Origin: Crambe crambe
Taxonomy: Eukaryota > Porifera > Demospongiae > Poecilosclerida > Crambeidae
DNA length: 64,000 bases
Reading direction: 5' to 3'
Assembly (NCBI GenBank): GCA_963924555.1
Contig: OZ004587.1
Span: 1,612,001 to 1,676,000 of the forward strand
The translations under genes were made by a program, and so were the position numbers. Within the stretch, counting starts at the first letter, position 1. Every line of letters starts with the position of its first letter. The notes under the pieces were generated by a model that saw only the letters and a program-made list of their open reading frames with translations, searched no databases and was not told where the DNA came from. This document shows positions 1 to 64,000 of this stretch, one piece after another.

Positions 1-626
1 TTTTTCATAGTGCTTGAAGTTGAATATAAGTTTGTGTATGTAAAGAATTGAGTGGCAGTATTGACTGTCACTTCAACTGAGAGTATGCAGTGATTATTAA
101 TGTGACATGAGTATCTCTTTCTTTTGTAGGTACATACACAGTCTCTGCATGGTTGAAGAATTTGTTTAGCTATTTAAGTTTTGTCTATTATTTACTTTAC
201 AGCAACAGCAATGTAAATGACATGTGCATGGCATGGTGAAGTGAGCTGACTACACTACAGCCAAGTACTGGCTATAAACACTACTATAAGATGAGCATCT
301 GTACTGTAATTCAGCAAGGAGTGACTGTAACATCATCAGATAAGAATAAATAGCGATTAAACTGAAGACCTATAGCGAGCTTAGCTAGCTTAAGAAGCTT
401 ACGTGGCTCCGCCCATAAGCCCCGCCCCCTAACGACGTGCGCTTCAAAATGGCGTAGAAAGATTAGCTAGTGCCGAGTGCTATCGAATAGTGAAGTAGAG
501 CCTTAGTCAAAACTAAGAGCAAAAGATCAGCCTCTAGGTGCCGCTCTAACAGATGGCCAAAGCAGAATTTTGATGACTATAGCCAGTAAGTCGGGGCGTC
601 GATCTTATATTTATTATCCTTATTAT
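1..626 (+). repeat. Body repeat, copies at 1-626 and 905-1526
   Basis: A ~620-bp non-coding sequence beginning TTTTTCATAGTGCTTGAAG and ending in GTCGATCTTATA plus (ATT)n. It occurs twice here and twice more, diverged, at about 43,780-44,187 and 45,180-45,715. It includes a CG-rich stretch (GGCTCCGCCCATAAGCCCCG) unlike its AT-rich surroundings. No long ORF is present. Confidence 0.85.
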
Positions 627-634
627 TATTATTA

Positions 635-890
635 TAAGCGCAAAAAATTTCTTCTAAATAAAAAGGTTAAGTAGGGATAGCTTAAAATCTAGCTGGGCTA
701 TAATATAATGTACTGCAGCCTTGTATGAAAATAATCCCTACATTTATATCCACTACCTATAGCTAGCTATGGCAGTTGTAAAAGTAGGGATTATTTTCAT
801 ACAAGGCTGCAGTACATTATATTATAGCCCAGCTAGATTTTAAGCTATCCCTACTTAACCTTTTTATTTAGAAGAAATTTTTTGCGCTTA
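635..890. mobile_element. Foldback element FB1 (perfect 107-bp arms)
   Basis: Positions 635-741 and 784-890 are exact inverted repeats around a 42-bp spacer. The arms start TAAGCGCAAAAAATTTCTTC and contain AGTAGGGATAG and ATCCCTAC motifs. Perfect arms imply recent origin or active homogenisation. A right arm alone of this foldback is present at about 45,085-45,175. Confidence 0.9.
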
Positions 891-1526
891 CTTGTTTCTA
901 TCCTTTTTTCATAGTGCTTGAAGTTGAATATAAGTTTGTGTATGTAAAGAATTGAGTGGCAGTATTGACTGTCACTTCAACTGAGAGTATGCAGTGATTA
1001 TTAATGTGACATGAGTATCTCTTTCTTTTGTAGGTACATACACAGTCTCTGCATGGTTGAAGAATTTGTTTAGCTATTTAAGTTTTGTCTATTATTTACT
1101 TTACAGCAACAGCAATGTAAATGACATGTGCATGGCATGGTGAAGTGAGCTGACTACACTACAGCCAAGTACTGGCTATAAACACTACTATAAGATGAGC
1201 ATCTGTACTGTAATTCAGCAAGGAGTGACTGTAACATCATCAGATAAGAATAAATAGCGATTAAACTGAAGACCTATAGCCTTAAGAAGCTTACGTGGCT
1301 CCGCCCATAAGCCCCGCCCCCTAACGACGTGCGCTTCAAAATGGCGTAGAAAGATTAGCTAGTGCCGAGTGCTATCGAATAGTGAAGTAGAGCCTTAGTC
1401 AAAACTAAGAGCAAAAGATCAGCCTCTAGGTGCCGCTCTAACAGATGGCCAAAGCAGAATTTTGATGACTATAGCCAGTAAGTCGGGGCGTCGATCTTAT
1501 ATTTATTATCCTTATTATTATTATTA

Positions 1527-1986
1527 TAAAGAAAATGAACAAAAGTCAATTTTAGAACTCGTTTTTTTCTTATGTTAGGGAATGAATTTTTGGTTTTTGA
1601 ACACTCTCCTCTCTTCTTTGTAGAAGTAGTATCTCACTGTAGCCTTCTGAGAACCTGTAGAGCAATGGTAGAAGAGAAAGAAGAGTTTTTAGTTTATACA
1701 GTCTTATGACCTTTGACCCGCCATCCCTACTTAGAGAGTGCTAGCGCACTCTCTGATAAAGAAAATGAACAAAAGTCAATTTTAGAACTCGTTTTTTTCT
1801 TATGTTAGCGAATGAATTTTTGGTTTTTGAACACTCTCCTCTCTTCTTTGTAGAAGTAGTATCTCACTGTAGCCTTCTGAGAACCTGTAGAGCAATGGTA
1901 GAAGAGAAAGAAGAGTTTTTAGTTTATACAGTCTTATGACCTTTGACCCGCCATCCCTACTTAGAGAGTGCTAGCGCACTCTCTGA
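1527..1986 (+). repeat. Two head-to-tail 230-bp hairpin-terminated units
   Basis: Units 1527-1756 and 1757-1986 are nearly identical. Each ends CCATCCCTACTT followed by a 22-nt stem-loop (stem AGAGAGTGC/GCACTCTCT, loop TAGC; 1733-1754 and 1963-1984) and GA. The next base is T in both. A matching pair lies at 45,733-46,193. The exact head-to-tail junction, with no spacer, resembles products of rolling-circle replication. Confidence 0.85.
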
Positions 1987-2027
1987 TAATAATTATTGGC
2001 GCGCGCCATATACGTGTACTTGAGAAG

Positions 2028-3149
2028 ATGGTGTATTCCCACTATAAAAAGATGAGGATCCTCTATTTGACGCAGGAAGGTCACAAACCTCCTACCATTG
2101 CTAAAATCTTGGAAGAAGAAGGCATGAAGTGTAGCAGGAGTGGCATAGCAAAATTCTTGAAGAAGTATAGGGAAACAAGAACAATTGCCAGGCGCCCTGG
2201 AAGTGGAAGACCAACAAAAATAACAGAAGAGATTAAAAAGATTGTAGAAGAACAGATGAGAGCTGATGATGAGACAACTGCTCACCAGCTCCATGCTTTA
2301 TTGAACAGTAAAGGGTATGAGTTATCCCTTTGCACTATTCTCCGGTGTAGAACCGCTCTTGGCTGGACATTCCGTGGAAGTGCTTATTGTCAATTGATAA
2401 GAGAGGAGAATAAGCAAAAGAGACTGGGTTGGGCAAGGATGTATGTAGAGGAAGCTAAAACTGGATTTCAAGATGTTATCTGGTCTGATGAGTCCACTGT
2501 CCAGTTAGAATCTCACAGACGATTTTGCTGCAGAAAGATCGGTGAACGACCAAAGAGTAAGCCAAGGTACGTATGTACGTGTGACTGCAGTTGCTCAAGG
2601 TCAAAACAAATTATTTATTTAGATTTGGACTCATTATCTGTGTGTAGCTATAATAATATTCCTGATTTTCACTACAGGGCAAAACATCCCGTTAAGGTAC
2701 ATGTTTGGGCAGGCATCAGCTTAAAAGGAAGGACAGGTATATGTATTTTTGATGGGATCATGAAGAAGGAACTCTTTGTCCAAATTCTGGACAGAACTCT
2801 CATCCCTTTCATTCAGGATGTCTTCCCTGATGGATTTTGTAGGTTCATGCAGGACAATGATCCTAAGCACACTTCTAAGTACGCTATGGCCTATTTTGAG
2901 GAAATGGGAATCAATTGGTGGAGAACACCGGCTGAGAGTCCAGATTGCAATCCAATAGAAAATCTCTGGCATGAGCTCAAAGAGTTTTTAAGGCGTGAAA
3001 TCAAGCCTCGTGTAAAGCAGGAGTTAGTCGACGGGATTTTAAAATTTTGGGAAACAGTGGATGTTGCCAAGTGCACACGCTACATTCGTCATTTAAAAAA
3101 AGTTTTACCTCGTGTGATTGAACTGAATGGGGAGGCCACGGGATATTGA
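2028..3149 (+). CDS. Tc1/mariner-like DD34E transposase with an in-frame intron
   Basis: Cut-and-paste transposase of the IS630/Tc1/mariner superfamily. It would act in the nucleus on the element's inverted-repeat ends. An N-terminal paired-like helix-turn-helix region (about residues 1-75) ends in a basic GSGRPTK linker, then the RNase H-fold catalytic domain. The triad is visible: D in IWSDE, D in MQDNDPKH, and E in NPIENLWHE, with 34 residues between the second D and E. The ATG at 2028 is chosen over an upstream in-frame ATG (1968) because it aligns with the start of the homologue at 24,342. Positions 2567-2677 (GTACGT...CACTACAG, 111 bp) look like an intron. It is absent from the homologue, its removal restores the conserved KPRAKHPVKVH run, and it has no stop and is a multiple of three. 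No frameshift or nonsense codon is seen, so this copy may be functional. Confidence 0.88.
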   Translation: MVYSHYKKMRILYLTQEGHKPPTIAKILEEEGMKCSRSGIAKFLKKYRETRTIARRPGSGRPTKITEEIKKIVEEQMRADDETTAHQLHALLNSKGYELSLCTILRCRTALGWTFRGSAYCQLIREENKQKRLGWARMYVEEAKTGFQDVIWSDESTVQLESHRRFCCRKIGERPKSKPRYVCTCDCSCSRSKQIIYLDLDSLSVCSYNNIPDFHYRAKHPVKVHVWAGISLKGRTGICIFDGIMKKELFVQILDRTLIPFIQDVFPDGFCRFMQDNDPKHTSKYAMAYFEEMGINWWRTPAESPDCNPIENLWHELKEFLRREIKPRVKQELVDGILKFWETVDVAKCTRYIRHLKKVLPRVIELNGEATGY

Positions 3150-3228
3150 ACTCACATTACGTAGCTACTTTTTAATCAATGAATATTATATGTAATATGA
3201 GAGTCACAATGATAAACGTACGTACTAG

Positions 3229-5386
3229 TCAGTCTTTGTCCTTCCCCAAACGCAGCCTCTTGCAACCCTGTTGGACTGATTCTAAGCATTTTTTCCACAC
3301 TGGTTCAAATTCAACTGGATTATTCCAGTATTGTGGAAATCGTGAAAACATGGTTTTCTTCAATTGTTGCAGCTCTTTCGTAGGAAGGCCAGGCAGTTCT
3401 CGGTTTCCTATAGGTGTGCATTGCTTCATCACTTTAGGTCCAAATAAGGCTTCCTTAGCTATTTTGCAGGCCAAAGTCCCTGCCTTGCACTCTTCCTTCA
3501 ACTTAGGATATTTTTCTGTAACTTTTTCCACAGTTACGAGTTTGTCATTCTTGATGGCAGAAGAGGGAAGTGCTTTTGCAGTGGGAGGAAGCTTGGATAG
3601 GGGTAGTGGGGAGACGAAATTACTTGATGCATACCGTCGATTAGGTGTGGATGGAGCTGGTGGCTGAGATTTAGGAGGTGACTTTAGGATATTAGGGATA
3701 TTAGATGGTGAGAGGAAAGAGGAAGACTGGAAATCAGGGATAGGTGCAAACGTAGGATAAGGAGGGTAAGGAGTGGTATTAGGGAAAGGTAAACCACTAG
3801 AAGGAAGTGGAGATCGGAATGGATAGTGGTGATAGGTTAGCTGCTGTAGAATCTGTTGCTGAATATCCTCAACCCTTTTCATCCTGACCTCAAGATCCAT
3901 CAGTGACATCTGAATATCTATAATACAAATATGCACATACGTACGTACGTATTAGATGCTGCTTAAGCATTTGCTGTGTGTGTATAGTAGCTATGTACGT
4001 ATACGTATGCTATATTCACCTGATTCTGAAATACTGATTTTATTGTCATCATCATCACTTCCTTCGTCATCTTCCTCCTCGCTGTTTTCACTGCTTATGA
4101 TGGTAACAGGTGACACAGAGTGTGGTGTAATGATGGAATGAGAGCTGATGGACTCTGAGGCAGAGTTTGTGGTAGTTGTGGCAGTACTTGAAATAGAGCT
4201 GGTGATAGTTGAGTCTGAGCTAACGGAAGCATAGCTAGTGGGCTGAGAGTTGGTGGTAGTCATTGCAGTACTTGAAATAGAAGAACTGATGGTGGTTGAA
4301 ACAGAGTCTGAGCTGGTAGTAGGCAGGATAACTCCATGGTTTGAAACAGAAATAATTTCACCTGGAAGAAAATTTTTTTAAAAATCACCGACATGAAATA
4401 AAATTCCGTGGGAAGATAATTAGGCAAGCAAGCAAAGTGTGTATATCCAGCCTTAGAAATCCACTTGTGTATGATTATCGTACGTAGGTACGTACGTACA
4501 TACTTATCTAACCTTTCTTTTTTCAATTTTGTACTTTGTTGACTCCACTTCGGTTTTTCTTTTATTCTCTTTCCTTGCTTGTTTTCCTTTGTCCTCTTCT
4601 TTCTTCTTCCGTGCTTTGCCTTTTCCTTTGTCCTCCGCTTTCTCCTTCCTTGCTTTCTTTGCTGGTTGGGGTTCTTGGGGGAAAAATTTATAGCTCACTC
4701 ATTATTATAAATTCACATGATCCTCTCTTCCATTTACTACTTACCAATGGTCTTTGGTATATCAACATCAACATCATCCTGCCAGGTCATTCTTTCAAAC
4801 TCTTCATCAAAATCTCCATTGATGAAGTCATCCTCCTTTTCTTTCATCTTTGACTTCTCTCCTATGTACATACATACGTACGTAGGTGTAAAATACGTAG
4901 CAGTGACTTGTTAATACGTATTCAAAAGGATGTTGATAGTGTATCTGTTGGTTTCAACATACGTACCAATTGCCAAAATCTTGCCCTTGTAGCAACTACG
5001 ACCCATCTTCACCCTGCACTCATCTCCTGGAGTTTCTCCATCAAAAACAAACGATTTTGGCATCACGGACACCGAGTCCTCTCCAGGCCAAAATATCAAA
5101 CAGTATGACACTACATAATTAAGAAGCAATACTTCATGCTACTTGCATAATATACGGTGCTTAAGTGTAGCTTCACAATCACCAAGGTGCTACGTAGTAC
5201 TAGGTTTGCTAGCCACGAACGTACGAGCTAGTTAGCTACGAGTTAGCTAGCTACGTAGCTAGCTAGACATACGTAGCTGCTAATAAAGTTGCTACGTATC
5301 TTATAAACCTCAAGGTTCCAAATCTTACTTTTTGCTTCCATAGAGGTAGAGCTCAAGGCCTTCCTCAGAGACTGCCTGCAGGTCAT
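3229..5386 (-). CDS. Six-exon gene with SH3-like N-terminus and BEN-like C-terminus (transposon passenger)
   Basis: Proposed exons, 5' to 3': 5386-5329, 5110-4967, 4861-4745, 4673-4513, 4361-4020, 3917-3229, all with GT/AG borders. Exon 2 encodes a small beta-rich domain (FWPGEDSVSV ... YKGKILAIG), as in the N-terminal domain of some animal BEN proteins. Exon 3 is acidic, exon 4 strongly Lys-rich (nuclear-type), exon 5 Ser/Thr-rich with an acidic EEEDDEGSDDDD end. Exon 6 begins with a heptad-like leucine region, is Pro-rich, and ends in a ~110-residue BEN-like domain (KYPKLKEE...CKIAKEALFG...CTPIG...PVEFEPVWKKC...CKRLR). BEN domains bind DNA or partner proteins, so a regulatory or targeting role is inferred. 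The phase between exons 4 and 5 is off by one base, so a microexon or a base change may be missed. The order matches the gene at 25,922-28,888. Confidence 0.65.
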
Positions 5387-5601
5387 CTCACTGTTGTAGC
5401 TGTCGATATCTGTGAACGTTTTTTGCTGGAACTGCTGCGTGCTTTCATACCGTAAAAACGTTTAGTAATTTCGAATTCAACTATGCACGTTTAATTGGGC
5501 CGTTCAACGCAAAAGCGCTAAAACGCCTGCTTGCGTTTATAAAGCGTTGGCACACGGTTTTTTTTAAAACGGTTGAGCATTCTACGGCCGTTGTACGGCA
5601 A

Positions 5602-5632
5602 CGCAACGGAAACTTTTTTATGATGAAGACCG
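5602..5632. repeat. Right terminal inverted repeat of transposon copy A
   Basis: Read from the outside (minus strand) it begins CGGTCTTCATCATAAAAAAG and is followed on the plus strand by TA (5633-5634). It matches the left end of the MITE at 36,488 almost base for base. It also resembles the ends of copy B at 23,727 and 29,160. The flanking TACGTATG belongs to the adjoining 80-bp minisatellite unit, so the insertion was into that array. Confidence 0.75.
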
Positions 5633-7090
5633 TACGTATGATATTGCACACAATCTCACACAAAGGGATCGAGTATTGAGGTACTAATACTCTAGTGCTG
5701 CATGTATGTACATACACATGATATTGCACACAATCTCACACAAAGGGATCGAGTATTGAGGTACTAATACTCTAGTGCTGCATGTATGTACATACGTATG
5801 ATATTGCACACAATCTCACTCAAAGGGATCGAGTATTGAGGTACTAATACTCTAGTGCTGCATGTATGTACATACACATGATATTGCACACAATCTCACA
5901 CAAAGGGATCGAGTATTGAGGTACTAATACTCTAGTGCTACATGTATGTACATACGTATGATATTGCACACAATCTCACTCAAAGGGATCGAGTATTGAG
6001 GTACTAATACTCTAGTGCTGCATGTATGTACATACACATGATATTGCACACAATCTCACACAAAGGGATCGAGTATTGAGGTACTAATACTCTAGTGCTA
6101 CATGTATGTACATACGTATGATATTGCACACAATCTCACTCAAAGGGATCGAGTATTGAGGTACTAATACTCTAGTGCTGCATGTATGTACATACGTATG
6201 ATATTGCACACAATCTCACACAAAGGGATCGAGTACCGTAGGGTGGGTTAATTTCGTCAGGAAAAAATTTCGTCATATCCGGAATCATTGTACTAATGAA
6301 AAAATTGAATGGATAAATCTTCGCACATGCGCATTGAAGACGAAATTTTTCCCCCGCCCAGTTTCAGTTGAAGCACAAAGGCAGGTGGACTAGCTAATTT
6401 CGAGAGAGACACTTGCGTTCATGGCTATCACGAATACAAAGCTATTTGGGCTGCTGCTGTAGGAGAGGAGAGCGAGAGAACTAACTAACCTCGTTAGACA
6501 TCTTAATGTCTCTTATCTCTTCAACTGCACAGCACTGTTAGCCGCTTCTATAGCCTTGATGGTGTCAAAGCGGACAATGGTCCATCAGGATTGGAGAGAT
6601 CCCTACTAGGTGCAACTAACTATTTGGGAAGAGCCACGAGCAGCAGTTCTCTTACAGCAGTCTCTAGCTACGTAGCTCTTGCACGAAGCAACGATCTACC
6701 ACGTGTGTTGCGCAAAAAAATTTATGACAGTACAAATTATGACAAATAAAATTTCAACTCTTTATACCAACGGTGAAATAGACGAATTTTTTTCCCTGAC
6801 GAAATCAACCCGCCCTACGGTATTGAGGTACTAATACTCTAGTGCTGCATGTATGTACATACGCATGATATTGCACACAATCTTACACAAAGGGATCGAG
6901 TATTGAGGTACTAATACTCTAGTGCTACATGTATGTACATACGTATGATATTGCACACAATCTCACACAAAAGGATCGAGTATTGAGGTACTAATACTCT
7001 AGTGCTGCATGTATGTACATACGTATGATATTGCACACAATCTCACACAAAAGGATCGAGTATTGAGGTACTAATACTCTAGTGCTACAT
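5633..7090 (+). repeat. 80-bp minisatellite, ~11 units, interrupted by a MITE
   Basis: Unit: GATATTGCACACAATCTCAC ... GAGTATTGAGG ... CATGTATGTACATAC. Units start at 5641, 5721, 5801, 5881, 5961, 6041, 6121 and 6201 (cut at 6235), resume at 6821, then start at about 6868, 6948 and 7028. Alternating variants (CATACACATG versus CATACGTATG, TCACAC versus TCACTC) make a 160-bp higher-order repeat over much of the array. No ORF of interest. Confidence 0.92.
6236..6820. mobile_element. 585-bp Tc1/mariner-type MITE with TA target duplication
   Basis: Ends are inverted repeats: CCGTAGGGTGGGTTAATTTC on the left and CCGTAGGGCGGGTTGATTTC read from the right. It is flanked by TA (6234-6235 and 6821-6822). 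Removing it restores the minisatellite sequence GATCGAGTATTGAGGTAC. No transposase ORF inside. Superfamily call rests on the TA duplication only. Confidence 0.9.
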
Positions 7091-7145
7091 GAATACTTGC
7101 TAGAATCTCTCCTCAAAAGTTAGAGGCATCTACTGTGTATAATAC

Positions 7146-7257
7146 CTAGATTTCTTAGTGCTTGATGCTTTTCTTCTTCCTTTTCCTTCAGTGGCTCTTC
7201 CTCCTCCACAAGGCAAGCTAGCCCCCCCTCCAAGTTTCCTCTCCAGCACTTCCCTCA
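7146..7257 (-). CDS. Duplicate basic exon of the gene at 7796-8439
   Basis: Minus-strand block bordered by AG (7258-7259) and GT (7144-7145). It is related to the 3' part of the exon at 7796-8042: both read ...E-x-G-G... then a Gly/Arg/Lys-rich AT-hook-like tract ending KKSR/KESR at the donor. The open frame needs a phase-1 acceptor and leaves phase 2, as the 7796-8042 exon does. It therefore cannot follow that exon in frame and looks like a mutually exclusive or decayed duplicate. The intron bases after each donor are also alike. Confidence 0.4.
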
Positions 7258-7795
7258 CTATCACATACACATAAAATGTCAATAGCTTTCTATCAGTACA
7301 AAATCAATTAGTGATAGGTTACGCAGAGGAGGAAAAATATGCTCAAGGTACGTCTTGAACACATATACACATTCAATAAGTATACATCATGGAGGCATTA
7401 TTTAGAAAAATCCAAGGTCTAATGCATACATTGAAGGAAAGCTTCGCATAATGGAGGTGTCATTTACAATGATCCCAGGTACACCTGCTCATGAATGGTA
7501 GGCATTATTGTAGTCATGATAGGTCTGGTGGTCACACAGCTTTTCTACATCAGAAATTGTGGGAATACTTTGTACAATTGTAGCTATAAATATAACAGTC
7601 CCAGGTGGAAATAATGCATCCATTGGTCACTTTTTGCTCTGATTACTAGTAGCATTTGTCCTGAAATTTGGTGAAAAAGTAGTCCTACCATTATAGAATA
7701 CGTGACAAAATCGCTACTTAAAAACAGAACAAAATCTATCACCTATATCTTGATCACACCCTCCTACGATTTGGCACAAACGAGAGGTATATTAC

Positions 7796-8439
7796 CTAGA
7801 TTCCTTAGTTGCCGTCTTTTTTCTGCTTCCTCTTCCTCGAGTGGCTTTCTGTCTTCCTCTGGCTACCCTATGTAAGCGTGCCCTCCCTCCAGGTTCCTCT
7901 CCAGCACTTTCTTCACTCTCACTGCTACTTGCGTAATACTTTTTCTTAGCTGGAGGGGATTGGTCAACATCAGAGCTATCTGTCCCACAACCAGTTTCTC
8001 TGCTACATGTGAGCTCTAAAATAACAGAGCAGCTATCCTCAACTGCAATATAAAATGAAGCTCAATTCTACTTCAAAACCACTATCAACCTAGCTACATA
8101 TGATGACAGCTAGTTGTTTTTTACCACAGGCCTACCTTCTGATAATTCGGCATCGTTGTCAATGAAATCTTTGTCCAGTAAAAGAACAGAGTCTCTTTGG
8201 GCGGGCTCAACATATCTTCTTGAAGTTTTAGAGAACACTTTTGCTGGACTACTACCAAAAGCCCCTTCTATAATCAAGTTTAATCTTTCTGCATCGTCTT
8301 CATCCGATGAACAAAACGTTTCAGCTTCACTAGTAGTGATCTCGTGAAAACTTTCTTCTTCAGAAGAACAGTACTCTTCACCAGGTGTGTAACTACCAGC
8401 AGCCAAGGCCATATCGTCAAAACTAACTCTCTTCTCCAT
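7796..8439 (-). CDS. First two exons of an unrecognised nuclear-type gene
   Basis: Exon 1 is 8439-8136 (ATG at 8439, 101 codons plus one base). Exon 2 is 8042-7796. Both have consensus GT/AG borders and join in phase 1. Exon 1 encodes an acidic Ser/Glu/Asp-rich N-terminus (EEYCSSEEESFHE, CSSDEDDAERLN). Exon 2 carries Ser/Asp-rich sequence followed by a basic tract with two AT-hook-like GRG/RGR cores (ARGRQKATRGRGSRKKTA). Such acidic-then-basic starts occur in chromatin proteins and in some domesticated transposases; I cannot name the family. No downstream exons are found before the minisatellite and transposon at 7.1 kb, so the 3' part is outside the window or was lost. Confidence 0.55.
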
Positions 8440-9063
8440 TCGATCGAGTACACGTCACGTGGCGTGAAAAAGGAAAGATGCTATAATTTAGATCGGCATA
8501 TCGCGCATCGATCGTGCCATGCTCACACTTTTAGCGGGAAATTCAAAGTAGTTTGCATTTTTTCTGCTCAATGAATCTTCCTTTTTTACTATGTTGCTTT
8601 AATAATAATAATAACAAGCTTGAAACTTCATAGAAGACACATTTAGAAGGTTTGGGGCCTTTTTGACCACCATTAGCAATTCATGGGTTTTAATTAAGGA
8701 GCAGATAAGCAAGTGGAACTTAAATTAACAACTAGAGCAACAAGAAAATTAACCAGCGACTAACAGTTAATAATTGTGTTTATAAACGATCTGATAACTT
8801 TAGAGATGATGATGTAACCTATTAAAATTCACCAAAATCTTTGGAAAGATTTCAAAAGCCCTTTGTTGGAGTTTATCCTCGAGTATGACTAAAGTTAACT
8901 AGCCACCCTTTGTACCAAATTACTTTTTTTCTCTCTAATTAATCAAGTGATGATGACATGACAAGTGACATAACCAAATAAGTCAAATGGCATAACGAAA
9001 ATGAATTAACAATGACTAACAATACACCAACACCCTTTGCTAAGCTTACCTTATTTCTTTGTA
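8440..9063. other. No gene recognised
   Basis: AT-rich sequence with a short (AAT)n near 8,602. It holds the presumed promoter region of the minus-strand gene starting at 8439. No ORF, RNA gene or repeat was supported. Confidence 0.5.
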
Positions 9064-9069
9064 GCTTTA

Positions 9070-9243
9070 CAGGGTTCTGCCCACACTGGTCGACAATGGC
9101 TATTTTGGCCACCACTCATTATACTTAGCTGAGTAACTTTAGGCTTGTACATTATTGGAGTGATGGCCAAAACCTAAATGAAACAAAGTAGGCATGGAAA
9201 AAATTTTTTCGGCCATCACTCAAGAATCTTGGGCAGAACCCTG
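9070..9243. mobile_element. 174-bp hAT-like MITE
   Basis: Inverted ends CAGGGTTCTGCCCA and, from the right, CAGGGTTCTGCCCA. The direct repeat GCTTTA flanks it exactly (9064-9069 and 9244-9249). CAGGG starts are typical of hAT ends, but the visible duplication is 6 bp, not the usual 8. A second inner inverted pair (GGCCA.CACTC) is also present. Non-coding. Confidence 0.75.
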
Positions 9244-9249
9244 GCTTTA

Positions 9250-10580
9250 CCATGTAGTACTTCCCACCCAAAATGAAATTATTATTTATCATGCAGTCTC
9301 ACTATTGGGTACATGCTACTCGCTCAGCAGTGGTGTGCTTTAATGATGTGGATTATGGACATATAATGTAGTATGTTTCTTAGCTTGTTGATTGGACCAT
9401 GCCTAGGGTATGTAATTTGCTCATTCAGGAAGTGGTTGAGTGAATTAGCTGATAGGGGGGAGCTAATGGTTCACCCTTGGGATTTCAGTAAATGACATAG
9501 TTAATACATATATTTATAGTACTATGCGTTAGATAAGCATGGCTGAGTCCCCCAAGGCTAAAAGCCATTACAAAGAATGGATCAAAGAATTTCTGGGAAT
9601 AGATACCAGCTCTGAAAGTCCTTAGAGCTGGTATATAGCTTCCTCTGCACACATATTGATAGGTGATATGATGTGTAGGTAATGTCCATTGATAATACAT
9701 GAGTCATTGTTGATATCATCAAGTGGGTGCAGTTTATCCAAAAAGGTATGGTAAGGCAAAAGTGGGCATGGTTAGTAAAAAATTTTCCGCACACAAGTGC
9801 GGATATGCTTGCCCCCATTATGCTACTCCATTTTCATTCCCCCCCTCCCCTTCCTATATATAATCCTACATGAAACCCTGGTGGGCATTAATTATATACT
9901 GTGGGTTTTAACAATGTGTTTGTATACTGTAGATGATTGGTGCAGCTGTGAAGAAGGAAGGCCACTGAAATATTAGCTCAATACTGACAAGGTATGCACA
10001 CATCAAACAAACCTCTTAAAGTTCCAGCTGCTGAAGAATAGTCTATCCCCAGCCTTCAGGGTTTCGAATTGAGGCATTTTGGGAATGATCGATCCCCATA
10101 TTTGTGACTCCTTCACTTTCTTACTATATCTGTCAGACCACTTGTATGGTGTCTGTGCTGTATGTAGAAAGGTTTATTTTCTATTGATGCAGTAGTTGCT
10201 GACTATTCCCAAGGACATGGCAATTGCTTTAGGATCGAGATCTGATAGGCACATGCCACTCGTACTGCCACGGGCAAGAAAGTGTCCAGGACCCTACCTT
10301 GGACAAACTGAAGACGTCTGTTAATTAAGGTTGGTATGCATGCTTCTGATGTGATGCATTATAAGGTGCTCTTTATCTGGAAATAATTACGAATATCCTT
10401 TCTCCCCCTTAGCTAATATTTCTTCCCCACTAAAGGCAGTGAAGAAAGGGAAGTAGATCCCCAATTGATGCCATGGATTGATGATGCTCAGTTGGGAGAG
10501 ATATGACTTGATCCAATGCCCCTCCTGTTTCTGCCACTCATGTCCAAGTTTGCCATCATAATCCTCCATGTGTCTGTACT
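9250..10580. other. No gene recognised; small hairpin near 9,607
   Basis: Mostly unique AT-rich sequence. A 12-bp inverted pair (ATACCAGCTCT / AGAGCTGGTAT) lies at about 9,603-9,640. A segment near 9,931-9,990 resembles the exon-like block at 10,585 (GGTGCAGCTGTGAAGAAGG) but is interrupted by stops. Confidence 0.4.
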
Positions 10581-10584
10581 GTAG

Positions 10585-10662
10585 GTGGTGCAGCTGTGAA
10601 GAAGGCCACTGAGACATCAGTGAAAGCAACTCAACAAGTCAATATAACTCTACTAAGATCAA
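10585..10662 (+). pseudogene. Exon-like block, member of a small repeated family
   Basis: Bordered by CTGTAG on the left and AAG|GTATAT on the right, with one open frame encoding GAAVKKATETSVKATQQ and onwards. The sequence GGTGCAGCTGTGAA...GCCACTGAGACATYAGTGAAA recurs near 9,940 (broken) and at 33,470 (open). An old, partly duplicated exon of an unidentified gene is the simplest reading; neighbouring exons are not identified. Confidence 0.3.
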
Positions 10663-10779
10663 GGTATATACATATGTGTACAAACTTATTTCCAGCTGTT
10701 TAACTTATGCTGGTGTATAGTCCAGAGGGGACATCCCTCTTCAAATGTATTGGTGCATCCAGGTGGTCAATTGGTCATA

Positions 10780-11070
10780 TACGTACACACTAGTAGAGTA
10801 TCTGTGGATAACTGCTGGGATACTTCATATATCCCAGGAGATACTACACATACTCTGTGGCATATACTTTACCCATTCCAGGATACTCCTTGCATACTAC
10901 TGGGATACTCCCCATATATTTACCCACTGGTAGAGTATCTATGGATACCTGGGATAGTTTGCCCATCCCAGTGGGATATGTACACTGCAGCACACCCACT
11001 AGTAGAGTACCAGGGACCATCCCAGGATACTACTGGGATACTACACACACACTGCAGTATATCCATAGCC
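10780..11070 (+). repeat. Degenerate tandem repeat
   Basis: Imperfect reiterations of ACTGGGATACT, CCACTGGTAGAGTATCTATG and CATCCCAG over about 290 bp. Several frames stay open here only because of the repetition; I do not regard them as genes. Confidence 0.6.
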
Positions 11071-11382
11071 TCGTCCCCTAGCTCTATTGAAAATAGAACC
11101 TGATATCCACAGTTTGTGCATGCATGTAGTATACAGGCAATAACCTGAAAGTTTACTGAGTGAGATTCCTTTCTCCTTTTCTTTATTTTTGTCCAGTTTT
11201 TCCATACCATTCGCTACTGCAGTACTTATGCTCAACAAGACTGTATTTAGGTTGGTTTTATTGTTTGATACTCAGATTATTACTTATCATGCAATCTCAC
11301 TGTTCATTCTGTAGCCCTGTAATAAAAGTACTTTTTTTTGATGCCTTGACAATTCTCTTACTTCCTAAAATGACACATGCAA

Positions 11383-11384
<2 letters not shown>

Positions 11385-11458
<74 letters not shown>
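11385..11458 (+). repeat. (TC)37 microsatellite
   Basis: An uninterrupted TC run of about 74 bp. It makes the only length in an apparent Ser-Leu repeat ORF, which is not a gene. Confidence 0.97.
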
Positions 11459-11461
<3 letters not shown>

Positions 11462-12107
11462 AAATTTCTGTACTCCATTGAAATGTACTTAGTTTCATGT
11501 GGTCATTCATCCGTTACTTTAGCTGTGACATAATACAATGCACTTCCATCAAATTTGAATATTTATACAACTTTGCTGGAGATTTGACTGAGACCAACTG
11601 TTATTATTTTCCCTCTCCTCTGTACTGTAGCATGCAGATGAGGACAGATTCTTGAAGCTGCTAGTGCTCTGGTGAGGTCAGCCACTGGCAGCTCAGAGGG
11701 AAGGGCAAGCTCAGCTCCAACCCCAAATCAGCAGTAGTGTCCAGTATTGCCATAGACTGTCCACTAGGATCATGAGACGTTCATTTGTCCCATGGGATCC
11801 CATGGGATGCTTGTGACTATGTAAACTCTCTTATGCATGTTGTCTCAAGTGAGTGGATGGTTTTTGTGTATGCAGCTGCAAGAAATATGCAGTTGTGCTA
11901 GTTTAGGCTCAGAAGGAGAAACTGATAATGGCTACCAAGGCTGTGGCCTCTCCTCTACTTTGCCTGTCAGGTGAAGGCTAACAGAACAACAGGAGATTAG
12001 AGGTACATACTCTTAACACAATCTTGTACACTAAATGTATGAGTGGTAAGCTTAAGTAGAGTAATATTTGTTTGATAACCCCTTACCAATCCATGGCTTT
12101 TAATTTT

Positions 12108-12192
12108 GTTTTTTTTTTTTGTTTTGTTTTGTTTTTTGTTGCTGTTTTTTTTTTTTTTGTTTTTTGTTGTTTTTTTTTGGGGGGGGGGGGGT
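12108..12192 (+). repeat. T-rich tract ending in a G run
   Basis: Poly-T with scattered G, then 12 G in a row at 12,181-12,192. Low-complexity; assembly length here may be unreliable. Confidence 0.9.
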
Positions 12193-12269
12193 TTAAAGTC
12201 TAGAGTTGATCAAAATTGCTGCAAGAAAATTTTCCAGTAAATTGCCCTCGTATTTTCCCAGGAACTTAT

Positions 12270-14235
12270 CAGAGAGTGCGGTAGCACTCTCTATGTAGGG
12301 ATGACTCGGACGGCCGCGCCATAGATATACTAGACTACGTACACAGGATTGGAAACAGGTCACGTGCGCCCATAATGACAATACTGACAATCCGTGTAGG
12401 CAGCTGTTCGTGCTAAATTGCCCCAAACAAACAGGGGAGGAGAAGTAGTGTGCCAAATTTCTGCTATACTATAGCCAATTGGTAAGTTTAAAGAATGCAA
12501 AGAGTGGGCTAGTATGGTGCTAAACAAGCATAGTTCTTAAAAAGGCTGGTTTCTCAAGTGTTAGAGGGTATAATTGCGAGTAACAATGGTAGTTCGACTT
12601 TGTGGACCTCTGGAGCTTGGATATTAAAAGTATAGTCTCTTTTTTCCCACTAATCTGTTAGGTAGTGATCATTCATATGTACATATGTACTTTTTAAAGG
12701 TGCCTGTAAAAAAATCATGTCAATGTTACTGTTTCTTCAGATTACCCATGGCTGGCTGTCAAGAAAAGCTATAGTAAAGAAGGATACTATAATGTAGCAA
12801 CTAATACTGTCACTTTGCGCATAATATTATTTCCTTTCATGTTATAATAAGAAAATGATAATAACAAGTACTGATAGTGCACTGCTGAACATCCAATTCA
12901 TCGAGCGATTTGTTGTGATATACTTGTTTTGGGGGATCAAGATGAAGAGTAAAGCTGCCCCAGTGTATCCTTTCAAGAAGGTATCTCATCTCCTCACATA
13001 AGAACAACAACATAATGAAATGGCTTCTTACACCATCAATGGCAAATGGCATGCCATTTCCAGCCCTGCACAAAATTAAAACTACTTGAGTACATATGGT
13101 CAACTAGTATCTTTCATTTTATACCAAAAGTAAGGTAGCTAGACTTCTATTTTAGTAGTAGGAGTGCCACAAAACTTTTCAGTCACCTGTTTCCATGTTT
13201 TTCTTCCATAGCAACAGTAAATTGACTAAACTGACATGATAAACTACTACAGCTTGAGCCTTTTCACTTATAATCATAATTATTGCTGCGCTAAATACCT
13301 TGCCTTTCACCCTCTTTCTTATTTTGTGTAAGATTCTCTGTTCGCCAGGTACCTACATGGATGGTCTATAAATTATACGCGTGCATGCCCTGTTTCCAAT
13401 CCTGTGTACATACTCTAGTATATCTATGGCCGCGCGCGCCGCCTATAGACTAATACAAAAGTGAAATTCTAGTTCCCCCACTTAGACCTAACAAAAGCTA
13501 CTGTGAATGATTATCCAGCCTACTAGAGCCTAGTACAATGTGCAGACCAAGTTTCAGGACCAGGGAGCCTACCGTTTCAGAAATACGGCAAGCAGGTAAA
13601 TCGTAGATTCTTCTTCTTCTCTATTATTATTATTCTTCTTCTTATTATTATTCTTCTTAGACAACCATATCTCTCGAACCACTCAAGCTACAGCTATGAC
13701 AAATCCACTCCAAATTCTACGAACTACGATCTTTTCTACTCGTTGATCTTTGAAAGAGTCGATGAAAAAAGGAGACACTACAGAGCACAGCACTCGACTA
13801 ATTCAATTAGGAAGCCATCTTTTCTATAATACGCATGCGCATGTATTTAATATCAAAATTATAATATTACTCAGCTATCTCTCTAGCTAGCTAGCTAGCT
13901 CTAGATAATGGACTACACTATCGACTCGGGGATTTGAGATTCACTAATCCAGCTACCGGTAGACTCTATTTCAGCATCTTCGACCTCCAAGTATAGCTCA
14001 ACAATAACACAACACCTTGACTCGTTGCTATGCTATAGTATTGGAGAACTATTCTTCTTCCATCTGTCCCCCTGCATAGAAGAATGAACTCTATACATAG
14101 CTAAAGACCAGGAACAAGTAACATTTTGTGAAATGAAAAAAAGATGTAGGGATGACCACTGCTCAAAAAAGTAAGGAAACAAGAAGGATGGAAATTTTGT
14201 ATATCCAGCCAACAATCCCTACATATACGTATGTC
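12270..14235 (-). mobile_element. Hairpin-ended family R1, copy a (minus orientation, truncated)
   Basis: In minus orientation it ends with the stem-loop at 12,271-12,292 followed by GA and T. Upstream of that come the GACTCGGACGGCC segment, the block found also at 51.56-51.75 kb, an AAGAAG/ATT tract and the body. The foldback arm at about 14,140-14,235 lacks its partner, so the element is truncated at its 5' end. It is split by the insertion at 12,320-13,427. Non-coding; other copies are at 50,728, 58,412, 60,031 and 62,798. Confidence 0.8.
12320..13427. mobile_element. ~1.1-kb element with ~40-bp TIRs inserted in R1a
   Basis: The ends are long inverted repeats: CATAGATATACTAGACTACG on the left and, from the right, CATAGATATACTAGAGTATG, extending through GGATTGGAAACAGG. 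GGCCGCGC occurs on both sides (12,312-12,319 and 13,428-13,435) but only once in the uninterrupted family copy at 51.73 kb, which gives an ~8-bp target duplication. That size is typical of hAT-type elements (inference). No transposase is visible. A minus-strand open block at about 12,860-13,070, preceded by TTGTGCAG, could be an exon of unknown nature. Confidence 0.75.
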
Positions 14236-14830
14236 GTTTCAACACAACCAATTTGCTTAGCATACACTCAGGATAGTAATGAAAACCCTGGGCATTATGA
14301 CTATCTTATTTCACTAACTTCACCATCACAGTAAAATATAAAAAAATTGAAGTGTACATGTGGAAGAAAGCAAGGCTGTGCTGTAATAGCATGTTCCATA
14401 CTGAGATGTCCTTGCTTCAGAGAAAAATCTAGTTGTTCAAATGCTTTCACTTGTAAGGGCTGTGGCAATCAACATGGTAAATGCCCAAATCCTTCAAGCA
14501 CAAGAAGGTGGCAAGCATATGATGAGCAAAGGCATCCACTACGAATTTATGGAAAGTATAGGTGAGGAGATTGTTGATGGACATTTAACCCTTCTTGAGG
14601 TGTTACTGATCAAGGCCATAGTTATGTACTGTGTCATCCATGGCATTGAAGTGTTACCAGATAATGTTTATAATTTCTACACTAAGTCATATGATCTTGC
14701 ACAGGAGTGTACATCAGTTCAATTTCCTTTGCTTGCTCGTGATCTTAACAGTATTAGGAGATATTTATCTAAGATTTCTCATTGTATTGATCTGTTAATT
14801 AACTTTTATATTGACTATAATATCATGTAA
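14236..14830 (+). pseudogene. Broken Cys-rich (CXC-like) gene fragment
   Basis: A frame from about 14,236 runs into a TAA at 14,332-14,334, then continues in the same frame as a Cys-rich segment (14,347-14,565). The Cys pattern is CTCG-x3-GC ... RCPC ... CSNAFTCKGCGN, spaced like a tesmin/TSO1-type CXC zinc-binding motif. The logical continuation (a helical tail, EEIVDGHLTLLEVLLIKAIV ... YNFYTKSYD) is in another frame, 14,560-14,830, so there is also a frameshift. It starts where the R1a foldback is cut and is followed by minisatellite. The CXC call is by spacing only. Confidence 0.45.
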
Positions 14831-14989
14831 CATCACATTTTTTCACTAAGATGTTCATGTAGCTATGTGCATAGCTAATGACCTGGCATAGCAAGCAACT
14901 CCTGGCCTGCAAGATAATACATACTGGCAATACAAACATTAACTACCTGCTTTACATATTACAGGCATTAATTATCTTACTGATAATTA

Positions 14990-15862
14990 TGGCACTACAG
15001 GCATTCCTGCCTTACTGATATTAGAGGCATTCTGACATTACGGACATTACGGACATTACCTGCCTTACTGACATTACAGGCATTGCCTGCCTTACTAACG
15101 TTACAGACATTATCTACATTACTTGCCTTACTGACACATTTTCCTTACCAACATTACAGGCATTACCTGACATTACCTGCCTCACTGACAGTATACTTGC
15201 CTTACATACATTACTTACATTATATTATTACCTACCTTACTGACATTACAGGCATTACCTGCCTTACTGACATTACCTGCCTTACCGACATTACAAGCAT
15301 TACCTGCCTTACTGCCTTAGCTACCTGCCTTACTGACATTACCTGCCTTACTGACATTACCTCTCTTACTGACATTACCTGCCTTACTGACATTACAGAC
15401 ATTAGCTATACCTGCCATACAGATATTACAGACATTACCTGCCTTACTGACATTACAGATATTACCTGCAATACAGACATTACCTACCTTACATACATTA
15501 CTTACATTACCTGCCTTACTGACATTACAAGCATTACCTGCCTTACTGCCTTACCTGCCTTACTGACATTACCTGCCTTACTGACATTACAGACATTACC
15601 TGCCATACAGACATTACAGACATTACCTGCCATACAGACATTACAGACATTACCTACCTTACATACATTACTTACACTACCTGCCTTACAGACATTACCT
15701 GCCTTACCGACATTACATGCATTACCTGCCTTACAGACATTACCGACATTACATGCATTACCTGCCTTACAGACATTATCTGCCTTACCAACATTACAGG
15801 CATTACCTGCCTTACAGACATTACCTGCCTTACAGACATTACCTGCCTTACCGACATTAGGC
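14990..15862 (+). repeat. Degenerate minisatellite, left half
   Basis: Reiterated CATTACCTGCCTTACTGA and ACAGGCATTAC motifs, about 870 bp, continuing after the CACTA-ended element at 19,449-19,830. All three forward frames are nearly stop-free, so long apparent ORFs here (for example 15,083-16,000) are artefacts of the repeat. Confidence 0.92.
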
Positions 15863-18800
15863 CACTACAACTTGTTTTCCTGTTTCTGGTCAGGGATTTT
15901 CCCACAACTGATGCGGGCGGGCGGAGAATTAGCATTACAGAAACTAGTCTTGTACTTGTATAAACAATTACTTATTGTAACCACGATCTTGTATAAATAA
16001 ACAATAATTATAAAAATTCTATTTTTTCATGATATGAGGACCAGTACAGTCTGTGCACTGAGGCAAATAATCAGTATCTTGAGCAGGCTCTACAGATGAG
16101 GCACAGTAGACACATATTGGTGGATATTTAGCTGTGTAATATAGTTTTTCAATAGGATCTCCACATGTAACATCTCTAACATACACATCACCCAATTTTC
16201 CTGGTAAATCTAAGTCTTGTAGAGATGCACCACATGAGTAGACAAAATCATCCAGAGCCTTTTCCAGTTCAGTGCGTTCTTTAAGTGCAAGCCTTTTCTG
16301 TGAGTAGAGAAGTCTCCAACTCTCGCACTCCTCACACTGAAGCATCATGTCTACGTTCTTTACATGTCTGAGATTCGATGAAAATGGTAGTGTTTTCCTT
16401 CGCTTTGCTGTCTTTGCAGCTGAAGGACAGTGAGCTTCAGTGGTTTTTGTTCCATACACTTCTGAAAAAGATTTGTAGTGCCCTGCTTCTCCAGGCATTG
16501 GATCAGGAAGGAACTTTATTTGATTGAATTTTTCAGGAGGTAGACATGGAGGCCCACAGATGGCACATGCTGAACTTCCACACTTCTTTATTTGAAATAT
16601 ATACTTTCGTAAGACACAACAGTGGTCTAAGAATGCTTTGAGCTGAGGCTTGGACTGTAGAGATCCTTTCTTCAGAGTCTCACTTGCAATAATACTATGA
16701 TCAACAGTTTGAAGCACTGACCACATTTCATTGATCATTTCTGAGCTTGCAGGATTTGAAACTAGAAAACTTTCTTCCTTAAGTTTTAGACGCTGGAAGA
16801 TTTGTGTCAGTAGGATCTTGGGTTGTGATATACTGTCACTAACTGTGGAAGAGAAATTCGCCTTTTGATCAGCCATTTTTCGTAAATCTTTCAGGCTATT
16901 GCATTGCTGGGCATCTTTCTCAAAATCATCATCCATCTTCTGCCTCATCAATCCTACACTTTGAAGACCGAGATTGAGGGTAGACATCACACGTTCTACA
17001 GGGTTCCTCCATGAATGGCATGGTGCAGTGCGTGCAGCACATAAAAAATCAAGATCAAGCTTCTTGAATGCTGCAATAAGAGCCACTTGAACAGATAGAT
17101 AGTTAACCCTATGATCTGGTCCTCCGTCTGTGTAAATCATAAGTGCTTTGTTACATTGCTGGGAGGTAAGGATGGAACATAACTCGGCCATATGCCTCAT
17201 AGATGAAGACGGTTCGAATGCAGCCTCTTTGAGGATGACGTGTACTTTTCCTCAGTACCATGAACCAGTAACATCATCAGGGACTTCATTCTGTAGTATA
17301 ACACTTGGGATCAAACTGAACTTTGTAAAGTCATGATCAGCAACTTCGAAACTTGTTCCTACTTTCACCAAGACTCTCCTACCACGTTCTGCAGCTGCAA
17401 CTGGGAATCCAGGCTCACCAACTTTCATTCTGTGTTTATCATCCAAGCATACCATCTGACATATATCCCTGAACTGAACAGTAAACTCACGGAAATATCT
17501 ATAAATTGCAGCAGTGTAGTGCTCGTCTACATGACGTTTTCTGAACTGTCTTGCCTGGATCATGAAACGCACTTGAAGTCGACCAGTGTAATGGACAGCT
17601 GTTTTGAATCTCGGGTTTTTTGGCCAGAATTGTAGTCTCAACCACTCATCACAGGGGATGAGAGTTCCCTCTGGACAACGTTCTTGGACTTGTTCACGGA
17701 AGTCACGAATAGAAATGGCTTTAGATAAGTGTGTTATCTGACAGTGTCGGCGGTCATCAACAGCTAATCCTACATCCTCATTCAAGAATTTTTCTGCTTC
17801 ATTCCAAAATGCCTCATACTTTGTACGACGCTCAGGATGTTTCACTTCACGAAGGTCAATGATCAAATTTGAATCATCAGGTTCCATTTGGAGCAATTGC
17901 TCTACCCTTTCATTAACTTCAGCTTCTCCCAAGTCATTTGATGCAGAAGCATCTCCTGTTAAATCACGATGGTTTGATTGTTGGAGCAACTCTTCCAAAT
18001 TTGGAGAACATGGTTTTACGCATAACACGTGTGTGGAAAATTGGAAGTTGTGGACGAATGCGTTCAACAACTTGCTGACTTCGACTGAAAATCTCCTCAA
18101 CTCGTCCAGTATTTGGCACTCGCCATACAAAATGTGTGTTGCCAGTGTTGTTACCAGATGAATGAGTACAAATTATTATTGGAAAACGGATTCCATTTCT
18201 CGATAATGATTGAAGAAATTCATATCGTTTCCTTGGATCATCTGGAATGAATTCATTAAGAGAAAAATGATCATACTCACCAGCATTTTCAATTGCAGCA
18301 TCCAATTTCAGAAACAGTGGAAGTAATGACTGTGTGGTAGCTTTATGATAAGAAATACTCATTGAATCAGCTAAATTTCTCATAGGAACTTCAGAGACAT
18401 GCCGCAATAGCATCTTCTTGTTCTGCCTATTCAGATAGTCTGTATACTGAGTTATGCTACCAGCAAGTGACTGGACTTCTACATGAAAGCCTTGCCAGTG
18501 CTTACGTTTCCAATAACTTCCTTGCAAGATAGAAAAAAGGGAATGAGAATGGGCTTTCAAAGTATCTGAAGATAGATTCTGCAGGCTTCTTTTCCGGTGT
18601 TTTGAGCGTTCAGGAACATCGTAGCTACCCATTGAAAGAAGAAAAAATCGGAGGAATTGGACAGGATTGATCTTTGAATACATCATGATGACCATCGATA
18701 TACCACAGAATATCAGTAAGCACTCTAACTAGGTTGTTTCCGGATTCAGTTTCAGAAGATGGATGATAAAGCTCCTTTTCTTCAAAAAATTTGACTAAAT

Positions 18801-19448
18801 CATTAAAGAGTTTGTCCTTATGGTTCCTAGGTGGATTTTTCAAGTTAGGAAAGGTGTGAGATTGCTGGCTTGACATTAAAATTGTGAGGGCATTCAGAGG
18901 CTGAGGTGAAATTATGGACTCTTCATTGACATGGTATCGTAAAAAGGACCCAAAAGACCGTATAGCCATATCTAAGGGCACAGAAAGATCAATACTATCC
19001 ATTGAATCTTTAGATTTCCCAATAAATGCACCACATAGGTTTAATTCAGTACGTTCAGCTTGCAGGTTCTTTAAATCTTTGAGTACAGTCTCCTCAAAAA
19101 ATTGATGTACTGTACAACCTGAAACATTCACTGCAAGAATCTTCCAAGGATAAATCAATCGATTATTACTTCGACAAAGGACGCTGCAATTGACTAAAGC
19201 CATGTTTGCTAAAAATAAATAAAAACATTTTAAAATCTAGCTATGAATGCTCTAGCTACATTATCACTGTTCATTTTCCTCACCTATTCAGTTGCACAGA
19301 AGTGTAAGTCACATCTCATTCTTCCCACAATGGGCAGCTGCTTTACCGTAGGCTACTACGCATGCGCATACCGCATGTTTCTCAATTTGTTGATGTCATT
19401 CTAAAACATGCGCGCGGCTGACCAGAAACAGGAAAACAAGTTGTAGTG
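15863..19448 (-). mobile_element. 3,586-bp CACTA-ended DNA transposon
   Basis: The first and last 31 bp are identical inverted repeats (15,863-15,893 and 19,418-19,448) beginning CACTACAACTTGTTTTCCTG. The dinucleotide GC flanks both sides (15,861-15,862 and 19,449-19,450), and the same minisatellite is found left and right, so the element split a pre-existing array. CACTA termini with a 2-3 bp duplication are the signature of the EnSpm/CACTA superfamily. One large minus-strand gene, now decayed, fills the interior. Confidence 0.88.
16019..19203 (-). pseudogene. Decayed DDE-type transposase-like gene of the CACTA-ended element
   Basis: ATG at 19,203, 245 bp inside the right TIR; stop at 16,019, 156 bp inside the left TIR; roughly 1,050 codons. 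It reads as one protein broken by a frameshift near 18,630 (…FSSFN / GSYDVPERSKHRKR), another near 17,970, and an in-frame TGA at 17,252-17,254 after VTGSWY. Acidic candidates for an RNase H-fold triad are visible: VCLDDKHRMK, IYTDGGPDHRV and NPVERVMS. The C-terminus has paired cysteines (MLQCEECESW, ICVYCASS, QCTDCTG), likely a zinc-binding tail. The TDGGPDHR-containing protein type is familiar to me as an uncharacterised repeated family in marine invertebrates. Its assignment as the CACTA transposase comes from its position between the TIRs. Confidence 0.75.
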
Positions 19449-19830
19449 GCCTTACATGCATTACGTCCCTTACCGACATTACCTGCCATACCGACATTAC
19501 ATGCATTACCTGTCTTACCAACATTACCTGCCTTACAGACATTACAGCCACTACCTGCCTTACCGACATTAGGCATTACCTGTCTTACTGACATTACAGG
19601 CATTACCTTACTGACATTACAGGCATTACCTGCCTTACAGACATTACAGGCATTACCTGCCTTACCGGCATTACCTGACATTACAGGCATTACCTGTCTT
19701 ACTGACATTACAGGCATTACCTGCCTTACTGACATTACAGACATTACCTACCTTACTGACATTACAGGCATTACCTGCCTTACATACATTACTTACATTA
19801 CCTTACTGCCTTACAGACATTACCCAATAC
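19449..19830 (+). repeat. Degenerate minisatellite, right half
   Basis: Same CATTACCTGCCTTAC / GACATTACAGG units as 14,990-15,862, continuing to about 19,830. From there to 20,174 there is no recognisable gene or repeat. Confidence 0.92.
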
Positions 19831-20174
19831 TAGAATTACCTCCCTTTCCCTTAATGGGGGCTTTATGTTTTAGTTCTTTCAATTTCTAGATACATCTTAC
19901 ATGAGCCCACTACCAGAACATCACCCCTTGGGATTTTTATTGTTTATAACAGTGAAATGTTCGTATCTTTGAAGCTAATATCTTAATGAGGTTAGCTGAA
20001 TAGAGTAAAGTAAATTGTGGGTGTGGGTGTGTTCACTGAAATCACTGTTTGATTAACTGGTCAGTTTGTAACTCAGGTTCTACTGTATAGGCTAGCTGTT
20101 TTTAAGTCTGAAAATAATCAAAGGGTCCAGTAAAGTGGCCACAGAAACTCCATGAAATAGCTATATAGATTTAA

Positions 20175-20295
20175 TGAAGGTTAATGGGTGTCACATTAAA
20201 CAGAGTTAATGGAGGGAGGGGCCTAATCAGTAGTTCATGCGCATGCGTGGATAGCAGACAAGAGCACGCGGCAGCATAGCTAGCTACAACAAAGA
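20175..20295 (+). repeat. Split direct repeat A1, first part
   Basis: Matches 32,840-32,963 nearly base for base (AATGAAGGTTAATGGGTGTC ... GCTACAACAAAGA). It resumes at 22,195 (GAAGGCCATCTGATCTTATTCTAC) after the GA-flanked insertion. Confidence 0.85.
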
Positions 20296-22194
20296 CCCGT
20301 GTTGAACTTTGTGCGCGCTTACGCGGATTATTGCGATAAATCGCGTGCAAAATGACCGCGAAGATACGCCTGATAGCGCGGGATTACGCGTTATTCTGGC
20401 CCCTCTTCCCGCGGATTCACGTTAATGAAATCGCGCAAAAAACCATGCAACATAGGTGGATATAAATGCGCAAGTTAAAAATTATGCGTATTATTTAATA
20501 ACACAAGATTATAAGTGAGGTGCACGTGATGCAATGTACACATGGCATCGACAGGTAAGAAGGACTGAGCTTTTTGTATGTAAGCAAACTAGCTAATCTT
20601 GCTTTATAATTAGGTACTTACTACTAGCTAGCTATAGCAGGGAGAAGGTGCTTCTCATACCCTGGCATGCAGTCTAGTACTGGCCTTTGTAGTGATGTGA
20701 GGCAGTCTGTTATGCTTCTGATATACTTTGTGACAGGCTCTCTGATTATATGTTGGGCTTTGTGGTCATGTGACTGTGACTATAGGTTGGGCTTTGTAGT
20801 TGTGTGGCTGGCAGTCTGGCAGTCTGATATATTAGCTATGTTGGGCTTATGTTGGGCTTTGTGGTCATGTGACTGGCAATCTGATATAATTTTTATGTTG
20901 GGCTTTGTAGTCATGTGGCTGGCAGTCTGATATATATTGGGGTTTGTGGTCATGTGACTGGCAGTCTGATATATTAGCTATGTTGGGCTTTGGCAGTCTG
21001 ATATATATGTTGGGCTTTGTGGTCGTGTGACTGGCAGTCTGATATAATTATTATGTTGGGCTTTGTAGTCATGTGGCTGGCAGTCTGATATATATATTGG
21101 GCTTTGTGGTCATGTGACTGGCAGTCTGATATTATGTAGTTGTGTGGCTGGCATGTTTTGCTTTGTATAGTCGTGTGGCTGGCAGTCTGATATATATGTT
21201 GGGCTTTGTAGTCATGTGGCTGGCAGTCTGATATATATGTCGGGCTTTGTGGTCATGTGACTGGCAGTCTGATATTATGTTGGACTTTGTAGTTGTGTGG
21301 CTGGCAGTCTGATATATATGTATGGCTTTGTGGGCAGTCTGATATTATGTTGGGCTTTGTGTTTTGTGGTCATGTGACTGGTAGTCATATATATATGTTG
21401 GGCTTTGTAGTCATGTGGCTGGCAGCCTGATATATAGTTATATGTTGGGCTTGTAGTCATGTGGCTGGCAGTCTGATAATTATATATATATATATGTGTT
21501 GGGCTTTGTAGTCATGTGGCTGGCAGTCGGATATATGTTGGGTTTTGTGGTCATGTGACTGACAGTCAGATAGCTGTGTCGGGCTTTGTATAGTTGTATG
21601 ACTATTTTATACTTGAAGCCAGTCCATAATTTTTATCCACTATTCATTGATATTTGTTTATCCTTAATTTACAGTTATAGTCCCCTGACAGCTCTTGGAT
21701 ATAGAAACAAGGATACTGAATATCAACTGATACAAGAAATAGATACTAGAATCACTATTTCAAGTGTAGGTTTATTGTACCAGCTACTCCAGCTAAGAAT
21801 TAGCTACTCCTGTCAAGGTGTCTTCAGAATTAGTCATACAAATGTTTCTCTGACAATCTTATGTATCCAAATTTCATATAATTATCACTGAAAATAAACA
21901 ACAACAGCAATAATTATGATGTATAATACTATAGAATGGCTAGCATCTTGGATTAGTACTGCTGTAGTATGCCTGGGAAGGGGAAAAATTATATATAAAT
22001 ATATAAATGCGTGCACCATGAAATAGCCAAATTCGCATGAAAAAAAAAGCCCGTTCACGTGATAGCGCGGATGATTTCTCGCAATCCTTCGCCATTCCGC
22101 TTGCGGATGAAGTTCGCGCGAATTGACGTAAATACGCGTAGTTGTGCAAACATCGCTAGATTATGCGATTGACTCGCGCAAAGTTTAACACGGG
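20296..22194. mobile_element. 1,899-bp non-autonomous TIR element in the A1 repeat
   Basis: Ends CCCGTGTTGAACTTTG on the left and, from the right, CCCGTGTTAAACTTTG. Flanked by GA at 20,294-20,295 and 22,195-22,196. The intact sister sequence at 32,958-32,966 has a single GA, so this is a 2-bp duplication. Subterminal regions at both ends are full of CGCG-containing short palindromes (TCGCG, CGCGA). It has no transposase; the middle is the minisatellite at 20,670-21,600. Superfamily undetermined. Confidence 0.85.
20670..21600 (+). repeat. ~42-bp minisatellite, about 20 units
   Basis: Variant units of TATGTTGGGCTTTGTGGTCA-TGTGACTGGCAGTCTGATA, with GTAGTC/GTGGTC and TGGCTGG/TGACTGG alternations and variable (TA)n spacers. 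It lies inside the GA-flanked element. Confidence 0.9.
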
Positions 22195-22659
22195 GAAGGC
22201 CATCTGATCTTATTCTACGAATCCCAGCGAAGAGAATAACCGAGGAGAATGAAGCTGATCCAATATTCACGGCAGCCCAGCAGGAATGGATTGAGCGACT
22301 GATAGCCAATAGGACTGACCTGCCGGCCCCGATAGACCTCCAGCGATAGCCGCCCTACCTCGACTAATACCACTACCTCGACTACTACCACTACCCCACC
22401 AGCTACTGTCACCCCTGGGAGTACCGGCGGTAAGAACGATACATACAATATCAAAAGCTAGAGTCGGTAGCTAAAGTACCGGCCGTGATAAATGTACCGT
22501 AAGGGCCAGGGTACTGGTACCAGATAGACAGCAGCCATTGAGCAACCAAAAATAATAATATATACATACATACAAGAATGAATTTACATGTTGTAGCTAG
22601 CTAGCTACAAAATTGCACACACACACACACACAAAAAGAACCCTACCATTGACACTTGG

Positions 22660-23350
22660 CCTGTTAATGAACAGGGCTTTTAACTGGCCATCAGCACTTC
22701 ACAGGCTGAGATGACTGTGGGCAGGCACCAGAAGAGGTGTGTGGCCTCAAAAGAACCAAGGAAGGTGGGGAGGGGGCGTGCTGCCTCAAGCTGTGTAGTG
22801 GCCCTATAGGCTGAAAGGGGTGGGTTGCCCCTAGATATGGGATGGCCCTGTAGGCAGGAAGGGGTGCTTTGTCCCTCTATGTATACTAGCAAGGGGTGCG
22901 TGGCCCTGAAAGCTCTGTTAGACAATTTCAAAGGGGGCGTCCCCCTATCTACGTAAGGGGCGCATTGCCCCTCTACGCAAGCTCTCCCTCCACCTCCAGA
23001 TAAGCAAAAAGGTCAAGCAACAACAAAAAAAACAAAAACAAAAAAACAACACAAACAAACAAACAAAAAAAACAACAAGGGGCAGTACCTCAAACAGGGG
23101 TGCGTTACCCCTCGCCATAGTGCAAAGGGGGTGTTCTCCTAAGTACGTAAGGGGCGCGTTGCCTCTCTGCACAAGCTCTGTAAGGACCCTCCCCCTCCAG
23201 ATAAGCAAAAAGGCCAAGCAAACAACAGAGGGGCAGTACCTCAGATGGGGTGCGTTACCCCTCGCCATAGTCCAAAGGGACTGTGTCTATGGTCCCTGCC
23301 AGAGACAGGGGTGTGAGAATGTATGTAGGGATTGAAGGGGTTGCCCCCGC
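22660..23350 (+). repeat. GGGGTGCGTTGCCCCT-rich tandem region
   Basis: Imperfect repeats of GGGGYGCRTTGCCCCT. A ~170-bp unit occurs twice (about 22,945-23,115 and 23,120-23,280), with an A-rich CAAACAAAC tract inserted in the first. It lies between A1 and the gag-like ORF of the retrotransposon and is probably its untranslated leader. Short open frames here are not convincing genes. Confidence 0.65.
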
Positions 23351-23361
23351 AGTAGCTGATT

Positions 23362-23724
23362 ATGCAATGCCCCCCCCCCTCCTCCCCCTCCAATGCAGGA
23401 CTGGGAATCGTCCCTCCACCTCAGCTCTTGCTTGGAGTTCCAATGATTGGTACAAGCACAGTTGATTCCACGGCAACACCCCCTATGACAACCCCAGCGA
23501 TCATCCCCAACTCATTGCCCGAACCACTTCCAACGTGGAACATGCCCCCGACACTGTCTCTTCCCCCGAAGATGATCAAAAAGATTCTCAACCTCGAGTT
23601 TGTTGACATGAGTGAGCTGCTCCAAGACTCGTGGAGGCCACAAGAAGAGGAGCACAAATGCTGTCACCAACGGCGGGGACAACGAAGAGGGCCAATCACT
23701 GACATCCTAGTATGGGTGGAGTGC
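23362..23724 (+). pseudogene. Retrotransposon gag-like ORF, 5' part
   Basis: Pro/Thr-rich N-terminus followed by a conserved-looking block (IKKILNLEFVDMSELLQDSW ... ITDILVWVECY). The frame is interrupted at 23,725 by the two-gene transposon. The flanking TA falls in the TAC codon of the final Y, and the same frame continues on the far side from 29,161. It would package the element RNA. The start codon is uncertain. Confidence 0.65.
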
Positions 23725-24341
23725 TACGGTACTTTGCAAAAAAAACTTTGCACCATGCTCGTGACAGTTCACGAGACACTTGTTACGAGGCTTACCACAA
23801 AGGAAATATATGAATTGGAGGAGCCTACCACAGGGTCGTGAGGTATTATGTTAGCAGTTCATGAAGGTCGCGAGGTGTTATGATAGCAGTTCATGAAGGT
23901 CGTGAGGTGTTATGATAGCACTTCTTAAATGTCGTGATACTTTGCGAGCACTTCACGAAAGTGCTGGCTTTAAAGATTGAAGCGCTGGTGCAGAGCTCTC
24001 GTTACTTGAATTTCGAATTCAGTGAGAAGATACTAACGCTGTCACTGCCTGTTTAGCTACGTACATTTCTTGTTTCAGTTCTTCAGGAAAAGGTATGTTA
24101 GTTAGCTATAGATGCATGTTTCTTATAGCGAACTAGCTATTATTCACTGACTATAGTTTCTCACTGAACAACCGAATGTAGCTAGCTACTGCATGATGTT
24201 GATCTGCACTGTTTTACTCGTTTTTTGTTTTATTTTTTTGTGTTTTTGTTTTTTTGTTTGTTTTTGTTTGTTGTTTTTTTGCATTTTACTAATCCATTTC
24301 CCCCCCTTTATTACTAGTCCTACCATACTGTGCAAATAGGC

Positions 24342-25348
24342 ATGGTTTTCAGTGACTACACAAAGCAGAGGATCTTAAGCTTATCCCTACAAGGCTTCAA
24401 AGTCACAGCAATTGTGGAGTGCCTTGTCCTAGAAGATGAAATTCTTGTGTCAAAACATGGAGTAAGGCAATTCTTGAAGAGATACCACAGTTCTGGAACT
24501 ATTGCAAGAAAACCAGGATCGGGACTACCACCAAAGCTTTCACCTCGTATTGAGAAGCTGATTGAAGATATAATGCGCAATGATGATGAAACAACAGCCA
24601 CTCAACTCCAAGGATTTTAGCTAATTGCAGTGTTTATGTTTCTTTGGCTACTATTGTCAGAAATCGATGTAATCTTGGATGGATTTATCGCGGCTCAGCT
24701 TATTGTCAGCTTATTCGCAATGAAAACAAAGTGAAACGGCTTCAGTGGGCACAAGCTAATCTCTATGACACGTTTGAGGATGTAATTTGGAGTGATGAAA
24801 CCACTGTACAACTTGAGAATCACCGCCGCTTTTGCTATCGAAAGGAAGGGGAAAGACCCAAGCCAAAACCTCGTCCTAAGCACCCCATTAAAGTGCATGT
24901 ATGGGGTGGAATAAGCAAGAAAGGTGCCACTCCAGTGTGCATTTTTGAAGGCATAATGGCAGCACCATTGTTCTGTGAAATTTTGGATCGCACATTGCTC
25001 CCATTTATTCAACAAACTTTTCCACCCCCAAATACGCACAGGTTTATGCAAGATAATGATCCAAAACACACTTCTCGTGCAGCCCAGGCTTTCTATGCAC
25101 AGAAAGGAATCAATTGGTGGCGTACACCAGCTGAATCTCCAGATCTTAACCCAATAGAAAATCTCTGGCATGAAATGAAGGAGTATATCCGAAGGGAAGT
25201 TAAGCCTACCACCAAGCTTGAATTAGTGAATGGTATCAATGCATTCTGGGCAAAAATTGACGAAAATAAGTGCTGTCGCTACATCAATCATCTACAGAAA
25301 GTCTTGCCTCGGGTTATAGAAGTTAATGGTGATGCCACAGGCTATTGA
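24342..25348 (+). pseudogene. Tc1/mariner-like DD34E transposase, one frameshift
   Basis: Same protein type as 2028-3149. It has an N-terminal helix-turn-helix (MVFSDYTKQRILSLS...), a GSGLPPK linker, then the catalytic domain with D in IWSDE, D in MQDNDPKH and E in NPIENLWHE at DD34E spacing, ending VNGDATGY. The frame breaks near 24,615: the first part ends TTATQLQGF-stop, and the second frame continues ANCSVYVSLATIVRN. Loss of one T from a short T run explains it. It lacks the intron seen in copy A. AATAAA lies about 75 bp past the stop. Otherwise undamaged, so recently inactivated or a base-calling error. Confidence 0.88.
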
Positions 25349-25921
25349 AGATTAGCTAATACAGCTATCTATACACTCATATTCAACACACTGAACAGTA
25401 TACATTTTGTTGCTTAATAATAATAAAGATCTTTTTGCTGCTGTGCTGAGACTATAACTAATTATTATACACGCACTCCAAATGCAAATTAAACCACACC
25501 AAAAATTCAGTAGCTATTTCTTACTACATGATTAGTTCAGATTCTGATGGTCACCCAGAGTTCAAACTTTGCTTAGGCAGTTCAAAATAGATTACTGGTT
25601 TAACAGATTTCCCTGCCCTATTTTGTATATCATGATATACTGCTTTACTAGAATCCCAGTATACTGCTGTTAATCTTTGTATACTAGAACACATGACCCA
25701 TACAAACTCAGAGATGCCATTACGCATAGTATACTAAGGTAGTTTATGTTTTGTCCTCCCTGCATCCCTATGAGAAGGGAGAAAAATCCATAATTATTTT
25801 GGAATTGCCTTAATGATCAGAAATATACCCCCATTACCAGAAACAATAGAAATCAGCAATGAATAATAGAGCTAATATCAGCAGTTAATAATAATCAACA
25901 TAGCAGTGAATAATGCAGTAC

Positions 25922-28888
25922 TCAATTCTCAGGAAGAAGTTTCTTGCGAGCACTGTTTCGAAGAGTTTGACATGACTTAGAAAGTGAGAGTCTGCACATG
26001 CTCCAAATGTTCTCAAAGTCAACCAACGACTTCTTTGGAACTCTAGAATGGACAAGTTGCTTGATATACCGGACTTTCTCTTGGCTCAAAACACCAGTAC
26101 CTTTTCTTCCACTTAAGCTGCATTTTGAGAGTGCTTCACGTCCAAATATTGCATCCCTTGCTAAAGCAACTGTAAGTGATCTTAAGCTGGCAATGTCCTT
26201 ACCAGGGTAATTCTTCAATACCTGCTGCACAGAACACAATTTTGGAGGTGTATCAAACGGTGGTGGTATAGCTGGTGGCTGAACTACTTCTTCTCTTGAA
26301 GCCAGTGGTGACTCTGAAGCAGTCGAGGCTGGAGCCCACATATGATTACCTGATGGCTGAAATGTGACCTCTGCTCTTTCTATGGGTTGAGCTAATGTAT
26401 GATCAGCTGGTGTGATCCCAGAACTGCGTGGAGCTAATGTACTATCAGTATTGTCTGTATCCCATGTCATGTAATCAGAGTCCTCTCCTGCAGTATCATC
26501 CCACGAAAATTCATCCAGGATGATGCAGTCACCTTGTTTTTGTGAACCATTGGATGAGGTTCCACCTCCCACACGGGAAGTGCCTTCAGAAGATATTTCT
26601 GAATGATGTGAAAAAGAGGAAGATGGGTCAGATAATGTTGGAGAGAAGGGTTGAGGTGACTGAAATTGCTGGGTAACACCATCGGAAGGATGAGGAGTTG
26701 CTAGATGCGAAGACCGGTGAGACAGTAGCTCAAAAGGTGATTGCTGAGCTGATGGCTGCATGTGAGTCGATGACAGCTGAACTGATGACAACTGGGTATT
26801 GGAGTGGTAAGTTGACGGCTGAGATGGCTGGAAGTTATCAGACTGGGAATTATGAGAAGGTTGGGAATAGGCTGGACTGAACGGCTGAATGTTTGGTCGA
26901 GATGACTGTGAGTGGACTCGGTATTGAGTTGAGATGTTTGGGAAAAGACTGCTGTCACCCTGAGATTGCTGTGAATAAACTGGAGTTAGCTCATTGTGTG
27001 ATAGAGATGGTTGGGATGAAAGAACAGACTGGAGGAGCTGAGTTGAAGGTGTAGTTGCTGCCTGTGAATATCTGACATTTGCTGGCTGAGAGTTAAGCTG
27101 AGAATGATTTGTACTTAATTGCTGAGAATGAGTTGGGGCTTGGGAACAAAGATTGAGGGGCAGTTGCTGTAAAAGTTGCTGAAACAAACCTGGAGAAGAC
27201 GAAAAATTGGGCAATTGAGATGACTGAGTCTGAGGCTGAAGTGGTAACTGTGATTGTGATTGGTGAAGAAATTGGAGTAATTGTTGAGGCGAATTCTGGG
27301 TGACTAAGTTAACGGGAGATTGATATTGAGAGAGAAGAGCGGTAGCTTGTGATTGCTGCTGTAAAACCATACTCGTCAATAGAGTCATTAGTTGACCTTG
27401 CTGTTCAAGAAGCCGAGAAACTATGGAGAGAGAAAAAAGATACATAACAATCTCCAAATGAGACATCACATACGTGCATCATTTATAAACTTAGTCACCA
27501 TGGATCATCATAAATGCCATTTAACTTCCCCCAAAATAAGTAAGATCCCCCTCCAAAATCGATATCCTAGATATGTATAGAACCTTGCATGCTTACTGAA
27601 TGTGTTGTCACCTCCAGGAATGCCAACTGTGTTGTCACCTGCAGGAATGCTTGAAACTGTTGGCTTTTCCACAGTTGCTCCTGCATACGAAACATTGTAA
27701 TACTATATAGACCTCCCAATGGCCAAGAAAATCCTGCACAGAATTAGCTCTCACAATTACATACACAATATAGACATCAAAGGTCTGGCATGCAATGACT
27801 AAAACAACAGTGGTGAGACAATAGCTTTAGCTCTCATGCATGCACCCACAACTTAGCACACTCATGCTATGCAATGGCTTCATTATGCATGCATGGTCAA
27901 CAAACCTTTCCTTTTCTTCTGATGAGCACTACTCCCTGAAGCTAAAATTAGAGAGCAAATATATATAGGTCATCTTGGCATAATGTCAACAAAACCCACC
28001 TAATTCCCACAACTGGACTACCAGTTAGAGAATATATATACATTAATTAGGTCAATTATGCTTCAAGAGAGAGAGAGAGAGAGAGAGAATAATATACCTG
28101 TAGTTGAAGGTATATAATCCCCACCCACTGTGATGATGCTGCCTTGCTTCTCTGCAAGAATGGAAATAAAATTAATAATAAAATACGACTATAGTTTAAA
28201 TACGTATATACTCACTTTGTTTACTGGCTATGGCTTTCTTCTTGGGTGGCCTTCTCTTTTGTGGTTTTTTAGCTGAAAAGATAAGCCATGTATACATTAA
28301 TTACGAAGGCCTCCCATGCAGAGTGAACTTACAAGGAGTTTTTTCTGTGGATGATTCAATGATCACTCCCTTCCATACCTCAGTTTTGCCACCAGTTTCC
28401 CAAGGCAGCTCTACAGTCTTTCCTGGTACAAGCTCTTCTTTCTTGTACAGGGACTCCATAAATTCTGCATCCATCACGATTTCACGTCCATCCCATTTCT
28501 GTGAGCCATTTCCTTCATATCTGATGTAGTATTGAGCTGATTTAGATGCTACAATTCGCTTAGAGCGAGTAACAGATGGTTTAGTTGCTGCAGTCTTTCC
28601 ACCATTATTTGCTGGAAGGCTTGTTGGTTGGCTTTCTGACTGCCCACTCTGCTGATTTGTTGGCTGACTTGCTGGCTGGTTTTCCTGCTGGCTTGCTGGC
28701 TGGCTTCCTGGCTGGCTTCCTGGCTGGTTTTCCTGCTGGCTTACTGGCTGGCTTCCTGGCTGGCTTCCCTGCTGGCTTGCAGGCTGGCTTACTGGCTGGC
28801 TTCCTGGCTGACTTCCTGGCTGGCTTGCAATTGCTGGCTGGCTCGCAGGTTGCTGGACAATCTGACTTGCAGGCTGCCTTATGTCCAT
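25922..28888 (-). CDS. Six-exon, 761-residue SH3-like/BEN-like protein carried by transposon copy B
   Basis: Exons: 28888-28333, 28272-28216, 28151-28098, 27941-27906, 27680-27597, 27420-25922. All five introns have GT/AG ends and are phase 1; the exons sum to 2,286 bp (762 codons) with no stop. Residues ~5-95 are a QPAS/QPGS repeat. Residues ~116-182 form a small beta-rich domain (YYIRYEGNGSQKW ... ELVPGKTVELPW ... VWKGVIIE). Exons 2 and 4 carry basic motifs (KRRPPKKK, QKKRK). Exon 6 has a leucine-rich start, a long Gln/Ser/Pro tract, an acidic patch and a C-terminal BEN-like domain (VLKNYPGKD...ARDAIFGREALSKCSLSG...FENIWSMCRLS...CQTLR). BEN domains bind DNA or proteins, so target choice, regulation or end-binding is inferred. 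The intact frame beside a broken transposase is notable. The ATG at 28888 follows an in-frame TGA. Confidence 0.8.
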
Positions 28889-29162
28889 GACTTTAGCAGC
28901 GCTGGCTCACTTGCTGGCTGGAATTGATTCACTGTTTGAGAACTGGTCTCGCGAATCTGTGGTTTTGAGCCTTGCCCATAGTCGCGATACGGTCTCGCGA
29001 AGCTGTGGTTTTGAGCCTTGCCCACAGTCGCGATCAGCCTCGCTACATGGTTTGCCTCAGTTGACAAGTGCTTCCTTCGTTGAGGGCGTGATGGACTGAG
29101 TGGCTCGCGAACCAATGGAGCTGTCGCGAGATGGTGCAACGTTTTTTTTGCAATCTACCGTA

Positions 29163-29660
29163 CTCGTCTATGGTGGCTGTACTCTCCTCGAGATATGCAA
29201 ACAAAACCCCCCACTTCATGGCTTACCAGCAAACCATAGTGAAGGCCCATCGTGCATTCACAGGAGAGGGGTGGATTGCTACAGAAGGAAGGCAGCAACC
29301 CTAAAATCTCTGGATTGGGGCACAGTTGACTTTACCTGTACAACGAAACATTCACTGGCCGGGAAAAATCAATCCCATGTTGCCGCCATTGCCTCAGCGA
29401 GCACCACCCCTCACATGAATGCTCATATGCTCCAGAAGATAAAGCAGACCTAGCCTACCACACTGAACAAGGACGGTGCCCATCTGTCAGTTATACAATG
29501 GGAAGAATGGAAATCGGTGCAACTTCCACCCATGCAAATTTCAGCATCTCTGTGCAGAATGTAGGGGAAATCACCCTGTGGTCTACTGCCGCAGACACAA
29601 GGGCTCCATTGCTAAACGGCCAAGATCTCAATCTCCACCATACAATCCAAAAATAAAATA
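29163..29660 (+). pseudogene. Retrotransposon gag-like ORF, 3' part
   Basis: Continues the frame cut at 23,724 for about 45 codons to a stop, then shifts frame at least once. The 3' end (29,476-29,661) encodes a Cys/His cluster (CQLYNGKNGNRCNFHPCKFQHLC ... C-x2-C-x3-H), typical of the zinc-binding tail of DIRS/Ngaro first ORFs. The segment is degraded. An untranslated stretch of ~230 bp separates it from the RT ORF. Confidence 0.65.
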
Positions 29661-29893
29661 ATTAGACCTGACAGCTACCCGCTATTTACCTAATTGATTC
29701 TAGTTCTTATTCATGTTAGGCCCCACTCTGATTTTTGTAATTTCCACCTGAACGGCGTGATCGCCCATCCAATGGGATATGGCTTCATAGGCCTATGGCC
29801 GCAATCAGCAAACTTTATACAATCTATTATTATGAGACCCCCCTTTAATTTATACCACGTAAATTAATCAGCAATTAGACAGGATATTATTTT

Positions 29894-31771
29894 ATGCTAA
29901 TAGGTGGGATGTATGCATATACACATGACTTGATGGAATTGAGTGCCAATGTACAGAAAGGGCCAACTGATCATCGCATGGGTAGCATAACAACACCCTT
30001 GAAGCTATTGGCATGGAAGAGAATGTTACAGCACCACCCAGACCACGATTTTGTGCACTACATCTTGTTAGGCATTGAACGAGGGTTTCAGATCAGAGTG
30101 AATAGGTCAAAAGGGCTAACATCGGCAAAAAAGAACATGCAATCAGCAGCTCAGAATCCAGAGGTCATAGAAGAGTACTTGCAGAAGGAAATGGAAAAGG
30201 GTAATATCTTAGGCCCATTTTCCCCAAGCATGATGCCAGTAGTTCATATCAACCGCTTTGGGGTTATCCCCAAAAAACACCAGCCAGGCAAATGGAGGCT
30301 GATAACTGACCTATCCTTCCCAGAGGGGGCCAGCGTGAACGATGCTATAAACAGCCACCTCTGCTCATTAACATATATTTCAGTGCTCAATATTGCAGAA
30401 GCCGCCTTTGCATTGGGAAAAGGGGCTTTAATTGCCAAAATCGATATAAAGGCCGCATACAGACTTGTGCCAATCTCTCCATATGACAGGCCACTGCTGG
30501 ACATGAGGTGGAAAGATCAAGTATACATTGACGGGATGCTGCCATTTGGCCTTAGATCAGCCCCAAAAATTTTTAACACCCTCACAGATGCCCTTGAATG
30601 GTTAGTAGCCAGAGAAGGTGTTCGTTACATCTTCCACTACCTGGATGACTTCGCAGTCGTTGGCCCCCCAGACTCACAGGAATGCCAATCTGCTCTGGAT
30701 ACCCTGATAAGGATCTGCGACCTGCTAGGAGTACCACTAGCACCGGATAAGCAGGACGGGGCCAGCTCAACAATAACCCTCCTGGGGATTACAATTGATA
30801 CAGTCAGGCAAGAGTTGAGGCTGCCAGAAGATAAGCTACAGCGCCTGGTCAGCCTTGTTTCTGAATGGGAGAATAAAAAATCATGCACCTGGCGGGAACT
30901 GGAATCACTGATTGGCACTCTACAGCACGCTAGTACAGTAGTCCTTCCTGGAAGATCATTCATGCGTCGTGTCATCGCGCTACTAAGCGTCACAAAGCAG
31001 AGGCACTACCATATCCGCCTGAATAAAGATTTTAGGTCAGACATCTGCTGGTGGAAGAGCTTCGCAATGCACTGGAATGGGGCCTCTTTACTCATCCATC
31101 ACGGCTGTGAAACAGTGGAGATGACGTCAGATGCATCAGGCAGCTGGGGGTGCGGAGCATGGCATGGTGCAGATTGGTTCCAGCTCGCGTGGGATAGCAA
31201 GTCACAGCTCCTACAGATAGCTATCAAGGAACTAATCCCAATAATAATAGCTGCAGTGGTATGGGGCTGTAGGTGGAAAGGCCAGAGGGTCAGGGCCAGA
31301 TATGATAACTCTGCGGTGGTAGCAGTAATTAATAGTCGCTACAGCAGAGACCCCCACTTGATGCAGATGCTTAGGTGTCTATTCTTTTTAGAGGCATATT
31401 TGCAATTTAGAGTCTCAGCAATCCACCTACCAGGGATCGACAATGAGTTAGTTGATGACCTCTCAAGAAACCGGGTTTCATCCTTTTTAGCTAGGAGGCC
31501 AGAACACATAACCCACTTTGATCCCACCATCTCTCTTACAGTGGCTGCTGTACCCGAACCTGGACTGGACCTGTCAGCCCTGGATGGAACAGTTCAATTC
31601 TTTTGTGCTCAAGGCATAGCAGATTCCACCCGCAAGTCATCGCTACGTAGATTCTATAATTTTTGTGAATCATATTCCATTATTACCCCTTTCCCTGTTT
31701 CTGAATCTGTGTTATGTTACTATGCATCCCACCTAGCTTCACAACGGCTCTCACCACAGACTATTAAAAAA
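29894..31771 (+). pseudogene. DIRS/Ngaro-type reverse transcriptase-RNase H
   Basis: The polymerase domain shows the expected blocks: KWRLITDLSFPEG, AKIDIKAAYRLVPI, LPFGLRSAPKIF and the catalytic FHYLDDF. RNase H motifs follow (TSDASGSWGCGAW, IKELIPIIIAAVVW, ARYDNSAVVAVIN, IHLPGIDNELVDDLSR). It copies the element RNA into DNA. The frame stays open to 31,831, but from an A run near 31,775 the conserved sequence moves to another frame. The first ATG at 29,894 is only the start of the open frame. Confidence 0.88.
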
Positions 31772-32528
31772 ACCTTGCCGGCATCAGGCATATGCAAATC
31801 ACTCTGGGGCTACCAGAGCCAAAAGAGTTGATTGCGTCTGGTGCAGGCAGGGATAAAGAGGGTCCATTCCCAACCCACGCCTCTCTCGTCATGGATCAGA
31901 CTGCCAATAACCCCAGCCATTCTTAGAAGAATCCACTCGCATTGGTCCACTAAGGCAGCGGATCCTGACATTGTGATGCTGTGGGCTGCAGCAACACTCT
32001 GCTTTTTTGGATTTTTTTCGATCAAGGGAAATCACTGTTCCAACCATCAATAGCTACCAACCAGCAGTACACCTAAGTTGGGGGGACGTAGCAGTAGACA
32101 ATCCTAAAGACCCAACACTGATACGAGTGAAGCTGAAACGTTCAAAAACAGATCAGCTAGGCAGGGGAGCAGATGTGTTTATTGGAAGAACCCGATGTCC
32201 TATCTGTCCCGTAGCAGCAGTATTGGCATACATGGCCAGCAGAGGAGTAGCTGAGGGTCCATTCTTCAGGTTTCAAGACAGTCGCCCTCTGACGAAGTCC
32301 ATTTTCACGCAGAAGATATACTCTGCCCTACAAGAGCTAGGTCTCCCTTATCAAGAATTTGATGGCCACAGTTTCAGGATTGGGGCAGCCACAGCAGTGG
32401 CCAAAGCAGGCGTTGAAGATTCAACAATCAAGATGATGGGCAGATGGAGTAGTGCGGCCTTCCTCACCTACGTCAGGACACCGCGTGAACAGTTAGCCCA
32501 GTTTTCTTCCACCCTCGTTCACCCTTAA
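31560..32528 (+). pseudogene. Tyrosine recombinase of the Ngaro/DIRS-like element
   Basis: Follows RNase H without a separate start. The N-terminal core-binding part (about 31,590-31,770) leads into a catalytic part broken by frameshifts near 31,775, 31,845 and 32,012 (a T run). Catalytic motifs are visible in 32,007-32,528: LKRSKTD (first Arg), GHSFRIGAAT (H-x-x-R), MGRWSS and FLTYVRTP (Tyr nucleophile). Such recombinases integrate a circular DNA intermediate in place of an integrase. Three frameshifts make it non-functional. Confidence 0.88.
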
Positions 32529-32608
32529 GTCTCCCCCTCATTCCCCACATATCACAGTAATGAGGTTATGTTTTATTTTCCTTGGGGGTAGAGGAATTAA
32601 TTCCTCTC

Positions 32609-33352
32609 CTGGGTAGGTAAACTCCCCCAAGAAAAAATAGGCAAAGTGATGGGTAGGGTGCTAATAACTGGTAATGACTAATGATAATAAGGAAAGAGGG
32701 ATAGATTACTATGACAGGTGTCTGGAATAGGAGATAACAACGGATAAGTATCAATAATAGGTTCTAATTAGTTATAATAAGCTGCGAGCCTAATTAGCTA
32801 TACAGACCTCCCTCCATATCTCAAACGACGGACATTAAATGAAGGTTAATGGGTGTCACATTAAACAGAGTTAATGGAGGGAGGGGCCTAATCAGTAGTT
32901 CATGCGCATGCGTGGATAGCAGACAAGAGCACGTGGCAGCATAGCTATAGCTACAACAAAGAAGGCCATCTGATCTTATTCTACCCACCCACCCACTCCT
33001 ATAGCTACTAGTCCTCCTCCTCTCCATCTGGTGGCAGACGTGACCAGGTCCGTATCGAATAAAGGCCAAGCAGTTGATCACTGGAGTTGGGGCATTGGTA
33101 GATAGCTAGGGTTATCCATACACTGGGTAGGTAAACTCCCCCAAGAAAAAATAGGCAAAGTGATGGGTAGGGTGCTAATAACTGGTAATAACTAATGATA
33201 ATAAGGAAAGAGGGATAGATTACTATGACAGGTGCCTGGAATAGGAGATAACAACGGATAAGTATCAATAATAGGTGCTAATTAGCTATAATAAGCTGCG
33301 AGCCTAATTAGCTATACGAACCTCCCTCCATATCTCAAACAACGGATATTAA
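32609..33352 (+). repeat. Split direct repeats B1, A2, B2
   Basis: B1 (32,609-32,838) and B2 (33,123-33,352) are 230-bp near-identical copies starting CTGGGTAGGTAAACTCCCCC. A2 (32,840-33,122) between them matches A1 at 20,175. This A1...B1-A2-B2 order allows copying through a circular intermediate and is diagnostic for Ngaro-type elements. A2 beyond about 32,990 does not match the sequence after A1. Confidence 0.88.
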
Positions 33353-33469
33353 CTTGATCATGCAAAAGGGTAGGCACAACCTTGGTTTAGAATCTCCTCC
33401 CCTTAAATTCAAAAAAGCCTATAGTCCTCTCCCATGTCCCATGTGTTTTAACAATGTGATTTTTCTGGT

Positions 33470-33646
33470 GCAGCTGTAAACGCCACTGAGACATTAGTGA
33501 AAAGAACCGTGACTCTAATAGTCCACCCCCAAACTTCCTTAATCAGAGGGGACACCCTTATTAAATCATTCTGTGGTCCCGATGATCCTTTACCAATCAA
33601 TGACATCTCGGACTATGATAGAGAAGGTGATGTAACCCTCGATTGA
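33470..33646 (+). pseudogene. Exon-like open block related to 10,585-10,662
   Basis: Starts GGTGCAGCTGTAAACGCCAC and stays open for about 58 codons (...VKRTVTLIV ... CGPDDPLPINDISDYDREGD...) to a TGA at 33,644. The 5' half resembles the exon-like block at 10.6 kb, and the segment CAGAGGGGACAYCC also recurs near 10,725. Family unknown. It may be a fragment of a duplicated host gene. A short open frame at 33,719-33,792 (MAKMQELELAKEQLY..) follows but is too short to judge. Confidence 0.3.
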
Positions 33647-33832
33647 AACATATCTTCCCATTTCCATGGTTCAGGTGAAGGGGTGTAATTTCCGAAAGGA
33701 GTGGAGGTGCAATGAAGGATGGCTAAAATGCAAGAGCTGGAACTGGCCAAGGAGCAGTTGTACAAGATCGGAAAGGAGAAAGCCAAGCACTAAGCCCACA
33801 CTCATCCCCTCAACATTATAGACTATCTTTAG

Positions 33833-34117
33833 TCACTTTGCACTTTGATCTGGAATTGATCCAGCCATACATTTCTTTGTGGAACTGCTAATAATAATTG
33901 TAGTGATGCTTTTTTGATGTTTGTTTTGTTTTATTGTAGAAAGTATTGATACGTTAGAATGATAACTGTTATTATGTTGTCTCTCAAAGAAATGAAAATG
34001 AAACATTCTAAATCCCATCAAAGGGTCTACTCTGCTATCAATAATTTTGCCAGCACTGTTCCCATGGCAGCAACCACATTCCACTTCATTTACCTGAAAT
34101 AGTACAGGAATGAACAA
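33833..34117 (-). other. Possible 3' exon, unidentified; otherwise no gene in 33.8-34.5 kb
   Basis: Minus-strand open block preceded by CTATTTCAG, reading VNEVECGCCHGNSAGKIIDSRVDP at its start and losing any protein-like character later. It could be the last exon of an upstream host gene. I have no family match, and no partner exon was found between here and the ankyrin gene. Confidence 0.2.
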
Positions 34118-34551
34118 AGGATACTTCTCTAATCTCTACTGCTTTAATCTTCCACTGTGGTATTTATATCTCTATGACAGTCTTTCTAATTACATTGTGA
34201 TTAAGATGTTCCTCAATCGACACCCAATTATGACAAAAGTATAATGACAAAATTAATTTTGTCAACCAAATTATTGCTTTCATAATGCAGCACTGTCCAA
34301 CAGTTAGTACCAAAACTTCCAATTCACCACAATTGATAATTAAGAAAATTTATTACATTCACAAGCAAAATATTTAGAATGAGTGGGAGGTACAAAGTAA
34401 ACTAAAGGAAAGGAGTGAAAAAATGTAATGGCATAAACAAAAACAGTTGTATATAAACAAATAAAACAAAACTGTGAAAGGTGAAGTAAAAGTAAAATTA
34501 GAATAGAACATCATGGAACATTATAAAGATAAAGAGTAGGAAAGTTATTGT

Positions 34552-35745
34552 TTATAAAGTACGCAAGTAATCCACCACCTCACTGTGACCCTTCACTAGG
34601 GCCACCTGGAGTGGTATCTGGTTGTATTTGTTCTTGATGTTTGTGGGGCAATGGGCCTGTTCAACGAGATGTTTCACTATTGCAAGATGACCACCACTTG
34701 CTGCTGAATGGAGCGGAGTACCTATATTTTTGTCTTGACATGTAATGTTACAATTGCTTTGAGTTAGGTGTTGCACGACAGAGAGATGCCCAAATTCAGC
34801 TGCAAGGTGCAGGGGTGTGGCATCATAGTCATCCCGAATATTGGGGTAACAGCCATGCGTATCAATGAGGTTCTTGACGAGGTGGAGGTGACCCTTATTA
34901 GAAGCATAGTGCAATGGAGATCTTCCATACTGACCTGGAAGATGAGGACTGCACCGCATTACAGTGATGAAGTACTCCACCACATCACTCTGACCACGAA
35001 TAGCTGCATAATGCATTGGAGTATCGTTCTTGTTATTTCTTGTAGTTGGTTTACATTTCCTATCTGTTAGATAGTTGACTGTTTCCAAGTGACCATTCAG
35101 TGCAGCCAAATGTAGGGGGGTGGTTTGATTCGTGTCTGTAGAAGCTGGGTCACACCCACACTCCACTATCAAGTACTTGACAGTGGACAGGTGACCCTCC
35201 TGAGCTGCAATAAAGAGAGGTCCTCTACCATTCAAGCTACAAGGAAGGTTGGGGTCACATTGATATTCTTCAATGAGGAACTTGATGATATTGGTGTGAC
35301 CATAAAAAGCTGCATTGTGGATGAACTTGTCGGGAAATGTTAAAATGGCCTGCATGTTTATTTCCATTGACTTCATTGACTGCATCAAATGTTTGATTGT
35401 TTCTAAACTACCACCTATACAGGCCCTGTGTAGAGGTAAACAACCGTCTTCATCCTTGTCAAGGGGGTTGGCTTCATGGTTGTCCATTAAATACTGGACG
35501 ATGGTAAGATGTCCATATTGAGCTGCATGGTGTAAAGGAGTAGTTCCGTGCCAGCCTGGAAGTGAAGGGTTGTGTTGTAGATCCTCGGTGAGGAATTTGA
35601 TCACCTCCAGCCATCCATTGATAGCTGCTATGTGTATAGCAGTATCATTATAACTGTCCTTTGACAAGGGATCGACTCCCTTTGCAATTAGACGTTTCAC
35701 TTCTTCCAGGTTTCCTTCTTTGGCAGCATTGTGTAAGTCTTTCAT
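34552..35745 (-). CDS. Ankyrin-repeat protein, 397 residues
   Basis: A single uninterrupted frame made almost wholly of ~34-residue ankyrin repeats, about eleven. Repeat signatures recur throughout (TPLHHAAQYGHLTIVQYLM, TPLHLAALNGHLETVNYL, SPLHYASNKGHLHLVKNLI, TPLHSAASGGHLAIVKHLV). Ankyrin repeats form a protein-binding solenoid; no enzymatic, death-fold, kinase or membrane domain is attached, so a cytoplasmic scaffold or adaptor role is the only supportable inference. The fourth repeat has a longer, less regular insert (QSMKSMEINMQAILTF). The ATG at 35,745 lies just after ACATGACAG, so an upstream non-coding or short coding exon is possible. No damage is seen. This is the best host-gene candidate in the window. 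Confidence 0.9.
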   Translation of the reverse strand: MKDLHNAAKEGNLEEVKRLIAKGVDPLSKDSYNDTAIHIAAINGWLEVIKFLTEDLQHNPSLPGWHGTTPLHHAAQYGHLTIVQYLMDNHEANPLDKDEDGCLPLHRACIGGSLETIKHLMQSMKSMEINMQAILTFPDKFIHNAAFYGHTNIIKFLIEEYQCDPNLPCSLNGRGPLFIAAQEGHLSTVKYLIVECGCDPASTDTNQTTPLHLAALNGHLETVNYLTDRKCKPTTRNNKNDTPMHYAAIRGQSDVVEYFITVMRCSPHLPGQYGRSPLHYASNKGHLHLVKNLIDTHGCYPNIRDDYDATPLHLAAEFGHLSVVQHLTQSNCNITCQDKNIGTPLHSAASGGHLAIVKHLVEQAHCPTNIKNKYNQIPLQVALVKGHSEVVDYLRTL

Positions 35746-36099
35746 TTCCTGTCATGTAAGAGAAGTAAATTCTCAATTCAATGTGAACCTCAATTTCATT
35801 ACTCTTATTACAACTTATAACTTAATAGACATCTGGAAGTTTATGGATCGTGTCGTTCCACATTACAATAATGATAGCTACTAATGATCACATCATCCCC
35901 TCATATGAGAAGATCATAATGAAGAGGTTTAAATAGGATCTGGAAGTTATGGGTTGTTTCTCTAACAACATTGAGTTATATGAAGTACAACATTGTTTAC
36001 AAGTAACTGTAATTAGAGCTTGTAATGATTGTATGTAGCCATTAAAGGAAACAGACAAGTAGGGATGACAGTGTGTAAGGTTCAAAACTATCGACCCGC

Positions 36100-37556
36100 A
36101 GATCATTGCAGCACAAAGCCTCCCACAAAGCTGCTTTAATTGTATAAAGATTGTTCTGCTTGGTTTAGGTTTGATGTAGGGATTATTATTGAAGGCAGCA
36201 TAATTTTGATTCTTGTTGACAGAAACTGTTATAGTGCAGACTAACCCTACATGACCTTTTTATTTAGCATAATTTTTTTTCCTTTCACTTGTTTACTTTT
36301 GTACGACCTAAAGGTTGAATATTGTTTTCAAGTAAAAATAGCTGGTAGGCATGCGCATACGTGCACATAATAGTCAGTGACAGATGCACGTGCATGATAA
36401 ATGATGTCATTTAAAAATGGCTGACAGTTATAATGCTGAAAAATCGTTCGATATGAGTGATTATTTTGAAGGGAAACTGTGGATATACGGTCTTCATCAT
36501 AAAAAAGTTTCCGTTGCGTTGCCGTACAACGTCCGTAGAATGCTCAAGCGTTGTAAAAAAAACCGTGTGCGAACGCTTTATGAGCGCAAAGCAGGCGTTT
36601 GCATTGAACGGCCCAATTAAACGTACGTAGTTGGGTTCGAAATTACTAAACGTTTTTACGGTATGAAAGCACGCAGCAATTCCAGCAAAAACGTTCATCA
36701 GCAGCAGATCGACAGCGAGATGACCTGCAGGCAGTCTCCGAGGAAGGCCTTGAGCTCTACGTAGCTAGATATCGACTTGTGCATGCTAGTGGTGGTACAA
36801 TTTCTTCTGCCTTCATCGTGTCTGTAAAGTTTCATCTCACTGATAATAGAACATCATGGTGGTGTTATACTATAGCTAGCTGTAAGTGCAGAACTAGCTA
36901 GCTAGCTAGCTCTAGTGCCAACATAAGCTAGTCAGCTTAGAGAGATAGCTAGTCAGCCTAGAGAGATAGCTACGCATAGTTCTATAAGCTTTTAGGCTTA
37001 GGGTTACGTTTTGTAATAACGTTTTTTCACCTACGTACGTACATGGCTATACTTCTTACCGTTTCTTCGTGAACGTTGAACAGGCGTGCAACGCTTGATG
37101 TTAAACGGTGTAGAAAATTAAACGCACGGGGGACTGTGTGAAAACGGCAACGGTCAAGGCGTGCAACGCCAGTTCTACGTGGACGGAACGGGAACTTTTT
37201 TTTGCAGCCTACCGTAACAATGGCAAAAGCACATTGTGTGGTTATAACTGCACAAGTTGATAGGAAATTGAAAGGATCATGGAGTTACAGCCGTCAAATA
37301 TTAAATTTTATTGATGATGAACAAATCATAAAAATTTTAGATTTAGGTGTGGCTGGTGTCGATCATTGACGCTGTTCTGGAGGAGTTTGAGTGGTCATAT
37401 CATCATTTTCTGCATTGTTTTTCAGATGTAAGAAGTTTAGTTGAGCCTATAGCAAGAATAGAAGAGATACGGAGAGTCTAGTTTGTATTGTTCTAATGAG
37501 AGAAGCCATGCCCATTCCGTACTAACCCTACATAGAGAGTGCTACCGCACTCTCTG
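36100..37556 (+). mobile_element. Hairpin-ended family R2, copy a, with nested MITE
   Basis: A GTAGGGATTATTATTGAAGG arm, an ACAAGTG-type motif (inverse) near 36,290, a body, then the 3' stem-loop at 37,534-37,555 preceded by AACCCTACAT and followed by GA|T. A second copy runs in reverse at 61,805-62,545. The two copies align along their length except for the 727-bp MITE here. Short open frames in it arise from the MITE and are not supported as genes. Confidence 0.8.
36488..37214. mobile_element. 727-bp MITE derived from two-gene transposon copy A
   Basis: TIRs CGGTCTTCATCATAAAAAAG on the left and, from the right, CGGTAGGCTGCAAAAAAAAG. It is flanked by TA (36,486-36,487 and 37,215-37,216). 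The empty site is the R2 copy at ~62.17 kb (inverse: GTTGATATAACGATGG). Its left ~290 bp correspond to 5632-5345, that is, the TIR, leader and first-exon region of the BEN-like gene. It is thus an internal-deletion derivative that keeps both transposon ends. Confidence 0.92.
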
Positions 37557-37935
37557 ATGAGAGGAAAAACATTTCTTCTAAATGAAAGGGTGATGTAAGT
37601 TTGAGTACATGACTATAAAAAGTACAGAAACAAGGTGAGATAGCTTGCTAGCTATGTACTGCATTTGTGCACTGCTAAATGTCATAGAATTGACTACATT
37701 GCTACTGCCATATCCCTTTTTGGCTACACCTTGCAGCGATGTAGGGTTTGTGTCAATTCTATGAGTGTTAGCAGAGCACAAATGCAGTCCATGCAGTGAT
37801 GCAGGGTTTGTGTCAATTCTATGATAGTTAACAGAGCACAAATGCACTATAGACAGCAAGCTACCCCACCTTGTTCTGTACTTTTTATAAGTACTATACA
37901 TCACTCTTTCATTTAGAAGAATCCTCTCACTCGTT
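37557..37935. mobile_element. Foldback element F4, abutting R2a
   Basis: Inverted arms (GAGAGGAAAAACATTTCTTC / inverse near 37,905-37,930; CAGAACAAGGTGRGATAGCTTGCT; GCATTTGTGC; TCATAGAATTGAC) around a centre near 37,740, with an internal ~70-bp direct repeat (GATGYAGGGTTTGTGTCAAT, twice). Its first base is the T right after the R2a terminal GA, so the two elements are joined head to tail. Confidence 0.75.
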
Positions 37936-39458
37936 TGCACACTTTTTTCAAGACTAAAGATGTCAAAAAATAGAAACATGTACATATGTAGTCTCATGGG
38001 CCAGACCGCTTTTTTTTTGCAGAGCGGAGGAAAAAATGGAATCTGGTCAAACTCCTATACAGAAAAAGGAATAAGGCCATGACATAGCTAGCTAGTAGTG
38101 TTCTTGTAGCTAGTACTTGGTTGTTGTTTTCTCTTAGCTAATAGTTAGTGGTTGTTATTATGTGTACAAGTAACTAAGGCTAGTACATCAACAATCTTGT
38201 GACTTATTTATAGCAAGGGATCTGATTGGAATTAATAATAATTACAGTACATGTACATGGGATAAGCGTGCTATTACAGTTTGTAAGTTTACTATATTTC
38301 AGTCTACACATGCAATTACAGATTAATTTGTTGAAATGGCTCTCTCTATTAATGAACCATTTCTGAAATTTGGCACTAGAAGATGAAGGAACAGCTGAAG
38401 ATTTTAGTGAAATTTGATGACTGAGAGTTCTATAGTATATGCGATGGTCCCATTGGACTATTTTCTTTCATACCAAAATATTTCTCAGCAATTCCTGACT
38501 CCCTTCAGTGTGCCAAGACTAAAGTACGAAGAGCAGAAAACAAAGCAGTGTCATTTCACAGTAACTTCAGATGCTATAATAAAAAGCAACCTCTAGAGAA
38601 TCAGTGCTCTAACAGTAAAAAAAAAAAATTATTTGTTGACTGTAGATTTTAAGACCGGTGTAGTAAAAATAGTTACAAAAAAGAGCTTTGGGCTTATTAT
38701 AGTTACATTGTTATATTTAATGTGCAAGAGCTACCACTCTTTGAAATTAGTGTATTATGTGAAGGTAGCTAGTTATATCCAGGCCAGAATGATTGTTATG
38801 GAGGACATGTATAGGTGCATTTTTCTTCTAGTAGAGTATGTAGGTATAATATGACAAGTCAAAGTTTTCATATTCAAGAAAGAATGAGTACAGCTGAAAC
38901 TTACCAGATTTCCTTTATACCGTGACCTACAAAATCAATAAAAATAAAAGGTAATAATAACATCTCTATAGAATATATTTCTAGGGCCTATTCCTATTAA
39001 GTAATCAAGGATCCCTTGAAAGGAGGACAGACTATCTGAAATGAGTCCTTGATTCAAATACTGCATTCTATTATAATTTTCTGTGAGCTATAGATAATTT
39101 CTTGTTCAAGGTGTGAAGGAATTTCATATGTTAATTAATAAAGACTTGATGCCTCAGCATGTACGTAGTAATTGATTAATACTGAAGACTGAAGATCTTG
39201 TTTTGCATGCATGTCATTATTCTATATTATTACATCATTGATCAATGACCCTCTATGCTGCTATAGCTATAGTACATATTTATGGTGGTTAGTTTTACTG
39301 GCTCTTTCAGCTTTCTCATGTGACTTCGTAGCTTCTGCCCTGGCATGCAATTAAGGCTTTCTTTAATCTTTCTTGCTGGGAGTTAGTTTTTGTGTACTGG
39401 AAAATAATCACCTCTTGGGGAACATTGAACATGCTATCTGGGAACAGTTATCACATTT
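37936..39458. other. No gene recognised
   Basis: AT-rich sequence with only short, unconvincing open frames (for example 38,633-38,854). The last part could contain a degenerate LTR because gypsy-like sequence begins at 39,459, but I could not delimit one. Confidence 0.4.
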
Positions 39459-40600
39459 GGTGGCAGTGGTGGGATCATTTGAAGGAGTCAAAATTCAAGA
39501 GAACTAGAGATTGAGTCAGTGCATGTCTAAGATGAGGCAGGAAAAGTCTACACAAGAAACTCAGAGATCAGTACTGAGAGGATCGAGTCAGTGAGATGAT
39601 GGGAGTTGGAGTCATGGATCTGGTTCAGATGTCGATTGAAGATCACCAGAGACAGGAAGAGGTTAATCAGTGCAAGAGAAAGGAAGTGAAGTGTCTAAAA
39701 GAGCAGGAGCAACTTAGAGTCAGACAGATGGAGGGACAGTTAGAAGCTATGTGAAAATATCATTATATATATATAATTATAGTGATTGTGAACGGAGTGG
39801 GGGCAAAGTTCATGACTAGCTAAAGTTGACTAAGCTAACAGAGAATGAAGATATCAAGGCATACATGAAAACATTCAAGAAGCATACAATACTCGCTATG
39901 ATGCGACAGAATCTAGTTTAAAGGAGAAGCAGTAACGGTGTTGTGCACTCACGGTGGCATAAATTATGTCCATTGGCCAAAGTGAAGGTGGAAGTAGGAT
40001 GAGCCAAAGCAAAGAAATACCTGTTTCCGTACTGTTATAGGACAGATGTAGCAGAATTGAGTCAGTTACTCAGACTCGAAAGCAGTCCACACCCAAGGGA
40101 GGAGTTAACTACCATGCAGGGCATACGAGAGAGAGTCAGAGCAGAGGAGGTGGAGAGAGAAGAGGAATCTGGAGATAAGATAACTACAGGAAGAGTTGGG
40201 GTGAGGAGAGCACAAACGACAGTGCGAAGGGGAGTGTGGCTGAGTAGAAAGAGACTGCCATGGAGGTACTAGGAATGATATTTGCTGAGCTGAGAGCTAA
40301 GAGGGGACCAAGACTCTCCAGGAGGATGAAGAGGAAAGATAGACACCATCACAGGTTAGTGAGAGCCAAGGATTGGCGGGTGAAAGGCTGCTGTGCCAGA
40401 TTCTCAGGATTTGAGTGAGAACAGAATGAGATGCAAGAGACAGACAAGACACTTGAAAAAGCAAGAAGGAAATCAAGATACTGAGACATTCTGGAAGGAA
40501 GGGATCCTCTACCAGAAATGGTCACCAGCAAAATGAGATGGAGACAGCCAAGTTGACCAGCTGCAAAGAGATTTATTTTATATCTTGTACACACTTTAGC
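39459..40600 (+). pseudogene. Ty3/gypsy-like gag remnant
   Basis: Starts TTTGGTGGCAGTGGTGGGAT, the primer-binding-site-like leader common in invertebrate gypsy elements. It is followed by broken coding sequence: a Gln/Glu/Arg-rich helical segment (about 39,615-39,750) and, near 39,820-39,920, KLTKLTENEDIKAYMKTFKK, which has the pattern of gypsy capsid (LT..DDI.AYL..FE). The frames are broken by many stops, and no protease or RT follows before 40,600. Confidence 0.55.
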
Positions 40601-40664
40601 AACTGCAGGTTACCAGGATGGAAGAAGACAACAGAGCGGATCCTGAACAGATAAAATAATCTAT

Positions 40665-40800
40665 GTGTAGGCAGGGACAGATGAAAGAAGAATAGTTCTC
40701 CAATAGCATAGCAGCCCAATGATTATTTATTAGCGAGTCAAGGCTTGAAGTGTTAGTGTTGAGCTCTTATACTTGAAGGTCAAAGATGTTAAAGCACTTT
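40665..40800 (+). repeat. R1 family fragment
   Basis: About 135 bp (GCAGGGACAGATGAAAGAAG ... GAAGGTCAAAGATG) matching the body of R1 at 51,093-51,215, without foldback or hairpin. The following 40.8-41.44 kb has no recognised gene. A Ser/Pro/Thr/Gln repeat frame at 41,092-41,295 ends at a possible donor but is weak. Confidence 0.7.
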
Positions 40801-41440
40801 AGAAAAGTCCCTCTTGGATGGATTAGCGGAAAGGTTCGAACTAACACTAAAGAACATGCTGAAGAAGACTGCACACAAAGATGGGAAGGACTGGGACAAG
40901 CTGCTGCCAGTGAACTTTATGATGGAGCTATAGCTTGAACAAAGAGTGAGGGAGCTTGAGCTGGACCATGATGTTGGTTCCTTGTGTCAATGTCACTCCT
41001 GAATCTGATAACATGCAGTTTAAAGATCTTGGCTTTAAGTTCTGTCTTCAGCTTGGCATGATTTAACCTTATTTAAACTAGTTAGTTAAAATTGCATTTA
41101 ATTCCTGTGGGACCTCCCTGCATACAAACAGCACATATCACAAGTCAAGCTCAAACTCGAGCTCCCTCACTCATCGGTCGAGTTCCAGTTCCCTCACAAA
41201 GTTCAATTCAAGCTTCCACACCTCCAACTCCTTCACAAACTTCAATTCAAGGTTCTACACTTGCTCCAACTCAAGCTTCTTCACTCATAGGTTGACGATC
41301 TTAGAGGATATAATCTATGAATATATCTTTTAAATACAAGTAGAGCTCATAAGCTCAGAGTTTTGAAAATATTCAACCATTCAGAATAGCCCCACTTTGC
41401 CTTACATAAGAAGGCATAGCTATGTAGAAACTCCATGTAC

Positions 41441-43780
41441 ATCTTGTAGGTAATGCAAAGGTGGTACCCGATCATAAAAAATTTCAACACCATCAAAAGG
41501 GATCACTCGCAAGAGTTACAGATCAATGGCCTCCACTATGGTGAATTGTGCAAGTCAATCCTTGCCATGTTACAAAATGTTGCGTACCGTTTTTTTGCCG
41601 AATTGTACGCCCTCTTGAAGATGGTGCTAAACCATTGCGTTCCACAGATCTGTCCAGTGCTTGGAGGTCCAGTCTGGCTTGAATATGATCAGCAGATCGA
41701 GCAGTGTTTCTGGGATGGCCGTTGGGTTCTGGCTTGCCTGCGGATGTAGAGAGCGAAATAGTGATGGGATAATGCATCCGCAAGGGTGTTCTTTGCTCCT
41801 TGGATATGTGATGCAACTATGGTGAGATCAAACTTTGCCTTCATAAAAGCCAGGAATCTTGCCAGCGATGCATGGCTTCCTGATTCCATGATGAGCCCTG
41901 ATTACCACTGCTGAGTTGTCGCACCATGCCTTGATTGTTTTCCCCTGCCATCTCCTGCCCCATACTGATGCTGCGATGACTATGGATACCAGTTCTTTTG
42001 CCGTGATATGGCATTCCCTGTACGTACTGGACCATTGTAGCATGAACCACTCCGAGCCTGAAAAGGCCTCGCAGCCCCACTGAACTGAAGCATCTGAGGT
42101 AAGCGAAACCTCGACCTCCCTTGTTCCCTATGCCATTCCACTTTCCACTAAAGCAAAACCACCACTCAATATATATCTGATCTTGCATCTCTATTCAGCC
42201 GTATGTGATGGTCTAAGCTCTTTGCTACCATTGATCAGTCTCCGAACAAAAGATCTCCCTGCTTTCATGGCTTTGCAAGCATGAGCCAGGGTGCCTATGA
42301 GGGAGAGGAGCTCCCTCTTCGTACAGGCCTTCCTGCTTTGCCAGCTGACCTCATGCAGCTCAGCTTTTTATGTGGGAGGCGAATCTCCATGGCGACTGAA
42401 TCCAGTTCCATTCCCAAGAATGAGATAGATGTGGCTGGCCCTTCATCCTTATCTGGCTCTGCCGGCAGGCCTAGTTCCTTGCATAGCTCGTGCATCAACA
42501 CTGAGTTCTGGCTGCACTCTGTGGCATTGGGTGCCACCAGGGTTATGAAATCATCGACGTAGTGGTAAACATGGCCTATACCCTTTTGTTCCACAACCCA
42601 CTGCATGGTATCCGCTATGGCTGTGAAAATTAATGGTGCCGACCTGAGGCCAAAGGGGAGGGCTACATCAATGTACACTTTCCCTTGCCACGACATACCC
42701 AAGAGGAACCTGTCTGTCGGATGAACAGGAACATTGCAGTATGCCTGCCTTATATCCATTTTGGCCATTACTGCTGCTACGTCATCCACAGATACATATG
42801 ATAAACTGGCTAGCTCTTTATCAATGCCGTCATTGACGCTCCGTCCCTCTGGAGTCAACAAGTTGACTATTATTCTCCATTTATCCGGCCTGTTCTTCCT
42901 AGGTATCATCCCAAAGGGGCTACAGTGGATCCCAAGCCTCTGTGCCTCTTGCTCTGAGCCTACATATAAGACTCTGTTCTGCTTCATTTCGTTCTCCAGA
43001 TAGCTTAATTGAAATGACCTCGGGATGCTCTGCTGCTGAAATCATGTTACCTGGCTTTTGCTTGAGAGGGGCTTTCCGCACATCATATCCAATTCTAAAC
43101 CCCTTCCTGATTCCTTCCAACAAGAGCTCGGTAAAGCCTTTGTCTGGATGATTGCTGAGCGCATCTTGCCACTTCCCCAACTTTAGTGGAGTGGATACCA
43201 GCCCCAGCCTGTCTGGTATCCATGAGTCTCTAACAGTCAAGCAAGCTTTCAGTGCTGCTAATTGAACCCCATATCTATATATTCCTGCATCATAGAGGTG
43301 TGGTCAGTTTTACTTAGCCCCACCCCACTGTCCCTGCCAGACCTTTTAATATCAATTTATTCTTATTCTTATTCTTGTAATACTGTGTCAAATGAACTAA
43401 TTTGCATTCTGGCTTCCACCTAGCCCTCTGCCGCTGGCTTCTGGGTTCCCTGAGCCCCCAGTCCACTGCTGTTGGTCTTGCACTTAGAGACTGGGTGAGG
43501 ATCCTTGCAGGAGCTGCAGACCTGCAAGTAGTGACATTCCTTGCCGAATTTGCAATCTCCATTAAAACGATTGTACTTCATGCACACCTGCTGCTTGTTT
43601 CTCCCACTCGGATATGTACCTGGAGAATTGGCTGTGCTCCAGGATCGCTTCCTGGGGCAATATGGACAGTTGATAGACGTCCATACAGGCTTGGGTCAGC
43701 CTTCGCCCATACTTGATGGGGTTCCATGCTGCCTCCTGCCGAAAATTCTGATCATAGACCACCCACGATGGCCACTTATT
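41441..43780 (-). pseudogene. Second DIRS-like retrotransposon remnant
   Basis: Minus strand, 5' to 3': a gag-like tail with Cys/His cluster (about 43,790-43,400), a pre-RT segment (43,240-42,990), RT (42,987-42,295) with KWRIIVNLLTPEG, AKMDIRQAY, LPFGLRSAPLIF and the catalytic YHYVDDF, RNase H pieces (42,043-41,689: AKELVSIVIAASVW, CDNSAVV, HIQGAKNTLADALSH), and the first part of a recombinase (GLAPSS..., near 41,640). At least four frameshifts. The catalytic part of the recombinase is missing. It differs clearly from the element at 29.9 kb and is a separate lineage. Confidence 0.8.
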
Positions 43781-46193
43781 TAATATAAAATTTTACAGCA
43801 AATGATATGTGCATGGCATGGTAAAGTGAGCTGACTACACTACAGCCAAGTACTGGCTATAATACTACTATAAGATGAGCATCTGTACTGTAATTCAGCA
43901 AGAAGTGACTGGAACATCATCAGAATATAGCTAGCTAAATTAACGATCTAAGAAGCTTACGTGGCTCTGCCAATAAGTGCCGCCCCCTACCGACGTGCGC
44001 TTCAAAATGGCGTCGAAAGATTAGCTAGTGTTCTGAGTGCTCGAATAGTGAAGTAGAGCCTTAGTCAAAACTAATAGCAAAAGATCAGCCTCTAGGTGCC
44101 GCTCTAACAGATGGCCAAAGCAGAATTTTGATGACTATAGCCAGTAAGTCGGTACGTCGATCTTATTATTATTATTATTATTATTCATAAGCTAATTTTA
44201 TGAGAACTAATTCTATTGAATTATTATTATTATTATTATTATTATTACAAGTGAATGCAAAAAATTTCTTCGAAATAAAAATGTGAAGTAGGGATGCTAT
44301 TATAACTGCAGCTTCATTATGAAAACCAAGTACTGCAGCATCGAAGCAGTATGGCCCAAAAATCTAGCTGGAATATGTATTATAACTGCATGCAAGAGAG
44401 TGAACTTAGTGAAGTGACCCTTACCCATCATCAAGTACGAGATACTATTCCTACTTCACTCCCTTGGCCCTTGATCATGGGAGTGAAGTAGGAATAGTAT
44501 CTTGTACTTGATGATGGGTAAGGGTCACTTCACTAAGTTCACTCTCTTGCATGCAGTTATAATACATATTCCAGCTAGATTTTTGGGCCATACTGCTTCG
44601 ATGCTGCAGTACTTGGTTTTCATAATGAAGCTGCAGTTATAATAGCATCCCTACTTCACATTTTTATTTCGAAGAAATTTTTTGCATTCACTTGTTTGCA
44701 TTCTTTTTCTTTGTGATTATGAAAATTGATAGACACTAAAGGCTTCCTTGATTGAACTAAATTTATTTAATGATCAGTATTTCATTCTGTTCAGGGAGGA
44801 GAGTTTGAAGGATGATCATCTGCAGTGTAATGGAGTACTGAAAGGAGTGAACATTTTAAAAAGTGAACAGCATTAGCTAATTGTTGCATATGTGATCACT
44901 GAAATAATTATTGAGATGGTACGTATGTCTTGCTTGAGGGAGGAGTATGGGGAGTTTATGCATTTGGTGTAGTGATCATAATAGTGGATGCCATCAAATG
45001 GCCACATCCTGTGCAGGTGTTATATGAGGAGAACTGCTATTAATTGCCCCACCCCTTTTATGAGGTGATATCGCGAAGATTTTTTTCATACGAGGCTGCA
45101 GCACATTATAGATAGCCCAGCTAGATTTTAGGCTATCCCTACTTAACCTTTTTATTTGAAGAAATTTTTTACGCTCACTTGTTTCTATCCTTTTTCTTAG
45201 TGCTTGAAGTTGAATGAGGGAGGCTACAGTACAGTACTATACAAAGCCAGCTGTACATAAACCTCTTTTGTAGGTACATACAGTGTCTCTGGTTGAAGAA
45301 TTTGTTTAGCTATTTAAGTTTTGTTGATATAAAACTTTACAGCAACAGCAATGTAAATGACATGTACACGGCATGGTGAAGCGAGCTGACTACACTACAG
45401 CCAAGTACTGGCTATAATGCTACTATAGGATGAGCATCTGTACTGTAATTCAGCAAGGAGTGACTGGAACATCATCAGATAATGAATGAAGACCTTGGCT
45501 ATAGCTAAACTTAAGCTTACGTGGCTCCGCCCATAAGCCCCGCCCCCTTTAAAATGGTGTAGAAAGATTAGCAGTGTTCCGAGTGCTATCGAATAGTGAA
45601 GTAGAGCCTTAGTCAAAACTAATAGCAAAAGATCAGCCTCTAGGTGCCGCTCTAACAGATGGCCAAAGCAGAATTTTGATGACTATAGCCAGTAAGTCGG
45701 TACGTCGATCTTATACATTATTATTATTATTATAAAGAAAAAGAACGAAAAGTCAATTTTAGAACTCGTTTTTTTCTTATGTTGGCGAATGAATTTTCGG
45801 CTTTTGAACATTCTCCTCTCTTCTTTGTAGATATAATAATTCACTGTAGCCTTCTGAGAACCTGTAGAGTGAGAGTAGAAGAGAAAGAAGAGTTTTTAGT
45901 TTATACTGTCCTATGGACTTTGACCTGCCATCCCTACTTAGAGAGTGCTACCGCACTCTCTGATTATGAAAAAGAACAAAAGTCAATTTTAAAACTCATT
46001 TTTTTCTTATGTTAGCGAATGAATTTTCGGTTTTTGAACATTCTCCTCTCTTCTTTGTAGATGTAATAATTCACTGTAATCTTCTGAGAACCTGTAGAGT
46101 AAGGGTAGAAGAGAAAGAAGAGTTTTTAGTTTATACAGTCTTATGACCTTTGACCCACCATCCCTACTTAGAGAGTGCTAGCGCACTCTCTGA
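43781..46193 (+). mobile_element. Composite foldback/hairpin element, copy 2
   Basis: Same order as 1-1986: body (about 43,781-44,187), (ATT)n, foldback (44,247-44,695), a diverged body-like stretch, the single arm of FB1 (45,085-45,175), body (45,176-45,715), (ATT)n, then two hairpin units (45,733-45,963 and 45,964-46,193). Hairpins lie at 45,940-45,961 and 46,170-46,191, each followed by GA|T. It interrupts or abuts the DIRS-like remnant on its left. Confidence 0.8.
44247..44695. mobile_element. Foldback FB3 (217-bp arms)
   Basis: Arms 44,247-44,463 and 44,479-44,695 are inverse copies with almost no mismatch around a 15-bp loop. The outer end is ACAAGTGAATGCAAAAAATT. Inside are AGTAGGGAT and TATTCCTACTTCACTCCC motifs, the latter shared with the F2 foldback at 59.7 kb. 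A 449-bp near-perfect palindrome is a strong cruciform candidate. Confidence 0.93.
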
Positions 46194-46865
46194 TATAGTA
46201 GGGCTTATATGGCCCCTGTAGAAGCTTAAATGACATCTTTAAACGAGGTTAATATCCAAAGGGACCACTCTCTGCATATGTGCAATTGTTGGCAGGCGGA
46301 GCTTAGATGATATGCACTATAGCTGACTTAGCAAGCAAGCCTATTGACAGTCGTTATATCAAATTATAGGCCACTGGCGGCTACCATAAGGTAGTTGACA
46401 TTTGAGTGATTTCAGGACATCATTGCCTGAGCCACTCACTAAATGCTACCTGATGGCAGTGGGTTGCCACTGCTTCCCAACATGTACCCAGTCCAGAATC
46501 CATTGCTGGTTTGTTTGAATTCTAGATGTGTGTGTGTGCGTGTGTGCATTTTTGTTGAACAACTGGGGTACTGTACTTTAGAAGTTTAGTATCGGAATTT
46601 CCTGGGAGGGCTAGACTACACAATTTGCAGATTGGCACGTTGTATGCTTGCCTCTTTACAGTATTCCTTTGCTGATGCATTAGCCCATGTCATCTTAGAA
46701 TGATACTGGCTGAGAAATGGTCTCACAAAATTCAGTGTCCGCATCCGCAAATATCACTTTGCCTGGTCACATAGGTGGTCCTAGCTTTACTACCACCTCT
46801 GGATTGTTATTATTACTGCCATAATAACAGCCAATATTATTATGGTACTGCAGCTCAAAATATGT
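46194..46865. other. No gene recognised
   Basis: Unique sequence with a short (TG)n-like run at about 46,528-46,548. Nothing else supportable. Confidence 0.4.
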
Positions 46866-46867
46866 TG

Positions 46868-47062
46868 CTATTTTGGCAGGAGTGTTGTGTCTGTGTAGTA
46901 TGTCTTGTGTGCCACTGGTGTCTGGCAGGAGTGTAGCGTCTCTGTAGTATGTCTTGTGTGTCACTGGTGTCTGGTAGGAGTGTTGCAGCTGTGTAGTATA
47001 GTATGTCTTGTGTGCTGCTGGAGTGTAGCATCTGTGTAGTATGTCTTGTGTGCTGTGTGTCT
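46868..47062 (+). repeat. ~55-bp tandem repeat, about four units
   Basis: Variants of GGAGTGTTGCAGCTGTGTAG-TATGTCTTGTGTG followed by CACTGGTGTCTGGCA. Repetition keeps all minus-strand frames open; these are not genes. Confidence 0.85.
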
Positions 47063-47206
47063 ATTTCCTGTGGCATGTTCTGTTTTCAGTTGCAGCTGAG
47101 TCCTGTTTAGTATGCCCCCAAACACCAGACATCCTGTAGATAAATGTAATTGATAATTATTATAGGGCTTTCCCCACAACGGGTGTGCTATCTGCTGCCA
47201 ATTATA

Positions 47207-48011
47207 GCGTAAGCCACCGATTATCGACCAGCACCTATTATCGACCGTGGTAGCACCAATTATCGACTACATAGTATACGGAAAATCTACGGTAGTAAAC
47301 AAATGTAAACGGAGTTTAAGAAAATGGCTGCATTGAAAAATGTATGGGAAAAACTTACAAGCTCTAGAAAGAAAACAGGACTTCAACAGCACGTATTTAT
47401 CAACTGCAGTATGAAAGTAAGTTATTAGCTCATGTTACCTATCGCCATGGCTCCGGAAGATCGCTTAAAAGGTACGAAAGCTATAGACTTAAAGTCGAAT
47501 TTGGTGCTTGTTTAGTGAGGATGTATGGATAGATTATGACTGGATTCTGTAGGAATATGAAACACAGACCAATGAAGACTGTCTCCGAAAAATATCACCA
47601 GAATCCAACAAAAAGGAGAACTTCTGCAGCAGTTCCATTCCACCGTTAAATTGTGAAGCAGTTTATGGTAGAAATGCTTCGTTCATTTTTTATTATGATG
47701 ATGTATTTTATAGCATAAAAAAGTATCTTTTTAAGGGCCCTAACATGTAGTGGAGCAAAAATGAAAGAAAAGAATGGAACAGACGATAATTGATATTATG
47801 ATTTTCAACGGGTGGTTGAAAATTGGTGTCGGTGGTCGATAAATGATTTCATACTTAACATAGTAGATTCAGCATAGCAAAATTTCTATCAAAATAATTT
47901 ATATGACGTTATAGAGGATGAAATTATCTTGTTGTTTGATATTTTGAAGACCATCGGTGAGGGAGATATGGTGCGAGGTACAAAGTATGGTCGATAATTG
48001 GCGGCTTACGC
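47207..48011. mobile_element. 805-bp TA-flanked element with an exon-like start
   Basis: Ends GCGTAAGCCACCGATTATCG (left) and, from the right, GCGTAAGCCGCCAATTATCG. TA on both sides (47,205-47,206 and 48,012-48,013). Near the left end, an ATG at 47,324 opens a frame (MAALKNVWEKLTSSRKKTG...) running to a good donor, AAA|GTAAGT, near 47,414. This could be the remaining first exon of a deleted transposase gene. TATTATCGACC is repeated inside the left end. Confidence 0.8.
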
Positions 48012-48229
48012 TAATTATGCATGTTACACGTTTGCTATATTACTGCTGCCAATTATGTTCACAAATAATTATGCTTGTTACATGGTTGCATATATTGCTG
48101 CTGCCAATTATGTCTACTGTGGGTATATTTGTCTGGTATGTCTTATAAGTTTGCTTAGACGAAAAATGATATTAAATAAAATAAACAAGTAAATAAAATG
48201 AATAAAGGGAGATTTTATATTGACTTATC

Positions 48230-48256
48230 GGGGGGGGGGGGGGGGGGGGGGGGGGG
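48230..48256 (+). repeat. Poly-G run (about 27 G)
   Basis: Uninterrupted G homopolymer. It is a G-quadruplex candidate and a probable sequencing-length uncertainty. The flanking 48.26-48.66 kb has no gene I can support. Confidence 0.9.
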
Positions 48257-48666
48257 AGTGTACTGCATGCTGTAGTACTTGGGAGCATCTTTGATATGCA
48301 TGTCCTGTGTGTATATGTTCAGAGCACCTGGCACAGGGCAATGGTGTAGTGGCTCATTGTACTCAGCTGAAGTGCTTGGGCCACCCACCTACATGATGTG
48401 TCAGGTGCTCTATTTGTATTTTTACTTTAATAGTGACAAGCATCATGGTTGCTGTATGATGTGCTAATTATATTTGCTGTATGTTGTGCTATACTTGCAG
48501 TGACATGCCTCACCACTGCTTGCTTATAATATCGCTGTATGCTGGCTATAAATGTCTGTGTTTATGTGCTATGGGTGACCTTGATGCTGCTTTGGGGGAG
48601 TGGGGCTCCTGCAGTATTACCAAACCCTTCAAAGGGGAAGCTACGTAATAATATATAGGGAATCAG

Positions 48667-48870
48667 TTGATCGCCTTCATGCCGATTGTCAAGTGGACTG
48701 CTGCTTTAAAAGAGTATGAATGGTTATTATTTCTCAGTAAAAAAAAGATCTTCCACTTTGTATTAGATTATGCCAAGATTGGGATCAATGACTCTCTTAT
48801 TCAAACACTTGGCCATTGGAAATCAGAGCTGCCTTTTATGAGTACATCTGCACAGGATAGTTTCTCATAA
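48667..48870 (+). pseudogene. Tyrosine-recombinase C-terminal scrap
   Basis: A short frame contains LDYAKIGINDSLIQTLGHWKS followed by FMSTSAQD. This is the pattern of the last catalytic helix of DIRS-type recombinases (I..LGRW.S..F..Y...); the Tyr itself is missing. No H-x-x-R upstream in frame. A third, otherwise lost, DIRS-like copy is inferred. Confidence 0.5.
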
Positions 48871-49679
48871 GTATCTCCTCTAGGCCTGAAAATGCTTCTA
48901 ATTAGTGTCAGCATACACTGTTGCATACACTGTTGCATACATTAGCTGCTTTAAAAAAGTTGTTTGAATCTATTGTATTATAGGAATACATGTAGTTAGA
49001 CTAGATACGTATAACATAACATTCGCTTCCACGGGGAGTGTGACGTGCTGCCACTGGAGGATGTCACTCCCCAAGCAGGGGTAACGGGTGTCAGGTTCCG
49101 AGCAGGACCACAAGGTGCATTCAATATAAAGGCAGTTGCCCCAATAGTGCAGGACATGGCACCTTGGCGTGGCCAGGAGCCTGGTGGGAGCACTCAGTTG
49201 GGGGTCTTGTGCATTACCAAACCTTTTCTTCTTCTCTTTAAGAGTGTCAGAGATGCAGGGTGGCTGGTATTCAGTAGCATGATCATAGCAAGGTTAACCG
49301 GAAGAGGGGAGGGAGTCTTATCATATGTATTTCTAAAGAGGGACAAGACTTGAGAACATGACAACCCTGGTACAGAAGAATCCATTGAAAACACAAGCAA
49401 GACAAAAGTCATGCATGATATGACAAGAACGAAGTTTAAAAGTTGGATCAGGTGTTAATGTTGTTGCCATCAACTCCAAGCTACTAGCACAATTGCAAGA
49501 ACCCTACTCCATCACAAAAGTCATGGGAAAGGTGAACTCTCAAGTGGAGATCAGAGGGAGGAAGAAACCGAGGAGAATTTTTTCACATCAATAATTAAGT
49601 TGAAAAAGTGGCACACAACCACTAGCACTGCCTATCTGGCCTGGACAAGGGAGACGATGATAATTAAACCAGCCTGGGA

Positions 49680-50215
49680 GGCTGGAGGAGCAAAATTCAG
49701 CAACCTTCCAATGAATGATGGATCGGCTCCTAGAAGGTTTGGGGAAATTCATGGCATACTATGATCTTGCGATATTCAGTGGAATGTGGAAGAAACACCT
49801 TCAGACTATCTTCAAGAGGGTAAAAGAAGTAGGACTAACAGTCAAACTGCCAACTCGCTATGGAGCAATGCATATATATAGTATAAGTTGTAGAAGGACC
49901 AAGCAGAAAGGTACAGGCCATAAGGAGGTTCCTAGCACCCAGTATGCATCAATAGCAAACCCCCTGACTAACCTCAAATGAATGCCAAACAACATGAACT
50001 GGACACCAGAGTGAGCGTTTGACAAGCTGAAGGATCTGTTGTTTTACTCCAGTTGTCCATGCATCAGAGAAAGAAGACAGATGCCTGATAGGGGAGTTGG
50101 TGCTGTATTGAGCCAAGTGAATGAGAGCGGAGATGACCACCCAATTGATTACTTCAGTCACAAGTTACTACCCTGTGAGACAATGCATGCCTGGAAATGA
50201 GTAGGACATTTAGAG
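49680..50215 (+). pseudogene. Ty3/gypsy RT-RNase H remnant
   Basis: The frame at 49,715-49,981 contains MMDRLLEGLGKFMAYYDLAIFS and WKKHLQTIFKRVKEVGLTVK, the pattern around the gypsy RT active site with YxDD decayed to YYDL. Beyond it, W-TPE-...-FDKLKDLL and GVGAVLSQVNESGDDHPIDY (about 50,090-50,160) are recognisable RNase H motifs. Stops and shifts throughout. It lies on the plus strand like the gag remnant at 39.5 kb but 9 kb away, so it need not be the same copy. Confidence 0.65.
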
Positions 50216-50680
50216 GAGCTTAGTTGCTTTCCTCGTTCATGACACAAAAGATATTCTCCCTGCTGTTACTCTGGCTATTTCAGTTAGTATCTATAAGCTA
50301 TAGTGGCATAAGAAGTGCAAAACGCAATGTGCAGACAATAGCCAAGCACACTATTTTTTTTAGCCTTGTGTGTGAAGTGGCATCTAGCAGGAGAATGGCA
50401 CCAGCTTCAGATCCCAAACTTGGAAAATTTGAAGAAAGAGTATTTTTACATGCTAACCAAATGTATAGTTCATTTGTTGTATTACTGGGAAGAAACATAC
50501 AGAAATAGCCATACACCATGGCACAGCTCAGCTCCGTAGTTAAGGGATGTGTTCAAATACCAGGAAATTAAAATGAGAAAACAATGCAGTTTTTATTGGC
50601 TACGTGCAAGGTTCAACTGTATGAATAAAGTGTAGCAGACATCAATTCCTTCTTTCTTTCTTTCTTTTTTTTTTTTTCAA

Positions 50681-52590
50681 GAGTTGACCCCATACCAAGT
50701 AGAAAAAAGGCAATAAGTCTTATTCATACAAGTAAGGGAAAAAGCATTTCGTGAAATGAAAAAAGATGTAGGGATGACCACTGCTCAAAAAAGTAAGGAA
50801 ACAAGAAGGATGGAAATGGGATCAATCTTTGTTCTGTATATCCAGCCAACAATCCCTACATATACATCGGGTAGCTTCAGGTAATGTACGTATATGTAGG
50901 GATTGTTGGCTGGATATACAGAACAAAGATTGATCCCATTTCCATCCTTCTTGTTTCCTTACGTTTTTGAGCAGTGGTCATCCCTACATCTTTTTTCATT
51001 TCACGAAATGCTTTTTCCCTTACTTGTTCCTGGTCTTTTTTTCCTCTCTTTTATGGTTTTAGCTATGTATAGAGTTCATTCTTCTATGTGTATGCAGGGA
51101 CAGATGAAAGAAGAATAGTTCTCCAATAGTTCTCCAGCATACCAGCCCAATCATTATCAACGAGTCAAGGTGTTGTGTTATTGTTGAGCTATACTTGGAG
51201 GTGGAAGGAAGATGCTGAAATAGTAAATCCCCGAGCCAATACAGTAATCTATCATCATTATGTAGAGCTAGCTAGCTAGCTAGCTAGCTAGAGACAGCTG
51301 AGTAATATTATAATTTCGAATAATTGGATATCAAATATATGCGCATGCGTATTATAGAAAAGATGGCTTCCTAATTGAATTAGTCGAGTGCTGTGCTCCG
51401 TAGTGTCTCCTTTTTCATCGACTCTTTCGAGGATCAACGAGTAGAAAAGATCGTAGTTTGTAGAATTTGGAGTGGATTTATCCATAAATCATAGCTGTAG
51501 CTTGAGTGGTTCGAGAGACATGGTTGTCTAAGAAGAAGAATAATAATAGAGAAGAAGAAGAATCCAACGATTTACCTGCTTGCCGTATTTCTGAAATGGT
51601 AAGCTCCCTGGTCCTGAAACTTGGTCTGCACATTGTAGTAGGCTCTAGTAGGCTGGATAATCATTCACAGTAGCTTTTGTTAGGTCTAAGTGGGGGAACT
51701 AGAATTTCACTTTTGTATTAGTGTATAGGCGGCGCGCGCGGCCGTCCGAGTCATCACTACATAGAGAGTGCTACCGCACTCTCTGATTAACAATGTATGC
51801 TTTTTTTACATTACAGATGTGTCACTGAGAGAAACTGTTAAGGCAATAATCATTTAAAAATATTATTTTGTGGTCAGGGAGCTCTCACTAGTGTCCCAAG
51901 TCACAGATTATTGAAGCTGGAAGGCCATAACCTGATAAAAGATAGGAAACATTTCCATAATACAAGTAGTTGATTATGACCTAACTCTTTTGGTCAGCTA
52001 TTAATACAGATGATAGTTAAATACTCATCTGAACCATATATTGCCTGTAGACAAGTCTCATCTCTGTCTACAATCAAGGCTTGTTGCTACAGGAGAAAGG
52101 TAAGGAACTCTGCTTGCATGTGTTCTTAGATTGCATGGTAAAGATCGTCAACATGGAGACAGTAGTACTATTATCGATGATAGTAAGCCTAAAGCTGACT
52201 AGATACTCACCTGAACCACATAATGCCTGTACACACTGCTGCTTAGCAGAGTCTCATCTCTGTCTGCAATCAAGGCTTGCCGCTACTACAGGATAAAGCT
52301 CAAGAACTCTGCTTGCAATTGCACGTGTTCTTAAATTGTATGGTAAAGATCGTCAACATGGAGACGGTAGTACAATTTCTGACCTGATGCGCAGTCCAAA
52401 ACGAAGTAGAGTTAGGCGCTCTAAGTTAATAGCATGAAGAAGAGCGAAGTTGCTTTACAGATCCATGATGGCAACGAAGCGCTGAGGTACTCAGGGAAGG
52501 ATCGCGCTTTGATTATTTATTTATTTAGATTACATTACGTATTTTCTTATTTTTTTCTACTTGGTATGTAATTTTTTTGAGTGCCAGGGC
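50681..52590 (+). repeat. Repeat family R3, copy a, split by R1b
   Basis: R3 ends are TTGACC.CATACCAAGTAGAA and inverse. This copy begins at 50,681, is interrupted by R1b (50,728-51,786), resumes at 51,787 and ends near 52,590 (CTACTTGGTATGTAATTTTT). The body contains two tandem versions of a ~170-bp segment (CATCTCTGTCTRCAATCAAG ... GATCGTCAACATGGAGAC). Two more copies lie at 56.36-58.03 kb in reverse. Non-coding; class unknown. Confidence 0.8.
50728..51786 (+). mobile_element. Hairpin-ended family R1, copy b (complete)
   Basis: Foldback 50,728-51,027 (outer end ACAAGTAAGGGAAAAAGCAT, arms holding GATGTAGGGATGACC), body with a (GCTA)n run near 51,268-51,292, AAGAAGAA/TAA tract near 51,530-51,572, 3' unit (51,575-51,762), stem-loop 51,763-51,784, GA. 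Flanked by T (50,727) and T (51,787) inside repeat R3; the sister R3 copy at ~57.98 kb shows the uninterrupted sequence. No ORF of interest. Confidence 0.85.
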
Positions 52591-53510
52591 TGAGGCTATT
52601 CTTAGTAGACCTACTCTAACCTTCAAATTACAAGACGTTCGTCTTCTCTATAGATATTACTACTATCCTTGTCTTGCCTGGTGCCTTGTTAATGGTGGGA
52701 GGAGCATGCAACACTGGTTCTAGCTAGCTTGCTTCACTAGCCCCACCCTATTTTTGTTGTTTTCACTCTGAGGTAGTTGAGTGAAGTTGTATTTGATAGG
52801 TGCCAGTCTAGTAGTGCTTGTTGTTTTCCAGAGTGCTTGTCCTTTTCACTTATCATTGTTGTTTAAAAAGTGTTACTAATGATGGTTCATGATACTAGTG
52901 GAAATATAATAGTTATTGCATGGTGCCTTTGAAATAAACAGCTGTCTTTGTCCTTGGGCTGCGCCCTTGGACTCGGGCATTTATTGCCACAGTATCATGC
53001 AATAACTAGTACATAGGGATGTCCCCTACATCCACTGCCTATAGCTAAGTGGCTTATTGGTTTTGGGTCGGTCAAAAACAATGTATGTGCATGCACATTG
53101 AATGTGACGTACATATCAATGAATAGGGACTTGCTCCGGGCACTTAGTAAACCTACTATTAGGTATTTAGTACCCTGTGGTGGGCAGCAATTAGAAATAT
53201 TGTGATGAAACCATAGTAACCAACCAACCCCACCTGGTGGGCATGAGTTAGAAGACTTGTCAAAAAAATGGTGAAAGCTAGTTCTCGCTTCCTGACACTA
53301 GTGAGTACCAACTAAAGCCTAGAAAAGAGTAACAAGGTACCGAAGGTAGCGTAGAAAGCTTAGTTAGTTCATATTTTCAAGTGTATAAGCTAGAAAGCCT
53401 ACCTTAGTTTTGGTGATTTTTAGCTGCTGGATTTCCATGCACGAAGCTTTCATGGCTGACTAAGCGATTCATTTGAGGCCTTTCTATTTTAGTCTAAGTT
53501 CCAAAACTAT
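52591..53510. other. No gene; small inverted-end element near 52,913-53,010
   Basis: TAGTTATTGCATGGTGCC at ~52,911 and its near inverse ending at ~53,010 bound about 100 bp and could be a small MITE. No clear target duplication. The rest is unassigned. Confidence 0.35.
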
Positions 53511-53517
53511 GTTGCTA

Positions 53518-53625
53518 TGTTCTAAATAAGTTAGGCAACTTGACCAACGGGATCTAAGTTATTTAGAGACCCTTGGGCCCTCGGGTCTCTAAATAACTTA
53601 GATCCCTAGGTCATGTTGTCTAACT
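53518..53625. repeat. Hairpin repeat paired with 55,380-55,475
   Basis: A stem of about 25 bp (GATCTAAGTTATTTAGAGACCC / inverse) at 53,550-53,607. The adjoining TTGCTATGTTCTAAATAAG recurs in inverse orientation at about 55,450-55,472, next to a similar hairpin. These could be two copies of one small element, or the ends of a ~1.9-kb element spanning the fibronectin exon. Confidence 0.6.
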
Positions 53626-53760
53626 ATTATATAGTTATCAGTAGCAGGTATACATGTGGTAGGTAGTATGTATACTGAAAATAAATACATTGGTATTGCC
53701 TATTATCACATTATTATGGCAGATTATTATTATTTACCGGAAGATACCAATGAAGACACC

Positions 53761-53786
53761 GATGATGATGATGATGATGATGATGA
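53761..53786 (+). repeat. (GAT)n microsatellite
   Basis: About nine GAT units. They give a poly-Asp tract in a short frame (53,656-53,850) that I do not regard as a gene. A hairpin of ~35-bp arms (TTCACTCTTTTCTAGCTCCA / inverse) lies further on at 54,066-54,175. Confidence 0.85.
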
Positions 53787-54179
53787 AAAATATAGAAAGA
53801 CCAACAGCCAAACCAACATTAGCTACATTAAAAATAATATTATAGTTTAAGTTTATTATAGCGGATATAGAACCAGATATATAGAAGTATGGATATTTTT
53901 TATGGAGTTTTCAGTTATAGATACTCCTTGTAGATATTTAACTGACTAGTGGAACATGCCTATAACTGTATTAATAGCATTAATAATGGGAATTTTTATT
54001 TCCTCTCTTGAAACAACGGCTAATTTCTTAGATATTGTTTCTAGCTCAATGAATTAAGTAGTATTTAGTTCACTCTTTTCTAGCTCCAAGTGTTTCAATG
54101 TGCCTGCACAAGCATTATAGCATCATTCGAGTGCACCATACATTAAAACACATGGAGCTAGAAAAGAGTGATCTAAACA

Positions 54180-54556
54180 TTTTAGTGCTGATCACATGAC
54201 TTGTGATCAATCAAATTCCAGTTGGTCCTTACAGAACCCTAGCCCTAGTACCTAACAAGCTCTGACACATTTTTGTTGAGTAAGAATGCTCTAATTTAGT
54301 ACATTCTGAGGTTTTCTTGTTTGAAATCCAATGTAACAAGTGAAATGCTAAAATCTTAAGATCACTTACTGTAAACACTAGGAACTGAGGCTGGAAGGTC
54401 ATAGTCTTAGTGGTTCTTCCACTAGGCTCCAGTGTACCTTCAGCACAGTTCCTCAAGTGTGCACTAAACATTTAGTACACATAAAGTGCATTATGAGATA
54501 AAAGCACACTTTTCAGAGGATCTGATTGGTTGCAAGTCATGTGATCAGCACTAAGG
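54180..54556. mobile_element. ~377-bp MITE
   Basis: Inverted ends TAGTGCTGATCACATGACTT on the left and the same read from the right, extending ~35 bp with few mismatches. No ORF. Target duplication not resolved. A second inverted pair follows at 54,664-54,690 / 54,823-54,848 (AATGTGATGTACTTGAGA), perhaps another small element. Confidence 0.65.
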
Positions 54557-54939
54557 TTGTGGTAAAAGCACTTTACTTCATACATTATAGTTTCACTTTG
54601 CTACCTCTACAGCTGCAGCTATTATAATTGCATGAAGGGAGGTGAGCATACTTTTTGAACGATAAATGTGATGTACTTGAGAAAAGGCATGTAAAGTTTA
54701 CATCGTATGATGTAAAATGTACAGTTCAGGGAACAAAACTTAATGGTGTATGCTATAAGTTTGACTTCAACACCGTATAAAACTACATATAAGAGTATAA
54801 CTCGTTTTTTTTTTTTACCCCTTATCTCAAGTACATCACATTTGTAGTTCTGCATGTTAATAGGTTTTCTTTGTTACTATTACTATTTTGTTGTTGAAGA
54901 AGAGAATAAAAAAATTAATATCTAACATTATACCCATAC

Positions 54940-55293
54940 ATTGTTCAGGAGTGCTTGTTGTTGTCGTTGTGAAGTGACGAGTGCCACTGATAGTTGTTCC
55001 TGCTGAGTTGTTGGCTATTACACGATATTCGTAGGTAGTACCTGGCACGAGATCACTTAAATTCACACTAAGGAGGAAGTTGACACGCGTGATATTTGGA
55101 CCACTAGTGATTTGAGCACTGTTCATGTACATGATACTGCATGAGCACGTGGACTCAAATGGTCTATACTGTACCACATAAGACTCAGGATCATATGTTA
55201 TAGATGACACAAGCCACTGCACTCTGGAACGATTATCGAATAAATATTCACTTGGTGTGTCCACATTCATGAGCATAGCTGGACTGGAGGGAC
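54940..55293 (-). CDS. Fibronectin type III domain exon of an unidentified gene
   Basis: 354-bp exon with AG (55,294-55,295) before it and GT (54,938-54,939) after it, both phase 1, exactly 118 codons. It encodes one fibronectin-III-like domain: PSSPAM..., VQWLVSS, YVVQYRP, the loop LSDLVPGTTYEYRVIANNSAG and a final strand FTTTTTSTPEQ. Symmetric phase-1 exons of this kind are the classic shuffled module of extracellular adhesion and receptor proteins. Asn-Xaa-Ser/Thr sites are present. No neighbouring exon was found within several kb on either side; the surroundings are repeats, so the introns are long or this exon is orphaned. Confidence 0.75.
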
Positions 55294-55475
55294 CTGTAGA
55301 GTATTAAAAAAATTAGCTAACACTATGCCACTCCAAGTATAAGAGGAACAGGTTGCTTACAGAGAGTACAATAGTTAGACAATGAGTTAGACAATGAGAC
55401 CTAGTTATTTAGAGACCCAAGGGTCTCTAAATAACTTAAGTTGCCTCACTTATTTAGAACATAGCAACAAACCAG

Positions 55476-56360
55476 TCTCCAAGTGCGTTTCCATGCAGCA
55501 GTTTCAAATGATAGTAGGCTAACTATGCTACGACTTTACGACAAAAACCACAGAGAAATTACTGACGACGACTATCCATGCTGCAGCAATCCTTCCTGCC
55601 TGCATGGGGTATATGCAGAGCTGAACTAGCCTCCCCCAACTTTGAACTTACCTGGTGTTATGCAGCAACAGGAAGCTAGAGGTTGTGCTAATAATATGGA
55701 AGAGGAAATTGGCAGGGTTGGTTGGTTACTATGGATTCATAACAATATTCCAATTTGCAGCCCACCACAGGGTACTATGTGCCTTTAGCTACAATAGTAG
55801 GTTTACTAAGTCCCATAGACTATTAGTAAACCCTGGTAGGTTACTAAAGAAAATAATGAGGTCTACAAAACAAGGTAGCTAACTGTGTTCTAAAAGTAGT
55901 GATGGCACAGATTGCCCCATTGCACTAATACAAAACATTTTTTTCCTTTATGCAGGAATGCTTCTTTTCTACTATCAACAACGGTGTCATTTTACAGCAA
56001 TTTCTAAGATCACTGTATTCATTTGGTCATTCATTATCTTTCAAGTCATTATTCCAGAAATAGTATATAGCTACCACACTACTCAATTAACTGCTCTATA
56101 ATCCTTTACCTTCAACTTGACATGTTCTAAAATAGTTTATCATTTTCCAACCTACTAACTTTCAACCTAGCTACAACATGGCACACCATATAACCTGCCC
56201 CTCGCATTTGACTGCCCAGAGCATATAAACCTATGGCACTGGTCTGGGCAGCCTGGTCTGGTGCAACAAGGTACAACACCTGTAAATGCCTTACTGGCCT
56301 TAAAAACGTACATACTAAGTAGAAAAAAATAAATAAATAAATAAATAAATAAATACATAA
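55476..56360. other. No gene recognised; (AAAT)n near 56,330
   Basis: Unique sequence, then a TAAA/AAAT tract of about 28 bp. Short frames only. Confidence 0.4.
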
Positions 56361-56364
56361 TCAA

Positions 56365-57130
56365 AGCGTGATCCTTCCCTGAGTACCTCAGCGCTTCACT
56401 GCCATCACGGATCTCTAAGTAACTTCGTCCTTCTTCATGCTATTAACTTAGAGCGCCTAACTCTACTTCGTTTTGGACTGCGCATCAGGTCGGAAATTGT
56501 ACTACCGTCTCCATGTTGACGATCTTAACCATACAATCTAAGAACACGTGCAATTGCAAGCAGAGTTCTTGAGCTTTATCCTGTAGACTAGTAGTGGCAA
56601 GCCTTGATTGCAGACAGAGATGAGACTCTGCTAAGCAGCAGTGTGTACAGGCATTATGTGGTTCAGGTGAGTATCTTGTCAGCTTTAGGCCTACTATCGT
56701 ACTACTGTCGTATTACTGTCTCCATGTTGACGATCTTTACCATGCAATCTAAGAACACATGTAAGCAGAGTTCTTTAGCCTTCTCCTGTCAAGCCTTGAT
56801 TGCAGACAGACATGATACTCGTGTACAGGCATTATGTGGTTCAAGTGAGTATCTAGTCAGCTTTAACTATCATCTGTATTAATAGCTGACAAAAAAGCAG
56901 TTAGGTCATAATCAACTGCTTGTATTATGGAAATATTTCCTATCTTTTATCAGGTTGTGGCCTTCCAGCTTCAATAATCTGACTTGAGACGGTAGTTAGA
57001 GAGTAGAGTTGTGCTTCCTGACCTATATATCACCTGTTAACTTGCTACAAAATAATATTTTTTTTATGATCAAATAATCATCACCTTGACAGCTTCTCTC
57101 AGTGACACATCTGTAATGTAAAAAAATCAC
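56365..57130 (-). repeat. Repeat family R3, copy b
   Basis: Inverse of 51,810-52,480: starts in the minus direction at ACAGATGTGTCACTGAGAGA and contains the duplicated CAATCAAGGCTTG ... CATGGAGAC segment and the CCTGATGCGCAGTCCAAAAC block. Head-to-tail with copy c. Confidence 0.8.
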
Positions 57131-57201
57131 ATATTGTAAATATGAATAAGATTTATTGCCTTTTTTTTTCCTACTTAGTATGTGGTCGAGTCTTGAAATT
57201 A

Positions 57202-58033
57202 CATACCAAGTAGGAAAAAAAAGAAGAAAATGCGTAATGTAATCTAAACAATCAAAGCGTGATCCTTCCCTGAGTACCTCAGCGCTTCATTGCCATTACG
57301 GATCTGTAAAGCAACTTCGCTCTTCTTCATGCTATTAACTTAGAGCGCCTAACTCTACTTCGTTTTGGACTGCGCATCAGGTCAGAAATTGTACTACCGT
57401 CTCCATGTTGACAATCTTTACCATACAATTTAAGAACACGTGCAATTGCAAGCAGAGTTCTTGAGCTTTATCCTGTAGTAGTGGCAAGCCTTGATTGCAG
57501 ACAGAGATGAGACTCTGCTAAGCAGCAGTGTGTACAGGCATTATGTGGTTCAGGTGAGTGTCTAGTCAACTATCATCGATAATTGTACTACTGTCTCCAT
57601 GTTGACAATCTTTACCATGCAATCTAAGAACACATGCAAGCAGAGTTCTTTAGCTTTCTCCTGTAGTGGCAAGCCTTGATTGTAGACAGAGATGAGACTC
57701 GTCCACAGACATTATGTGGTTCAGGTGAGTATCTAGTCAGCTTTAACTATCATCTGTATTAATAGCTGACCAAAAGAGTTAGGTCATAATCAACTGCTTG
57801 TATTATGGAAATGTTTCCTATCTTTTATCAGGTTATTATGCCTTCCAGCTTCAATAATCTGTGACTTGGGACACTAGTGAGAGCTCCCTGACCTTTCACC
57901 TACAAAATAATAATTTTAAATGTTCAAAATAATTATTGCCTTGACAGCTTCTCTCAGTGACACATCTGTAATGTAAAAAAGCATACAATATGAATAAGAC
58001 TTATTGCCTTTTTTTCTACTTGGTATGTGGTCA
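57202..58033 (-). repeat. Repeat family R3, copy c (complete, uninterrupted)
   Basis: Bounded by ACATACCAAGTAGGAAAAAA on the left and its near inverse on the right. The right end shows the R1-free version of the site occupied by R1b at 50,727. Region 58,034-58,330 beyond it holds nothing I can support. Confidence 0.8.
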
Positions 58034-58339
58034 ACTTTTGAAACAAACAAAAAAACAACAACAAAAAAATGGTCAATAAAAATTAAATTGAGCTCCATCA
58101 ATATTTATCCTTCATAATAGACTCATTTTGGCTCACAATAATAACAATAATATTACGATGAAACCACCGATGAGCTGCATAGCTACCAATACATGTTGGG
58201 AGGATCATAGGATATCCAGTTGCCTATAATAAAATAATTACAAAGTATAAGCATCTCTGAGGCTAGAAATATGTACATGCACCATATTTTCATTATAGCT
58301 ATCTGCATTAGCCACATCAAAAAAGGTGATGAACAAGTT

Positions 58340-59590
58340 GAAATATGGCTGTGTGTGGTTCAAAAATGTTCAGCAACCAAACTACGACCTAACTATTCCT
58401 ACTTCACTCCCTTTATCAGAAAGAGTGGATGACACGGACGGCTGTGCATGCCGCATATAGACTAATACAAAAGTGAAATTCTAGTCCTCCCACTTAGACT
58501 TACTGTGAATGATTATCCAGCCGACTAGAGCCTACTACAAAGTGCAGACAAAGTTTCAGGAACAGGGAGCTTACTGTTTCAGAAATAATATGGCAAGCAA
58601 AGAAATCTTCTTCTCTATTGTTCTTCTTCTTCTTAGATAACCACATCTCCATCTGGATAAATCCACTTCAAATTCTACCAGCTATGTTCTTTTATATTCA
58701 TTAATCCTCGAAAGAATCGATATAAAAGGAACCACTACGAAACACAGTACTCAACTAACTTAACTATTGGAAGCCTTCTTTTTTTTCATTTTTTTTTTCA
58801 ATAATACACATGCGCATGTATTCGACATCCAGAAATTATAATTATTACTCAGCTAGCCAAGCTAGCTCTATAGCTAGCTATAGCTCATAGACTACTCTTA
58901 GTCTATCAACTCAGGGATTTTAGATTTACCACCAGTAGACTCAGACTCAATTCACACAGATTCATTTGTATCTTCGACCTCCAAGTATAGCTCAACATTT
59001 CAAGCCTTGACTTAGTCTGGCATAGCCATGACTCACTGATAAATAATCATTGCTATCCCTGCATACACAAAGAAGAACGAACTCTTGCATTATGCATACA
59101 ATGTTATACATAAAGACAGAAAAAAACAACAACCATAAACAAGTAAGGGAAAAAACATTTCTGTGAAATGAAAAAAAATGTAGGGATGACCATTGCAAGG
59201 AAACAAGGGTGGGAATGAAGGATGCAAATAGGTTTGTTCTGCATATCCAGCCAACAATCCCTACATATACATACACTACTGTGAAGCTACGTGACGTACA
59301 TGTAGGGATTGTTGTCTGAATATGCAGAACAAAGATCGATTCCATTTGCATCCTTCGTCCCCTTGTTTCCTTACTTTTCGAGCAATGGTCATCCCTACAT
59401 TTTTTCATTTCACAGAAATGTTTTATCCCTTATGTTATCTTGGAGTGAAGTAGGAATAGTTAGCTCATAGTTTGGTAGTATTGATGGTTACTTGACAGAA
59501 GTTCACTCCCTTGTTACTGAATTTTTGGAACCGTACACAGCCATCCCTACTTCTCTTTTTTATTTAGGATAAAATATGTTTTCCTTTATC
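58340..59590. mobile_element. Foldback F2 split by R1c
   Basis: Left arm 58,340-58,411 (TGTGGTTCAAAAATGTTCAG ... TATTCCTACTTCACTCCC), right arm 59,441-59,590. The intact relative is at 59,640-59,890. R1c occupies the loop between them. Confidence 0.75.
58412..59440 (-). mobile_element. Hairpin-ended family R1, copy c (minus orientation)
   Basis: Body and foldback (59,133-59,440) match R1b in reverse. The terminal stem-loop at 58,412 is decayed (TCAGAAAGAGTGG). Flanked by A and A on the plus strand, that is T and T in element orientation. Confidence 0.75.
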
Positions 59591-59639
59591 GCGAGCAAAG
59601 TGAACCCCTCTCTATGGTGTACAAACTGGATAGAATAAA

Positions 59640-59890
59640 AAGGCAAGTAGGGATGACTGATGTGTATGGTTCAGAAAAGTTTAGCAACAAGAGAGTGAAC
59701 TTCAGTCAACCAACTACGAGCTAACTATTCCTACTTCACTCCCTTTATCTCATCTTGGCCTGTCATGGGAGTGAAGTAGGAATAGTTAGGTGATGGTACT
59801 TGACTGAAGTTCACTCTCTTGTTTTTGAACCATACACATTAGCCATCCCTACTTGGCTTTTTATTTAGAATAAATATTTTTTCCTTCACT
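59640..59890. mobile_element. Foldback F2, intact copy
   Basis: Two ~110-bp inverse arms (AAAAAGGCAAGTAGGGATG... / inverse) with AACTATTCCTACTTCACTCC next to a short loop at about 59,750-59,770. Some arm mismatches. A right-arm fragment of the same family lies at 62,580-62,655. Confidence 0.8.
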
Positions 59891-60030
59891 GCTTTTTTGA
59901 TGTAATGTAGGTAGAGACGAAAGTATGGTTGAGTCCATGTTTCCAGGTGACATAAGAATTGAGGCCTGTAGCTAGCTATCACAAAGCAACCCAACAATCA
60001 GATTTTTATAACACATGAATTATTTATTAC

Positions 60031-60917
60031 TATAAGTAAGGCATTTCGTGAAATGAAAAAAAGATGTAGGGATGACCACTGCTCAAAAAAGTAAGGAAAC
60101 AAGAAGGGTGGAAATGGGATCAATCTTTGTTCTGTATATCCAGCCAACAATCCCTACATATATGTACATTACTAAAGCTACCCGATGTATATGTAGGGAT
60201 TGTTGGCTGGATATACAGAACAAAGATTGATCCCATTTCCATCCTTCTTGTTTCCTTACTTTTTTGAGCAGTGGTCATCCCTACATCTTTTTTCATTTCA
60301 TGAAATGCTTTTTCCCTTGGTCTTTTTTCCCTCTCTTTTATGGTTTTAGCTATGTATAGAGTTCATTCTTCAGTATGTGTATGCAGGGACAGATGAAAAA
60401 AGATAGTTCTCCAATAGCATACCAGCCCATAGTCTGGCATCGCCAGCCCAGCTTTTCTTCTTTTTTGGGGGAGGAGGAAGAAAAGTGGTCTGGGCTGGCG
60501 ATGCCAGACTAACCAGCCCAATGATTATCAACAAGTCAAACGGTGTTGTGTTATTGTTGAGCTATACTTGATGCTGAGATAGAGTCTACCGGTAGATAAA
60601 TTGGTGAATCTAAAATCTCCAAGTCGATAGTGTAGTCCATTATCTAGCTAGTAGCTAGCTAGCTAGCTAGCTAGAGATAGCTGAGTAATATTATAATTTC
60701 GAATAATTGGATATCAAAATACATGCGCATGTGTATTATAGAAAAGATGGCTTCACTTCCTAATTGAATTAGTCGTGTGCTGTGCTCCGTAGTGTCTCCT
60801 TTTTCATCGACTCTTTTGAGGATCAACGAGTAGAAAAGATCGTAGTTTGTAGAATTTGGAGTGGATTGATCCAGAAATCATAGCTGTAGCTTGAGTGGTT
60901 CGAGAGATATGGTTGTC

Positions 60918-60964
<47 letters not shown>

Positions 60965-61181
60965 GTGAAGAAGAAGAATCTAGCGATTTACCTGCTTGCT
61001 GTATTTCTGAAACGATAAGCTCCCTGGTCCTGAAACTTGGTCTGCACATTGTAGTAGGCTCTAGTAGGCTGGATAATCATTCACAGTAGCTTTTGTTAGG
61101 TCTAAGTGGGGATTAGTCTATAGTCGGCGCGCGCGGCCATCCGAGTCATCCCTACATAGAGAGTGTTACCGCACTCTCTGA
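60031..61181 (+). mobile_element. Hairpin-ended family R1, copy d
   Basis: Foldback 60,031-60,320, body, (TAA)n at about 60,918-60,963, 3' unit, stem-loop 61,158-61,179, GA followed by T. An 82-bp MITE is inserted at 60,430. The expanded (TAA)n yields apparent poly-Asn/poly-Leu frames that are not genes. Confidence 0.85.
60430..60511. mobile_element. 82-bp MITE with 9-bp target duplication
   Basis: Ends TAGTCTGGCATCGCCAGCCC and its inverse. Flanked by ACCAGCCCA on both sides (60,421-60,429 and 60,512-60,520). R1 copies elsewhere have the single, uninterrupted site. A 9-bp duplication suggests a Mutator-like origin (inference). Confidence 0.88.
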
Positions 61182-61195
61182 TATCAAGTTTTCTT

Positions 61196-61340
61196 TGTTC
61201 TTTATTGGTAGCAAAATGCTGGCTAAATGAAGTTTTTGGTTGTTCTTTATTGGAGGCATAATATTCATGAAAGGAAGGTTGCCTTCATTCTTTATTGGAG
61301 GCATGATACCGGGTAAATGAAGCTTTCTTTTGAGCATATC
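61196..61340 (+). repeat. Short degenerate tandem repeat
   Basis: Three variants of TTCTTTATTGGAGGCATRAT with spacing of about 45-60 bp. It gives a repeated IMPPIKN-type frame on the minus strand; not a gene. The rest up to 61,804 has no gene I can name. Confidence 0.55.
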
Positions 61341-61804
61341 AGAGGCATGCTAGCTAGTCCCTCTTTACCTCTTTACCTATTCTTTACAACAGGTGAATAT
61401 TGGTAATGAAACTTACTAGGTTTAATGGAGGTCATGAGAGATAGTTCCTCTTGGACCAATGAGAACCGTTGGTGATGAATTTGACAGAGGAAGAAATGAT
61501 CATTATTTGCACTGTCGGTATGGTAGAGTTCAAAGAATTAAGGGGCGGGACTGTTTCTAATGTCATGTGTACGGGCTGGGGTTTAAAATGTCTGCCTCGT
61601 TCGAAAGCTAATAAGTTGAAAAATTACGTGCTATTAATGAACATGTCAATTTAAAGGTAAAGGATTATAGCACAACAACTGAGATATCTTAATTTTTAGT
61701 GTAATATATTCTATTGTTTCTTACATAAGATGTGAATGAAGAGCTTTTTTTTAAACCTGCAAATAATGTCTATTCTTCATCAGTCATTTCTGAGTAGATT
61801 GGTA

Positions 61805-62545
61805 TCAGAGAGTGTGGTAGCACTCTCTATGTAGGGCTAGTACAGAAGGGGTGTGGCTTCTCTCATTAGAACGATAAAACTAGACTCTCTGTATCTCTTC
61901 TATTCTTGCTTTCTTGCTAGAGGCTCAGCTAAACTTCTTACATCTGGAAAACAATGCAGAAGATGATGATATGTCCGCTCAAACTCCTCCAGAACAGCAT
62001 CAACGATCGGCACAAGTTGCCGCCTAAATCAAAATTTTTTATGATTCGTTCATCATCAGATTCATCTTCTTTGATGGCTGTAACTCCATGATCCTTTCAC
62101 ATACGACAATGAATCTCCTATCAACTTGTGCAGTTATAACCACACAATGTGCTTTTACCATCGTTATATCAACAGTTTCCCTTCGAAAAATCACTCATAT
62201 CGAACGACTTTTCATTATAACTATGTCAGCCATTAAAAATGACATCATTTGTCATGCGCATGCGCCTGTCACTATCACGTGCACGTACGCACGTGCCAAC
62301 CAGCTATTTTTACTTGAAAACAATATTTAACCTTTCAGGTCGTACAAAAAGTAAACAAACAAGTGAAAATTTATGCTAAATAAAAAGGCCATATAGGGTT
62401 AGTCTGTACTTTAACAGTTTCTGTCAACAAAAATCAAAAAAATATGCTGCCTTCAATAATAATCCCTACGTTACTGCCTAAACCAAGCAGAACACTTTTA
62501 TACTGACATGAACAATTAAAGCAGCTTGATGGGAGGAAGTGATGT
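61805..62545 (-). mobile_element. Hairpin-ended family R2, copy b (minus orientation)
   Basis: Stem-loop at 61,807-61,828 (stem with one mismatch), preceded on the plus strand by A (T in element orientation). Then CTCTCATTAGAACRATA, the CATCATCAGATTCATC block and the GTAGGGATTATTATTGAAGG arm in reverse. It aligns to 36,100-37,556 without the 727-bp MITE, so it supplies the empty site. Confidence 0.8.
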
Positions 62546-62797
62546 AGGTCCCTGGTCATTCATCATCATCATCATAATCATCAACAGCACACTCCCTTGT
62601 TGCTGAACTTTCTTGAACCGCACACAGCCATCCCTACTTCACTTTTATTCAGAATAAACGCTGTTCTACATAGCTACCATGGCTAGACAATTGGACTAAT
62701 TGTCAATAATAAAAAGAAGCCGGTTTGAGTGCTTAGGTTTCATAAGTTAGCTAACATGCTTGGTAGCATTTTGTTTTCTTGGTTATCCTTATTATAT

Positions 62798-63852
62798 ACA
62801 AGTATGGGAAAAAATATTGTGTGAAATAAAAAAAAGAAGTAGGGATGACCAATGCTCAAAAATGTAAGGAAACAAGAAGGATGGAAATGGGATCAATCTT
62901 CGTCCTGTATATCCAGCCAACAATCACTACATATACACACTATTATCTGAAGCTACCTGACGTATATTATGTAGGGATTGTTGGCTGGATATACAGAATG
63001 AAGATTGATCCCATTTCCATCGTGAGCAGTGGTCATCCCTACATCTTTTTCTTTTTTTTCATTTCATGAAATGTTTTTCCCTTATTTGTTCCTAGTCTTT
63101 ATTTCTCTCTTTTATGGTTTTAGCTATGTATAAAGTTCATTCTTCTATATGTATGCAGGGACAGATGAAAGAAGAATAGTTCTCCAATAGCGTAGCAGCC
63201 CAATCATTATTTATCAATGAGTCAAGGTGTTGTGTTATTGTTGAGCTATACTTGGAGGTCGAAGATGCTGAAATAGAGTCTACTGGTAGATGGATTGGTG
63301 AATCTAAAATCCCTACAGCAGTCTATGATCATTATCTAGTAGCTAGCCAGCTAGCTAGAGATAGCTGAGTAATATTATAATTTTGAATAATTGGACATCA
63401 AATACATGCTCATGCGTATTATAGAAAAGATGGCTTCCACTAATTGAATTAGTCGAGGCTGTGCTCCGCAGTGTCTCCTTTTTCATCCACTCTTTTGAGG
63501 ATCAACGAGTAGAAAAGATCATAGTTTGGAGTGGATTTATCCAGAAATCATAACTGTAGCTTGAGTGGTTCGAGATATGGTTGTCTAAGAAGAAGAATAA
63601 TAATAAGAAAAATATAGAAGAAGAAGAATCCAGTGATTTACCTGCTTTCCTTATTTCTGAAACGATAAGCTCCCTGGTCCTGAAACTTGGTCTGCACATT
63701 GTAGTAGGCTCTAGTAGGCTGGATAATCATTCACAGTAGCTTTTGTTAAATCTAAGTGGTGGAACTAGAATTTCACTTTCGTATTAGTCTATAGGCAGCG
63801 CGTGCAGCCGTTCGTGTCATCCCTACATAGAGAGTGCTACCACACTCTCTGA
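62798..63852 (+). mobile_element. Hairpin-ended family R1, copy e
   Basis: Foldback 62,798-63,090 (arms less complete than in R1b), body, short AAGAAGAATAA tract, 3' unit and stem-loop 63,829-63,850 (one mismatch), GA, then T. Sequence from 63,853 to the window end is unassigned. Confidence 0.82.
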
Positions 63853-64000
63853 TAAAGGAAAAAATAATAATGAAAAATATTATAGTGCTAACTGCAGTAC
63901 ACACATAAGGCACAATGTCTGCTGTTATACAGAGTGCATACAATGCAAAAGTTAATATTGATATGCGTGTAAAAATACTGCTTGGAAATCCATGGTCTAA

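Follow-up and report, generated by a model that had tools for sequence, protein, structure and literature searches.

Tc1/mariner elements usually need their transposase alone and are the textbook case of one-protein transposition. The TBE elements of Oxytricha, also Tc1/mariner, are reported to have three ORFs (PMC4724952), and for pogo elements one or two transposase-encoding ORFs are on record (PMC7386202). In published accounts of the En/Spm (CACTA) elements of plants, TnpA and TnpD comprise a transposase and a further protein, encoded by several exons, that binds DNA at subterminal repeats (PMC2613891, PMC8195511). For BANP, one of the proteins with a BEN domain, a role at transcription start sites through CGCG motifs has been reported (PMC10206803). 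A Tc1/mariner element carrying a BEN gene was not found in the literature searched, whose scope excluded Repbase, preprints and most subscription papers.

We analysed a stretch of 64,000 nucleotides from the sponge Crambe crambe (hereafter, the window), in which a Tc1-like DD34E element occupies positions 23727-29160, with inverted ends of ~44 bp and a TA on each side. We regard this element as one copy of a two-gene Tc1-like (DD34E) transposon family and, with modest confidence, favour a reading in which its BEN protein is a subterminal binder working like En/Spm TnpA. The features of the element, in window coordinates, are:

23725..23726, no strand: TA target-site duplication, left; the paralogous site without the element has one TA
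23727..23770, plus strand: left terminal inverted repeat, starting CGGTACTTTGCAAAAAAAAC..., from local alignment and genome copies
23727..24025, plus strand: left subterminal region, with one TCGCGA (23868) and several TCGTGA/TCACGA forms in the window copy
24342..25348, plus strand: Tc1-like DD34E transposase, frameshifted in the window copy (24342-24614 and 24614-25348)
25922..27420, minus strand: BEN gene exon 6, with a coiled-coil-like start (by eye), a Q/S-rich stretch, an acidic DSDY motif and the BEN domain
25940..26266, minus strand: BEN domain, predicted to bind DNA
27597..27680, minus strand: BEN gene exon 5
27906..27941, minus strand: BEN gene exon 4
28098..28151, minus strand: BEN gene exon 3
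28216..28272, minus strand: BEN gene exon 2, lysine/arginine-rich
28333..28888, minus strand: BEN gene exon 1, with an SQP-type 12-bp tandem repeat followed by the conserved N-terminal domain
28355..28573, minus strand: conserved N-terminal domain (Y.IR..GN.S..WDG.EI), with a weak Spin/Ssty match under the cut-off
28949..29129, no strand: right subterminal TCGCGA array, with sites at 28949, 28982, 28995, 29028, 29105 and 29124
29118..29160, minus strand: right terminal inverted repeat, from local alignment
29161..29162, no strand: TA target-site duplication, right, judged from the same paralogous site

The inverted ends and flanking TAs given in the preliminary description were borne out. When the left end is aligned from 23725 with the right end, inverted, up to 29162, 40 of 46 columns are identical, TA included. 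The left flank has four genomic matches, the window among them, and each of the other three was compared with the joined flanks by alignment. One paralogous site (L061, G000:C10:3.928 Mb) aligned without a break across the flank junction and carries a single TA, while the remaining two aligned poorly there. The terminal inverted repeats are common to the genome copies, and TA flanks both ends in the six subfamily A copies shown. The termini read CGGTA... rather than CACTA, and the target duplication is TA.

The window transposase matches Pfam DDE_3 over the cut-off (E=3.2e-23), and its N-terminus matches PAX (E=0.0011) and HTH_32 (E=0.00096), both under the cut-off. The second D and the E are spaced by 34 residues, as counted by eye. 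Together with the TA duplication and the shared inverted ends, the DDE_3 match and this spacing uphold the Tc1-like DD34E assignment. The preliminary description had also called the transposon complete, which is wrong for the window copy because its transposase is split between two frames; three other copies have one open 343-codon frame.

A genome search for transposase-only copies, named beforehand as the finding that would speak against a two-gene element, gave the opposite result. Of the 19 best-scoring transposase loci, 17 have the BEN-like gene tail to tail with the transposase, and a further one has it 6.6 kb beyond, so that both genes are present at 18. Among the transposase rows at 22-30% identity, from other Tc1 families, at least two (C8:4730485 and C19:3187479) lie less than 5 kb from BEN matches assigned to copies of the two-gene family. 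Genomic matches to the N-terminal domain of the BEN gene number 18: 15 could be assigned to element copies that have a matching end, unlike those at C3:2796613, C12:5613524 and C5:5096204. Some decayed BEN fragments in the genome (for example, C11:5517609, C5:4810767 and C5:5054765) lie outside this assignment. Complete copies measure ~4.2-5.6 kb, or 7.8 kb with an insertion. Two copies on C13 have unmatched flanks and are identical over all 4,775 aligned bases, and therefore both genes moved together recently. The two-gene architecture proposed for this one element is thus confirmed as a family trait, larger than first reported: in several copies and subfamilies the two genes are enclosed by the same ends, and they transpose as a unit and are conserved in protein sequence. 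That a host gene came by chance to lie between unrelated inverted repeats is ruled out, with negligible probability left to it, by the presence of this unit at many loci whose flanks differ, the single-TA empty site and the C13 pair.

Subfamily E stands apart in its end words and in its diverged BEN domain. The window contains a second, distant two-gene member of the family, which belongs to this subfamily:

1986..5634, plus strand: subfamily E member of the same family, with transposase at 2028-3146 (plus) and BEN domain at 3235-3567 (minus)

Its similarity to a relative on C9 begins at 1986, and the left end of this member was not found. The Mantel test is weighted towards subfamily E and one near-duplicate pair.

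Outside this genome, the BEN protein has 39 database relatives, four of which come from a contig exactly as long as that of a listed transposase relative, so both genes probably share contigs elsewhere. Searches of viral_contigs with exon 6, the transposase and the BEN alignment, and of genome_contigs with the transposase, returned no relatives. The BEN alignment recovered one decayed BEN fragment from genome_contigs (L062), filed under the MAG of a Poecilosclerida sponge symbiont and having neither a transposase match nor TCGCGA, and presumably representing host contamination.

The gene model agrees with the 761-residue, six-exon gene first described, and its five introns are all GT-AG and phase 1; this intron pattern is established for subfamily A, the models for B-E comprising the last exon and the N-terminal domain. 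The label 'BEN-like' was likewise justified. The window BEN sequence scores 18.3 and 21.0 bits against Pfam BEN (PF10523), short of the curated cut-off of 23.2. In an alignment of 38 sequences, 36 of them database proteins and two from the window, 31 match at E≤0.1, the best at 1e-6. Modelling of the C-terminal region against BEN structures, as had been suggested, gave a predicted structure that matches BEN domains and thus a predicted BEN fold, with 17% identity to BANP and 12% to BEND6 in the structural alignment. In a PDB sequence search with three queries (A1, the window piece and A3), the only BEN matches were BEND3 rows (E 0.06-0.15), ranked below two unrelated endonuclease rows. The genome also has BEN loci of another kind, with two-BEN proteins in a cluster at C5:5.6 Mb and a locus at C3:2.906 Mb (C3:2905920); a Pfam BEN search of the genome gave two loci at E≤0.01, neither belonging to the element family.

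Such related host genes leave room for a passenger, a host BEN gene captured once and carried without a role in transposition. Transposons do capture genes, and the transposase usually suffices for Tc1/mariner. Set against this are the presence of the BEN gene at 18 of the 19 loci examined, probably repeated on the shared contigs elsewhere, and the BEN domain itself, which across subfamilies A-D is conserved in protein sequence while synonymous sites are saturated. A gene without benefit should decay or be lost; we therefore disfavour a passenger as very unlikely.

The N-terminal domain has ten invariant columns among nine copies, and in the window copy it matches Spin/Ssty repeats, which are Tudor-like (E 1.5e-4, 21.9 bits). 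These features would suit a targeting or chromatin factor whose Tudor-like N-terminal domain recognises a histone mark while the transposition complex is tethered through the BEN domain. The match falls under the curated cut-off of 25 bits, however, and only one of three further copies shows it (E 0.15), so we consider a targeting factor distinctly improbable.

TCGCGA arrays are present in the ends of subfamilies A, B and D, within the first ~35-270 bp, overlapping the terminal inverted repeats and lying in front of both genes. Copy C12a, for example, has TCGCGA at element positions 144, 176 and 218, and the first sites in subfamilies B and D are spaced by ~10-11 bp. In subfamily A, the CpG excess of the ends is confined to the motif, which rules out ends that are merely CpG-rich or young; this argument is limited to A because, once the motif is masked, part of the excess persists in B and C (0.64-0.89) and nearly all of it in E (1.43-1.46). 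Of the three functions suggested in the preliminary description, end-binding has thus gained evidence from the arrays.

The same sites could be promoter elements for a host BANP-like factor, with the element's BEN protein doing other work, such as local chromatin modification or repression. Both element genes begin just inside the arrays, other BEN loci are available in the genome (for example, C3:2905920 and the C5:5.6 Mb cluster), and BANP is reported at CGCG motifs of transcription start sites (PMC10206803). However, the arrays reach into the terminal inverted repeats (first site at ~position 35) with the ~10-11-bp first-site spacing seen in B and D, the element has a BEN gene of its own with a BANP-like predicted fold, and in subfamily E a diverged BEN domain accompanies different end words. 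We judge a host factor unlikely on balance.

The accessory protein runs from the conserved N-terminal domain through a basic stretch and a Q/S-rich linker to the C-terminal BEN domain. In the subterminal-binder reading that we prefer, the BEN domain would bind the TCGCGA sites arrayed in the ends, and the bound protein would organise or activate these ends for the transposase and probably also control both promoters, much like TnpA in its relation to TnpD in En/Spm. More tentatively, and at somewhat less than even chances, an animal Tc1-like lineage may have independently evolved the En/Spm plan, with a captured BEN factor now serving as a second transposition protein, either obligatory or strongly stimulating, that reads end arrays co-evolving per subfamily and possibly protects the open state of the ends from host silencing. 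If the second gene of this conserved lineage does encode a DNA-binding protein matched to sites in the ends, the Tc1/mariner superfamily would be able to evolve two-protein transposition, and BEN proteins would have a clear mobile role. The family would also offer a defined system for tracing, across subfamilies, how an end-binding protein and its sites co-evolve.

Compared with known systems, the element resembles the Tc1 clade of Tc1/mariner (IS630-Tc1-mariner) in its DDE_3 transposase, weak PAX-like N-terminal match, D-34-E spacing, TA duplication and short inverted ends, and adds to it a second gene and, in A, B and D, the TCGCGA arrays. With that gene at 18 of 19 loci, it departs from the usual, although not strict (cf. 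TBE), definition of Tc1/mariner by a single transposase gene. TBE elements likewise have accessory genes that evolve under purifying selection, one of them in the opposite orientation to the rest. In these ciliate elements, however, the accessory ORFs encode a zinc-finger/kinase protein of 57 kD and a 22-kD protein without an assigned function, and the description in PMC4724952 mentions no BEN domain. BANP and BEND6 share the predicted BEN fold and the CGCG-type motif found in the element's ends, but are described as cellular transcription factors (PMC10206803). En/Spm, as described (PMC2613891, PMC8195511), pairs a transposase with a multi-exon protein that binds subterminal repeats, the corresponding binding in the sponge element being putative, and differs in its transposase superfamily, CACTA ends and plant hosts.

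The element spans window positions 23727–29160, as the preliminary description had it, and the inverted-repeat alignment of its two ends is identical at 40 of 46 columns, TA counted in. The window corresponds to C10:1612001-1676000 of the source genome (143 Mb, 119 contigs), which yields 14 Wnt-family matches against 0 in 14 control genomes and is therefore taken to be that of an animal, perhaps a sponge. The left flank of the element has three further genomic matches besides the window. One of these, L061 at C10:3.928 Mb, aligns without a break through the junction of the joined flanks and carries a single TA, which shows that the element inserted with duplication of TA; the remaining two align poorly across the junction. 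The insertion site is a retroelement-like gene region (window 23356–23724 and 29163–31831), where the end of a reverse-transcriptase frame gives, by eye, a recombinase-like impression. Tandem arrays elsewhere in the window include long arrays of 9-bp (TTACCTGCC-like) and 80-bp units (15000–15800 and 5553–7222), and near-perfect large inverted repeats lie at 44247–44695 and 52018–57836, examples being 220-nt arms separated by 9 nt and 327-nt arms with 4.7 kb between them.

Features of the window
23727–29160: Tc1-like element, with TA at 23725–23726 and 29161–29162
28333–28888, 28216–28272, 28098–28151, 27906–27941, 27597–27680 and 25922–27420, minus strand: exons 1–6 of the BEN gene
29879–31831: reverse-transcriptase frame, 650 aa, beyond the start of the element's right flank
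36486–37216: apparently non-autonomous element of 731 bp whose ends, TACGGTAGGCTGCAAAAAAAA and TACGGTCTTCATCAT, are of the subfamily E type

The gene model reproduced exactly the 761-residue, six-exon gene first read from the sequence, with 761 codons and five introns, every one in phase 1. Calling the element complete proved too generous, since the window copy's transposase is not intact but broken near 24.6 kb, with its parts in two different frames; a single 343-codon frame is found in C10b (C10:5.92 Mb), C12a (C12:3.15 Mb) and C12b (C12:6.96 Mb). Substitutions between subfamily A copies amount to 0.6–1.2%. Six A copies were compared gene by gene (window, C12a, C12b, C10b, C5 and C3a). The BEN gene is open with splice sites in three (window, C12a and C12b), and both genes are open in two (C12a and C12b). 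Frame-shifting length changes affect BEN exon 1 in C10b and C5, C10b has an additional stop in exon 6, C3a is partially deleted and C12b carries ~2.2 kb of extra sequence near its right end.

The TIR pattern (≤2 mismatches) matched 96 genomic sites versus 2 for the reversed control; by our own count, 49 of the 96 are of the subfamily E type (TACGGTAGGCYGC type). Among the distinct transposase loci of the genome, we inspected the 19 with the highest scores, 2 of which are in the window. At 17 of them the stretch also contains a BEN match, on the opposite strand and 3′ beyond the transposase, bearing out the suspected two-gene architecture and establishing a family. At another, L045, the BEN match lies 6.6 kb further on (L026), and no BEN match was found for L039, a broken transposase on an 18.9-kb contig. 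Among weaker transposase matches, the genome's BEN search places a BEN match close to C19:3180635 and C3:879212 and none close to C3:750876, C58:3428 and C70:8441. Elements showing both ends occur in subfamilies A, B, C and E.

Members of the subfamilies
A: window element
B: C13 pair, C10c, C17, C5b, C8a
C: C3c, C8b
D: C12c
E: window 1986–5634, C9

The B copies at C13:2.129 and C13:2.193 Mb do not differ at any of the 4,659+116 aligned bases, one copy is ~120 bp longer, and their match ends ≤3 bp from the element ends; both genes thus moved together, and recently. Over longer times, the BEN domain shows synonymous saturation among subfamilies A–D (pS 0.74–0.92), with pN of 0.22–0.31, rising to 0.49–0.53 against E. 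The N-terminal domain of the BEN protein (pN 0.31–0.43, pS 0.70–0.78) and the transposase (A versus B only; pN 0.19–0.20, pS 0.75–0.77) likewise keep pN low against pS, so the proteins have been maintained over long periods. Across nine pairs the two genes show correlated distances, with r=0.93 for the full set, 0.83 once E is left out and 0.44 (p=0.025) once a near-duplicate is dropped as well. An alternative reading makes the BEN protein a passenger.

In databases, the transposase has 3,151 relatives at E≤1e-10 versus 39 distinct ones for the BEN C-terminus (38 found from a subfamily B sequence and 2 from that of the window), figures that cannot be fairly compared, given the faster divergence of the BEN protein and the length restriction on its search. 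For 4 of the 39, the longest contig is exactly as long as that of one of the 120 listed transposase relatives (4,574; 32,159; 441,300; 656,817), so both genes very probably share those contigs. Within the source genome, BEN genes at C5:5.609-5.638 Mb, where the TIR-pattern matches include none of the element's ends, resemble the subfamily E BEN domain by eye and could be related to the captured gene; at each of two loci there, L049 and L050, a single open frame encodes a pair of BEN-like domains. The contig LWTN01000127.1, assigned to the MAG of a Cycloclasticus sponge symbiont, contains a BEN fragment of the element's kind in a decayed state and looks like host contamination.

For the comparison of ends, subfamilies A, B and C were each represented by a single copy (C12a for A), giving six ends, taken at 25–300 bp from the tip. 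TCGCGA was the top hexamer, with 22 occurrences versus 0 in 13.3 kb of interiors, ranking 1st in A, 2nd in B and 21st in C; the window copy has 1 in its left 350 bp, 6 in its right and 0 in its interior. The motif recurs near positions 35 and 45–46, about one helical turn apart, and also at 56 in one B end and in D. The A right end carries it at 34 and 53, the left end TCGTGA and TCACGA at 35 and 45. Masking TCGCGA lowers CpG o/e in A ends to 0.31–0.39, the interior level (0.32), so in A CpG is kept only inside the motif; some extra CpG remains in B and C, and nearly all in E. The E ends have no TCGCGA array and carry other repeated words (CGTTG type) instead, and E has the most diverged BEN domain. 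According to PMC10206803, human BANP has only moderate specificity and binds TCTCGCGAGA, TCGCG and TCTCG sites. In rival readings, host BANP-like proteins read the arrays, or the BEN protein is a targeting factor. An end-binding role for the BEN protein is predicted, and the prediction is well supported in A and B, weakly in C and not at all in E.

In the most likely mode of action, the transposase would bind and cut at the tips, while the BEN protein, encoded from the opposite end, would attach to the array immediately interior to each tip and assist in pairing, exposing or activating the ends. It would probably also tune both promoters, expected within or adjoining the arrays. TnpA with TnpD of En/Spm, as portrayed in PMC2613891 and PMC8195511, follows the same logic. 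Inside the superfamily, the nearest precedent we saw is TBE of Oxytricha, which PMC4724952 describes as a Tc1/mariner element that likewise carries accessory ORFs, two in number.
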